Shown here piece after piece: positions 1 through 64,000 of a DNA stretch of 64,000 bases. A program made the position numbers and the translations under genes. The stretch is from Bolinopsis microptera (Eukaryota; Ctenophora; Tentaculata; Lobata; Bolinopsidae): assembly GCF_026151205.1 (NCBI RefSeq), contig NC_087075.1:4624359-4688358 (forward strand). The letters are read 5' to 3'. The notes under the pieces are model-generated. The model ran no database searches and had not been told where the DNA came from. It saw only the letters and a list, made by a program, of their open reading frames with translations. Each line of letters starts with the position of its first letter. Positions within the stretch are counted from its first letter, which is position 1.

Positions 1-590
1 ATTTTTATTTTAATATATAACAACCTTTTCCATTGTAAATTACTAATTGAAAAAACTGTTTATATATAAATTATTCATTATAACTTTGTATTTTTATCGC
101 GCGCGTCTTTATATGTTGTAAGTTCTAGTTACTGATAATTTTTATTAAAAATCACAATGTTGCGGCAGAAATAATGATATCACAAGTAAACTTCAAATAT
201 CCATTGCGATCACAAAGTTTTAATTCACCAAGTTATTAGGCCAAAATCATAATATATAAATGATAAAGTAAATTTATAGTTTCATTACACTTATTAAAAT
301 TTAAAAGCACGTATCGTGCAAAATAAATGACAAATATTAGTGCCACGTACCTATTTAAGTATGAAGAAACATAAATTTTGAAATTAAGAATCTGGAATCT
401 CATATTTTCGATATTTAGATTTGTAATTACATTCGCCAAATAATTGTGTAAATAAACACGACAAAAGTTCAAAAATGCGCGGCTCAAAACACTAAATGCT
501 GTACATTTTTAATATTTGAATATCTCCGCAAGCATTACGTTTCTATGGGTAATTGTAGGAACTCTAAATCTATGTTGCTTGTAGAGTTCC
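1..590. other. AT-rich non-coding stretch
   Basis: No credible coding region, RNA gene or repeat structure is visible; stop codons are dense in every frame. Nothing to annotate beyond base composition. Confidence 0.6.
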
Positions 591-671
591 GTTTGTGGTT
601 GGAATCGGATCGGTTTGTTTGTTCACAACGATTTCGCAACGGAATATGGTAGTATTAGCTAAGACCCTTAC

Positions 672-2310
672 GATCATATTGTTGCCAACTTTGTCGCGCT
701 GCCACTCCCTATTTTGCTTCACCCCTGGGATCATTCTACTGTACCATATTATTGGAATGCTGTGGAGGAAGACTTGAACTCGAAGTGTGTGGGGTGTAGG
801 CCCGCCCTGCGTTCCCCAGGGATGCCCGATAGATAAAGATTTCTCACATTGTTCATTCGTGAACTGCAATCAAAAGGTACGTGTGCTCTTTTTGTACAAC
901 TTTTATACTCGCATGCCATGAATATTTGTGCATAAAAAATTGTTAGAAATTCGAATTTAATCTATCTTACTTTTTACTTTCGTAATCTGTTAATTTAATC
1001 TAACCGTCCTCACTTTCAGATTACTATAATCTTGTCTAAATAATAACGTTTCTCGGGTCAACTTTACGCTAGATAACTGCATTCTTTGCCAAGAGGTGGC
1101 AACCAAACAAAAAGTAAGTTAAGATTCCTGTACATATCCCGCTTCGCTTTTCAAAGATTTTGTATGCGAATAACTGCTTGAATTGCAGGAATTCTAATCA
1201 ACTACATTCGCTATGTAACCGTCCAGTGTTAACATCGCAGTGTTAACATCGTACTGCATGGTCTAATTTATGTCCTCTTACTATTATGAGTTAATTGTGT
1301 TTGTTTCTAGGTTACCCTAGTGTTGAAATTATCGACAAGCTTCTTAAGAATGTCCATGATCGAGCATCTTGGGAAGACCAAAAGGTACTAGAGACATGCC
1401 AAATTCTCTGACAAATCTGACAAAACTGCCATTGACCTGCTATCCGGTTGGTATTATCGCCTCTGTTCCCTAAGTAAACGGTGCAAACGGCGATACCAAT
1501 AATCGATTGAGTCAGGTACGGTCTATGCTTTTGGTATAAAGTTTATGTAACGTATTTATTAAGCCACCATCTTTTGTCTGGATTCTGATTACCAATTAAG
1601 GCATTTAAAAATATACTGACTGAATTTTACAGCTGCATGGTACCTTTTGTTCTTTATATTTAATTTATGAAAGTTCATATTTTTGCATCCTGTCGCTGTC
1701 TGACAGTTGCAAACATAAATGCAAAACGCATGTTGACTATTTTATTTTCTCAGGAGAACCCTGTCAGCTAAATCGTGGTCTAGGAAAGCCTGCTAATAAA
1801 GATCCCCGCACACCTCTCCTGAACCTGATGAAGGGATACTTCATACTAACAAGATGTCAAGCATTGCCGCCTTCAGTGTTCAGGTCAGTTTTAGATTGAA
1901 GACTGCAGCACTTTTCGTTTTAAATTGGTAACAATTAAACTTGAGATGGTCGAGCCTCGAGGAGCAATGCTCATATTAGAAACAGACTGAAATAGAAGAA
2001 TAGAGTAGAATTTGAATTAAAATATCGTTAAACTGGTATTGTTTTAGAATGTGTACTCAACCGGACCGTATAATCAATATTAGGAAAGCCCTAGCAGATT
2101 ACTATATATTGTAAATTGATATAACTGACAAGTAGGTTTCAAATAATTTCTGTAAATTATTGTGATATTTACTCTTCAGATCGTAAATTTGGTTCCAGTA
2201 CTGTACTTTATGAAAGAGTGTGTTGACGTTAGTACGGATGCCACGGATACTGCTCGAAGATTGGCTAGACTTACTATCAAAGGAACTTAATGGAAAATTA
2301 TATACCAGGT
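672..2310 (+). pseudogene. Decayed or unresolved exon-like fragments
   Basis: Several short stretches read like protein and end at splice-like junctions. 672-876 has a Cys-x-x-Cys followed by a Cys pair further on, reads through only with one frame change, and ends at AAAAG/GTACGT. 1311-1384 is open in two frames between TTTCTAG/G and AAAAG/GTAC. About 1755-1884 ends at TTCAG/GTCAGT. A stretch starting near 2180 follows CTCTTCAG and stays open for about 36 codons. I could not chain them in one consistent phase, so this could be a dead spliced gene, a transposon remnant or chance. I do not recognise the product. Confidence 0.2.
1448..1500. repeat. Short imperfect palindrome
   Basis: TTGGTATTATCGCC at the left matches, inverted, GGCGATACCAA at the right, around a loop of about 27 bases. 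It may be a small foldback or MITE remnant. No flanking duplication was identified. Confidence 0.4.
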
Positions 2311-2689
2311 CTGTTTAAAATCAGTTACAAGCGGGCCATTTATTTAGCAACAATCCTTTTCATTAAAGTTTAGATGGACATGGACATGTGAACTAACATT
2401 CTTGTAATTATAAGCTATACCTGCAGCTAGTGTTAATAATTAATGAGCAGGGCTGAGTCGATATAAGTGCTGTGTTTAGTACCGCGGTTTTATGTTATGA
2501 AAAGGAAGCGAAGTTACATCGCATTACAAAATATTTGCTACCGTGAGAAATATTTTAAATCTTAATTTGTTGGTCTTATATATCACGATCGCGTAAAAGT
2601 AAACAATACCCCTTACTTACAAAGCTTCCCTTCTTATGATGTTCCAAACATGCTAAAATTAGAAGCTGCCTCTAAAATGTATATTATGT

Positions 2690-4215
2690 TAAAAGTTGGA
2701 TAATAACGGAGTTCCGGAGCACGTGATATAGAATATTCTACTACTCTCAACGATGAGAATATATAGGTACAATTGTTTGCTCAAAGTAAAATATGGTTGC
2801 ACCGAATATTCTATAATATATAAAGCTACATGATATTTAGAACTCGTACATGAGTAATAATTATAAAGTACTAAAGCCTGTAGATTATATTGTGTTTGAC
2901 TTTGAAGCAGTAAGGACCAACTGAACCTCTCATCAATACTATAATTCAAAGAATTATTTCTGCTGTATAATGTATAATGTACGACCGCCCACGTGCAAAT
3001 TATGTAAACGAATACAAGTTGCGTAGAAACCATGGTAACGAGGGTTCTCATGTACAAACTACCCAGATAGTGCGGGAGTTGAGATGCTTTGCACGTGACC
3101 GGTCCACGTGATATCTTGCACTAATGCAGGTCGTCTAATATGCGTGCTTGTTAATTAACTGTCATTCAGTCCACTGTATAACAGAATTATGGCAAGATTC
3201 TGATATAAAATCTTATGAATTCTACTATAAAATCGAACCGCAAAAGATGGTACCGACTACTGACTTTAAAATATCGAAATTTGTTCAGTAACGAAATTAA
3301 TCCACCTCATAAGACTGATTTAAGTTACCCAGGTTCGTGCTGGACTTCTCCGTGTCAACAATCTCCAACTCCGGTGTCCTGTTTTTCGTCCCGTAGTGCT
3401 AACGAAAAGAAAATGCTTCTCAAGTTCAACGACGAAAAGGTTCGCTGAAAACCGCATTAAACATTAAATGCTTGCTACTATGTATGGGTCCAAGTTACTG
3501 CGGACATAGTTCACTATGTGTTTACCGTGTTTGGGTGCCCATCATATTTTACAGATGGGGGCGATATTTTGAACGATTCTATTTTATATTCATCTATTGC
3601 TGTACTCTGTAAAATTTGAAAAGTATTTAATAATAAAAAAAAACATCATCTTTCCTATTAAAAGGACGGTTTGTCCCTGAATATAGTCTGTTCACTTTTC
3701 CAACCACTTCATCTTTCAGGTAACTGTCTATCACTAATCACTATATGCGAGGTAAACCTATGGAGTTGGCATGGAGGGCAGCATCAACGATGGGGTTACA
3801 CATAGGGTGAGTCCAAATTGTCTCCCTGTTTACGATCTTAACATTTAGTGATGAATATATTGGGGCCACAATAGTGTTACCCATACCACTGAGAAGTTGG
3901 ACATTCTACTGCAATCAAGAGGAGCACAAAATATTATGCTACATTTCTCTATAACAGTGACACTTTGGTGCGAACTTATCTGGGGTTTGCTGCTCTCATA
4001 TCTCCACAAGTACCCAATATGTCACTCGACCAATTTTGGACCGTTCTGACTACTTTTTCCATCTTAGAAAACCGAATTGAGGCTTCCCAGCACTCAAATA
4101 CAGCCAATACTTCGATGTCCCCATGTTCCAAATTTATGGATTCATCTACTGCATGTTCGTGAGTTTAGGTGTACAGTGTACACTGCACTGTGCAATGTAT
4201 AGTGTAAATTGTATA
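2690..4215. other. Non-coding stretch without recognised genes
   Basis: Open frames here are short and do not resemble any family I know. A 77-codon frame at 3215-3448 (plus) begins with ATG but has no recognisable motif. CACGTG occurs four times between 2719 and 3111. Confidence 0.45.
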
Positions 4216-4320
4216 CTGGTAGTTGGATAATATCCAGTTGAAAGATACAAGGACAAATGGAACAGGAAGTTAGGTATGTAAAATTTTGGCGGGAACATTT
4301 GAGCATGAGGCATCTGGTTC
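4216..4320 (+). repeat. Dispersed repeat, copy 1
   Basis: The segment resembles 63092-63190 in order and wording: GGATAATATCCAGTTG, then a GACAAGGACAA-like box, then AGGAAGTTAGG. The two copies have diverged and lie at opposite ends of the window, so this is an interspersed family of unknown type. Confidence 0.45.
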
Positions 4321-4369
4321 GCAGTTGGGAAGAAGCTGCTGAATTTCGACTCTTGACCTGCTATTTTAT

Positions 4370-5010
4370 TTGATTCTTTAGGGAAATTATTTCCGACTGA
4401 AAGTTTGCCTGCATCACTTTGAGTAGGTTCTGTACTGTATCTCTAAATTTAAAGAGGTTGAATGTTGAGAGTTGCCATGTCGGTCGTTTTTTCCGAAGGC
4501 TCGTTGGCAGCAGAAGTACCCTCAGTGCGCCTGTAAGATCCCCGATCTGGACGGCTCTCACCACCTGGATATTTGCCGTCCTTCTTCCGAGTATCTTTAT
4601 CTTTGGAGGGTTTAACACGCTTAGTTCCCACCAGATGAACAAGAGTGCATTGTTCTTTAAAACACTGCTTGTGTTGAACCGAGTTTTTGCTTTGGGTGGT
4701 AGAGCTGACACCCTGAACCTAAAGTACAGCCCTCATTAGAATCAGTGCTGAAACGTGTAAACTTTTTACAGCGGCTTAGGATGAAGCTTGCTGTATGTAG
4801 TTTTACCCTGGTGGAGAGTCCGTCCACTTATTCCGTGAGGGCATATCCCCATTGTGTAGTTGCTTGTTGCTGCATGATGCATCCAGTTTCTTAGATAGTT
4901 CATCTGCGTCGATATCCATCTGTTTATTTTCATTAGGATCGGAGTTGCCGTCTGTGTCCACCAGCTGTTGAGATCCTCTCTGTCCTTCGATGGTTTAAAA
5001 AAAGCAGACA
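4370..5010 (-). pseudogene. Degenerate LINE ORF1/gag-like fragment with CCCH motifs
   Basis: Translating the minus strand and allowing frame changes gives, in order: an acidic low-complexity stretch near 4970-4800; a Cys-Leu-Gly-Cys-Tyr-His-like box near 4720; then C-x4-C-x3-H followed by a basic tract (GTKRVKPSKDKDTRKK) near 4650-4580; and finally a helical tail containing LLKVMQ near 4410. C-x-C-x-H zinc fingers followed by a basic tract occur in some invertebrate retroelement first ORFs. At least two frame changes and a stop separate the parts, so it is dead. The assignment is from memory of the family pattern. A host CCCH-protein pseudogene is the alternative. Confidence 0.4.
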
Positions 5011-5019
5011 TGAATTAAA

Positions 5020-6770
5020 ACCGATAATTCACGTTTCAGTATATATACCAGAAGTGTGGTTGTATATAAACAGCTGATAAACTCTCGTACTTGTGATTGT
5101 ATGTCTCGCTTCACCTTATTGCATGCTCGGCTCACAATTTAGCAACAAATAACTGATAAGCGAGCACTTAAGAATACAACCAAACAAATGTGTAATGAAT
5201 TTGGTTTTCCTTTCATTCATTCTAAGTTCCACTGTAGTGGTAACTCTTTCAACCTCTTGCATCAGCTTCTCTGCCTCTTTTACAGAATTCGCTATAAGAG
5301 CAATGTCATATGCAAAAACTGTGTCCGATAAATTCTCCGCCTTAACTCTCCCACTCCTATAAGGCTTTATGGTAAATCATATTTCAGGGTGCTTGCTTAA
5401 GGCTTGTCTCCTGCAATAGTCGAGGGCTATTACAATGAACAGCTACGGTGCTAAGATCTGCAAGATCTCAAAGTGGTCGTTACTTGACTTAGTTGTAAAA
5501 TGTAAACAATCGATTTGTAGTTGAACTTCTACTAAAACGTTCATCAACGCAGGGTGCTAGCGCCAACTTGGGGCCTAAGCCCCTCAAGTCCGGAAGCCCC
5601 TCAAAAGTTCGGTCAGAGGCCCTAGTTTGCAATGTACCAAATCAAATTTCACAAAATAACCAGGGTGAGTTAACATCTGTTTCAACTAGCAAATTTTCGG
5701 CAGTTTTCGTGCTAAAAAGACACAATTTTCAACAACCAAAAATCAAATTAATATTTCGCGCGTCCGCGCGCGCACACTGCACCACCACGTAATCCATTAT
5801 AAAATTTTATCATGTAATTATTTGAGAACTTAGGCCTTTGTTTGGCTGGTGTGAAAAGGTGTACCCCGCCCCACGGACGTCCGGATTTTCAGAAACCGCC
5901 CCTCCCCCCTCGGCATCCCCCTGTCCGAAATTCCAAATCCAACCCCTCTATATCATATATGCAAGACGTACTAAGTAGATGGCTGATGGCCCCATAGATA
6001 TATAATTGTGATCATAAATTAACAGAGTTTAATATTTCAGGACCCGATCGACGATATATAAAGTGAAGAGTTACAAGTTCTACAAGACTTATCTGTTCAC
6101 CGGTTTATCAACTCATGATTTGGAAAAACTTAATTCATGAACTCGAGACTCTAAGTTACTGAGTTATATTATTATTTCGTGTATTGCCGGGAAGGCTGTT
6201 AATTTAGGATAGAGTTTTTGTGGCACTTCTCAGTTTGTTCTTTTGTAGTTGTTCTCACACAGCTGAGTAAAAGTTTTAAAACTTGAGAGCAGTGTTTATA
6301 ATTCAATTTATTATTAATTAGAATTAATTGGAGCATGGAACAACTACACCCTTTGAAGCCTGGAAAATACGGTAGATCTAGTTAAGACTCAACAGTCAAT
6401 ACATGCTATGTGGGGGAGAAGATGGACGAACTTTTTCAAAAAGTAAAAAAGAGATGACTGCCGGTATTGAACCGTGCACCTTACCCATCGGGCATTCTTA
6501 AATTAGTCACTTGTGCTAATCTAGCTTTTGAGTTTCAAGATCTTGTTTGGTATTTATAATAATAATATGTCATGACTAAAAGTGCGAGATCTCTTTTAAA
6601 GATTTCATCTGTGTTTGATGTTTACAACTGTCCAATGTTTTTAAGGTATTAAAATCGAAGCCGCGAATTAGTATCAACATTGCCAAGTTTAAATTTGCAA
6701 AGCTAGTCTTAACTGTCGTTGTTAGTTAAATTTTAAAATATTTGTTTAGTTAAATTTTGATGTTATACTT
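5020..6770. other. Non-coding stretch
   Basis: No gene is supported. A CCCCTCAAG/CCCCTCAAA-type short duplication sits near 5578-5603 and a pyrimidine-rich patch near 5880-5945. Nothing else stands out. Confidence 0.45.
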
Positions 6771-6778
6771 ACTCCTTA

Positions 6779-6871
6779 CTGTCACCAAGATGCAGTTAGA
6801 CCTAACCAGAAAGGCCCAACGCAGAGTTAGGCCTAAAGTAGGCGTTAGGCTTAACTGCATTTTGGTGACAG
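6779..6871. mobile_element. 93-bp MITE with TTA duplication
   Basis: The ends are inverted copies, CTGTCACCAAGATGCAGTTA and its near-complement, and the whole unit folds into one hairpin. TTA lies directly outside both ends (6776-6778 and 6872-6874). A 3-bp TTA/TAA target duplication is typical of PIF/Harbinger elements. No coding capacity. Confidence 0.65.
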
Positions 6872-7506
6872 TTACATTTGTTATCTGTCATCTGTAAAGT
6901 TGTAATACTAATATTGTACTATCTTGATGTTTCCTCCTAATTGTGGCTTACATACAGAATGGCATACGTTTCTGACCACGAATCACACTTGACAATACTT
7001 CTTTAGTGCCAATAATTGTACGTGTTTGAAGTCTTGATTTCATTTCATTAGGACCTCTAGTGTTGATCGGATGACTGAATTTTATGTTTTATTTCTCCTT
7101 GATACTATATTTCAAAATCATGTAAGGTACATAAACTGGGACATTAACATATCCCACAGAAATGAGGACCGCCAAGGAATGAAAAACTAAATCTAATATA
7201 GACTATATCATAGAATTATAATAATGCTACATGCGACACGCTCTCAAATTGCTAATGAGCGGACTAATCATTATTATATTTGGGCACGCGCTTAGTAACC
7301 ATAGAAACGCGCTCGATCCAATTCCAGTATATTGCGACGAGTGTTTACATCACTAAATTAGCTGTAACTTTGTGTGATTATCTGCGATCTTGCTAATTTT
7401 AAGGCGCTGTGGCTAAAATCATCCACCGAACCAACAGGCAAAATTTCAGAAAGATCGCACCCAGCGCCCATTTCGACCTCACGAGTAATCAGCTCGCGGT
7501 GGGACG

Positions 7507-7615
7507 GTCCCACTGTACAACACGGTCCCACTGTACAACACGGTGCCACTGTACAACACGGTCCCACTGTACAACACGGTCCCACTGTACAACACTATCC
7601 CACTGTTTATGCATC
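7507..7615 (+). repeat. 18-bp tandem repeat, about 6 copies
   Basis: GGTCCCACTGTACAACAC is repeated head to tail with one base change in copy 3 and decay in the last copy. The open frames crossing it are artefacts of the 18-bp period. Confidence 0.85.
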
Positions 7616-7709
7616 ACTTAAATTACCTTCCCGTTGTATTTGGAGTGATCATTTTCAATTTCTTATCCTTATCAGTTGGAACGTAATAACCTCTTACCAT
7701 CTCGTTCAT

Positions 7710-8108
7710 CAGTGATGCACGCCGCCACCGGACGCCGCCGCGCCGGCACATTTTCACACGCCGCCACGCCGATACCTCTCAAGTCGGCGTGGCGTGAAAG
7801 GAAATAGAAAGAGTATGGTGCCAGTCGGGGTTGATTTTGAACTTTAGGAGATCCAAATTGTCCAACGACAATGTTAAGAATTTGATTTTTCTTAAATATA
7901 ATTGTAAAAATCACCAAGTATAATTGTAAAAACCACACTTATTACATCATTATTTCATGCACGCACGTACGCCACAATTTTTGTGGGCCTGGAAATTCAA
8001 ACCTAAATTTTGACAAAATTATGTTCCACGCCGCCGAACGCCGCCACGCCGGGCCATTTTGGGCACGCCGCCGCCGGTTGGCGAAAAATGAACCGGCGTG
8101 CATCACTG
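7710..8108. mobile_element. hAT-type MITE, 399 bp
   Basis: The ends read CAGTGATGCACG and CGTGCATCACTG. The 8 bases TCGTTCAT lie immediately outside both ends (7702-7709, 8109-8116), an exact 8-bp target-site duplication. Ends starting CAG-G with an 8-bp duplication are diagnostic of hAT transposons. The interior is rich in CACGCCGCC-type inverted boxes, which stand out as GC-rich islands in AT-rich DNA. It has no transposase and is non-autonomous. Confidence 0.88.
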
Positions 8109-8119
8109 TCGTTCATTTC

Positions 8120-9060
8120 GTTTATATGATATTATCTCAGCTTCGAGATCATATGATTCGTCAATTATGTCAATATATCGTTTCTTGAATACTTAAATAT
8201 TCAACTCACCAATTCAAGGCTTGTAGTTGAAGTGACTGAGGAATCTTTTATTACGTTCTTCTTCAGTAGCGTTACACGATTCACAAATTGTCTGTCGAAC
8301 CTAAACGGCTTTGCTTCGCCTTGTTTTAACAGGATAGGCGAAAACATTTTAAACTGCAACTTAAACTTATTTAAAGTGACGTACAACTTGTGAACTGTTC
8401 TTACTAGTAGAGAAGAAATAATACGAATTTTAATTATTTGATTGTGATTTATGAGCGACAAGCGTGACTGTGTAATTAAATTAAATAATGTTATAATTAA
8501 TAAAGGAGTAACTTAATCAGGTTTGGGTTTCTTATTAAATTTATTTGCCAAGCTATGTAGCAGGAGGTAATCAAGTGAGGTAGTCACGATCTCGTACTGT
8601 CAGTTGATTGATAACGTGACCAAGTTTAGCCAGCGAGAAGGACTGCATTTGATTTACCTGGGGCCCAGGGTAAGTGTTTAAAAATCACTTATCATCCAAT
8701 AACTTAATCAGGTTGGATATTCTTATATATATTCTTAACTAGACCAATAAGCAATTTTAGATTATTATATTTTTCTATATTTGTATAATAAGTATATTGA
8801 CGTAGTGGATGGTTGAGGGGGTTTCAAGCACAGGTCACTCTCAAATCCTAAAGATAAGCAGTGGCCTTCGGCACTTCAAACCTCTTCAACCCTCCCCTGA
8901 TTTATTTATTATTGATAATGTTTGATTGTGCCGTAAAAATAAATATTTGTTTTATTAAATATTTGTTTCCTTATTAAATTTATCTACAATATGAATTTTA
9001 AGATATATTAGACTGTTTTTTAAAAGTTTTTGGAGCTGGATGTCGGTTAACAGGGTTCCC
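8120..9060. other. Non-coding stretch left of the LINE
   Basis: No gene is supported. AACTTAATCAGGTT occurs twice (near 8511 and 8701), a small direct duplication. The 5' limit of the LINE that follows may lie in this stretch but is not visible. Confidence 0.35.
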
Positions 9061-9073
9061 TTAATGCTACTAG

Positions 9074-9655
9074 ATGATAGATCTAAGTCGATATAGATTA
9101 AGAGTTGGTATTTATAACAACAGTAAGAACCGCAGATCTAAGCAGGTTAGTATAACAGGTAACTTTGTGCCCGACATCGGGGTTCTTGATGCTTTAAGAC
9201 TTTTTGTTTTGATTTATTTGTATCTCTATTTTGCATTATGTGTGATGAGTGTGACGATTGGGATGGCTTTGGAGTGTCATTTTAGACCTTTTACTGTCAC
9301 AGCCTTCCACAGCATCTCAGACAATGAATTTATTCATCTCTTCCACAGTCATAGCAAAAGCTATGCTGCGGTATTAATGTTTTTTCTCTTCAAAAAAGAC
9401 TGGTGGCTTTATAAAATATTAGGGGCTTCTCCTGGCTTACTTGGCAAGCTGAACTTCACTGGTCTTGAAAACAAGCCAGACAGTTACGGATACATTCAGC
9501 TAATTATGCACTACCTCAATATTATTACTGTTAGCTGCATGCTTTGGATACATACCTTGAACGCTGTCCTTTTAATTATTGTCAACCCAAGCTTACTTAA
9601 CCCTGGGCCTACTACATACCTCAAGGTTGTTTCTTTTAATATACGCATGGCCTGA
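9074..9655 (+). pseudogene. LINE N-terminal region, hydrophobic, ends before endonuclease
   Basis: An open frame of 193 codons from ATG 9074. It is hydrophobic around residues 43-60 and again near 145-170, then reads NPSLLNPGP directly before VVSFNIR, the usual first strand of a LINE endonuclease. NPGP at this junction recalls the 2A-like ends known from some LINE proteins, but the acidic residues normally needed just before NPGP are absent. The frame stops at 9655 and the endonuclease continues in another frame. I do not recognise the region upstream of NPGP. Confidence 0.5.
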
Positions 9656-9663
9656 TTCCTTTC

Positions 9664-10279
9664 TCACAGCTACAGTCCGACAATCCTTCTTTTGACAACA
9701 TTAAAATATTTGAACTCCATCACTATATTCACTGCCATGAACCGGACATCCTCCTGATCAATGAATCTTGGCTTAAAAAGTCTATCATTGACTCTGAAGT
9801 CATACCTGAATCGTACAAAGTTTTTAGACTTGATCGTTCCTTACAAACCCATCCACCAGATCCACAGAATCCAAGAAGATTTAGGAAGCATGGGGGTGGC
9901 GTTTTAGTTGCTATACGTAGGGACATTGATATTGTATCTACTAAGTTAGAGTACAAGTGCCCGGCAGAGCTTCTTGGTATAACACTCAAATTTAGGGACG
10001 GTAGTAAACTAATTCTTTGCAGCTTCTATAGGGTAGGTACTTTAGGGGCCAACAATCATAACGCCTTCCAAGATTATGTTAGGAAGGCAAGGCAACGTAG
10101 AGGTGTTAAAGGTATTGTAATTGCAGGGGATCTTAATCTACCTGGTATTGATTGGCAGAATTACTGTAGCAGCAATCCGGTTGAACAGCTCTTTCTAGAT
10201 ACTTTTAGTAACTTTGGTTTAGAACAACTTATTACCAGTCCAACACATACTGGAGGAAACATTCTTGATCTAGTCTTAA
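9664..10279 (+). pseudogene. LINE apurinic/apyrimidinic endonuclease domain
   Basis: The frame from 9664 is open to the insertion. Motifs in order are LLINESW (catalytic Glu), a GGGVLVAIR strand, SFYRVG, and IVIAGDLNLPGIDW (the GDLN box). The SDH box lies beyond the insertion at about 12374 (SDHFAVSF), which shows that both sides belong to one domain. The domain nicks target DNA to prime reverse transcription. A frameshift at about 9656-9663 separates it from the N-terminal frame and the insertion at 10280 cuts it, so it cannot make a complete protein. Confidence 0.85.
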
Positions 10280-12310
10280 AGGACCAGTTAACTGAAAAAA
10301 AAGTTATCCTCATATTTTGACAGATTGTGACAAATAGCAAACTAAGCAACGAGTCGAAATTCCTAAATCTCTAACTGCTCTCTAACGCGTGTAAATAGCG
10401 TTTGTATTATTTTGGCGATGACGTCATAAAGTCCCTCTTGCGCGCAGAGTAGCTCGTGAGACTGTATTTTACAGGTAAAAATGGACATAATACAATCTTT
10501 TCCCCCGAATAACTCGAAAAGTAAGTAATTTAGGGTACATGTTGCTTCATAAGTTGTATATAAACATGGCCATTCTGCACAATTTGCACACATTCAAAAA
10601 CATTTAGGGCCTTCATAGCCCAATTAACCAGATACCCATAGTTTTGCATGATTTCTGGAACCGAAAATCAGTTTTTCGCCAATAACTGAAAAAGTAAGCA
10701 CTTTAAGGCATATGTTTGTTCGTAAGTCATATATTAATATGCTAATTGCGGTTCTTTTGCATCCTGTCTGAAGACTCCATCACGATCATATCGAAAATGG
10801 GCTTAGCACCACGCCCAAAATGGTTTTTGGCGAATTTATCGAAAAGTAAGGATTTTAGGCCATGTGTTGCTCAATAACTCCTATATAAACATGCATATGC
10901 GGCTTCGTTCAAGCCTCTATTTTGAAGTCTCTACGACCTTCAGAAGCAAGGGGTCGGTTACGTTATTGGGTCAATATGGGCGTGGCCCTCCTGGGTTTTC
11001 TCCACAGTCAAAAAAATGTCTCCAAACGAAAATCGTTTAATCATAACTTCGGGAAGGTCTGTGCAAAGTTTCGTGAGTATTAGAACATTTGCAGGTTCAT
11101 TTCCATAAATGTCCATAAATGACTGGACTACACAACTTTAGAGTTAACTTTAGAGAAACTCATAAGTCATTTATCTCAAATTAAGCTGTTAGTGTCCATG
11201 ATCAACCTCTGGCGACAATGTTTTACGTGAAATGTAAAAATCAGGAGTAATATAAAAAAGGTATTTTTAGATTAAAGTGCTAGCTCATAGTTTTAGAATT
11301 GTATAGATTAACGTTGGTCATTTAGCCATCTAACAATCGATCGTGCCGTAATATATGGCCAGAGAATAATAGGGTCTTGGAAATTCTATAGTTGTTCAGT
11401 GGGTCGATCGACTGAACACGTTTGCACTTGGTATTTAAACTTACCAGTAGTTTATTTATGTTATGCACCGATGATAATGCAATTAGGATAACAACTAGGT
11501 AAGCCGGAAGTCTAATTCAAAACACACCTCACACCGTACACACCTCCAATCAGTAATTTTACTATTTGGTAAACCGGGTATTTTGGCGGGAATTCTGTTC
11601 CCACGGCACTGTTCTGATAGAAGCTACTTCTACTAATGGTCCCAGAGGAACGGCCGTAAAGTAGCCAAACTTCTTGTCTCCTGTACTGGCAGACACTTGC
11701 AGATTAAAGTTAGAAATTTCGCTATGCTATAAATATAATTGCTCTCGGAATTGAACAAACTCCTACTTATCTGTATCCTTTGTAAATTCGTTAGAGTTTC
11801 ATGGACTGGGGAAAAATAATCGGTACAGTCTCCCTGCTTGTGTAATTAAGCAATGAAAACAATCCAAAATTATCACATATGACATAAGTTGTAATAGCAG
11901 AAACTTTCTAACGTCCGTACATTCACCCGCCACTGTTCAAGAACCTATATCACTGTTTAAAATCATGACGTGAGCACTGTACATCCAATCAGCTATTCCT
12001 TTAGTTAGGATGATAGCCAAAACTATAAGGATTTTGGAGAACTAGGGTAATAGTCATAATTCTAAAATTTGAGTGAGTTACACGTGTTTTATTGACGATG
12101 ATAAACATTTGTAATGTAAATTACGCTATGCAAGCGCGCACTGAGGGACTTTATGACGTCACGAGGCCACAGCTTATTATTGCAATAACACGCGTTACAC
12201 GTACGCTAGAGAGTTGGTTCTTTCGGCGATACGATTCTTTACCAGTTTGTCACAGCTGATTTAAATCTTAGCCAAATTGGAGACTACAAATTTTTCAGTT
12301 AACTGGTCCT
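10280..12310. mobile_element. TTAA-flanked (piggyBac-like) non-autonomous transposon, 2031 bp
   Basis: The outer ends are inverted copies, AGGACCAGTTAACTG at the left and its complement at the right. TTAA lies directly outside both (10276-10279, 12311-12314). Removing the element plus one TTAA restores the LINE reading frame across the junction, so the boundaries are exact. The terminal inverted repeats continue imperfectly for about 170-180 bp and include ATGACGTCATAAAGTCCCTC on both sides (10419, 12133). No transposase ORF is present. A TTAA duplication is the hallmark of piggyBac-type elements; these TIRs are much longer than the classic short piggyBac ends. Confidence 0.85.
10495..10960. 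repeat. Three diverged internal repeats in the TTAA element
   Basis: Boxes of the type AATAACTGAAAAAGTAAG recur near 10504, 10680 and 10836. Each is followed by a TTTAGG-like box, a CATRTGTTG-like box and TATATAAACATGC, giving units of about 155-175 bp. The copies are strongly diverged. Function unknown; possibly repeated transposase-binding modules. Confidence 0.5.
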
Positions 12311-14665
12311 TTAACCGATAAACCCCATCTCATCTCCGATATAAAAATTTGAGAACATAATATTCCATGTAAGTCCGACCATTTTGCAGTCTCCTTTACT
12401 TTGAAATCAAAGGTGAAGCGCATCAAATCGCAAAAGAGGGAATCTTTAAATTTTAAAAGAGCAAATTGGGATGCACTTAATGCAGACCTTGCAGATATTG
12501 ACTGGCAGGCAGAGTTCACTGGTAATATGGAAACATCATGGAACAAGTTTAAGGAAGTTTTAGAGCAAAGAACCAATGAACATATTCCAAAGATTAAAAT
12601 TGGAGGCAGGGCTCAACCTCCTTGGTTTGACGCTGAGTCTCATCAGGCCTGCCTAGAAAAAGAAAGGCTACACAAAAGTTATGAAGAAACCACGGACCCT
12701 TCCTGCAAGGCTGAGAAGTACTTTAAGTTCTCTAAAAGCAGAAGCGATTTTAAGAAAATTGCCTCCAACAAGATGGCATCTAGCTTTGAGGACGAGGATG
12801 ATGAGAATCTAATTACAAAGAAATTCTGGTCCTATGTAAAAGCAACATCTAAGAATACTCGCATACCTGAACAAATTCACCTAGAAGATGTACACAAAAG
12901 TGATCATTCTGACCAAGCAAACCTATTTAATACCTTTTTTCATCAACAGTTCTCATCGCCTAGTGATTATGATGTACATGTTGATAACACACTCACACAG
13001 GATGATATTGATTATGTATCTACCCTTTTCAGTTCGTCTAGGATAGTAGATATTCTCAAGAATTTGAATACTAGAAAAGCTATGGGACCGGATAAAATCC
13101 ATGGTGAAGTTCTTAAAAAATGTGCCTTTACGTTAGCCCCAGCACTGGAGATTCTTTTCACAAAGTGCTATGTATCCGGCTTCCTACCATCAAATTGGAA
13201 ATATGCAATTGTTGTTCCAGTACACAAGAAAGGCTCCAAGAATGACATTAAGAATTATAGGCCAATATCTTTGACTAGCTTAGTTATGAAAGTCATGGAA
13301 AGAATTATTCGAGATGAACTTTTGAGTAGATGTTATGATAAAATTGATCCTCGTCAACATGGTTTCCTGCCTCACAAATCTTGTGCAACTCAGATGGTTG
13401 AATTCTGCGATAGCCTATCCCTCTCTCTTAACAAGAACATTAGATCTGATATTGTTTACTTCGATTTTGCCAAAGCATTCGATTCCGTTAACCACGACTT
13501 AATACTATACAAGCTAAAATTTTATTATAACATCGATGGAATGCTTCTCCAATTTATGAAAAGTTACCTCTCCGGACGTCAGCAATGTGTAGTTGTTAAT
13601 GGGGCTATCTCTGCAACCCTACCGGTGTTGTCAGGTGTTCCTCAAGGGTCAATAATCGGACCAACACTTTTTGTTCTTTTCATAAATGATATATATTCTG
13701 GACTTTCTCAGGGCACTAATATCCTTTTATACGCTGATGATACTAAAATGTGGAGAGAGATATTCCAAGAGGAAGACCACCATATACTTCAAAGCGATAT
13801 TAATTATCTCATGACATGGGCAAGAACTAATAAGATGAAGTTTCATCCTGATAAATGTAAGGTCTTAGCTATACTTAAGAGGTGGTCTCCCTTAGATGGC
13901 ATTTTACCATTTACACGTTACACTTACTCTATGGGCCAAACTCTTCTTGATTATACAGATTCTGAAAAAGATTTAGGCATAATCATGACGTCTAATCTAA
14001 ATTTTAATAGCCAGGCCGATGCTCTATATGGTAAAGCTAACCAAAAATTTGGCATGCTTAAGAGAAATTGTCATTTTATTAATGATCTGAACAAGAAAAG
14101 AGTCTTGTATCTTACTCTTGTACGCTCAATATTCGAACACTGTCCCATCATTTGGCGACCAGCGTCCAGTAGCACTATCAATAGGCTTGAAGGATTGCAG
14201 AAAAGGGCCCTCAAATGGATTCGTAATGATTACGGTGTAAGCTATAGTGTAGAGGAAATCTATAATGCCCATTGTAAACAGTTAAATATTCTGCCCCTAA
14301 AGTACAGGTTTGATTACCATGATCTCAAGTTCTTTCATTCCCTAGTGCATCAATACCACCCATGCACCACTCTGCCTCAGTACCTTACTTTCTTCTCCGG
14401 GTCAAGCCGACTGAGAAGCTCACATCTTGATCACTTATCAGTAATATCTTCAATTCCACCTGGCTCAGCTATATCTAAATCTTACTTTTATCGAGCTCAT
14501 CTCACTTGGAACCGACTTCCTCTTTCCCTTCGAGAGATTATCAGACCAGGTGTGTTTAAAACAGAACTTATTAAACACATCTGGAAGGGACATGTTTGTA
14601 CTGCATCTGTAGATATTGACCCTAGTTCAGATCCTGACAATTCTTTTTCTCCAGACTACGGGTAG
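12311..14665 (+). pseudogene. LINE reverse transcriptase, nearly intact
   Basis: The frame is open from 12353 to the TAG at 14663-14665 (about 770 codons); an in-frame TGA at 12350-12352 cuts it from the endonuclease. Motifs in order are SDHFAVSF (end of endonuclease), RKAMGPDKI, VVPVHKKGSKNDIKNYRPIS, VYFDFAKAFDSVNHDL (catalytic Asp), VPQGSIIGPTLF, LLYADDTKMW (YADD catalytic pair), the CR1-like block CPIIWRPASS, and a C-terminal WNRLPLSLR segment common in this group. Nothing in the RT core itself looks broken, so the copy is fairly young. It copies element RNA into DNA at the target nick. The Jockey/CR1/L2 group is likely; the exact clade is not resolved. Confidence 0.88.
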
Positions 14666-15147
14666 TGTATTTCTCTATTATTTTTGTTTTAATTTTTTTT
14701 TGAGGTACTCATCACGCATTTTTGCTTTATTCGGATACAATTTTGATTTAGTCTTTTATATTCAATTATTTAAATTTTATCGTTAAAACTTCATTCCATT
14801 GGAAATATTACAAATCAGCCAATTGTAATTGAGAATTTTTGGGTTGTGGCAATTATTCTTAAAAACCTAGAAATGCCTCCTAAGTTCACAGCTCATATTA
14901 TTTGCCCATTTTTCTCCTTCTGCACTTGGGGCCCAATGTAATTGCTCGACTTTTCATCAGGTCTCTCGAGGCTTTTTGTTTGGTTATTTGGGTGTATTGG
15001 TGTCCCCTGACTGTTATCATCGCTGTACACTTGTCAAGGCATTTTTTGGTTTCTCTAGTCCATTTTTAGAAATTCTATACAACATTGATATTGTAATAAA
15101 TTCTGATGATAATAATTGAAAGATTTCAATAATTCAATAAAAAAAAT
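14666..15147 (+). other. LINE 3' UTR and A-rich tail
   Basis: AT-rich and non-coding. It ends in TTCAATAATTCAATAAAAAA just before unrelated sequence, a typical short-repeat LINE 3' end. Confidence 0.55.
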
Positions 15148-15244
15148 GACGGAGATATTTTATGTTGTCATTGAAAATTGTGCTGAACTATTATAGTCAT
15201 GTTATAACCATATATTAAACAGACAAGCTTTAATTTAGAGACTA

Positions 15245-16319
15245 CCTTACTCGGGAATATTATAGCGGGTTAATTTATGACTGGGAAAATTAATGACCGG
15301 GAAAAATATGGCGGACTTTCCAAAAACCCGCCAAATTATCCCGGTCATGTATTTACCGATGACCGACCTTTCAAGTTTTTTTTCAGAGGTCAACAAATTT
15401 TCAACCGAAATTTCTGTTTTTGTTACTTGTTAAAGAAGTTATTTCAATTTACAGTTATTGATGTTACTCAGAAATAGAAAAAAAAAGACACGTCTATTTA
15501 AAGGAAAATAAATCTAAGCAATAATAAGTCAAATCTTCATTAAACTTAAAGCGTATTCTCATTCTCATTATCGCTAATGTCCCCGCCATTATCATTATTG
15601 ATATCCCCCTGAGCTGCTGACCGTCAAATTCGAAGTTGTATTGTTGTCTTAACAAGACTTTCATTTTGTCCGCTAATGGGGCTACTGCTCTGAAGGTCAG
15701 CCGGAGCTTAATTTCCTGCCCACCGCTTGGTATTGGGGAACGTCTTGGGCCTTGGCTTTGCATCTTCAACTGCTCCAGTAATCAATCCACCATGGACCAT
15801 GAAATAGTGGCACAGTTTACTCACTTCTAGCGGGATGTGGCCACAAGTTACTTTAACGGGAAAAACTCCCTCTTTCTTTAGTCTACACACTGCACACGAG
15901 AAGCGATCAATCTTTAGAGACATTATTATTATAATATATATTATATATTATTATTATTTTCTTTTTCTTCTATAACATATAAATTGTTCTCTTCTCTACA
16001 ATTCACTGATTCATGGGGAAGAGAAGTGAGAATCACGGTCCACCCTGAAATCTGATTTCTATAACCAAATTGTGATTTTAATAACGAAATTATGGTAGCA
16101 ACCGCCAATAAAGTTACAGCCCTCCATCCAATGCTTCAAACGTCTTCTCTAGCACATATGAGACTTCAGGTAAAATATGATGATCACCACCCCCTTGGAA
16201 CCCCATAATCTGAGTCGGCGGGTTTTTTTTATGACTGGTAAAATTTTTGACCGGGAAAAATATGGCGGAATCTTCCAAAACCCACCATTTTATCCCGGTT
16301 ATAATATTCCCGAGTAAGG
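15245..16319. mobile_element. TA-flanked TIR element, 1075 bp
   Basis: CCTTACTCGGGAATATTATA at the left is matched by its complement at the right. TA lies outside both ends (15243-15244, 16320-16321). Just inside, GACCGGGAAAAATATGGCGG occurs on both sides and the inverse ATCCCGGT boxes repeat, so each terminus also folds on itself. A TA duplication fits Tc1/mariner-type mobilisation, although long compound TIRs are unusual for that group. Confidence 0.7.
15494..15923 (-). pseudogene. Small Cys-containing protein of a mobile element, frameshifted
   Basis: It starts at ATG 15923 and has a Cys-x-x-Cys near residues 10-13, then CGHIPLEVSKLCHYFMVHGG. The frame then changes near 15760 into RRSPIPSGGQEIKLRLTF and a helical tail ending around 15630. 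I recall this combination (HIPLE, then RRSPI-GG-EI) from small proteins encoded by repetitive elements in cnidarians and other invertebrates; the function is unknown to me. One frameshift breaks it. It lies wholly inside the TA-flanked element and is probably its cargo or accessory gene. Confidence 0.45.
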
Positions 16320-16321
16320 TA

Positions 16322-18470
16322 TTTAATTTATACTGGATTTCTTTGAGGCTTTTTAAGAGTTTGGCTTCTTTTTACAGCTAACATCCTTTAGTTCAAATTA
16401 TAATTTTCTGATATAATTGGAGTATTAACCCTTATCTTTATTAGGTACTGAAGATGTCCGAAAATGTTTTACCAATGATGTTATAAAGATTTTGATGGAA
16501 TTTTTAAACTCATTCGTTGTCTGACTGTGGGAACTATTGATTCTTGATCTTTGAGGCTCCATATTACAAAATGCGAATATTCATTATTTTCGTCTTCGTA
16601 AGTTTCTCACGTAATGCCCAGGATTTTATTTCATTCGTGGTAGTAATATTATCATTTAATTACTTAATTACTTAATTAATATTATCATTTGATTACTTAA
16701 AAGTTTAAATGTTTATAGTTAATTACTTACAATTTTCATAGTCTATAACTATATAATGAAACGAATCGTCTGCCCGCCTATTTTGAGTGTTTTACTTGTT
16801 TGAAATAATTGATCATAATCTATTTCAGTATGTAAGTATATGTAAAAATGTAACTATGCTCTTGATCCAATTTATCAGGGTCCGGTGGGCCTCCAATTTT
16901 ACACAATCGTGGAAGTATGGTTCATCTTAGGAGACTACCATTGCACCGATGATCAGTTTACTCTGGAGGAAATTTTACCGGTTATATTTTACCGGTTATA
17001 TTTTACCGGTTATACTTATACCGTCACAATCGCAAATCCTTAGTAACTCAAGGAATTATCAGTTACACTTACGGGTGACTAGTGGCATGTATGAAGAAAA
17101 TATGTTATATATAGTTTGATCCAAGAAATGTGGCTCTTCATTCTGCAAAAACAACTCTGATTTGAACGTACGGAGATCACTTAGAAAGTCATTTATATAT
17201 CTCACGTTTACTTTATATGAAGTCAGTTTAATAACCAATAGTTTTGGTTTCACAAATCTAAAGAAACGCTCGAGAAGAAGCTGTATCCAGCTTCTTTTCA
17301 GCTGTTTTATCGAACAAAAACCCTCAACTTCAAAACACAGTTAAATACAGAACCCCCGATTTACCGGGGAAACAGCACAGAACCCCCGATTTACCGGGGA
17401 AACGAAGACGGCCGCGTTAAATCAGCAATTCACACATGATATCTCTCTCTGCCATGAAACATGGTTAACCTTTCAAACTATAATTTAAAACTTAAACCTA
17501 AACTAAAAATCAAGGTTCTTGGCAAATCGGAGTTTTGATTTGTCATTCTATAAAAAATGTTTGCCCAAAAGTTTCAGCTGGACGGTTTTTTTTGTGGTTC
17601 CTGGGACTATGGACAACACATTCCTGTAGACAAACCTTTGTTACGAATTTGTTCACAGAAAAATCAACTCTTGCCCTAACTACTATCTTTCTATGAATGA
17701 TGGCCCCAAAGAAATGGCCGGGATAGATGGAGACTTACTGTGCGGTTGCTGCAGAATTAACTCAGTGCATTGATCCTGTATTAGAGAGGCACTATAACAC
17801 AATTGAATTAAAAAAGTAAAGTAAAATATTATTAAAAAAGAAGAGTACTGACTGTGTTACCGGGAAAGTAGTCCATCTCTTCTCGTTGGGAAGACCATGA
17901 CTTTTCTGAGTTAGAGTCGTAATCAGAGAATGTTATTTTCACCTGCAAATTTAGAATATATGCAAATCAGAGTTCCTGCAAGTCAATGCTGTCCGAATTG
18001 TATTAATATTATCAAGCTTTACACAAATCTGAAGTAATTAAGAATAAACATCCTAAAAACCTGACAAGTCTTCAACGAAGACTGGTAAAATGCAATTGTT
18101 GGAAATAACTGCAGAGACAGATAGAATTAGAAAAGAGACAGCTCAGTTAGTAGGATACAATTTAACGATAAACAGGAGATAGAAAGAGAAATCATGTCAC
18201 GTACAGTGTTGAGACTGTTGTTGTCGATATCTTTAGAGTCATTTGCTCCAACACATTTTCGTTTTTTCAACCTGAAACAAAATGAAAATCAACCATTTGT
18301 TTGGTTGTTATATTTTTATGATCGGGTTTTTTTAATGATTGGGATTATCAGCTGATATTAATTTTTTGTTTTCTGACTACAGCAATTGCTCCCGGAGATG
18401 GAATTACAACTCTAGGACCGGATGAGTTGATAAAATAGCATTAGTAATGCTGCATTACATACATAATACT
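16322..18470. other. Non-coding stretch with two small duplications
   Basis: No gene is supported. TTTTACCGGTTATA is repeated three times at 16971-17025 (17-bp period). ACAGAACCCCCGATTTACCG plus GGGAAAC is duplicated at 17347-17373 and 17377-17403. Confidence 0.5.
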
Positions 18471-19356
18471 GGTAGGGCTGAACCGATTGGGCGACATCTG
18501 TCCGACAGGGAGCAGGACTATTGAGCGGTGGACTGTTGAGCGTAGGACTGTAGGTCGGTGAAGGTCGGAAGTAGGACTGTAGAGCGGTGTCAAATCGCCA
18601 GGGTAGGACTCTAGAGCGGCCGCCCTTATACAATCTCACAACATGAGGACTTTAGAGCGGTACGATCCTAAAATGAGGACTGTAGAGCGGTGGACTGTTG
18701 AGCGGTGGACTGTAGGCCGGTGAAGGTCGGAAGTAGGACTGTAGAGCGGCCCTCCCTTATAGATCCCATAACATGAGGACTCTAGAGCGGTACCCTCTTA
18801 TAACATGAGGACTCTATAGCGGTTAAAAATTTGAAGATTGAACACTCAACGAAGCTAAGTTATACATTGTAACTCGTGATTGATTATGGTCATGACATTC
18901 TAGGATGATAACTTTATTAAAGAGTCATGGAGTTAATGAACATTTTCATTTACTTATTATAAATATTCATTACTAATATTATAGTGTAACTTAATTTAAG
19001 ATTATTGGTCGGTCTCAACGTCTTCCAAATGATTGAAATATTCCCCTGCTACTCAAAAATGTAAAACGTGTCTTTGTTATTTTAGTGAACTGTTCGTATC
19101 AATGTGATTTCGCTAAGCAGAGTACCGATCAAGTTCGTGCAGATCATTTAGGAATGAGGATCGCATCGCGTGACGCTTTAGCGCCTACTAAGGATATCTC
19201 ATGTTCATCAATCTGGTGACGGGACTGATTCAGATCAGATCCCATCGCAGTGCGATATCTTGTTAGGATTTCGAAGGTATGGTATAAATATCACGGAGTA
19301 TCCAGTTTTCGTATATCAAATTCGATTCCTACTCCTCTTCTACAACTACCTACAAT

Positions 19357-19796
19357 ATGCAGAGTGTTAACAGTCTTTCTCCTCCTGAGAAGCCCATCTT
19401 CATCCGGGGACGAACAGCCGGCACCATCAACCTTGTCCTGAGCTGCAAGGATTTCGCTACGGAATTAAGGATGGAAAACCTATCCAAGACGGCCGTCAAG
19501 CTTGGCGATGTGTCCTGAGGAAATACAAGTGTCCTGGTCGCCTCTACACCACTGGAGATTCCGTCTGTGACACCTCACATTCATCCTGCAGACTCAACAA
19601 AGCGAAGAAGGTTGAGAGTCCCACTCCTACAGCTCCTGGAACCTTGGCCGACCTCCAACTGGATCCCTCTGCCATCGATTCTCCCTCAACGGAGAATCAA
19701 TGCTCGTGTACTACTAGCCGAGCCGCCCACCTAGCTGAAGTAAACGATGATCAGGACCTCGTCTCACACCTGGACATGCTGCGAAGTGATGGCTGA
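19357..19796 (+). pseudogene. FLYWCH-type zinc finger, frameshifted
   Basis: The first part begins at ATG 19357 and reads PEKPIFIRGRTAGTINLV. The frame changes at about 19432-19445 and continues as GFRYGIKDGKPIQDGRQAWR, then CVLRKYKCPGRLYTT, with a later His. This F-Y, W-R-C, C-x-R-L, H order is the FLYWCH zinc-finger pattern. A polar tail of about 70 residues ends at TGA 19794. FLYWCH fingers bind DNA and are common in MULE transposases. No transposase core is present, so this is a cargo or deletion derivative and is inactive because of the shift. Confidence 0.7.
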
Positions 19797-20514
19797 GGAG
19801 TGAAATGTTATTTTGATAGTATTTATTTTTCGTAATTGTTTGTAATAAGTTTTATCGATTTTATCATCCTAATATCACATGTGTTATTGATTACGAGTTA
19901 AAAAAACATAATTTTATTCAATGTTCAAATTTTTTGGAAGACGTTGAGACCGACCAATAATCCTAAATAAAGATACACTATAATATTAGTAATGAAATAT
20001 TTATAATGAAAATGTTCATTAACTCCATGACTCTTTAATAAAGTTACCATCCTAGAATTTCATGACCATAATCAATCACGAGTTACAATGTATAACTTAG
20101 CTTCGTTGAGTGTTCAATCTTCAAATTTTCAACCGCTATAGAGTCCTCATGTTATAGGAGGGTACCGCTTCGTTGAGTGTTCAATCTTCAAATTTTCAAC
20201 CGCTATAGAGTCCTCATGTTATGGGAGGGTACCGATCTAGAGTCCTCATGTTATGGGATGAGGGCCGCTCTACAGTCCTACTTCCGACCTTCACCGGCCT
20301 ACAGTCCACCGCTCTACAGTCCTCATTTTAGGATCGTACCGTCCTCATGCTGTGAGATCTATAAGGGCGGCCGCTCTAGAGTCTTACCCTGGCGATTTGA
20401 CACCGCTCTACAGTCCTACTTCCTACCTTCACCGACCTACAGTCCTACGCTCAACAGTCCTCCGCTCAATAGTCCTACAGCCGTCCGACAGCCGAATTAG
20501 GGATTTCGGACAGA

Positions 20515-20725
20515 TGTCGGTAGTAAAATATGGCTCAGATTATATCTCAAATTGGAAATGTTACGTATACAAATTAGCAAGTATTAACAGTTCAGATCAT
20601 GTCTCTAATTGGAAATGTGTCGTATTGAAATCAGATCACAATTTCGGACAGATGTCGTTTTTTCTGGTACCCTGAGTCGGACAGATGTCGCTGTCGGACA
20701 GATGTCGCTGTCGGACAGGAGTCGT
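20515..20725 (+). repeat. GGACAGATGTCG repeats at the element end
   Basis: GGACAGATGTCG occurs near 20508, 20646, 20680 and 20694, the last two in tandem with CTGTC spacers. The complement CGACATCTGTCC is at the left end of the same element (18492), so these are probably terminal recognition boxes. Confidence 0.55.
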
Positions 20726-21033
20726 GTTACCGGCTGAACCATAATTGTTTTGACAAGTGATATGAATTCTGGGTTTTAATTGGTCAATGCTAGAAGCAAA
20801 TTAATGAAACGCTGTCACTCCTCAGAATGAGGTCTACCCTCTGGCCTCTTGGCTGACCCGTATCTGTAGATATTACAAAATACACGAAAAGTACCTCATC
20901 TCCTCAGACAGTGAGTGAAATGATCGGGACCGGAGAGAAACTCCAGAACTAGAGGTAAAACTGAGATCCCCTTTTACAAACACTCCGTCTCTTTTGCAGT
21001 CTTGTAGTAAGGGGCTCAAATCTGAAACAGAAA

Positions 21034-21409
21034 CATGATTACAATAATTACAATGATTACAATGATTACAATGATTACAATGATTACAATGATTACAATG
21101 ATTACAATGATTGCAATGATTACAATGATTACAATGATTACAATGATTACAATGATTACAATGATTACAATGATTACAATGATTACAATGATTACCATTA
21201 TTACAATGATTACAATGATTACAATGATTACAATGATTACAATGATTACAATGATTACAATGATTACAATGATTACAATGATTACAATGATTACAATGAT
21301 TACAATGATTACAATGATTACAATGATTACAATGATTACAATGATTACAATGATTACAATAATTACAATGATTACAATGATTACAATGATTACAATGATT
21401 ACAATGAAT
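21034..21409. repeat. 9-bp minisatellite, about 42 copies
   Basis: ATGATTACA is repeated head to tail with only a few substitutions (for example near 21112, 21196 and 21361). Frames stay open on both strands because 9 is a multiple of 3. No evidence of coding. Confidence 0.95.
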
Positions 21410-22170
21410 TTTGTTATGTTGATTGCAATTATTAAAACGTGATACAGGTTCCTCGTCTTAAAATATGATTTTCCCGGCACCGGGTATTTTTTAAATATTC
21501 AAATGTGATACTACAATATAATTTTAGATGAACAGTTATCGATCTGAAAGTAGAAGAATCGCCTGCTAAGTGATATTATAGTTAATTAGTTATTATTTAA
21601 AAACCAAAGAGCAAAATTTCACCTGATAGGGATGAAACTCCTGATGTGGAGGTTTGGGAGGATCTAGCTTTCAGTGAAGAGTAAATGAAATCATCTGGAT
21701 CTAAAAAATCCATCAAATTCTGCGAGATTCAATATAATAAGGTATTTTGTATTTTTAGACGAAAAAACGCATTCGAATGTTGAAATGAAAAATAATGCAT
21801 TAACCGTATCCATAAGTTTTTAAAGCCGTGTCAATCGGAGCGCAAAGACAATAGAATTATATACAATTCAAAAAGAAATACACAGTACATTTTTCTGAAG
21901 GACAGCAAAACCTGAACAATCAAGTAAACCATGTTTGTTTTGCCAGTACCAGTCAGTGATTCACAGTCTGTACCAGTCAGTGCTGGAGGCTGATTGGCTA
22001 ATCGCTGTCACGTGTTAAAAGCAATACAATATACATGTTTTGATGGACAGCTCCAAACGCACAGACGTGTCAAGTAAACATGGCTTTTCTTACTGATAAA
22101 GTAGTAAATAAACCTTAAACAAGTACTGACTTACACTGCCAAAAGCGGTAAAGCCTAAAATGTGTGAAGT

Positions 22171-22471
22171 AGGCGGAGTGAGGGTGTATTAATGCTTGCG
22201 GAGTGAGACAACTATAAAGTTAAAACAGCATGGTACTTGCTGTTGCAGGTGCGAGCTGGGTTAATTATCACTTCAAATTGGTCACTACTACTACTGCTGC
22301 AAACTGTTTCCATGGTCACGCAATCTACTCTCACTTCACACAACAAATTAGTGTCTATTTTGATGCAAGTTTTGAGGAAAATCTCGTACAGTCTTACGAA
22401 CGTAGTGAATACACTCCGCTAGAAATATACCCTCACTCCGCAAGCAATATACCCTCACTCCGCAAGCAATA
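22171..22471. repeat. Foldback (MITE-like) inverted repeat
   Basis: GGCGGAGTGAGGGTGTATT with TGCTTGCGGAGTGAG at 22171-22206 is matched inverted at 22412-22471, where the arm is partly duplicated. About 200 bp lie between the arms. Flanking duplication is unclear. Confidence 0.55.
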
Positions 22472-22891
22472 TATATCATAAACCAAACAGAGTCTTCCCT
22501 AGATTACTTATTAGTTATTTTAATCTTTAAAAGTTTAAACCGGCATTTGTCAAACGGGTTGAAGTCTACACACGTGGATTATTGTGGGTTGAAGTCTAAT
22601 ACAAAATAGTGGTGCCTATTCTATACTTTCTTCAAGCTCATGCAATTTGTCGTGTACAACTACAAGCACCCTTTTATGCATGAAATTAACACTCACTAGC
22701 AAAGGTAAATTTGAATAACTAAAGATAAAAATATAGTTTTAAACCTTTAAATCCCGGGACACATATTGGTTTCATACCGGCAAATTAAAGAGATCTCGAG
22801 ATTGGTACACAAAGTACAGATCTCGAGATTGGTAGACAGTGAGTTTGAATTACAAACTCTCTAATTCAGGCATCCTCTGAGCTGGGAACCG

Positions 22892-25800
22892 GACGCTATG
22901 GCTGAGGACGCTAAGGTGAAGGACACTAAGGTGGAGGACGCTATGGTGAAGGACACTAAGGTGGAGGACACTAAGGTGGAGGACGCTAAGGTGGAGGACG
23001 CTAAGGTGGAGGACACTAAGGTGGAGGACACTAAGGTGGAGGACGCTAAGGTGGAGGACGCTATGGCTGAGGACGCTATGGCTGAGGAAGCTACGGTGGA
23101 GGACACTAAGGTGGAGGACACTAAGGTGGAGGACGCTATAAAGGTGGAGGACGCTAAGGTGGAGGACACTAAGGTGGAGGACACTAAGGTGGAGGACACT
23201 AAGGTGGAGGACGCTAAGGTGGAGGACACTAAGGTGGAGGACACTAAGGTGGAGGACGCTAAGGTGGAGGACGCTAAGGTGGAGGACGCTAAGGTGGAGG
23301 ACACTAAGGTGGAGGACACTAAGGTGGAGGACGCTAAGGTGGAGGACACTAAGGTGGAGGACGCTAAGGTGGAGGACACTAAGGTGGAGGACGCTAAGGT
23401 GGAGGACGCTAAGGTGGAGGACACTAAGGTGGAGGACACTAAGGTGGAGGACGCTAAGGTGGAGGACACTAAGGTGGAGGACGCTAAGGTGGAGGACGCT
23501 ATGGCTGAGGACGCTATGGCTGAGGAAGCTACGGTGGAGGACACTAAGGTGGAGGACACTAAGGTGGAGGACGCTATAAAGGTGGAGGACGCTAAGGTGG
23601 AGGACACTAAGGTGGAGGACACTAAGGTGGAGGACACTAAGGTGGAGGACGCTAAGGTGGAGGACACTAAGGTGGAGGACACTAAGGTGGAGGACGCTAA
23701 GGTGGAGGACACTAAGGTGGAGGACGCTAAGGTGGAGGACGCTATGGCTGAGGAAGCTACGGTGGAGGGCACTTAGGTGGAGGACACTAAGGTGGAGGAC
23801 GCTAAGGTGGAGGACGCTACGGCGGAGGACACTAAGGTGGTGGACGCTATGGCTGAGGACGCTACGGTGGAGGACACTAAGGTGGTGGACACTAAGGTGA
23901 AGGACACTAAGGTGGAGGACACTAAGGTGGAGGACGCTATGGCTGAGGACGCTAAGGTGGAGGACACTAAGGTGGAGGACACTAAGGTGGAGGACGCTAA
24001 GGTGGAGGACGCTAAGGTGGAGGACACTAAGGTGGAGGACGCTACGGTGGAGGACGCTATAAAGGTGAAGGACACTAAGGTGGAGGACACTAAGGTGGAG
24101 GACGCTAAGGTGGTGGACGCTATGGCTGAGGACGCTACGGTGGAGGACACTAAGGTGGTGGACACTAAGGTGAAGGACACTAAGGTGGAGGACACTAAGG
24201 TGGAGGACGCTTAGGTGGAGGACGCTACGGTGGAGGACACTAAGGTGGAGGACGCTATGGCTAAGGACACTAAGGTGGAGGACGCTAAGGTGGAGGTCGC
24301 TACAGCTGAGGACGCTACGGTGGAGGACGCTAAGGTGGAGGACACTACGGTGGAGGACGCTATGGCTGAGGACACTAAGGTGGAGGACGCTAAGGTGGAG
24401 GTCGCTACAGCTGAGGACGCTAAGGTGGAGGACGCTAAGGTGGAGGACACTAAGGTGGAGGACACTAAGGTGGAGGACGCTACGGTGGAGGACACTAAGG
24501 TGGAGGACACTAAGGTGGAGGACGCTATGGCTGAGGACACTAAGGTGGAGGACGCTAAGGTGGAGGACACTAAGGTGGAGGACACTAAGGTGGTGGACAC
24601 TAAGGTGAAGGACACTAAGGTGGAGGACACTAAGGTGGAGGACGCTATGGCTGAGGACACTAAGGTGGTGGACACTAAGGTGGAGGACACTAAGGTGGAG
24701 GACGCTACGGTGGAGGTCGCTACAGCTGAGGACGCTACGGTGGAGGACGCTACGGTGAAGGACACTAAGGTGGAGGACGCTAAGGTGGAGGACGCTAAGG
24801 TGGAGGACACTAAGGTGGAGGACGCTAAGGTGGAGGACACTAAGGTGAAGGACACTAAGGTGGAGGACACTAAGGTGGAGGACACTAAGGTGGAGGACAC
24901 TAAGGTGGAGGACACTAAGGTGGAGGACACTAAGGTGGAGGACACTAAGGTGGAGGACGCTATGGCTGAGGACGCTAAGGTGGAGGACACTAAGGTGGAG
25001 GACGCTATGGCTGAGGACGCTAAGGTGGAGGACGCTAAGGTGGAGGACACTAAGGTGAAGGACGCTAAGGTGGAGGACACTAAGGTGGAGGACGCTATGG
25101 TGGAGGACGCTAAGGTGAAGGACACTAAGGTGGAGGACGCTATGGCTGAGGACGCTAAGGTGGAGGACGCTAAGGTGGAGGACACTAAGGTGAAGGACGC
25201 TAAGGTGGAGGACGCTACGGTGGAGGACACTAAGGTGGTGGACACTAAGGTGAAGGACACTAAGGTGGAGGACACTAAGGTGGAGGACGCTATGGCTGAG
25301 GACACTAAGGTGGTGGACACTAAGGTGGAGGACACTAAGGTGGAGGACGCTACGGTGGAGGTCGCTACAGCTGAGGACGCTACGGTGGAGGACGCTACGG
25401 TGAAGGACACTAAGGTGGAGGACACTAAGGTGGAGGACACTAAGGTGGAGGACGCTACGGTGGAGGACACTAAGGTGGAGGACACTAAGGTGAAGGACAC
25501 TAAGGTGGAGGACACTAAGGTGGAGGACGCTACGGTGGAGGACACTAAGGTGGAGGACACTAAGGTGGAGGACACTAAGGTGGAGGACACTAAGGTGGAG
25601 GACGCTAAGGTGGAGGACACTAAGGTGAAGGACACTAAGGTGGAGGACACTAAGGTGGAGGACACTAAGGTGGAGGACACTAAGGTGGAGGACGCTACGG
25701 TGGAGGACACTAAGGTGGAGGACACTAAGGTGGAGGACACTAAGGTGGAGGACACTAAGGTGGAGGACACTAAGGTGGAGGACACTAAGGTGGAGGACAC

Positions 25801-26794
25801 TAAGGTGGAGGACACTAAGGTGGAGGACGCTACGGTGGAGGACACTAAGGTGGAGGACACTAAGGTGGAGGACACTAAGGTGGAGGACACTAAGGTGGAG
25901 GACGCTATAAAGGTGGAGGACGCTAAGGTGGAGGACGCTAAGGTGGAGGACGCTAAGGTGGAGGACGCTAAGGTGGAGGACGCTAAGGTGGAGGACGCTA
26001 AGGTGGAGGACACTAAGGTGGAGGACACTAAGGTGGAGGACGCTATAAAGGTGGAGGACGCTAAGGTGGAGGACACTAAGGTGGAGGACGCTAAGGTGGA
26101 GGACACTAAGGTGAAGGACACTAAGGTGGAGGACGCTAAGGTGGAGGACACTAAGGTGAAGGACACTAAGGTGGAGGACACTAAGGTGGAGGACACTAAG
26201 GTGGAGGACACTAAGGTGGAGGACGCTACGGTGGAGGACACTAAGGTGGAGGACACTAAGGTGGAGGACACTAAGGTGGAGGACACTAAGGTGGAGGACG
26301 CTATAAAGGTGGAGGACGCTAAGGTGGAGGACGCTAAGGTGGAGGACGCTAAGGTGGAGGACGCTAAGGTGGAGGACGCTAAGGTGGAGGACACTAAGGT
26401 GGAGGACGCTATAAAGGTGGAGGACGCTAAGGTGGAGGACGCTACGGCGGAGGACACTAAGGTGGAGGACGCTATGGCTGAGGACACTAAGGTGGTGGAC
26501 ACTAAGGTGGAGGACACTAAGGTGGAGGACGCTACGGTGGAGGTCGCTACAGCTGAGGACGCTACGGTGGAGGACGCTATGGTGGAGGACACTAAGGTGG
26601 AGGACACTAAGGTGAAGGACGCTAAGGTGGAGGACGCTAAGGTGGAGGACGCTAAGGTGGAGGACACTAAGGTGGAGGACGCTAAGGTGGAGGACGCTAA
26701 GGTGGAGGACGCTACGGTGGAGGACGCTATAAAGGTGGAGGACGCTAAGGTGGAGGACGCTACGGCGGAGGACACTAAGGTGGTGGAGCTCTGA
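22892..26794 (+). repeat. 15-bp minisatellite open as a pentapeptide-repeat frame (VEDTK/VEDAK)
   Basis: About 260 units of the type GTGGAGGACACTAAG run from 22892 to 26790. From ATG 22898 to the TGA at 26792 one frame spans 1299 codons, interrupted only by TAG at 23774 and 24212. The frame reads VED(T/A)K with variants MAEDA, VVDTK, VKDTK, VEVATAED and DAIKVED. Every length change, such as the ATA insertions giving DAIK, is a multiple of three, so there is no frameshift in 3.9 kb. The product would be highly charged with alternating acidic and Lys residues. The ATG context (GCTATGG) is acceptable, but no promoter, intron or conserved flank supports a gene. It may be a repetitive exon or simply a homogenised minisatellite. 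Confidence 0.9.
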
Positions 26795-28750
26795 ACAACA
26801 GCTCTACGTCTACCTTATCACTAAACCGATCAAACAGCATAAGCAAATAAGCAAATACGAAATGAAACAAATTACAAATATGAGACACGATAAAACAAAT
26901 TTAAACAAAGATAAAACAAGAATACACTATCACTTAAAGACCGCCGAATTGCTCCTAACTTGATCTCCTGTACAAATATGTTAACATTGATACGATCTAA
27001 ACGATTGATCTCATCAGAAGTCAGATAATGATAAACAAGATATACCAATGAGTTGTTGGTATTGGTTTACATGTTTAATCGGTTTAATAGGCCTACACTG
27101 CAGCTGCTAAATAGGCCTACACTGTGTATACTGTACAACACTTCGTCTGTGTTGTAATTTATGATATTTAATTAAGGGACATTTTTGTTTCAAGGGACAT
27201 TTGTGCACAATTTTAACATGGAGGATTTTTGTGTTGGAGCTAGAAAAAGTTTTTAAATGATTTTTCTTCGGATATCATAAGTTTATCAATAAAAATGTCG
27301 TCCCAACACTGAGTACACTATGTATCGATCAATTGTTAGTCATAACTTCAGCAGCACAAACCCTAAAATTCTTAGTTACCATGCGTTATCAGCGAAACAC
27401 TGTAGCATTTTTACAAAACTGAAAGGGCCGATTCATTTTCCAAATTTCCGCTGACAACTCGGAAATCTGAATTTGATTATTATACCTTGTTTTGGTCGTC
27501 CTTAATAAGTTAATAGGCCTATAATACTGAATATTATGTCAATATTGTACTAATTGTTATTCAATGGTATTATCAAAAGGAAGTGGGAGTTGTCTGAATT
27601 ATAATGATTATGCTTGTAAAGGCCCTATAATGGCCTGTGGTTTGGCAATTACTTCTTTACTTGAGGACCTCAGCGGCTTTGTTGTTCTTAATTATTAATA
27701 ATCTGTTAACCGTTCAAAGATTCGGAGAAGAGAGAGGCTGGCGCGCTGTCAGTTCAACTAATGAACAAACAACTTATAATGCACTTACTTACCAGCTGAC
27801 CAGTGGTGAGATATAGTTATAACAAGTATTAAGTTAACCTAGGGGTTTCGGAAAAGCGTACGCAAATGTAATTTGTAATTTGTAATTTGTACACAATATA
27901 GTAGCTCACGGAAATGGATGGGTCTGAAATGGCCGACATTTGGGTTATGTGACATTTGAACGATCCCTATAATAAGACTAGCGATGTCTATCAGTGATTA
28001 TAGCTTATCTTTCTGCGGTTTTTACATGGTTACTTTATTTATTATATATATATTATATACAAAGAGTATACATACTCTTTGTAATGCAATAAATACTCTA
28101 AATGAGAGGTAGTAAATGAGAGGCACTAATAAGAGGCACTAATATATTTGGTCTCTTGTTTCTGATCTAGGAGTAGGGTACTCAGGGCACGTATTCGGTC
28201 TATTCTTTCTTCGGAGGCTCAATCTATAGGAACATTGTGTTTTAAATTAAAATAAAGACAGGAGATATGCCACCCCGGGACACAAAGAGGGTTAGGACTC
28301 CTCAAACTATCACAATCAAGGATTAACTACAAACCAAATATTAACTACTACATACGATCAACCTCCCGTATACGCCAGTGCGTCTTTATAAACTTAATAA
28401 TAAACCTCAAAATAGTAACAAACAATAAACACTTCAGGTGTAATATTTTGCTGTATATTTTTCAAAATTATTTAAAATCACGAGATATAATCTCTACCAC
28501 ATAGTTTGAACAGACAGCGCTAAAAGCTCATGACAATGTATGTATATATATCCCAAAAATGACCAACATTTACTCCTTGACATAGTATAACTATATAATA
28601 ACATTTACTCGTATTCATAGCCCAATCTGTACAAAACCAATACAAAGTGCCACTGTACTATAATTATGATAATCCGTTGAGTGATGAAATGGTATGTTAT
28701 ATTTTGTACAATTCAAGTAGTAAACTGGCTACTTCAATCTGATCCTTTGT
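26795..28750. other. Non-coding stretch
   Basis: No coding region is supported. A short duplication, TAGGCCTACACTG, appears near 27087 and 27111, and an AT-rich TATA run lies near 28038-28080. Nothing else was seen. Confidence 0.5.
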
Positions 28751-28757
28751 GGTCCTT

Positions 28758-28938
28758 TGTTACCAGGGTACACAGTTACTGGTTACCAGGGTACCATAGT
28801 TACCATGGTACCATAGTTACCAGGGTACCACACAGTTACCGATGTGCCATAGTTACCTAAATACCAGGGTACCACACAGTTACCAGGGTACCACACGGCA
28901 CACAGTTACCAATGTACCACACAGTTACCAGTGTACAA
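28758..28938 (+). repeat. GTTACCAGGGTACCA degenerate tandem repeat
   Basis: About ten imperfect copies of a 15-22 bp unit, with CACACAGTTACC spacers in later copies. Copies have diverged by substitution and length. Confidence 0.75.
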
Positions 28939-29646
28939 TCAGCTTTATATCTTTATGGGAACCATGTCTGTCTTTACTAGTCTGACTGGTGTTAATACCT
29001 AGTATCTTATTTTTATATACATATATATATATATCATATATATATGACGAGAGTCTATATTTACTTATTTACAAAGTGGTGTTGATTTGTAAACAGGCCG
29101 TGTAATTCTCAAAACATGGTAAATGTTAAATTGGCTGTTTTTATGATCAATACCGCGGTTATTTAACCAGGTAGGCAGCTTACGTGCACGAGGTGGTCTC
29201 AGGGAAAGGCGGGTTACAGATTTGGGCATTAGTGGGGAAGCTAGGGGATTTTGGGGTGAAATATATCAGACTAAATTTAAATACACAAGGAAAATGATTC
29301 TGATCTGGGCTTTGATTGGCTAATATCTAGTGTCGAGTGGTTTACTTATTACTATCCCACTATTTAGCCACTAATAAGGTAACAAAAATTGCTGAGTCCA
29401 CGAACTGAGTCCACGATTGTAACTGATCTAAGGTGAACCTTTTTCATCTACAACTTTCAATTTAAACTAGAAATGTTAAAAGATATCACCATGAGCTGCC
29501 AAACACGAGCCAACCGACCGGGATTAAAGTCTGACACCTGTCATATCACATCAGTAGCTGCATCACTAAGCATGTGAATCAAGGATATCATCACTACACG
29601 TGCAGAATACTGTTCTGATTAATCATGCATCAAAGCACCTGACAAT

Positions 29647-29749
29647 AGCAGTCACGTGATTGACAATGGCGGGAAATCTTCATTTCATCTGGAGTTAATA
29701 GCAGTCACGTGACCAACAATGGCGTGAAATCTTCATTTCATCTGCAATG
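29647..29749 (+). repeat. Direct duplication of about 53 bp, each copy with TCACGTGA
   Basis: AGCAGTCACGTGA, then CAACAATGGCG-like and GAAATCTTCATTTCATCTG, is present twice in a row with few differences. Each copy carries a palindromic CACGTG E-box. Confidence 0.75.
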
Positions 29750-29820
29750 AAAACTGTCTGTCCGGGTGTTTTGTGTCAGTTGTTTACAATAACATTTACC
29801 AGATAAGCTTTCTGAGATAA

Positions 29821-30175
29821 TCTCGTATATACTATATATCTCGGTATATATTATTTCAGGGTTACTACTAGCGTGGCAATCTCGTATATACTATATATCT
29901 CGGTATATATTATTTCAGGGTTACTACTAGCGTGGCAATCTCGTAAATACTATATATCTCGGTATATATTATTTCAGGGTTACTACTAGCGTGGCAATCT
30001 GATCGTTTATACTATATATCTCGGTATATATTATTTCAGGGTTACTACTAGCGTGGCAATCTCGTAAATACTATATATCTCGGTATATATTATTTCAGGG
30101 TTACTACTAGCGTGGCAATCTCGTATATACTATATATCTCGGTATATATTATTTCAGGGTTACTACTAGTACTCA
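29821..30175 (+). repeat. 59-bp tandem repeat, 6 copies
   Basis: Units begin CTCGTATATACTATATATCT and end CTACTAGCGTGGCAAT, with 59-bp spacing at 29821, 29880 and 29939 and a slightly longer fourth copy. Each unit contains TTATTTCAGGG, an acceptor-like string. Confidence 0.92.
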
Positions 30176-30235
30176 CGTGGCAATGCTGTATTCAATTTAT
30201 TTTACAATAAGTTCTGTGAAGTATCTTGATGGTGA

Positions 30236-30363
30236 ATGTTTATTGTTTACTCGCAGTGCAGTAAATCTTGAGTGATGAGTGTTTACTCGCAGTGCAGTAA
30301 ATCTTGAGTGATGAGTGTTTACCCGCAGTGCAGTAAATCTTGAGTGAAGAGTGTTTACTCGCA
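30236..30363 (+). repeat. 36-bp tandem repeat, about 3.5 copies
   Basis: Units contain TGTTTACTCGCAGTGCAGTA and end in GAGTGATGAG. Copies differ at single bases. Abuts the next MITE remnant. Confidence 0.85.
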
Positions 30364-30452
30364 GAATCATCAGTTTTACACATTTAGAACCCCCCCCCCC
30401 CTCAGTGATTACGTAATAATGATATGTGAAGTGTGAACGATCCCTTAGTACC
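30364..30452. mobile_element. Truncated PIF/Harbinger-like MITE with poly-C
   Basis: It shares TTTTACACAT, a poly-C run, GATTACGTAAT and GTGAACGATCCCT with the complete element at 30920-31090, in the same order. The left part is missing. Confidence 0.55.
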
Positions 30453-30605
30453 AATACAAGTTACAACTCTTTTGAACACTGATCAATTAATAACACAATA
30501 AATAACACAAGCCATATTCAGCTAGGTGTTACTCCTATTTTAGTGGGATGTGTGCTCTTTTTCGGGATCAATACTGGGATACCCCCAATCCGGCCCGAGA
30601 TCTGG

Positions 30606-30728
30606 CTCCCAGAGTATTACGACCTAGTGACGTCATAGCAACTTCGTGACGTCATCTGGCTCCCAAAGTATAAGCGACCTAATTACGTCATAGCAACTTC
30701 GAGACGTCATCTGGCTCCCAAAGTAGCG
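30606..30728 (+). promoter_or_regulatory. Tandem duplication with CRE-type TGACGTCA boxes
   Basis: CTGGCTCCCARAGTAT, CGACCTA, a TGACGTCA or TTACGTCA box, then GCAACTTCG, a second ACGTCAT box and CTGGCTCCC are repeated in about 60-bp units. This gives four CRE or near-CRE boxes in 120 bp. They may bind bZIP factors, but no transcription unit is seen next to them. Confidence 0.4.
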
Positions 30729-30919
30729 GCAGCGATACTGGGATATGATCACGTATTAACGTAAGTTTGTCCGTTGAAAGCTGTTAGACTTAGGGCACTG
30801 TGTTTGTGAAGCACACGTCACTAGCAGTTAGCACTGTATTAAGAATACGGATGAGTTCAGAAATAGGGACAGAAATAGTATTATCACGTGTTTACATAAT
30901 ATAAATCTGTTTCAGTTTA

Positions 30920-31090
30920 GGGGTCGTGCACATGTATTACGTAATCATTTTTTGGAACATTCCCCCCCCCCCCTCTGTAATATGTTTTACACATAGCTAT
31001 TGTGTCAAAATTACACTAGTGTAATCATTCGGAACCCCCCCCCCCCCCCGGCCCCCTAGTCAGCTGATTACGTTATATGTGAACGACCCC
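30920..31090. mobile_element. PIF/Harbinger-like MITE, 171 bp, TTA-flanked
   Basis: The ends read GGGGTCGTGCACATGTATTA and, inverted, GATTACGTTATATGTGAACG then ACCCC. TTA lies outside both ends (30917-30919, 31091-31093). Two internal poly-C runs (13 and 15 C) are a family feature, as the truncated copy at 30364 also has one. Confidence 0.7.
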
Positions 31091-31099
31091 TTACGTAAT

Positions 31100-31976
31100 A
31101 TAAGTCTGACAGCTCTTTCTGGATAGTATAATCTAATTTGATTTAATTTCTATTTAATTAATTAATTTCAACACGGCATCAACTTTAATAATATTCGAGA
31201 GATTTTCTCCGATCAAAACATTTTTTTTAAATGACAGTGACATTTAATTACTTTTAGAATGAAATAAGAAATTATTAAGAGATTTTCTAACCAAAATGCT
31301 TAAACTTCGATTTGATGATTAATTTATGATAGATACACTGGGGAATTCAGTTGCAGTTAACTTAAATTTAATACTTGTTCAAGTAACAGCTGTTAAATCC
31401 GTTTAATTCGTATCGAAATGTAAAAACGGGACTAATTTTCTGATTATAAAGCTAACGGCTAATTCGTTTTCGTTTGTAGAATATAAAAACGAACTACATT
31501 TTGACTTTGTCTCATTCCGGTAACCAAGGTAACCCCTCTAGCACGTTTTATTTTTAAATATTTTCATCATAATAAACTACTTCGGCGACCAGGTCTGTAC
31601 TGTCTGATGTATTAACTGCTTCAAACTCATTTAATTTCGTTACCCAACAAATATAATGCTTACTATTCCGGAGAAGTTGCGTAAAATACGAAGAAAAAAA
31701 ACATCATTCTATGGACATGCAAATGACTAAAATGTACGTTATACACTACAATATGTAACGATACAAAATAATAATCGTAATAATAGGACTCTTAACATAA
31801 AGATCTGATAATAAAAACTATCTTTAACGGTCTACAAAGTCATAAAGTTATATCTCTAGAAATAGAAAACTTTAAAGCTAATCATGTTTAGTTTGGGAAC
31901 TAGCTGGACTTGAAAAATTAAAAATAGGAAAAAACCCGAAAATAAACTGAAAGAATGCAAAGCTGCAAATCTCAAA
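31100..31976 (-). other. Region downstream of the PDIA5-like gene
   Basis: This follows the stop codon of the minus-strand gene, so its right part must hold the 3' UTR. AATAAA on the minus strand (TTTATT on plus) occurs near 31549; no closer canonical signal is obvious. No other gene is seen. Confidence 0.4.
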
Positions 31977-32223
31977 CTACAATTCATCTTTAGCCGCATT
32001 GATGAAATTAACCATGTCCCTGGAACTAACAGTAGAATGCTTGTACACAACGTGCCTACTTGCACTGTAATAAACCACAATTCGTGGCTCATTGCCAGAA
32101 CAATGCGGATTATGAGATCGTGGTGGACACTGGAACGCGGAGAATGTGATGGAATGGTATTTAAGGAGCTTGCTGGCCGCTGAGAAGGCGTCCTGTACCG
32201 ATTTGCACGTGCTACATCCCTTT
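31977..32223 (-). CDS. PDIA5: PDIA5-like exon 13 (CSTC domain, KDEL end)
   Basis: Acceptor CTCCCCAG/AAAGG completes Lys548, then [20 protein letters not shown], with CxxC at 551-554, [16 protein letters not shown] and [10 protein letters not shown] before TAG at 31977. KDEL is the ER retrieval signal and proves the reading frame. The usual cis-Pro strand appears as PRIVVYY. Two more Cys (about 574 and 583) lie between. Confidence 0.87.
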
Positions 32224-35200
32224 CTGGGGAGGTGAATCGGTTTAGTTTTACATTTAAACAGTATGTTTGCTAGAATTACTGATATGTTAGAGTTTCATCG
32301 TTAAACTTTATATTTTACATTATGTCAGTAAGTTATATACAAGTAAGTTATAATTTGGTAACCAAAAATAAGTCAAATGACCTCAGTCTAATCAGTATAA
32401 AGTAAAACTATTAACTAACACCTCTACAAACTAACTTGTAATAAAGCATGAAAGCAGGGCTACCCCCAGCTATAAAAGTATCATGGTCAGCAGTAGCTAC
32501 ATGGGTCACATCTTCACCTCCCCACACCACCTTACCCTTGTCACCACTTGGTGCCTCTAAGGGTGTCATACCCGCACTGGGATCATCGCTCGACATCGAC
32601 TGAAAATATGTTTTTTTAAAGGATGTAACAGAAGATATGAATAATTTTGATTTGGAGGGGTCCTTAGCACGTCCATCTTTAACTGGAGTTTCACTTTCCC
32701 AAAATTCACTATGTGACGAATATTTTCAGCAGGTTTTTAATCATCAGGGGTTATTGTTTGGTACTCATACTAATGGTAATATCATAGTACATCATCAATA
32801 AAAAACATTAGATCTTACACCAATAACAATTTGAAAACGTTTCTATACCCTGATATAAGAAAAACCCCTCACAAACCCCTCACAAACCCCTCAAAAAACC
32901 CCTCACAAACCCCTCACCTTGACAAAAGCAGCCTGGTCCCGGCCCCCAGAGTACTTGTGCGGCATAGCACCGTAACTGAGGTACACTAAAGTTGGGAAAC
33001 CTTTCACACCATACTTGGCACAGACTTCCTTGTTGGGGGCGGCGGTGCAGTCAACTGCTCCCAGCATTACCTGGACGTTTTTGGATTACAGGTTCAAGAA
33101 GGTCAATGAATTCTTTATCGTAAAACGGGAAGTTACCTGTTATGGCGATTTTTCAAAGTTCCTCTCTTGAAGAATGTCTTTTCTTTTAATTTTAAAGAAT
33201 CTCGTTAATTATATCGTCTTGTTTTAAAAAGCTTTGGGTGAGAATTCAGCGAGGAACGGGGAGGGGTGGAGCGAATTGGAACGAATGCTTTTTAAGTAAA
33301 TCTGATTGTAAAAACCATTATAAAATTAAAATAAAACATTTCGAATTGTACAAATTATAACCCTTTGCAACGCGGTTTTTGGGATAATAAATGTACCGTA
33401 AAATAACCAACCTTATTATTGTCAGCGAGCTGTTCAGCTGCTCCTGTAAACTCGGGTTTAGCTGTCTTACAATGCCCACACCATGGAGCGTAGAACATGA
33501 TCAGACTGTGTTTCTTCCTTTTTACTGCTTTCTCGAAATCAGTGGTAGTGAAATGTTCCACTGAACTCTCCTGAAATGAGAATTTGTTCCAAGTGTTCCC
33601 AACTTTTGTGTTGTCCACGAGATGAGTCATTTGCCGTGATCCCCGGGAATTCTCAAAAGCCAATTTTTATTTCAGATGATAGAATTTATGGTGATATAGC
33701 TAGTGTTCATTTTTGTTGGCTCCGGAAATGGGATGGAGAAGGATAACAGGATAATGAATTAAGACACACCTTAAAACGGGGAGGGATGTCATTTTCAATG
33801 ATCTGTCAGTTTCAACCTACAACATTATGGTAGCAGTGTTACATGCTCGACATTAATTACCATGTTAACGGCATGTTGTTAATCAATTGACACGTAGGAA
33901 TCCAGGGTTCGCGCCGCATGAGGCTATGTCACGTCGATTTTCAATTTCCAGAAATCTAACAGATGAAACGTACGTGGCGCGCATACTTTATTGTTTTTTT
34001 GTTATCGCGCGTTCCAATTACTAATGTTTCTGATGGTGACTGAATGTCCACGTATTTGTGCCACAGACTAGCAAACTTCAAAATCGAGTTATTTTAAAAA
34101 TATTTTGAAGTATTCAGTAGCAGTTGAATCAAAGAAAATCCCATGATGATGATGATATGCGTATATTTTAATGCCACTATTAACGGGACATGAATCGAGT
34201 GTTAACCATGTATTAACGATAAAATTAAACACCATAAATATAATCAAGCCACACAATCCACAAAACATTAGAAACCTGTTCACTCCAAGAGGCCTCCTCG
34301 GGTGAGGGCGGAGGCGGTTCCTTAGGATCCTTCATAAACTTCATGATATCCGGTTCTTTTCTCAATCCAGGATGTTCGAATGTTTTGTTTCCGTTCTTGA
34401 AGTACACAACTGTCGGGAAACTCTGAACAATATCTTGCAGTTAATACAGAGAGCATAGTACGGACAGATTCAAATTAATTCAGAGCTTTTAAAATATAGT
34501 GATTCTTGTAAGAGTCTAGATTACAGAAGCTGTATTATTATCTGGATTCAATATCTACTGTTTAGAAACTAGACATATCCGCATACTATTCCGAAACCCC
34601 AAAAAGGCCCCAATTAAGATCCTGATGTACCTTAACCCCAAACTCTTCTCCCAGTGGCCTGTTGGTCGTCACATCAACAGCTGCCAACTTCCCTTCAACA
34701 CCCTCCTCATCCATTCTTATTGCTGATTTACTGTATTCTGGTTTCATGGATTTACAGTGCCCGCACCATGGCGCGTAAAACATCACCTAGGAGGGGATCA
34801 TCAATTAGTTAATTGATCATAGATTAGTTAGACGGGATAACTTAATTAAACTTTAATCATTTCTGAACTGTTGTATAGTTGTTCCGATAGTTTAAGGGGT
34901 CATACACCAAAACTGCCAACCCAAATGACCTCATAGGAAGTTCAGGAACCATCTTGCGCACCCTTTCCATATCACAAAAATTTTGTTTGAGGATTCCCAT
35001 TTTTGTAATCGAGCATTTCCTGGTCAAAGTGCATTTTAGCATTTTTCGCAAAAGCACAATTTGTTTCGTTGAGAGGCTATAAGTCAATCATTTCTAGTGA
35101 TATCGAGCTAAATTTGTTCACAAAATGTGTCCCAGAACTGTTCTACATTCGTGTAAAATGTCATTATCGTATCATTTGGGATGGCAGTTTTAGTGTATGC

Positions 35201-38200
35201 CCCCTTCATACTGGATTTCTAAAACGGTTGTTATAGAATTGTTCGGTGCAGCAGGTCTAGTTGTGGAAATGAAAACATACACCTCCACTCTTGTATAAAA
35301 CATACACCTCCACTCTTGTATAAAACATACACCTCCACTCTTGTATAAAACATACACATCCACTCTTGTACTCTTGTATAAAACATACACCTCCACTCTT
35401 GTATAAAACATACACCTCCACTCTTGTATAAAACATACACCTCCACTCTTGTATAAAACATACACCTCCACTCTTGTATAAAACATACACCTCCACTCTT
35501 GTACTCTTGTATAAAACATACACCTCCACTCTTGTACTCTTGTATAAAACATACACCTCCACTCTTGTACTCTTGTATAAAACATACACCTCCACTCTTG
35601 TACTCTTGTATAAAACAGACACCTCCACTCTTGTACTCTTGTATAAAACAGACACCTCCACTCTTGTACTCTTGTATAAAACATACACCTCCACTCTTGT
35701 ACTCTTGTATAAAACAGACACCTCCACTCTTGTACTCTTGTATAAAACATACACCTCCACTCTTGTACTCTTGTATAAAACATACACCTCCACTCTTGTA
35801 CTCTTGTATAAAACATACACCTCCACTCTTGTATAAAACAGACACCTCCACTCTTGTATAAAACATACACCTCCACTCTTGTATCGTGTGTCTAGATGTA
35901 GCCACATTTAAACACTTCTGCTAACTTCTTCTAACTGATTGTAAATATCTAACTGTTTTCTTTCTGTCCTCTAATTTTCCATAACAGTTCTGTTCAGCTA
36001 TGAAAAGCAGATCACTTACCAAAACACTTTTATGTTCAGCTATGAAAGGTTTAAAAGTGTCCGTAGTAAGATGAGCCACAGGGCTCTCATCCTCCTCAGC
36101 CCAAGTAGTCTCCTCCTTTGTTTCTGCCTCTTTAACATCCTCGGTCGGGTTCTCCAACCATGATATCATACCTGGAGTGTTAGGGGTCAATAAGGGGTCA
36201 ATTACACGGAATGTGAATGATTAGTTAAGTAATTACCTAATTACATTAGATGTAATTAGGTAATTACTGATATTACGTGGAGTATAACGAAGTAATTAAA
36301 GGTCATTATAACTGGGATATGTGGGTCAATGGGTGTGTGGGGTGTAATTATACCGATTGTTATGTAATTATCCCAATTATAAATGATATGGGAAATATTC
36401 TTGACGTAGCGAACTGAACACTTATTATAGTATAGCGTAAGGTTACCAACCATAGCATATTTTGCAAGTATTTGCATATTTTGCATAATTTGCATAGTTT
36501 TAACAAAAGTTGAATTCTACACAGTAAATAAACACATTGTTGTAATACTCAAGGTATTCTAGAAACACTGCATTTTTGTTACTTACTGCTACATAAAGCT
36601 GAAATCTAAAGTTTCAGTACTGGACCAATAAATACAGTTTCACCGCACAGTAGAAAGAAGAAATACCACCTTGACAAGACTGGTCGACTGGAGTTAGAAG
36701 TATCAAAAGCAGTTAGAAGTATAACAAGCAGTTGTGGTTGACGGTCATCTGTCCATCCTTGCACTGATAATCAGCGGAGTTCCACAAGGTACGGTTTTGG
36801 GGCTGATCCTTTTCTTGATTTTCATCAATGATATCGAACATTGTATCATGCACTCTATAATTCGATGTTTTGTTGATGACACTCGCATATCCATTGCTAT
36901 CAAATCAGAGCATGACGTCAAGCTCCTCCAAAAATATCTGCAAAATGTCATTGATTGGTCTGAAAGAAATAATATGGCCCTTCACAAATACAAATTTGAG
37001 TACATGTGTCACAAATTCAACCACCAATATATTCCATTTGTGGTTGAACATTATCAATACTCAGTTTCCAAAGACACTACACTTGAGCCAATACATCAGC
37101 TCAGGGATTTAGGCGTCATAGTGTCAAGTGATCTCTCTTGGTCCCCTCACATACGAGCCAATGCAGATAAAGCTCGCCAAAAAGCATCATGGGTTCTCAG
37201 TGTATTTCACACACGATCTCACTCCATCATGCTGACGCTATACAAATCAATGGTTCGAAGTCTGATTGAATATTGATGTCCATTATGGCATCCCTCAAAA
37301 ATCAGCGATATCCAAGAACTGGAGAGTGTACAGAAAGCATTCACCGCCAGAATATCAGGAATGCGCAATCTCTACTACTGGGATCGCCTGGTCAATCTAT
37401 CTCTGATGTCTCTTCAACGAAGGCGGGAGCGATTCATCATTCTCCATAAGTGGAAAATCCTCCACGGAAAGACCAACAATGATCTGAACGTTCTATTTGT
37501 TTCACGCCCAAGGCTTGGAAACCTTGCAGTAATTCCATCAAAACGTAGAACCAGTTCAACAGCAAACCTCACCTTGTTTGACAACTCATTTGCAGTTCAG
37601 GGACCTAAATTGTGGAATACAATCCCCTACCATCTGAATGGTAATGGTAATCAAATTAAAGATCTGGAGCACTTCAAAGATAAGCTCACAAAGTTCATGT
37701 TTTTTCTCCATGATAAGCCGCCGATCAAGGGGATATACTCCTCCAAATAAGAACTCTCTGCTGTGCTGGCGCAACGAGCGAGACTTTACTTCGCTATGGG
37801 GTGGTCAGAAGATGTGATGGCCCCGTCAAATTTTTACGAAACTCAACATATGTCACATATGTAGGTGATACACAGAATAGTGTGACTACTGAGTGTGTCT
37901 ACTGAGTGTGTCTACTGAGTGTGTCTACTGAGTGTGTCCACTGAGCGTGTCTACTGAGCGTGTCTACTGAGTGTGTCTACTGAGTGTGTCTACTGAGTGT
38001 GTCTACTGAGTGTGTCTACTGAGTGTGTCTACTGAGTGTGTCTACTGAGTGTGTCTACTGAGTGTGTCTACTGAGTGTGTCTACTGAGTGTGTCTACTGA
38101 GTGTGTCTACTGAGTGTGTCTACTGAGTGTGTCTACTGAGTGTGTCTACTGAGTGTGTCTACTGAGTGTGTCTACTGAGTGTGTCTACTGAGTGTGTCTA

Positions 38201-41200
38201 CTGAGTGTGTCTACTGAGTGTGTCTACTGAGTGTGTCTACTGAGTGTGTCTACTGAGTGTGTCTACTGAGTGTGTCTACTGAGTGTGTCTACTGAGTGTG
38301 TCTACTGAGTGTGTCTACTGAGTGTGTCTACTGAGTGTGACTACTGAGTGTGTCTACTGAGTGTGTCTACTGAGTGTGTCTACTGAGTGTGTCTACTGAG
38401 TGTGTCTACTGAGTGTGTATACTGAGTGTGTCTACTGAGTGTGTCTACTGAGTGTGTCTACTGAGTGTGTCTACTGAGTGTGTCTACTGAGTGTGTCTAC
38501 TGAGTGTGTCTACTGAGTGTGTCTACTGAGTGTGTCTACTGAGTGTGTCTACTGAGTGTGTCTACTGAGTGTGTCTACTGAGTGTGTCTGCTGAGTGTGT
38601 CTGCTGAGTGTGTCTGCTGAGTGTGTCTACTGAGTGTGTCTACTGAGTGTGTCTACTGAGTGTGTCTACTGAGTGTGTCTACTGAGTGTGTCTACTGAGT
38701 GTGTCTACTGAGTGTGTCTACTGAGTGTGTCTACTGAGTGTGTCTACTGAGTGTGTCTACTGAGTGTGTCTACTGAGTGTGTCTACTGAGTGTGTCTACT
38801 GAGTGTGTCTACTGAGTGTGACTACTGAGTGTGTCTACTGAGTGTGTCTACTGAGTGTGTCTACTGAGTGTGTCTACTGAGTGTGTCTACTGAGTGTGTC
38901 TACTGAGTGTGTCTACTGAGTGTGTCTACTGAGTGTGTCTACTGAGTGTGTCTACTGAGTGTGTCTACTGAGTGTGTCTACTGAGTGTGTCTACTGAGTG
39001 TGTCTACTGAGTGTGTCTACTGAGTGTGTCTACTGAGTGTGTCTACTGAGTGTGTCTACTGAGTGTGTCTACTGAGTGTGTCTACTGAGTGTGTCTACTG
39101 AGTGTGTCTACTGAGTGTGTCTACTGAGTGTGTCTACTGAGTGTGTCTACTGAGTGTGTCTACTGAGTGTGTCTACTGAGTGTGTCTACTGAGTGTGTCT
39201 ACTGAGTGTGTCTACTGAGTGTGTCTACTGAGTGTGTCTACTGAGTGTGTCTACTGAGTGTGACTACTGAGTGTGTCTACTGAGTGTGTCTACTGAGTGT
39301 GTCTACTGAGTGTGTCTACTGAGTGTGACTACTGAGTGTGTCTGCTGAGTGTGTCTACTGAGTGTGTCTACTGAGTGCGTCTACTGAGTGCGTCTACTGA
39401 GTGCGTCTACTGAGTGTGTCTACTGAGTGCGTCTACTGAGTGTGTCTACTGAGTGTGTCTACTGAGTGTGTCTACTGAGTGTGTCTACTGAGTGTCTACT
39501 GAGTGTGTCTACTGAGTGTGTCTACTGAGTGTGTCTACTGAGTGTGTCTACTGAGTGTGTCTACTGAGTGTGTCTACTGAGTGTGTCTACTGAGTGTGTC
39601 TACTGAGTGTGTCTACTGAGTGTGTCTACTGAGTGTGTCTACTGAGTGTGTCTACTGAGTGTGTCTACTGAGTGTGTCTACTGAGTGTGTCTACTGAGTG
39701 TGTCTACTGAGTGTGTCTACTGAGTGTGTCTACTGAGTGTGTCTACTGAGTGTGTCTACTGAGTGTGACTACTGAGTGTGTCTACTGAGTGTGTCTACTG
39801 AGTGTGTCTACTGAGTGTGACTACTGAGTGTGTCTACTGAGTGTGTCTACTGAGTGTGTCTACTGAGTGTGTCTACTGAGTGTGTCTACTGAGTGTGTCT
39901 ACTGAGTGTGTCTACTGAGTGTGTCTACTGAGTGTGACTACTGAGTGTGTCTACTGAGTGTGTCTACTGAGTGTGTCTACTGAGTGTGTCTACTGAGTGT
40001 GTCTACTGAGTGTGTCTACTGAGTGTGTCTACTGAGTGTGTCTACTGAGTGTGTCTACTGAGTGTGTCTACTGAGTGTGTCTACTGAGTGTGTCTACTGA
40101 GTGTGTCTACTGAGTGTGTCTACTGAGTGTGTCTACTGAGTGTGTCTACTGAGTGTGTCTACTGAGTGTGTCTACTGAGTGTGTCTACTGAGTGTGTCTA
40201 CTGAGTGTGTCTACTGAGTGTGTCTACTGAGTGTGTCTACTGAGTGTGTCTACTGAGTGTGTCTACTGAGTGTGTCTACTGAGTGTGTCTACTGAGTGTG
40301 TCTACTGAGTGTGTCTACTGAGTGTGTCTACTGAGTGTGTCTACTGAGTGTGTCTACTGAGTGTGTCTACTGAGTGTGTCTACTGAGTGTGTCTACTGAG
40401 TGTGTCTACTGAGTGTGTCTACTGAGTGTGTCTACTGAGTGTGTCTACTGAGTGTGTCTACTGAGTGTGTCTACTGAGTGTGTCTACTGAGTGTGTCTAC
40501 TGAGTGTGTCTACTGAGTGTGTCTACTGAGTGTGTCTACTGAGTGTGTCTACTGAGTGTGTCTACTGAGTGTGTCTACTGAGTGTGTCTACTGAGTGTGT
40601 CTACTGAGTGTGTCTACTGAGTGTGTCTACTGAGTGTGTCTACTGAGTGTGTCTACTGAGTGTGTCTACTGAGTGTGTCTACTGAGTGTGTCTACTGAGT
40701 GTGTCTACTGAGTGTGTCTACTGAGTGTGTCTACTGAGTGTGTCTACTGAGTGTGTCTACTGAGTGTGTCTACTGAGTGTGTCTACTGAGTGTGTCTACT
40801 GAGTGTGACTACTGAGTGTGTCTACTGAGTGTGTCTACTGAGTGTGTCTACTGAGTGTGTCTACTGAGTGTGTCTACTGAGTGTGTCTACTGAGTGTGTC
40901 TACTGAGTGTGTCTACTGAGTGTGTCTACTGAGTGTGTCTACTGAGTGTGTCTACTGAGTGTGTCTACTGAGTGTGTCTACTGAGTGTGTCTACTGAGTG
41001 TGTCTACTGAGTGTGTCTACTGAGTGTGTCTACTGAGTGTGTCTACTGAGTTATTAACGACAGCAGAATATTATATTCGGTTTTATTAAACATCGTCCAT
41101 TGGTCTGGATATTCCAAGTGGGAGTCCGACACGTGACATTGATTAACCAATCAGCGTCCAGCACTGACCAATCAAAAGATGAATAATTATCACGTGACTG

Positions 41201-44200
41201 CCTCCCTATACCAGCATCTTAACCACAGTATAATCATGTGTAACTGACAGTTTTATTAGACCCCGGTTACTATTATGCTGTGTCTAATCTACCGCTATAT
41301 AATATTATGAATATTATTATTAAGTTATTATTAATATTATGTATATTATGTATATTATTATAATATAATATATTATATTATATATTTGGTGCTGTGTTAT
41401 TAACCTTTTGTAGATTCTATTCGTGTGTGTAACATTATTGTAATGTATTATTGGTACACAACAGTGTGTACCGTGATTGTCAAGTTCGTTATAATAATGT
41501 ATCCTTATTTAATCTACTATTATAATATTATGCACTACTTAAACAACTAATACACTATTTTATTTATTTTGCACTATTTAATCTACTGTTATGTTTTGCA
41601 AGAGTCCACTGTTGGGAGAAGATTAATATTAATTAATTAATAATATTAAGCTCTTTCAACTATATACATTTACTACTATACTCCTCGTCAACAAATCTAA
41701 TAGATTTGTACTGTTGTAATTAATTTAAATAGAACGGAAATAAAAACACACTGTAAAGATTAATACCGTCAACCATGTGGGTCTACACATTGAGTCAGTT
41801 ACTAATTCTGAAAACACCCTCATCTGGTAGCACTTAAGTCTAAACCCACGTTGTTGGGTTGCTAGCTTTGGCCTTTTAATCAATAGATTACCCTGAAACT
41901 CTGAAACCTTCTATAGAATAATCTAGAACTTGATATGGGCTAACACAATATCATAACACATTGCACCACATGATCAGAAACAATAGCAGTGAGCAGCTAA
42001 TTCTAAAAGCTTTAAGGGGGATAGTCTTAACCTGCCCTTTAACTTACCGGATCTTACCGGATCTTACCACTTCTTACCAGAGTTAACCGCAACTTGCCCC
42101 AACTACCTCTAACTAACCGTAACTAGCCACTAATGTAATAACACTGGTCCATCACAAGATTTAGACCAGTGCATATAAATATGTGTGCTGCTTTTAGCAA
42201 CTTAGAGTTTTACAAGAGTTTTAGTTAGCTGCGACTGAGCTCTCAGAATGACCTAGTGCTCGACCGACCTATACTACTGGTTATGCGTCCATGCTCTCAG
42301 TCCAGCTCCCTTCTCCAGATATGAAGTTTTGTTAAAGACACATTGATGTAACCTTCACTTCTACTATTTAAACATTTTATTAAAGAGTGTCTTAAGTGTC
42401 CCAACATCAAGGCTGTTATAAAAGAACCCTAAAATAGAGGACAGTTAACAACGTCCCACAACTTTGGATTATTCTTGTCCATTTTATTCTGGTTTCTAGA
42501 AGTTTTCATCTCCAAACTCAACTGTTACTTTAAAAAATCTAATTTAAATTAGTTACTTTATTTAATTCAGAGATCTAGTTAATGTGATAGTTAGTGATAT
42601 TATCTTACTTGAACAGTTAAATAGTAGTAGTGTATTTAAAGTGCTGTGATTTAATTAATTAAGATACTTACATAAAATGTGTCGATTAAAAAGTTCTGTG
42701 AAACTAAAAAAGGTAAGGAGGAAATTGTATAGTAATCAGTAGTCAATGACTAGACATGACTATACAATATATCATAGTTACTACACAACATAGCATAGTT
42801 ACTATAATATAATATGATATAATACGTATATATATAGTTACTATACAGCAATGGAGGTGGAGCATGCAGTTAGTAATTATGTGTGTAACACTATAGTTAA
42901 TATACAAGATAAAAGTATTTCAGGTTAAGTAGACGGAGTAGTTTACAAACTAGCTGTTTACAAACTAGCTGTTTACAAACTAGCTGTTTACAGACTATCT
43001 GTTTACAAACTAACTTTTTACAAACTAGCTGTTTACAGACTAGCTGTTTACAAACTAGCTGTTTACAAACTAGCTGTTTACAGACTAGCTGTTTACAAAC
43101 TAGCGGTTTACAAACTAGCTGTTTACAGACTAGCTGTTTACAAACTAGCTGTTTACAAACTAGCTGTTTACAAACTAGCTGTTTACAGACTAGCTGTTTA
43201 CATACTAGCTGTTTACAAACTAGCTGTTTACCTAACAAGGACCCTGACGCTCTAACAGGCAGCTTCCCATTATTTGCTATGTGTTTAAACACTGAACAGC
43301 TACAAATTATTACTCAACATTAACACATTATTTAATAGCTACTTATTGTAAATAGTAAAATAAAATTCACCATCTTTAGTCCTCTGTCCAGTAAACTTGT
43401 ATTTGAAAGTTCCCTTCTCAAAGTATAGTATAGTAGGGAAGCTGGACACGTTGTACTCTTGAGATGGACCTGTTCCTTGTGAACCGTCCGAGTTAACACC
43501 TACCAGCAGTGCACGTCCTGCGGAGGAGGGAGCTTTACAAATAAGGTTATGAATTTTACATTTTGTAAGAATATCTAATTTGGGTCATAGACTAGAATAA
43601 CCATGTCATAACCATGTCATAACCATGTAAAACCATGTCATAACCATGTTAAACCATGTCATAACCATGTCATAACCATGTCATAACCATGTCATAACCA
43701 TGTCATAACCATGTCATAACCATGTCATAACCATGTCATAACCATGTCATAACCATGTCATAACCATGTCATAAACATGTCATAACCATGTCATAAACAT
43801 GTCATAACCATGTCATAACCATGTCATAACCATGTCATAACCATGTCATAACCATGTCATAACCATGTCATAACCATGTCATAACCATGTCATAACCATG
43901 TCATAACCATGTCATAACCATGTCATAACCATGTCATAACCATGTCATAACCATGTCATAACCATGTCATAACCATGTCATAACCATGTCATAACCATGT
44001 CATAACCATGTCATGATTTGATTTGAAACTTTTACAAAATAGCAAGTATACAAATGTACAGCAATTCGAACAAACATATAAAATAGGCCGAAATGTATAA
44101 ATGCTAAAAAGCGTGGGTCAGTGAAACAAGTACAGAGGACAACTTTCAGAACAGGAGTTTTTTGGCCGCCCAAAGTCTCAATAACATCACCTCCACCTAG

Positions 44201-47200
44201 TAATAAATTATGAAACGTGAAAAGTGTGAAACAATCAAATAATAATGTATTTATATAATATAATTGTCTCTCAAATACAGATAACGTCCGTAAACTCTTA
44301 AAATACTCCTACAAGTACATATTATACTGATCGGTGTCCGAGAAACATGAATTACGTCATCATGGTGCCTTCTTAACCCGGCTACAGACCTTCCCGTTAC
44401 GGATGTAGTGGTCGAGATGAGTCTGTTCAGTCCTCTTCTTCTTCAGGTCAGTTACCACGTTCTTCCTTGCTGCACGCTCTTCACTGGATCTATCAGGACA
44501 GATCCATACATCTTTGTGTGCATCAGCCATCCTCAGTCTCCCTGTTTTCATCAGAATCTGATGAACTGCTGTTGAGCTTGGGACGGTGATCTTGACTGGT
44601 CGGATAGCCGTGATACCTGGCCTCTTCCAGCCGACTCTAGTCGCTTCAAAATGAGGTTTCTCCCCGATCTCCTCCAATACTGCGGTTACCAGAGCTGGAA
44701 GCTGTTCTCCATCCTCTTCTTTCAGTCCAAACACTATCAGATTCTTGCTCCTGTCCTCCTCTGCAGCCACACTCTTCATTACATTCTTCAGAATTTTACT
44801 GTTGCAGACCGCGCCATTTGTGCTGTTCTTTTGTACCGCGGCACTGTAGCTCTTAATCCCTGTCTCCACCGTTGTTTGTACTGTCTCTTCAACTGACGTC
44901 TTAAACAACTGTAGTTGTTCGTCCTTCTGCACTAGCAACTGGTCCTGCAACCTGACCATCTTTTCCTTGTCTGCTAGTGCTTCCGTCTTGAGGCACTCAA
45001 CGATTTCCATCATAGCGCTCATCTGACTACTCTGCCGTCGTACGAGGTCTGCTGCTTGCATAACCCATTCTGCCATATACCTTTTATAGATAGACGGAGA
45101 CATGAGTATTTCTTGGTCCATATCTCCACGAATTTCGAAGTTTTCTAATTTCAGTTGTCTTGCCATCGAAGTGAACCATCTATCAGCACAGCCCTCTACA
45201 TCTTCTTTTTCTTCATAGTTGAAATCCTTGAGTTTCTTCTGAGATCGGGTCAAATGTAAATCATCCTCCGTGGTGTACATTGTATAGTAATGTACAAGTA
45301 TACACACGCAAAGGCTTACTACGCGGTAGCAGCAAACTGAACTTATCGCAAAGTTACAAAAGATAAGAGAGCTCGATAATTGCAACGTAAGCTACACACA
45401 CTACACACTACTACATAACCATGTCATAACCATGTCATAACCATGTCATAACCATGTCATAACCATGTCATAACCATGTCATAACCATGTCATAACCATG
45501 TCATAACCATGTCATGACCATGTCATAACCATGTCATAACCATGTCATAACCATGTCATAACCATGTCATAACCATGTCATTATCAGAATATTTAGATCA
45601 TTTGTTACTATTAATAATACTTCTCACCTTTCATAGCAGTAGCAGCTCCGTTAAACTCAGGCTTCATTCGTTTACAATGTCCACACCAAGGTGCATAGAA
45701 CATGGTCAATATGGGCAGCTCTGTCTTTCTCAGTAACCTGTTTATAATTTAATTATGAAGTGGAAATCTGGTTCGTTTGATATTTCACACATTACATTTA
45801 GCATACTTGATTTAAACAGCAGATTTAAAGAGAGCTGTTCTGTAAACCACGTTTGTGATTCAGACTGTTAACCATTCTACCACTTTCAATATTAAACTGT
45901 CAATTTGCTTATTGATGAAGAAGAAGAAGACTGACCGTTTGAAGGATTGATAATCGAGGTGCATTACATCTTTAGAAGCTTCCTCTTCAGACCAAGGAAC
46001 GTCTCCCATCGGATCTTGTAAGAACAACACCTGCGAGTTAGAGTGAAGTTAGAGTGAAGTTAGAGTGAAGTTAAAGTGAAGTTAGAGTGAAGTTAGAGTG
46101 AAGTTAGAGTGAAGTTAGAGTGAAGTTAGAGTGAAGTTAAAGTGAAGTTAGAGTGAAGTTAGAGTGAAGTTAGAGTGAAGTTAGAGTGAAGTTAGAGTGA
46201 AGTTAGAGTGAAGTTAGGGTGAAGTTAGAGTGAAGTTAGAGTGAAGTTAGAGTGAAGTTAGAGTGAAGTTAGAGTGATTTGTAGAGTTTCAGATGGTAGT
46301 TTATCCGAATAAATCACTTATGTGTTAACACATTTCATGAAGAGAATGGAATATCATGTATGGTTTATAAATTGGAAAATTGAAGCTCAAATAAAATGAA
46401 CCAATCATACCATAGACTCCTCTGTCTGTTTTCTGTCGTACTCCTTGTTGAATTCTCCGTTGTTGTAATGGTTGAGAAGGTAAGGCTTTGGTGACATCTG
46501 AAATTAAAATTTTGTTATAAGGTATTATACTATAATCCTAATAACCTTATTAGGCTAATAAGGTCACTTTAAATAACGATTAAAAGCTCGGGTAAAATAA
46601 TATCATTTCTAATATTGGTATCACCTTGAACTTTGTTACATGGAATGGGATAGCAAACATGAAATGAGATCATAATGTCAAACCTTTTTACACATTTTTA
46701 AACACATTTTGGCAGCATCAGTAACCATAATGTCAAACCTTGAGCTTTATACACATTTTGGCAGCATCAGTAATCATAATGTCAAACCTTGAGCTTTTTA
46801 CACATTTTGGCAGCATCAGTAATCATAATGTCAAACCTTGAGCTTTTTAAACATTTTGGCAGCCTCAGTAATCATAATGTCAAACCTTGAGCTTTTTACA
46901 CATTTTGGCAGCATCAGTAATCATAATGTCAAACCTTGAGCTTTATACACATTTTAGCAGCATCAGTAATCATAATGTCAAACCTTGAGCTTTATACACA
47001 TTTTGGCAGCATCAGTAATCATAATGTCAAACCTTGAGCTTTTTACACATTTTGGCAGCCTCAGTGCAGTCGACACTGATCACCGTTGCTCTTCCTTTCA
47101 TCTTTATAGACACGCTGTCAAGCACCTTCAATAACTGACTGGACTGCTTACTGTCCTGTGAATAAATATTACTTTTACTTACTTTTATTATATAATAATA

Positions 47201-47595
47201 ATTATTATATATTACTAATAAATCATTCACGTGTGATATTTATTTATTTATTATCTATTTATTTGTACTGTTTTCACAAAATTTTGGATGCTAGCCACAG
47301 TTCAGTGCAATATACATTTTTATTCAATCAATAGAGAAAAAAACCAATGAGACCTAGTTACTTAGTTAGTTGTGTGTGAAATAATTAACTTCATTTTTAA
47401 CAGCAATTTAACATATATATTCAGCTCCCCTACTCTATTATCTACCTTTGTAAAAAGTGCAAGAACATTTTTCTTTGTTCGGAGCTCTTTTTTCCAGTCT
47501 TTTAAATCTTTTATTTGAACCAGCTCACTTTTGCTTGCTTTCTTGGATGTTACAGCAAATGTAAGGCAGCACAACACCGCTACTTTCAGTAACAT
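31977..47595 (-). CDS. PDIA5: PDIA5-like protein disulfide isomerase, 13 exons, 629 residues
   Basis: An ER oxidoreductase of the PDI family that forms and rearranges disulfides. Exon joins (minus): 47595-47446, 47155-47033, 46497-46411, 46030-45936, 45737-45628, 43517-43371, 36171-36020, 34786-34631, 34422-34276, 33570-33412, 33070-32918, 32599-32436, 32223-31977. Phases match at every junction and total 1890 nt. Layout: signal peptide about 1-17; non-catalytic b-type domain about 20-120; thioredoxin domains with APWCGHC at Cys170/173, 296/299 and 420/423; an added domain about 515-625 with CSTC at 551-554; KDEL end. The first four domains follow PDIA5 order. Human PDIA5, as I recall, is about 519 residues and ends KEEL, so the fifth domain is extra. 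All three CxxC of the main body are CGHC. Confidence 0.93.
32436..32599 (-). CDS. PDIA5: PDIA5-like exon 12 (extra domain, first part)
   Basis: Acceptor ATTTTCAG/TCGATG, donor TACAA/GTTAGT, 164 nt, ends in phase 2. Encodes a Ser/Pro/Gly linker, [19 protein letters not shown] and SPAFMLYYK, the first half of a fifth thioredoxin-like fold not found in PDIA5 as I know it. Confidence 0.85.
32868..32917 (-). repeat. 11-bp repeat made from the exon 11 donor site
   Basis: On the coding strand GTGAGGGGTTT is repeated about four to five times, starting exactly at the GT of the exon 11 donor. Each unit begins with a donor-like GTGAGG. Confidence 0.8.
32918..33070 (-). CDS. PDIA5: PDIA5-like exon 11
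   Basis: Acceptor CGTCCAG/GTAATG, donor GTCAAG/GTGAGG, 51 codons. Encodes [20 protein letters not shown], then FPTLVYL and [11 protein letters not shown]. The donor itself is the first unit of an 11-bp repeat. Confidence 0.92.
33412..33570 (-). CDS. PDIA5: PDIA5-like exon 10 (third CGHC)
   Basis: Acceptor CATTTCAG/GAGAGT, donor AATAAG/GTTGGT, 53 codons. Encodes [19 protein letters not shown] and [17 protein letters not shown] with Cys420 and Cys423. Confidence 0.94.
34276..34422 (-). CDS. PDIA5: PDIA5-like exon 9
   Basis: Acceptor TTGTTCAG/AGTTTC, donor GAACAG/GTTTCT, 49 codons. Encodes [11 protein letters not shown] (cis-Pro strand) and a proline-rich linker EPPPPSPEE typical between thioredoxin domains of this protein. 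Confidence 0.92.
34631..34786 (-). CDS. PDIA5: PDIA5-like exon 8 (second CGHC)
   Basis: Acceptor CTCCTAG/GTGATG, donor GTTAAG/GTACAT, 52 codons. Encodes [18 protein letters not shown] with Cys296 and Cys299, then [19 protein letters not shown]. Confidence 0.93.
35273..35884. repeat. 25/33-bp compound minisatellite in PDIA5 intron 7
   Basis: The basic unit contains ATAAAACATACACCTCCACT and CTTGT (25 bp). A longer form adds ACTCTTGT (33 bp). Short units lie at both edges and a block of about ten long units in the centre. Long open frames on both strands are a by-product of the 33-bp period. Confidence 0.93.
36020..36171 (-). CDS. PDIA5: PDIA5-like exon 7
   Basis: Acceptor CACTCCAG/GTATG, donor GTTTTG/GTAAGT, 152 nt. 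Encodes MISWLENP, an acidic linker and [20 protein letters not shown], the start of the second thioredoxin domain. It is separated from exon 6 by a 7.2-kb intron. Confidence 0.92.
36734..37753 (+). pseudogene. 5'-truncated CR1/Jockey-like LINE reverse transcriptase
   Basis: It begins within the RT at [20 protein letters not shown], followed by FVDDT where YADDT is expected, [18 protein letters not shown], then a nonsense TGA at 37274-37276. The same frame continues as [15 protein letters not shown] and a C-terminal WNTIP block to 37750. It is antisense to the PDIA5-like gene, within its largest intron. It lacks the endonuclease and the first RT motifs and has one in-frame stop, so it is dead. 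It is not a copy of the 9-15 kb LINE: the residues differ widely. Confidence 0.8.
37880..41050. repeat. 13-bp minisatellite, about 244 copies
   Basis: TGTCTACTGAGTG is repeated head to tail for 3.17 kb in PDIA5 intron 6, with remarkably few substitutions (scattered GTGACT, CTGCTG and GTGCGT variants). One 11-bp unit near 39490 is the only length change noticed. The period is not a multiple of 3. Confidence 0.97.
41051..42940. other. Non-coding part of PDIA5 intron 6
   Basis: AT-rich (especially 41280-41400), with a CCAAT/CACGTG patch near 41150-41195 and a degenerate CTTACCGGAT duplication near 42045-42070. No gene or exon is supported. Confidence 0.5.
42941..43232. repeat. 15-bp minisatellite, about 19 copies
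   Basis: GTTTACAAACTAGCT is repeated with A/G alternation at one position (ACAAAC/ACAGAC), giving a partial higher-order pattern. It lies in PDIA5 intron 6, about 140 bp past the exon 6 donor. The Lys-Gln-Leu-Val-Cys antisense frame is an artefact. Confidence 0.93.
43371..43517 (-). CDS. PDIA5: PDIA5-like exon 6
   Basis: Acceptor CTCCGCAG/GACG, donor AAAGATG/GTGAAT, 147 nt. Encodes [20 protein letters not shown], including the cis-Pro that faces the active site in thioredoxin folds. Confidence 0.92.
43597..44014. repeat. 11-bp minisatellite, left block
   Basis: CATAACCATGT is repeated about 38 times in PDIA5 intron 5. The same unit resumes at 45414-45581, so one array has been split by the insertion between. 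Confidence 0.95.
44015..45413 (-). mobile_element. ORF1-only retroelement inserted in a minisatellite
   Basis: About 1.4 kb of unique sequence interrupts the CATAACCATGT array. On the minus strand it has a 5' leader, one intact ORF (45280-44360) and a 3' tail ending TTTCAAATCAAATCATG. No RT is present. The layout recalls HAL1-type half-LINEs, which keep ORF1 only. Because the target is itself repetitive, a target duplication cannot be told from array units. Confidence 0.65.
44360..45280 (-). CDS. LINE ORF1p-like protein, 306 residues
   Basis: ATG at 45280 to TGA at 44360; upstream codons lack another ATG. Domains: N-terminal acidic/basic region 1-75; coiled coil about 80-130 ([20 protein letters not shown]); linker; an RRM-like domain about 178-262 starting [15 protein letters not shown] with VKITVPSS and DVWICPDRS; a basic C-terminal segment 263-306 ([15 protein letters not shown]). 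Coiled coil, RRM and C-terminal domain is the order of L1-type ORF1 proteins, which bind RNA as trimers. The ORF is fully open, unlike the other transposon genes here. It lies on the same strand as its host gene, inside intron 5. It could be a domesticated intronic gene, but a recent half-LINE copy is simpler. Confidence 0.75.
   Translation of the reverse strand: MYTTEDDLHLTRSQKKLKDFNYEEKEDVEGCADRWFTSMARQLKLENFEIRGDMDQEILMSPSIYKRYMAEWVMQAADLVRRQSSQMSAMMEIVECLKTEALADKEKMVRLQDQLLVQKDEQLQLFKTSVEETVQTTVETGIKSYSAAVQKNSTNGAVCNSKILKNVMKSVAAEEDRSKNLIVFGLKEEDGEQLPALVTAVLEEIGEKPHFEATRVGWKRPGITAIRPVKITVPSSTAVHQILMKTGRLRMADAHKDVWICPDRSSEERAARKNVVTDLKKKRTEQTHLDHYIRNGKVCSRVKKAP
45414..45581. repeat. 11-bp minisatellite, right block
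   Basis: About 15 more copies of CATAACCATGT, ending about 46 bp from the exon 5 donor. Continuation of the array at 43597. Confidence 0.94.
45628..45737 (-). CDS. PDIA5: PDIA5-like exon 5 (first CGHC)
   Basis: Acceptor ATAAACAG/GTTACTG, donor ATGAAAG/GTGAGA, 110 nt, enters in phase 2 and leaves in phase 1. Encodes [19 protein letters not shown] with catalytic Cys170 and Cys173. The equivalent human site, as I recall, is CSMC, so this copy has the standard PDI motif. Confidence 0.93.
45936..46030 (-). CDS. PDIA5: PDIA5-like exon 4
   Basis: Acceptor CTCGCAG/GTG, donor AAACG/GTCAGT, 95 nt, ends in phase 2. Encodes [20 protein letters not shown], the linker and first strand of the first thioredoxin domain. 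The acceptor is the end of an 11-bp minisatellite. Confidence 0.9.
46035..46277 (-). repeat. 11-bp minisatellite abutting the exon 4 acceptor
   Basis: On the coding strand TTCACTCTAAC is repeated about 22 times and runs straight into TCGCAG/GTG, the acceptor of exon 4. Each unit carries CTAAC, a good branch-point match, and pyrimidines. A few units have TTTAAC. Confidence 0.93.
46411..46497 (-). CDS. PDIA5: PDIA5-like exon 3
   Basis: Acceptor TTTCAG/ATGTCACC, donor TCTATG/GTATGA, 29 codons, phase 0. Encodes [19 protein letters not shown], the end of the b-type domain. Too short for most ORF finders; supported by phase and homology. Confidence 0.9.
46684..47079 (-). repeat. 49-bp repeat copying the exon 2 end and donor, 7-8 copies
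   Basis: Units start at 46737, 46786, 46835, 46884, 46933, 46982 and 47031, exactly 49 bp apart, with a diverged copy before. The last (47031-47079) contains the true end of exon 2. On the coding strand each unit has TGTGTAAAAAGCTCAAG/GTTT, the exon end plus donor. Confidence 0.93.
47033..47155 (-). CDS. PDIA5: PDIA5-like exon 2
   Basis: Acceptor TTATTCACAG/GACAG, donor CTCAAG/GTTTGA, 41 codons, phase 0. It encodes [17 protein letters not shown], the conserved middle of the non-catalytic domain. The last about 40 nt and the donor are copied seven times downstream (see the 49-bp repeat). Confidence 0.92.
47446..47595 (-). CDS. PDIA5: PDIA5-like exon 1 (signal peptide)
   Basis: ATG at 47595 opens [17 protein letters not shown], a hydrophobic secretion signal with likely cleavage after TS. 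A start of the b-type domain follows (VLALFTK). Donor TACAAAG/GTAGATA, phase 0, 50 codons. Confidence 0.92.
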
Positions 47596-47599
47596 AAAA

Positions 47600-47760
47600 C
47601 CCCTGCTATGATAATTTTGATTTGAATACTCTTCTGGTCGAGGACCTCATCGTATAAAGATTACATACTCAATACCTGAACAGATAGTTAAAAACTGGTA
47701 AGATTTACTGTTATGCCATATATATTATATAAAGCCTAATAATTCCTTACCTAAGGCAGC
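47600..47760 (-). promoter_or_regulatory. Putative 5' leader/core promoter of PDIA5-like gene
   Basis: On the minus strand TTTATATAATATATATGG lies about 120-140 bp before the ATG and could serve as a TATA element. A TCTGTTCAG/GTATTG acceptor-like string near 47685 could alternatively mark a leader intron or trans-splice site. Neither is proven. Confidence 0.25.
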
Positions 47761-47916
47761 ACTGTAATGTCTTAGTAAGCATTTGATGTCGTTTTCAAAT
47801 GTGTGCCTTGATCCAAAAAATATCACAATGTGTACAAAATTTAAATTTATGAGTCAATCTAGAATATTTTAATTAATTTGAGCAGGTCTCAAAAGATAAC
47901 TACAACATAACTGTCC

Positions 47917-49213
47917 TTACTAGGGGTAAGCCCCCCTAAAACGTCACCTGTTTTTTGGGCCCAGATTGCCGAGTTAGGGCTAAATTTACAGGGTTCTGAA
48001 GTGTCTAGGAATAATATTTAAACCTTTTTCTAGCCTGCCAGGAAGATTTGGAAATTTGAAAATAAAATCAGGTACAATTTTTTGACGTTGAAATGGAGTC
48101 ACTTTTAAAACACCACCCCTAAAATGTCAACTCTATATGTGTGATAATTACAAAATGTACAAGAGGCTTGATTTATCTTTTGTCACTAGTACTATTTGTT
48201 TTGTCTTATTAAAACATTAAGCTACTTGAAAACATTCACTCACTAAAGGAAGTACCTCAAAACCGTAATCACCCCCTAAAATGTCACGTGCACCACCCCT
48301 AAAACGTCAGCTAAAACAGGTTGTGTAGCACTCAGAATGTTGCTCAATTATTAATTTTAACCACTTCTGGGACAAATATAACCTATTTCTGAGAGGTGTC
48401 AACCAGAATTTCTCTCTCTGTTGAAAAAAAATGGTGAAATAATGGTCAATTTACTTTTTGTGACATTTTGGGGACTTTTTTTTTGAATACCCAGAACTTA
48501 CGGCAAAACAGTAACTCAGTCAACAAAATTAATACCTGTAGTTAGATTATTTAGTTATAAACTAACAATTGGCACAAAAAATGGATTCAATGTGATTTTA
48601 GCCTTGTGCAAATTGCATGTTTTAATTGCATTTTTTGGGATTTTTAACATCATCCTGCATCTTGGCAATTTTAGTGACCTGTAGTTAACTAAGCCAACCC
48701 AGTAATCAATCTGACCTTCTCCATAGACTAGATTTGACTGTTTTTAGCAAAATTGAATGTCAAAAACTACGGTTTTTGGTACTTACTAGTTTATGGTAAA
48801 CCTATGATATGCCCCCTAAAATGTCATTTTTTTCTCCCCTAAAATGTCAAATTTGTATTTTGTTCGCATGGTGTGCGATAATAGCTCTTGTTTTGGCACT
48901 TGTTAATTATTAACATCAACTATTAACGAAATGTGAGTATGCATTGCATCTTAGGAAAAGCCTGAGTAATTTGATCAGGTTAAAATGACATTTTAGGGGG
49001 GATAATTAGACATTTTAGGGGATGTTTATTGCGATTAATAAAATAAAACTAATTCCTTGAGCTGCCAAAGCTTTCCAATATTACCATTAGATGCTAAATA
49101 TGATGTTTAATAGGCTGGTACTTTTATTTTATGGTGCTTGTAGTCTCAAAGCCAGAATCTGATCAAATGACATTTTAGGGGGCGACCAGGTGAAATTTTA
49201 GGAGAGGGTAGTA
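47917..49213. mobile_element. Palindromic element built of CCCCTAAAATGTCA motifs
   Basis: CCCCTAAAAYGTCA occurs six times in plus orientation in the left part (near 47933, 48115, 48271, 48294, 48812, 48835) and four times inverted on the right (48983, 49008, 49165, and a decayed one at 49190). The outer ends match as TTACTA...TAAAA-GTCACCTG inverted. No ORF. Probably a non-autonomous transposon with subterminal binding-site arrays; class unknown. Confidence 0.55.
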
Positions 49214-49243
49214 ATATTGAGTAATGTATAACTTTCCGTCGAC

Positions 49244-49540
49244 GGTTGTAAACCTACAAGAACGGAGAAATACGTTTACGTTTAACGGGTGTAACTGGGC
49301 CGCGCTCAGCCTGTCATTCCGCCTAATCTCTATTTTACGGGTGATACTCGTAAAATATTTGTTCCATATATATTCCACAGTACCGTCGACGAGTTCAACT
49401 CGGCGCGCATCCTGGTAGGTTGTTAACGTATTAACGGGTGATTTTCGTAAAATATCTGTTCCATATATATTCCACAGGACCGTCGACGAGTCCAACTCGG
49501 CGCGCGTCCTGGTAGGTTGTAAACCTACAAGGAACGTACA
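49244..49540. repeat. Tandem duplication of about 105 bp with CGTCGACG boxes
   Basis: TTCCATATATATTCCACAG, a CCGTCGACGAG box and CAACTCGGCGCGC, then TCCTGGTAGGTTGT, occur twice (49330-49431, 49432-49532). GTTGTAAACCTACAAG borders both sides. Confidence 0.7.
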
Positions 49541-49935
49541 AATCTCTATTTATGTTTGTATATGAACATGATAGCCTAGCTGAGGTCCCCGTGTAAAACG
49601 AATGATACTTTTACATATATGATAGCTTGCTCTAACCATGCAGAGCCCTTTCGCTTGCAGTAGCGCGCGACCAGCGCTTGTGAAACGTAAGCGCGTCACG
49701 CAGTACGCGCGCGCGTACGTATACACGTGGCTATGTGAATATAATAGCCATGAGTCTACGCGTTCTGCGTGACGTGACGAGCTTGTTTCACAAGTTTTTA
49801 TAATTTTAATTAATTTTTCCTAGCATGTTACCTGTGGACCCCAGACTTGAGACTATCATGTTCATAAACATATGAATAAAGATTCGGTGGAATGACAATT
49901 GACAGGCTCAGGCTGATCGCCGCCCAGTAACCCTA
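49285..49935. repeat. Inverted repeat pair, TAACTGGGC family
   Basis: TAACTGGGCCGCGCTCAGCC, then TGTCATTCCGCCTAATC, at 49289 is matched inverted at 49870-49931, and a better inverted copy lies at 52753-52798. These look like TIRs of a nested element family around the LINE at 50.2-52.3 kb. Confidence 0.5.
49672..49795. repeat. GC-rich foldback
   Basis: CTTGTGAAACGTAAGCGCGT, then CACGCAGTACGCG, is matched inverted by CGCGTTCTGCGTGACGTGAC, then GAGCTTGTTTCACAAG. CG-rich alternating sequence lies at the centre. Possibly a MITE hairpin. Confidence 0.6.
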
Positions 49936-50239
49936 ATTGACAAAAATCCCGACGCGATGCTAATTCGACGTGGAGTTTCAGAACTCCTATCCCAAGCCTA
50001 TTAATTTGAATGATTGTCAAACTAAAGCCGTAGGGATTACCGTGGTAACAATTAAAAGCTTCAGATTATGTTTGTGAAAAAGTTTGATATTGGCGCGCCA
50101 CACTTTGACTCTAGTACGACCCAATAATCTCAAGAGGTACAGTTTCTGGAACGTGAACCCAACTGCCAACGTAATCTCTCCTTAATTGGAGAGATCAAGT
50201 GCCCCACAAACATGCACAATGCCATGCGTAGTGGCCAAA

Positions 50240-52300
50240 TTTATAAGTGTTTTATTTATTATTATTATTAATCAACTATTTACAGCAAACACAAGATAAT
50301 AGAAATTAAATCATAAAATCGAGTGGCCGAGTAGTCTCGACTCACCCATAACTTCTCCAAAGACGTCTATCATGAGCTTTGTACACTAAATCGTTGAAAT
50401 TACTTAAACTAAATCTTTTATTTACAATCACAATAATTTGTTTTGTCATAATGTCTTTTAATAATAAATCAAATAAATTTGAACGAGGTCTGCCCCTCCT
50501 TCCTTTGTAGTCAAAACATCCTAAACATGCAAATCTGAAAGATAAGAAGGCGGGAGTGTCATCACCGCTTCTGAGAACGTGCCCAAGCATCTTCCATCTT
50601 GCTTTCTTGATCCTTTCAGTAAGGGGTCTGACATTACATCTCTTATATAAATTCTCGTTACTGATAACCGTAGGCCAATAGGTGTTGATTATCTGTCTCA
50701 GATGCTTCCTTTGAAGAACGTCGACAGATGCCATTACGGTTTCGGGAGCAGCCCAGCTGCTACAGTTATACAACAACACTGAAGTGACAAGAGCTTCGTA
50801 CAGCTTCAGCTTTCTACTCTCACTGATCTGAACAGAACTATTCAACCAGACTTTCTTGTAGGTGTAGAAGGCAACATTGGCTTTGTTGCGTCTGTTGACA
50901 ATATCTCTTTCTGAGCAGAGCTTTGATCCTAATAGCACTGACTCTCGCCACTCTTCATCTCCTCTAATTTTATTGCCATGGGCATCTAAAGCATCTGTAT
51001 CTGCCAAATACACTCTTGTAAACACCGTCTTTGATTCGTTAACAAAGAGACTCCAATCCTTTAGTATATCACTGGCAATCTCTAGTACATAGTATCTTCA
51101 CCAGGCTCTGACCATCTTCACTCAGAAGCTCAGCATCGTCAGCATAGGCGGACTCTAACGGGAGGCCTCTATCAGAGACTGGGGGGTTCGGTCTAGGAAT
51201 CGTGACACTGATCACGGCTCTGATGTGATTCAGGGCACCGGCAAGGGTCAATGTAAACACTTTACCTGCCAGACTGTCTCCCTGGTAAGCGCCAATATTA
51301 ATCACAAATTCACCAGACTCAGATCTGTTGACCGTCACCTTGAGCTTTGTATTTGAGAGGAGGTACTGAACTAGGCGAATGTCGTCTCTAGAGCATCCTG
51401 CATCAATGAGGAGGTTGATGATGGTCTGTCTGCGGATAGTATTAAACGCAGCGGTCATGTCAATGTTGATTTTACTATACTCAAACTCGCGCCTGGTAAC
51501 CACTGATGTCAACATTCTCTGAGACCATACCAGGTCAGCACAACTGTGACCCTGCTTGTATGCCGCCTGCCAAGGTCCAGTGTACATATCAACGTGGTAA
51601 TTGATTCTGTTCAAGGCTACGAGGGATAGGACTTTTCTAGTTCCATTTAGCAATGTGAGGGGCCGGATAGACTTTATCGGACCTCGGGGTTTTCCTGGCT
51701 TCTGAAGGGGTGTCAGGATACCTTCTCCAATAGCTGGGATGTATGTGTTGGTCTCAAAGGAGAGATTATAGATCCTAGCCAACTCACAGTGGAGGGGATA
51801 TCCAGCAGCTTTCATTAGCTCATTAGGTATACCGTCAGGGCCACACGCTCTACCGGATTTCAGCTTCATAACAGCACGGCCAACTTCTTCAGGTGTTATG
51901 GGACAGAGGAGGCTTCCAGGAGGGTCTATGAATGCTGGGAGGTGGGGTTCATCTTTGTCATTGAACTCATTATTAAAGTATTCTTTAATAGCTTCTGCTT
52001 TTAATGAGTCAGAACCTAAGGTGTTCCCGTCTGCATCGTGGACAGTCACTCCGTCTTTCTTCATCCTATTCCTACACTGGGCCAAAGTTCTATTCGCTTC
52101 AAACATGCTTCTGCAGCTGTCGGTGTTGTTGATGACATCTACTAGGGCGTTAGCAGTGGCCTCGTTGATGGATTTCAACCTCTTTTTGATGGTACGTTTG
52201 AGATGGTTGATACTTTTTCTGAGGTCACTCCTGTCGCTTATCCCTGTGAGACTACATTCTTGCTGAAGGGACTTTCTAAGTGTTTTAACTTATAAAAAAC
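50240..52300 (-). mobile_element. Second non-LTR retrotransposon, probably 5'-truncated
   Basis: The minus-strand RT gene is followed by a 3' UTR ending in a TAATAATAATAAATAAA tail near 50250, a common LINE 3' end. The 5' limit lies between 52266 and about 52700. Confidence 0.65.
50342..52266 (-). pseudogene. Non-LTR reverse transcriptase of uncertain clade, one frameshift
   Basis: Motifs on the minus strand are SGRACGPDGIPNELMKAAG, GILTPLQKPGKP, IRPLTLLNGTRKV, a QAAYKQGHS block, INIDMTAAFNTIRR (catalytic Asp), IGAYQGDSLAGKVFTLTLAG and ESAYADDAELLSEDGQ (YADD pair). The frame shifts by one at about 51075 and continues as DILKDWSLFVNESKT and a C-terminus with LLYNCSSWA, LQRKHLRQI, ARWKMLGHVLR and KGRRGRPR, stopping at 50342. 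It differs strongly from the LINE at 9-15 kb. The GHVLR and GRRGRP boxes resemble RTs that often pair with a restriction-like or other nuclease, but none is visible. The clade is not resolved. Confidence 0.75.
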
Positions 52301-52545
52301 AAAATACCATTGATGATTGATTCTTGCCAACTTTTTTTTCTGCAAATGGTGATTGGTGATCAAAGTCATGCATAATTGTCCATCCTGTCACATGACCAAA
52401 ACTGAAAACAGATTTTTACCCATAACTACTCACGGACATATTTTTCCTCAAAATCATTGGTTTATGCGGCATCATACCCAATTCTTCAAAATAGCCCAAA
52501 ATTTTCTGATCGTTGTACGGTTGTAGTTGTTCGTTGCCTCACATT

Positions 52546-52630
52546 GCAGGCCTGCCGCAGCCGTATCGTGGCTTTCGCCACGGTATTATTTGTCATACGT
52601 TGTATGACCCGCCGCGCACGAGTGCGCGGC
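52546..52630. other. Run of four perfect hairpins/palindromes
   Basis: In 85 bp: GCAGGCCTGC (52546-52555); CGTGGC-TTTC-GCCACG (52567-52582); GTCATAC-GTT-GTATGAC (52592-52608); GCCGCGCAC-GA-GTGCGCGGC (52611-52630). GC-rich within AT-rich DNA and next to the 5' side of the minus-strand LINE. Could be a structured RNA, a ribozyme-like 5' end or a transposon end. Confidence 0.6.
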
Positions 52631-52717
52631 TCCCCCTGTATCGTCGAAACTCTACAGTGAAGCGACAGTGGGGGTCACCACGTGATACAAGGTATTATTA
52701 TTTTATCAAATAAAATG

Positions 52718-52802
52718 TTACCTGAGGACCCCAGGCTTTAATGTTGGTAAACAACCGAATAGAGATTAGGCGGAATGACAGGCTGAGCGCGGCCCAGTAA
52801 AT
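52718..52802. repeat. Copy of the 49.84-49.93 kb segment
   Basis: GTTACCTGAGGACCCCAGGC and GGCGGAATGACAGGCTGAGC, then GCGGCCCAGTAA, match 49835-49931 in the same orientation. The pair brackets the LINE at 50.2-52.3 kb. Confidence 0.6.
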
Positions 52803-53242
52803 AAAATGACGATGAGGGTCACGACGTGAGATAAGTTGTCAGTTGTAAAACAAGAAAAACAACACGTGATTACCATCATGTAAAATTAAATCGGTAACGG
52901 AGAGATTCGTGTTATCTCAAATATCAATCTACCAATTTGTAATCAATCTCCACAATGTCATATTTCATTATTATATAACTTTAACAAGATCAAAATACGT
53001 TTGAAAATAAAAATAATCGTCACTTTACCATAGAAAGCGAGGAATTGTAATAGATTTCCTAGAAGAAGCACTTATTCTTACACCTTCCCATTTTTTTCCA
53101 TTATACGTCACACCAACAACATTAACCCGGATAAAACATTTCCTTGTGTTTCACATAGGTCAAAACACACGTCATCATCGTCTGCTAACCTCAACATCAA
53201 CATAATCTACTGAACAAAACATTTCCTTGTGTTTAAGTTTCG

Positions 53243-53601
53243 TCATGACGTGGAGGATCGTGCCGGGATCTGGTACCCATTATGTGGGAGCCCAGGTTCC
53301 ACTTTAGTGGGCTTAACAGTGGTGGCACTGGCTCTCAGTAGCTCAATACTCTGACTCTGCCACTCGGGGATTTTGCCAGGAATATTGCCTGTCAAGTGTC
53401 CTACACCAAAGGTAGTGAGATTTGGAGGGGATGTGGCAGGAGGGGTCTGTAGAGTAGAGAGGGGGTTTGGAGAGCGCTGGTTGGGGATGAGGGAGGGAGG
53501 GACGCTGCCTTGGTGCTGGTAGTTTGTTAGGTGGGAGGTGGGAGAGTGGAGGTGGGAGGTGTTGTTCAGGGAATTGCCCGTGTTGTTGTAGAAGTGTCCT
53601 C
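53243..53601 (-). CDS. Homeobox gene last exon (OAR-like tail)
   Basis: Acceptor TACTTTCAG/GAGGAC, stop TGA at 53243. Encodes a Ser/Pro/Asn/His-rich activation-type region, then [27 protein letters not shown] resembles the SIAALR core of the OAR motif. Followed by 3' UTR. Confidence 0.88.
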
Positions 53602-56600
53602 CTGAAAGTACACAAATGTTTAGATTTCGGTGGGGTACGGGACGATAACGATACAATAGTTTTTAAATATGTATGTTAGGTCGATGATGATTAATTACTC
53701 TACACTCGAATATCACGTGACTACTACATGTTCTCTAGATGGCCCTGAGGGACTTTACACTTATTAAAAACATTAAACCCTCTTCTCTGATATGACGTCA
53801 TGTTACGTTATCAAACAGTTTTTCGCAGATAACTCCTCAGGCGAGCATTTTAACCCTATGTCATGTGATTCGGAATCAGCGTTTAAAAATACATCGATTC
53901 ACAGTAAAGTTTCAACTGTTGGAGGCCCTTTTAGAAACATCTCGAAATTCGAGTGTAGAATTAGTTAGCACGCTGAATGTTAGGTCACTGCAGTTTCAGT
54001 ACATGTCTGGTTAACTTGAAACAAGATAAAAGTGACTGTATATGAAGAAAATCACTTCATTAGTTGTTTATAACTCGGATTTAACGTAAAAATTGACACC
54101 TCGTATGCCACTTTATCAGGTGATAATTTAAAATTCATCCCAACTTCTGTTGACCTCCCAGCTCACGCTTTTAAGTAGGCTGGCTAACTTAATTTTCTTA
54201 TCGCAATATCAAAAAGGGCTTACCGTTTGAAAATTCTGTTGTCACTCGAATATTTGAGCGAGATAAAGGCATGTTTACGAGACATGAATGATCAGGTGAT
54301 TGAAGTTTAAATAGGTCACCACCTTACATTATCACATTCTTCAAAAATATTATCATATTGTTCAAAAATATCCGTGCGGTAACTGTCATGTGAGTGTCAT
54401 ATCTTTAAGTGAAGGGGCTTTTAAAAGCAACATTTCACCGATGCGTGGCATTCGCCTAACCGTATTTTGATCGAGTAACCAGTTTCAAGTAACCAGTTTC
54501 AAGGAGTTATATTGAATGTTAACCAACAATTCACTTGCACTTACTTTACTCAATTATTTTTGAAACAAAATTTAACCCCGAATCCTAATCACGAGGTGAC
54601 GAAAGGATATAATATATTGTTGTACAAACTGCAGACTACTTATATTATAAGACCAGAAACTTTTGGAATTTACCAAAACGTTCGATCCAAGTCTACTCCT
54701 TCTATCCGGTCTAACATATTTACAATTTTTGCTCTCCAATTTTGTAAGACATAACTTAAACCACCAAACATAACAACTTACCAAGTAAGAAGTTAATCAC
54801 ACAGTCCATTTCAATAGACTATAAATTAACTATAAACACACCAGCTAAATGCCCCGCTCCGACACCCTCGCAAGAAACCCTCTAAAACACTACCAGGGAA
54901 CAGCACACTTTTCTCCCACCAAACACACACACACAGTCTCGGGGGAATCCTAAAAATGGTCGCTAGCAGTAAACTCCCAAGGGCACGTGGCCTATTTTTG
55001 GTGTGTCATGTGACTGGGCACGTGGCCTAGTTTTGGTGTGTCATGTGACTGGGCACGTGGCCTAGTTTTGGTGTGTCATGTGACTGGGAAAACACGCACG
55101 TGATGGCACCACTTTTTCCGCGAAAATTTGAGTTAATTGAACTGTGATATAGGTATATTGAGGGGACTTGTGTGGTAGCTGTGAAACTAGTTGGAAGTAG
55201 CTGGTTCAGACTTCTGGTGAATGTTATAGGGTGGATCTGGAGAGCTGATACAAAGGGGGGGGGGGGGGGGGGGGGGTGCAAGTTTAATAATATGGTCCCA
55301 TACTATTCTTAGTAGCTATTATAAAGTTATTAATACCAGATATTGCAAGATATTTTGAAGATGGCAAAAGGTGGTGTGCGATTGTTCATGAATTTTCCTC
55401 TCTTATTGGAGGTATAAATAAAAGTAACGGTATGATACCTTATACACATAACCTCAATTTAAATAAAATAAAGTAAAATGTGAGCCGTACCTGAGCTGTA
55501 GAGATTAGTGAAGTTGGGAGCCTGAAACATGGGGCTGGGAGAGGCGCTCGTACTGTAGGGTACCACGCTTCCAAAACTGGGGATAATAGGGCTACATTTA
55601 GGGAGATTTAAAAAGGAGGTTTAATCCTAGCTTCAACACAGTCACATGATTTTGAGTATCCAATCTTGGACTGAATAATAATTATTTGCGGAACGTCAAT
55701 TTGCTTGAGGTGTTTAATCCCCAGTTCCAAATTTAACTCTTATCTGTAATTCACCAAACAAGTGGTATTTTGGGTCGAAATATTTCAACTCTTTATCATC
55801 GCGGAACACATACCAGTTTGAAAACTGTAAAAATACCGACCAGTAATTACCTGTAGTGACTGGTGGGGATGCTGTGAGATATGGTAGGAATGTTCATTGT
55901 CCACGGTTCTGCTGTTGGTGTGTATTCTGTTGGTAACCCTGAGATGTACGCTAATTAATTATCTAATAGGTTAATTGAGATTGCTGATGAGTTCTGATGA
56001 TTTCACTACACAGACACGGACTAAACATTTTAATAAAACTTTAAAGGGAGGCTTTGTTCGCTATTTCACTGTTCAAAATAGTTTCCAGCGCAAATTTTTA
56101 AAGTTTGATATTTAAAAAATGTTTAATCTTAAACTTCGCAAAGTTGCGCTGGGAACTGAGCAGCAAAAGGAAGTGTTGCTAAAAGAAGGGAGTGTTGCTA
56201 AGGAGTGTTGCTAAGGAGTGTTGCTAAGGAGTGTTGCTAAGGAGTGTTGCTAAGCAACAAGTCTCACCTGATATAAGTCTGTTAACATTAGTAGCAGCTC
56301 CAGTATTACTCATATCAGCCTCTCTCTGTTTCTTCCTCCACTTCGCTCTACGATTCTGGAACCAAACCTGAAGAGAGGAGAAGTTTAGACCAATCAGAAT
56401 AAGTGGTTCTGCGCCACTTATGGTTCTGTGATACAAGCCATCAAATCACAGCACAGTATTCACACCACGTGATACAAGCTAACCAATTACAGCACAGTAT
56501 TCACACCACGTGATACAAGCTATCCAATCACAGCACAGTATTCACACCACGTGATACAAGCTAACCAATTAAATCACGTTTACAGCTTCACTACATGGCC

Positions 56601-59600
56601 ACAAGTTGGGCCTGATGTTTTAATTTTTAAAAACCTTAAAGTCCATAAATTTGCGCCGGGAACAATTTTCATATTATTATTAGTTAATTGACATGATATG
56701 AGGCAGTCAAGGTGTGGCCAATAAAAAGTCATGATTAAGGCTCGGTATTTCAGACAGTGCCTTTATTCAGATCTTGGATATTGAAAAAGTGCGAATTGGT
56801 TTCCATCAGCACCAATTACTAAACTGAGAAAACCTCGTTAATCTCGTTAAAGTTTGTAATACCTAAATGTTTTAAATTATCCGGTGATCGAATTTAAATT
56901 TGAAGCAAGGTTTAGAAAGATTAATAAGCAACAACATTGTGCGAGCTGACATCACTTGGGCTGGAATCTCACCAGGCCTCAATAAAGCCTTCTAATAAGG
57001 TTAAATTCTTTCCTTTATAAGTTTATTGATTTATAAGTACACTTAATGTAATATAACACAAGGTAACATTATTATCATTATACTGTTTTATAAAGTTTGG
57101 TCTTGTTGCTTCGCTCTGCCCGTTTTTTTGCGCTGTTTTTTAGTGATTGTTTTGACTCGACTTTATCCTTTTGATGTGTTTAATTGGTGGAGAAATCACA
57201 ATTTCTTTGAATTTAATTGTTGATGACCCGTTTGTTATATGCCTTCTAATCATCTACAAACTTCTTACATTTTTCCGGTTTTAATAGACGAAATCCGTAA
57301 GTAAGTGATAGTAGAGTGACTGTGAAGAATAATTATGCGAATGATCCCAAATATTTGTATCTGTTTACTCATAATTAACTCATTGATTAATTTAAATTAG
57401 GTAATTATAAATTACCTATACACTACTTTTGTGCTACTCATTATCAATACTTATGTGCACAATAGTATTTCTAATTCAAGACCACCACCGAGTCGGGATA
57501 TTGTACGGAGTAGCTATTCAATTATTACTCAATTGTTAATAAAGTCCGTACCAGTCAACAGATGGCAACAGATGCGTCTCAGCTTGAAATTTGTTCTAAA
57601 CTAAGCGGGGCTTGAAATGTACGTTAAAAACACAGTTTCTCCGGTTATACAGTTATAAACTCGCCGAATTTCACGCAATTTTGACAATTTTCAGTCTTTC
57701 ACGAAAGTGTGAAATTTCGAGTAGAGTTTTGAAATCAGTCTCACGTGACGATGGGCTGATTGTGAGTAAAAACCACGTGCACAATTCTTTTCAAACACCT
57801 TCACACCAGTTAGATTTACAAAACAACGTACTAAACGACCTTGTATAATTACCATCGCTGAAACATAATACAGGCCAAACAAAAGTTCAAAGTACGCGAC
57901 ATCATTTCACATTCACTTTCACTTTCACTTTGACATGAACAATGTTCTTACCTGGACCCTAGCTTCAGTAAGATCTAATCCATTAGCCAGCTCCTCCCTG
58001 GTCAGAACGTCAGGGTAGTGGGACTTGTCAAACTCTGCTTCTAGCTGGTCTAACTGGTAGGTTGAGAACTGGGTCCTGGTAGTGGTTTATCAAGGGAATG
58101 GGAAATAACGAATAAATTGATTCTAACTATATTATTATTCTATTTAATACTTCAAAAGTGAATACTTAAATAGGTTGTCTAAGACCAGTTAGTTTTGTTC
58201 CAATATTGGGATATTATAAAGTTATAAATGGTAGATATATATTATATAAGACACAAATATGCATATGTAGTAAATGTAGTTGTACCTGTTACGTCGTTGC
58301 TTTCGTTTAGCACTTCTCTCAGCGGTGATACCACCTTGACCAGAACCGGGCTCTTCCTTTATATTACCCACTAATGTGGTGGTGGAGACTACCGAGCCTG
58401 AAAAAGTGGTGGGGTCAGTGGTGGGGTCAGTGGTGGGGTCAGTGGTGGGATCAGTGGTGGGGTCAGTGTGGGGTCAGTGGTGGGGTCAGTGGTGGGGTCA
58501 GTGGTGGGGTCAGTGGTGAGAGTCAAAACAATAAACTTGCAGACCACTCCCTGGTCTTACATGCTTTGAGTGAATTTAGGAAATTTGGGCATGAGGTAAT
58601 GCCAATGGGTATGACCTATAAACGGCCAATACGTATAATCGTGAAATTCAATTCTCCACCGGCCATGACGTCGCCTAGCGGTAAAAGTTGCCATGACGTC
58701 GCCTAGCGGTAAACGTTTGTTACTAAAGTATAAACGGGAAATTGTCACGAGCGCTTCTTGAATGCGTCTATGCTAAATTCAGGTTTGCCATGAAGGCTAA
58801 ACAACTGCTATATTTTCTAAAAATAAAACTATAGACGGGTGATTATCAAGGAAAGTTTGTTCAATTTTTGATTTGTAATGAAGAACTTAAAAAGTTGATA
58901 ACATTCTGGCTAGTCTCTTTTCGATGCATTCCTTTATGTAGATCGTGAGGGCTCAAGAACATCAAACCAAAAACTCAATACGAGATTAGAAGGCCAGTAC
59001 CTGGTAAACAACGAGGCTTGCGTTTATGTTAAAAAGAAGCAGAATAAAATCTGATAAGTCTAGTTTAATATGTTTAAATTGGGTTTAAAAGTTTTTAAAT
59101 GAATCAAATTTATCGCAGAGAAACGTTCGAGGAAGGTTTGATAAACGTGTCTAAAACATACACTATCTTAACCCATTAAGACCCAAACCCAGTTAACGAT
59201 TTCCACGAAATTTTCCACGAAATTTTGTTTCCACGAAACACTGTGTCCCACCCTAATATTTGAAACAACTTAAGTTAGGTAACAAATCCGATTACAAGTA
59301 ACCGATAACACAATTACCAATCACCCCCTTCATAAACCACACAAAACTAACAATAATCAACAAATTATAAATTATGACAGTAGCCAGCAGTGGATAATTC
59401 AATATATTACTCTCTCCATTACTCTCAAAGTCAAAACCAGCATGAAGCTCATAAATTAAATTTTCGCCACAATAATTACTCGAAAATTGAACAATTCGAT
59501 TTGGGGTAAATGCAATTATTAAGTTAAGGGCTGAACAACACACCAAGTCAAGTGGTTAATCACGGCGGTAATTGCACTGGTAATTAAGTAATTACCTGTG

Positions 59601-59608
59601 ATGTACAT
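53243..59608 (-). CDS. Paired-like (Q50) homeobox gene, 7 coding exons, about 298 residues
   Basis: A DNA-binding transcription factor. Joins (minus): 59608-59596 (candidate ATG exon), 58397-58286, 58075-57952, 56367-56268, 55938-55851, 55591-55491, 53601-53243. Phases agree throughout. The homeodomain is residues 38-97: [58 protein letters not shown], with Gln50, Trp48, Phe49 and Asn51. HYPDV-REELA and LTEARVQ are paired-class signatures. The N-terminus has a possible sumoylation site IKEEP. The C-terminus is rich in Ser/Pro/Asn/Thr and contains [15 protein letters not shown] (260-274), a divergent OAR-like motif. No paired domain. The subfamily (Alx/Arx/Rax/Prrx-like) is unresolved. The ATG exon is the weakest part. 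Confidence 0.88.
53660..55490 (-). other. Homeobox intron 6 with small repeats
   Basis: A 35-bp unit (GGGCACGTGGCCTAGTTTTG and so on) is tandem at 54981-55088, three copies each with CACGTG. A 22-base G run is at 55255-55276. No exon or gene is supported. Confidence 0.6.
55491..55591 (-). CDS. Homeobox gene exon 6, two in-frame acceptors
   Basis: Acceptor AAATGTAG/CCCTAT at 55591 or TATCCCCAG/TTTTGG at 55576; both keep the frame and differ by five residues. Donor AGCTCAG/GTACGG. Encodes [20 protein letters not shown] then PNFTNLYSS. Confidence 0.8.
55851..55938 (-). CDS. Homeobox gene exon 5
   Basis: Acceptor ACATCTCAG/GGTTACC, donor CACTACAG/GTAATT, 88 nt. Encodes [20 protein letters not shown], low complexity and Thr/Pro-rich. 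Supported by phase on both sides. Confidence 0.8.
56189..56255. repeat. 13-bp repeat near the exon 4 donor
   Basis: AGTGTTGCTAAGG is repeated five times, ending within 12 bp of the donor of homeobox exon 4. Confidence 0.85.
56268..56367 (-). CDS. Homeobox gene exon 4 (helix 3)
   Basis: Acceptor CTCTTCAG/GTTTGG, donor ATATCAG/GTGAGA, 100 nt. Encodes [20 protein letters not shown], the recognition helix, then a Gly/Ala/Asn linker. Confidence 0.95.
56427..56571. repeat. 41-bp repeat with CCAAT and CACGTG, 3-4 copies
   Basis: CACACCACGTGATACAAGCT, then AACCAATTACAGCACAGTAT, recurs at 56461, 56502 and 56543. Each unit pairs a CACGTG E-box with a CCAAT-type box inside intron 3. Confidence 0.85.
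57952..58075 (-). CDS. Homeobox gene exon 3 (helices 1-2)
   Basis: Acceptor CACTACCAG/GACCC, donor GGTCCAG/GTAAGA, 124 nt. Encodes [20 protein letters not shown] and [10 protein letters not shown] through RVQ. The intron lies between residues 46 and 47 of the homeodomain, a position typical of paired-class genes. Confidence 0.93.
58286..58397 (-). CDS. Homeobox gene exon 2 (N-terminal, start of homeodomain)
   Basis: Acceptor CTTTTTCAG/GCTCGG, donor CGTAACAG/GTACAA, 112 nt. Encodes [15 protein letters not shown] and [12 protein letters not shown], ending in the N-terminal arm of the homeodomain. Confidence 0.85.
58406..58519 (-). repeat. 12-bp minisatellite abutting homeobox exon 2 acceptor
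   Basis: On the coding strand ACCACTGACCCC is repeated nine to ten times and stops about 7 nt before the acceptor AG at 58398-58399. Each unit offers CTGAC (branch-point-like) and a C-rich tract. Confidence 0.9.
58672..58710 (+). repeat. CATGACGTCGCCTAGCGGTA duplication
   Basis: CATGACGTCGCCTAGCGGTAAA occurs twice in tandem with a four-base spacer. The boxes contain TGACGTC (half CRE). Confidence 0.6.
59596..59608 (-). CDS. Homeobox gene candidate first coding exon (13 nt)
   Basis: GAGATGTACATCACAG/GTAATT on the minus strand: ATG, three codons and a strong donor in phase 1, the phase exon 2 needs. Joining gives [12 protein letters not shown]. Any other upstream ATG exon ending in phase 1 would also fit. 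Confidence 0.4.
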
Positions 59609-59819
59609 CTCAGAACGGATAATTATTCCTCCTTATCAGATTAGCGGGATCAGCACGAACAGGGATGGAAGACGTGTAATCAACTTAAACTAAGGGGTAT
59701 CTAACAACAACCGATAATATGTATCACCAAATGTAAACTTTCGCCATCAAATCGAATAAATAATGTGTTTAGACGGTTAGTATACTGTTGGAACAGTGGA
59801 GAGTTTCACGGATTGACTG

Positions 59820-60110
59820 AAACCGTTACACAGCTAGAAATACAAAGCACGTGACACGTGATAATAGTCACGTGGGCTCATCAGCTGGGTTTTAGTGGCT
59901 GTTTTACCTGATGTTACATGTAATCCTATTAACACTGTATAGATTTATTCTTCCGTTCTGTGGGCACGTGTGTATCGGTTGTTGCACGTGCAGATGCGCG
60001 GAGGCTGGTATTGGTTGTTTTGGTAACCAGGCAAGCAGTCAGTGTTTGATTGGATGGTTCTGTCACGTGAGTTAACAGCGAGTGCTGATTGGACAGGAAG
60101 GGGCATTTGG
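59820..60110 (-). promoter_or_regulatory. CACGTG/CCAAT cluster upstream of the homeobox gene
   Basis: CACGTG occurs at about 59850, 59856, 59869, 59966 and 60063, and CACGTGC near 59986. CCAATCA on the minus strand lies near 60048 and 60091. The cluster is 200-500 bp before the candidate first exon. Position and box content suit a promoter or proximal enhancer; not proven. Confidence 0.4.
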
Positions 60111-60322
60111 GCGGGTATAGTTTTCACTTTAGTAACAGAGACTGAAATCAACAATTACTTTGGAAGTTTGAAGGTTGGGTATCCTTGTATCATTAATAAG
60201 CAGATTGGCCCTACCCCTAACACCGTGTCACCAGAACCACGATACTCAATAACAAATGAGAAGTACTAGTTGGTGTATATATCTGATTGGAGTTTTTGAG
60301 GAACGGTTTTCTGGTGTATAAT

Positions 60323-60361
60323 GTTGAGATCAGAGTTGAGATCAGAGTTGAGATCAGAGTT
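60323..60361. repeat. GTTGAGATCAGA tandem repeat, left part
   Basis: Three 12-bp units; the array resumes at 62648 after the inserted element. Confidence 0.85.
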
Positions 60362-62647
60362 CTGCCGTTTTCTGACAAAATTGCTTAAGTAACATTTTGG
60401 AAATTTCGGGTTTTTTGGTCTAACTTTTGTTTTTGGGTCAAGAACTATCCCTGAGGACCATTGGATACATTCGCCGACCCCCCAAAACCCCCTTTTTGGA
60501 ACCCCCTAAAATGCAAAAAATGGTCATTTTTCTGAGAAAAGTGCTTAAGTAACATTTTGGAAAACGGGTGCCGTTTATTTCAAAAATGGTGCCATTTCGG
60601 GAACTGAAAACGGTGGCATTGTTTTCTACGTCCAAAACTGGCCTAGTGATGGCAATTTGGTGATCGTGGGTCTTTTGGCCTGGGAAAAAACAATTTATGT
60701 CACTTAAGCACTTTTGTGAAAACGGGCTCGTTTTCTCACTAAAGTGCTTAAGTGCCATTATACGTTTAATTAAATGTTGATTCTGCCAACTGAAACTATA
60801 TAATCAGTACTAAAATTTTCACGGCGGATCGATTGGTGATGGTCATAAACTTCAGAAACGCTAGCTTCGCCGTCAAAATTGCCGATTTGTCAAAGCAGAA
60901 CGTTTCAAAATATACGTCATAATTTGCTCTAAAATTTTTTATTCTCTTATAAGTTGAGACTGGCGGGATTATCGACAGGCAAGGGAACATTACCAAAGAG
61001 ATAGAAGCGATTTGCTTCACTGCTCCTTCTCTGTTGATATGGAGAAAATTCTTTTACTACCACACATGCCGGAGTACAAGGAGGCGATTTTTTAAAGACG
61101 CCTTGTCACATTTAACGAGACCTTCGCGAGGCTGGGGTCAGACGGAGCTCCTTTAGCGATTCTTTGGAATGAGTCAATCGCAGGAAGGAAAGATGAGAAT
61201 GTGTCCTCGACTTGGATAAGGGCAATAAAACATTTTGCCAGTTGGCAAGATTGGTGGTAGCAGATTTGGGCAGACAATTGTTCTGCTCAAAACAAGTGTT
61301 GGACTTTATTTACTGCCCTATGTTCAATTATCAACAGCCCAGATGTTAACCTGGACAAGATAACGGTCAAGTATCTAGAGCCAGTGCACACCTTTATGAG
61401 TGCAGACTCATTCCACCATAAAGTGGAGTTGTCCATTAAACAATCAGGTCAACTTCATGATTATAAGGACTTTGTTCAGGCAGTTGAACAGGTGGGTACT
61501 GCGATAAGCATGAACTGCACAGACTTTGAAACGTGGCCAAGGTCCTACGGAACAAGCAACTAAAAAACTAAAGATGTTAAAGTTGTAAGTTTCCAGCGTG
61601 GGTCTGTAGAAATGGAATGGAAAACAAATCATGACGAGGTTTCCCTTCATTTCACTCCATTTCTCAGACAAAAAGACGAGAGACTCATTTCCATAGGTTG
61701 AAAAATAGCTTTCGCCCAGGAAGAGCCCCGGGGGATAGCTACTCCCAAAAAACAAGACATTATATACGTAAACTGTGCAGGCTTATGGCCCCGAGTAGTA
61801 GGGTATTCTGGATGAACTTGCCTGATAGTACAGATATAACAGATCTTAATCGAGTGTTTGACTAAAAATCATCTATTTCTTGTATTATTTACCATTTATT
61901 TATGTACAACAATTATGTTACATTTTTATACGCTTGTTTTTCTTTGCCTCGCGTTACGATATCAATAATTCGCAAATCATTGGTCTTTATAATGAAGAAA
62001 GCCTCATCTGAGTTCTTAATTTAATTTCTAAAGAAAGAAAATTATTTATTATTATCCCGTACTTTCACCAATCAACTTTTCGTTGAAATGCTGGTAGAAT
62101 TCCGACTATTTTTTAATCCGCTGGGGAGAAGGGAGTGTTTTCGTGTTCTTAAACCACCACCAATCAATTTGTCGTAAAATTTTAGGTCAGAATGATCGCA
62201 GATAAAGTTCCCACTAATGTGGCTGTACTTAAGCACTTTTCTCAGAAAACGAAATTTCTAAATTTTCTATTTTAGCGTGTCCCCTATTTACAACTAATGT
62301 TTCATCACAACAGTTTTAGGCTAATTTTTCGTTTTACTTTCGATGACCAATGGTTTGAACGGGTCATTTTCATCAGAACATGTAGTATTTGCCGATGTGA
62401 CTGTACTTAAGCACTTTTCTAAGAAATTCAAACTATAATTTGTGATTTTGAGGCACTTTCCGAGAAGTTAGGATGATGAAACCTTGTCAGAAGTCTCAAA
62501 AGTCGACAAAGTACCTTAGAAACATAGTGGGTGCAGTTTAAATTGGACAGTAGCTAGCCCAGAGCAATTACAGAATTGAAATCTTTAAAGTCAATTTGCA
62601 CAAAATGAACCTTGTGTTACTTAAGCACTTTTGTCAGAAAACGGCAG
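60362..62647. mobile_element. TIR transposon with decayed transposase-like gene, 2286 bp
   Basis: CTGCCGTTTTCTGACA at the left end is matched inverted at the right end (TGTCAGAAAACGGCAG). AGTT flanks both sides (60358-60361, 62648-62651), but the target is a 12-bp tandem repeat, so this duplication is tentative. The box ACTTAAGCACTTTT with TCAGAAAA recurs near 60368, 60527, 60698, 60729, 62225, 62402 and 62617, mostly pointing inward from both ends. Confidence 0.75.
61009..61865 (+). pseudogene. Transposase-like gene, three or more stops and one frameshift
   Basis: Plus-strand translation gives VDMEKILLLPHMPEYK, a stop, LVTFNETFARLG, LAILWNESIAGRKDENV, a stop, then WADNCSAQNKCWTLFTALCS, ITVKYLEPVHTFMSADSFHH and QLHDYKDFVQAVEQVGTAIS. 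More stops follow, and a final shifted segment VFWMNLPDSTDITDLNRVFD ends at TAA 61863. The D-N-C-x2-Q-N-K box with HTFMSADSFHH is a pattern I recall from a family of eukaryotic transposon-encoded proteins with a likely DDE/RNase-H-type core; its formal name is uncertain. It is the likely former transposase of the element around it. Confidence 0.65.
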
Positions 62648-62712
62648 AGTTGAGATCAGAGTTGAGATCAGAGTTGAGATCAGAGTTGTGATCAGAGTTG
62701 TGATCAGAGTCT
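62648..62712. repeat. GTTGAGATCAGA tandem repeat, right part
   Basis: About five units, later ones GTTGTGATCAGA. Same array as 60323-60361. Confidence 0.85.
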
Positions 62713-63091
62713 ATAGCTAGGATCTTAATAACAGGTAACAATTTTTTATCAGAAAATTGTAAACCTGGACTGTTGTGACTCTTTTTAAAACTATCCCTGG
62801 GCAAGCAATCTTCTTCTTCGTCTTTGTAGGGGGCTATGGTCCAGGAGCGGTTATTATAAGACAGAGCATTCACCAGCAGTGTCTCTACACTCTACAGGGT
62901 ACCTCCAGAGCCATTTCTGTTTCATAACCCAGGGAGTGTAACGGTACAAGGAGTGGACCACAAGAAAAAAGCAATACAAATTGAATAAACCACTGGTTTG
63001 ATTATCAGTGATTTTTTATTTACGGTAAAAAGGGTATTCCTGATGGGCCAATCACTGATGTTGTGACAACAAAACAGATACTGATAGTTAG

Positions 63092-63190
63092 ATATTATCC
63101 GGTTGGAAGAGACAAGGACAAGTGAAACTAGGAAGTTAGGAGTAAGGGCAAATTTTCGGCGTCGACGCCATCTTCAGGCTCAAATTATTT
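63092..63190 (+). repeat. Dispersed repeat, copy 2
   Basis: Resembles 4216-4320: GATATTATCCGGTTGGAAGA, GACAAGGACAAGTG, AGGAAGTTAGG. Orientation is the same as copy 1. Confidence 0.45.
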
Positions 63191-63199
63191 GTTATATAG

Positions 63200-64000
63200 G
63201 GTAAAGCACATAATTTTGTCATTTTTTGACAATTTTCCGACTGCCTGATATAAACCATGGGTTTTAACCTCGTCTGAAATTCCGATTTAGATGAAACCTC
63301 CACCATGTTATAGTAGACAGTCTAGGCAAGTTCTATCACAAAAATGATCGAAATTGCTGGGGTTGAAGATGTTCAAAAAAATTATTTTGAAAAAATGACA
63401 AAATTAGGTGACTTTACTTAATTTTGTCACCCCGAACCTAATTTTGTCACTTGAAGATTGTGCAAAAAGTAACCGTTTCTCGGTATTTTAGACTACCTGG
63501 ATGCATCATTCGAGCGCTTTTTTACCAACATTGACCTCAAAAATCCCAAAGATATGATGTTTTCATAGTTTTGTAGCTTGATGAAAAGATGACACTTTTT
63601 GGGTATATAATCTTAGAAAATAGCCCCCAAATGCCCCTGAAACCACTGGTATCTTGAAAAACAATTGGTTCTAGGTCTAGGTTGAAATTTTCATGTCTGT
63701 AGATAGATCACTTGCTTAGTAATTTCATCAATTATTTTTTTAGTCATTTTAGATTGAAAAAATCAGATTATCCACCTCGGCGAAAATATGCTATTATAAG
63801 TGTTATGCTATTATAAGTGCCTTATACATATCCTATGGGCAAAAAAACTTCAGAATAGTTGTATAAGGCCATTTTCAACACAATCTGTGATTTACAAGAA
63901 ATTTGAGAAAGGTCGATTTTTTTGACAAAATTAGGTACTTTTGGCAAAATCGAACCTAATTTTGTCACCCTCTGTAACTTAAACAATAATTGCGCTAGAG
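63200..64000. mobile_element. Part of a motif-rich element (CCTAATTTTGTCAC)
   Basis: CCTAATTTTGTCAC or its complement occurs near 63393 (inverted), 63419, 63440, 63917 (inverted) and 63952, with weaker versions near 63210. Some CGAACCTAATTTTGTCACC boxes are complete. No ORF. The element runs off the window end. Confidence 0.45.

What the first reader, a model, noticed from the sequence alone, without database searches (positions are those of the whole stretch)
46684..47079. Tandem array whose unit is an exon end plus its 5' splice site
Seven exact 49-bp steps copy the last about 40 nt of exon 2 and its donor (CTCAAG/GTTTGA) into the following intron. Seen directly. Each decoy could compete as a donor. 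As 49 is not a multiple of 3, use of any decoy would shift the frame. The gene therefore carries a ladder of potential mis-splicing sites that must be ignored or used for regulation.
Basis: partly seen in the sequence, partly recalled or inferred. Interest (0 to 1): 0.75.

Follow-up and report, generated by a model that had tools for sequence, protein, structure and literature searches.

The report
Repeated splice donors after one exon
A gene for a protein-folding enzyme carries seven spare copies of the end of its second exon and of the cutting signal behind it; the spare copies are probably ignored, and the same arrangement turned up at several other exons of this genome, which makes it a natural test of how cells choose among identical splice sites.

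Summary
The array is real. On the minus strand it starts inside exon 2 of a PDIA5-like gene and repeats 33 nt of exon end plus 15 nt of intron plus 1 nt. There are eight AAG|GTTTGA donors, one real and seven decoys, in six exact 49-bp steps and one of 55. Two details of the finding need correcting. The exon share is 33 nt, not about 40. Decoys 3 and 6 would keep the frame, but every decoy isoform stops at once (...CKKLKV-stop), because TGA follows the donor. Real site and decoys are identical from -3 to +6, so U1 pairing cannot tell them apart. Best reading: a junction-spanning tandem duplication that grew as a minisatellite and is tolerated because the exon-edge donor is used. Which donor is used was not shown; no RNA data were available. 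The array is not a one-off: 4 of 169 exon ends sampled by homology carry duplicated exon-end donors, and donor-motif ladders are about six- to eightfold commoner genome-wide than the reversed motif. Within wide limits this agrees with random array birth plus tolerance. The kind is known (human IFI6; minisatellites at human exon-intron boundaries); I found no report of such a frequency in the papers I could search.

The parts
47434..47595 (-). exon 1 of PDIA5-like gene, coding part (from ATG)
   Evidence: open frame [10 protein letters not shown]..., joins exon 2 in frame
47033..47155 (-). exon 2; its last 33 nt (47065-47033) are the exonic part of the repeat unit
47027..47035 (-). real donor AAG|GTTTGA (last exon base 47033)
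46669..47065 (-). whole array footprint: exon-end plus donor units, 49 bp each, last step 55 bp
   Evidence: the 46669 end is read by eye
46978..46986 (-). decoy donor 1 (AAGGTTTGA)
46929..46937 (-). decoy donor 2
46880..46888 (-). decoy donor 3 (keeps frame length, still stops)
46831..46839 (-). decoy donor 4
46782..46790 (-). decoy donor 5
46733..46741 (-). decoy donor 6 (keeps frame length, still stops)
46678..46686 (-). decoy donor 7, AAAAAG|GTTTGA, after a 55-bp step
46411..46497 (-). exon 3
   Evidence: joined protein aligns to human PDIA5
45936..46030 (-). exon 4
45628..45737 (-). exon 5 (thioredoxin CGHC motif)

Best explanation
A short tandem duplication once copied a 48-bp stretch spanning the exon 2/intron 2 boundary of a PDIA5-like gene (33 nt exon, 15 nt intron, with one extra base at the join). 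Slippage or unequal exchange then grew it to eight donors. Because the first copy still forms an intact exon end and donor, all further copies lie in the intron and are removed with it. The spliceosome must use the exon-edge (5'-most) donor for the protein to be made; decoy use ends the protein at residue 96 and should be cleared by nonsense-mediated decay. The array is therefore a tolerated by-product of a genome that forms minisatellites very freely, and the same has happened at other exon ends. Shown: the sequence, the gene model, the stops, the identity of real and decoy sites, the recurrence. Inferred: that only the first donor is used, that decay clears mis-spliced RNA, how the array arose, and near-neutrality.
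For: Array anatomy and the unit crossing the junction. Spliced exons 1-5 give one open frame that matches human PDIA5 (4i6x, E 5.8e-20), aligned across the exon 2/3 join. All seven decoy isoforms stop after KLKV. All eight donors are the same 9-mer; GTTTG starts 8 of 76 inferred introns, so it is an ordinary donor here; three U1 gene copies looked at, of 10 matches, have the canonical 5' end. Recurrence: of 169 exon right ends tested (of 197 domain matches), 4 carry an exon-copying duplicated donor (L018 two copies, L024 five, L027 five, L066 at least 13). Donor ladders three deep: 8,523 matches against 1,062 for the reversed motif, while single motifs are 65,696 against 49,355. By arrays in the capped lists, 6 in the first 2.51 Mb of contig 1 against 5 in the first 12.76 Mb (binomial p 0.004). 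Of 26 ladders fetched, 5 start at exons with family support, among them a homeobox exon at ...[11 protein letters not shown] with 21 donors and a cathepsin D-like exon with 10. Unit length is a multiple of three in 3 of 16. Uniform birth of arrays at the intron density seen (23 in 38.9 kb), with a window of about 28 bp, predicts about 1.7% of exon ends, near the 2.4% found.
Against: No RNA data: use of the first donor is not shown. From memory, in vitro work with duplicated identical 5' splice sites in mammalian extracts often favours the intron-proximal copy, which would predict decoy use. The donor-motif enrichment could mean that donors are favoured birth places, so random birth is not established; 4 of 169 has a wide interval (0.65-5.9%), and the neutral estimate is rough and would be lower if short-unit arrays were left out. 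In the 76 fully inferred introns, 0 of 76 donors were duplicated in this way, while 405 of 4,714 interior intron positions recur nearby. 13 of the 26 fetched ladders were not tied to any exon or splice site, and 2 of the 26 lie at acceptors, not donors.
Confidence: 0.72

Rival explanations
1. Regulated unproductive splicing: the decoys are used at a set rate to send part of the PDIA5 RNA to decay, tuning enzyme level, with dose set by copy number.
For: Every decoy gives a stop one codon after the junction; donors are identical from -3 to +6 and thus able to compete.
Against: No RNA evidence. The in-frame TGA comes from the original donor itself (GTTTGA), so it needs no selection. The same kind of array sits at unrelated genes with different read-through outcomes, two of them (L005, L085) with no stop in the stretch read.
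Confidence: 0.08
2. The decoys act as a U1 landing strip that strengthens definition of exon 2 or guards the intron against premature polyadenylation.
For: The real donor is weaker than the median here (rank 17 of 76 from the bottom) and eight U1 sites lie within about 360 nt.
Against: Strong donors (CAGGTAAGT) carry ladders too, so weakness is not a common factor. Nothing here tests U1 binding.
Confidence: 0.07
3. Splice junctions are preferred birth places of tandem arrays in this genome (for example through short matches between donor-like exon words and the donor, or through breaks in transcribed DNA), rather than hit at random.
For: Six- to eightfold excess of donor ladders over the reversed motif against 1.33-fold for single sites; in L070, L075 and L079 the exon holds a donor-like word one unit upstream of the donor.
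Against: The homology sample (4 of 169) is close to the rate that random birth predicts. 0 of 76 inferred donors were of this kind. At least 2 of the 26 fetched ladders lie at acceptors and 13 at nothing recognised.
Confidence: 0.15
4. Assembly error or collapsed repeat.
For: Tandem arrays are hard to assemble (general knowledge).
Against: Single match in the assembly (N stretches and skipped words limit this), variant units in an irregular order, and other arrays of the same build elsewhere.
Confidence: 0.03

Closest known systems
Human IFI6 (6-16, G1P3) minisatellite with multiple splice donors (Turri et al. 1995; title seen in reference lists; paper not held)
   Same: A minisatellite whose units supply splice donors. 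PMC4526556 says two downstream repeat units are used as donor sites, giving three mRNA species (passage).
   Different: From memory, the IFI6 unit is 12 bp and lies at the end of exon 2. Here the unit is 49 bp, carries 33 nt of exon, and every extra donor use ends the protein. Use of several donors is not shown here.
Minisatellites at exon-intron boundaries of human duplicated genes (PMC2812944, 2009; abstract and passages)
   Same: Internal tandem repeats, on average 30-bp units repeated four times, some lying at exon-intron boundaries and altering splicing; 27 intron modifications reported.
   Different: Those are young human paralogues, often with the repeat retained in an alternative transcript; here the genes sampled are conserved families (dynein, myosin, PDIA5) in another animal.
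Intron gain by tandem duplication of an AGGT segment (Rogers model; ATP2A1; potato RdRp, PMC4974935; abstract and passages)
   Same: Tandem duplication that multiplies splice signals.
   Different: Here the intron already exists and the unit spans its 5' end; no new acceptor or intron is made.

Membership tests
Minisatellite spanning a splice donor (IFI6 type) | Head-to-tail units, each with a donor-like site, beginning at a real exon end | tested here: met
Minisatellite spanning a splice donor (IFI6 type) | More than one unit used as donor in transcripts | not testable with these tools
   no RNA reads available
Intron gain by tandem duplication (Rogers model) | Duplicated segment is exonic and supplies both GT and AG of a new intron | tested here: not met
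   unit contains 15 nt of existing intron; the acceptor of intron 2 lies outside the array, next to exon 3 (46497)
Introner or dispersed intron element | Same sequence in many unrelated introns | tested here: not met
   the array matches one place only in the 264.65-Mb assembly (the search skips very common words)
Decay-coupled (poison) alternative splicing | Alternative site introduces a premature stop | tested here: met
   all seven decoy isoforms stop at residue 96
Decay-coupled (poison) alternative splicing | Alternative site is used and regulated | not testable with these tools
   no RNA data
PDIA5 (protein disulfide isomerase A5) | N-terminal domain matching PDIA5 followed by a thioredoxin domain with CGHC | tested here: met
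   4i6x E 5.8e-20 over residues 27-145; Pfam Thioredoxin 4.8e-17; only exons 1-5 were joined, the rest of the gene was seen as fragments

The most novel reading that the evidence does not exclude
In this genome (probably the comb jelly Bolinopsis microptera) about one exon end in forty carries a ladder of exon-copied donors. If it has 50,000 or more internal exons (not counted here), over a thousand exons present the spliceosome with two to dozens of identical donors in a row, including in a homeobox and a cathepsin D-like gene, and the spliceosome follows a position rule: take the copy at the exon edge and ignore the rest. That would be a natural, massively parallel experiment on choice among equal splice sites.
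Probability: 0.42. Interest if true: 0.75.

Novelty: new member of a known kind. Interest (0 to 1): 0.58.

Why it matters
To my knowledge, how the spliceosome picks one donor among identical neighbours has mostly been studied with artificial duplications. This genome offers natural ladders at conserved genes, where the productive choice is known from the protein. Reading which rungs appear in RNA would test position rules, exon definition and the cost of decoys directly. It also suggests that copy number at exon edges can change without changing the protein, if the rule holds.

Tried and rejected
RNA folding of exon 2 plus array, to see whether decoys are hidden: the stretch folds less well than all 100 shuffles (z +4.1), so no sign of sequestration. 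An early impression that junctions are hot spots was weakened by the homology sample and the neutral estimate; kept as a rival. An interim count in my notes (2 of about 166) was replaced by 4 of 169 after an automated test.

Rows set aside. Of 197 domain matches (52, 72 and 73), 169 were fetched and tested (70 dynein, 30 thioredoxin, 69 myosin); 28 were not, among them single-exon hits and the four in the window's own gene. Right-end hits in intron arrays or simple repeats (L011, L012, L016, L019, L022, L026, L037, L043, L047, L050) were set aside by eye as not exon-copying; L043 is a GTTT microsatellite at the exon end and is the least clear. On the left-end side I saw no clear exon-copying acceptor among 169; L022 (array overlapping the domain match) and L051 are ambiguous. 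The pattern searches did show two acceptor ladders (L007, L072). Of 88 inferred introns, 12 with poor scores were dropped before the 76 were used.

Literature. Searches for this phenomenon in comb jellies or for donor ladders in general showed no report beyond the human cases named; only open-licence papers are searchable, and for most hits only the listing was seen. Organism name is an inference: 13 large contigs of 15-26 Mb in 264.65 Mb fit the 265 Mb and 13 chromosomes given for B. microptera in Table 1 of PMC11797021 (passages); against it, that table gives 346 scaffolds and the assembly here has 232 contigs, and Mnemiopsis leidyi (248 Mb, 13 chromosomes, same paper) is the nearest alternative.

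Full report
What is there. On the minus strand the window holds a PDIA5-like gene. Its first five coding exons are 47595-47434, 47155-47033, 46497-46411, 46030-45936 and 45737-45628, and joined they give one open frame of 192 residues. The best solved relative is human PDIA5 (4i6x, E 5.8e-20), whose alignment runs through the exon 2/exon 3 join; the CGHC motif lies in exon 5. At the end of exon 2 a 49-bp repeat begins (TRF 46697-47065, 7.5 copies, 96%).

The unit. The second copy shares 33 nt of exon end with the first, intact one. The unit goes on through GTTTGACATTATGAT, the first 15 nt of the intron, plus one T, and then re-enters exon-like sequence. After the last copy the sequence continues into different intron DNA (by eye). 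AAGGTTTGA occurs eight times: six steps of 49 bp, then one of 55. So there are one real donor and seven decoys.

What a decoy would do. I built each isoform. Decoys 3 and 6 add 147 and 294 nt and so keep the frame length, contrary to the finding's wording; but in all seven the codon after GTT is TGA, and the protein ends at residue 96 as ...CKKLKV. The stop is part of the donor sequence itself.

Can decoys compete? I inferred introns from neighbouring domain matches in dynein, thioredoxin-family and myosin genes; 76 of 88 passed a score cut. GTTTG opens 8 of the 76. A weight matrix from these 76 ranks AAGGTTTGA 17th from the bottom; inside the same introns 30 other sites in 38,925 bp, 0.77 per kb, score at least as high. 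Ten U1 matches are present, and the three copies looked at begin ATACTTACCTG. Real site and decoys are the same nine letters, so any choice must rest on position or wider context. Folding gives no sign that decoys are hidden.

Not a single case. The array sequence itself was found once in the assembly. But arrays of the same build recur. A pattern of three AGGTRNGT sites 10-40 bp apart gave 8,523 matches against 1,062 for the reversed pattern, while single sites gave 65,696 against 49,355. Counted as arrays in the capped lists for contig 1: 6 in 2.51 Mb against 5 in 12.76 Mb (p 0.004). With nine-letter donors the contrast is 451 against 0 (single sites 2,463 against 1,212) and 158 against 27.

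What the ladders sit on. I fetched 26 of them: 6 and 20 chosen. Five begin at an exon end with family support: L075 (homeodomain 4.4e-23 across the join), L085 (aspartyl protease 8.9e-5; cathepsin D chains in the PDB 3.3e-6), and, below the curated cut-offs, L070 (WD40-like, 1e-4), L078 (DPH2, 2.1e-7) and L087 (Sushi, 0.0026). Six more end an open frame but have no family hit at 0.01 or were not searched (L003, L005, L068, L069, L074, L079; L005 resembles L087 by eye). Two lie at acceptors: L007 (copine, 1.5e-4, below cut-off, exon on the other strand) and L072 (by open frame). Thirteen I could not place (L002, L004, L006, L071, L073, L076, L077, L080-L084, L086), three of which (L076, L077, L084) reach the edge of the fetched piece or nearly so.

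A less biased rate. In loci fetched for domain matches I tested 169 exon right ends (of 197 matches) for a donor whose flanking 16-mer recurs downstream. Four are exon-copying donor repeats: L018 (two copies, 49 bp), L024 (five, 32 bp), L027 (five, 30 bp) and L066 (at least 13, 40 bp, running off the piece). That is 2.4%, 95% interval 0.65-5.9. Among 169 left ends I saw no clear exon-copying acceptor; L022 and L051 are ambiguous (by eye). In the 76 inferred introns themselves 0 of 76 donors and 0 of 76 acceptors were of this kind, while 405 of 4,714 interior intron positions and 6 of 1,901 interior exon positions recur nearby.

Reading. Arrays cover 10.3% of the inferred intron bases, 23 arrays in 38.9 kb. 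If they arise anywhere, and an array crossing a junction survives only when its first copy keeps the exon intact, roughly 23/38,925 times 28 bp, or 1.7%, of exon ends should carry one. This is my rough estimate; the 28 bp comes from typical unit length less the 10 exon bases asked for, and short-unit arrays make it an overestimate. Observed 2.4% agrees, so neither a strong cost of decoys nor a strong preference for junctions is needed. Unit length is a multiple of three in 3 of 16 arrays, not different from one third (p 0.29), as expected if decoys do not matter. Of the 12 arrays read through in an assumed frame, 10 meet a stop within 12 codons of the first donor, while L005 and L085 show none in the three units read.

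What is known. IFI6 in humans is the nearest named case: its minisatellite supplies several splice donors (title of Turri 1995 in reference lists; a passage in PMC4526556 says two downstream units are used). PMC2812944 (abstract and passages) reports minisatellites at exon-intron boundaries in human duplicated genes. The AGGT duplication model of intron gain (PMC4974935, abstract and passages) is related but makes new introns. I found nothing on such ladders in comb jellies nor on genome-wide rates, within an open-licence library.

Species. The assembly has 264.65 Mb and 232 contigs, 13 of them of 15-26 Mb. PMC11797021 gives 265 Mb and 13 chromosomes, but 346 scaffolds, for Bolinopsis microptera. 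I take it as probable, not proven.

Verdict. The single array is a new member of a known kind. What lifts it above routine is that the same structure seems to occur at a percent level of exons, which would let one of splicing's basic choices be read from nature. Whether only the first rung is used remains to be measured.

Noticed in passing
window 46036-46277: An 11-bp repeat (22 copies, minus-strand unit with CTAAC) lies 5 nt from the acceptor of exon 4 of the same gene, so most copies offer a branch-site-like word; it fills about 64% of intron 3.
   Followed up: partly
L012 5402-7634: A 26-bp unit repeated 86 times, many copies reading like branch site plus pyrimidines plus CAG, runs up to a dynein exon start; a CTAAC-rich array also precedes an exon in L034.
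   Followed up: partly
window 43597-44014 and 45414-45581: Two arrays of the same 11-bp unit (ATAACCATGTC) lie on either side of a long open frame (44360-45391) that by eye resembles a retroelement first ORF, as if an element had inserted into one array.
   Followed up: no
L085 from about 512: A cathepsin D-like exon end with ten donors at 45-bp steps whose unit reads open in frame (VSFIKEPGYTFVAAK), so decoy use would add 15 residues per unit rather than a stop.
   Followed up: partly
L005 from about 784: 35 donors at 34-bp steps after a CCP-like exon; three units read through without a stop and return to the exon's own frame.
   Followed up: partly
window 22904-26787 and 37879-41051: Very large short-unit arrays: 15 bp x 257, with long open frames on both strands, and 13 bp x 244.
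   Followed up: no
window 47933-49204: The phrase CCCCTAAAAYGTCA occurs 11 times here with up to 2 mismatches (8 exact), first mostly on the plus, then on the minus strand, against 0.9 expected in the whole window; it looks like the two halves of an inverted-repeat element upstream of the gene.
   Followed up: partly
window 9074-14665, 36725-37750, 50342-52289: Open frames that by eye resemble endonuclease and reverse transcriptase of LINE-type elements.
   Followed up: no
L006 and L082: Two loci on different contigs carry the same 28-bp donor-like ladder beside what look, by eye, like copies of one methyltransferase-like exon on the other strand.
   Followed up: no
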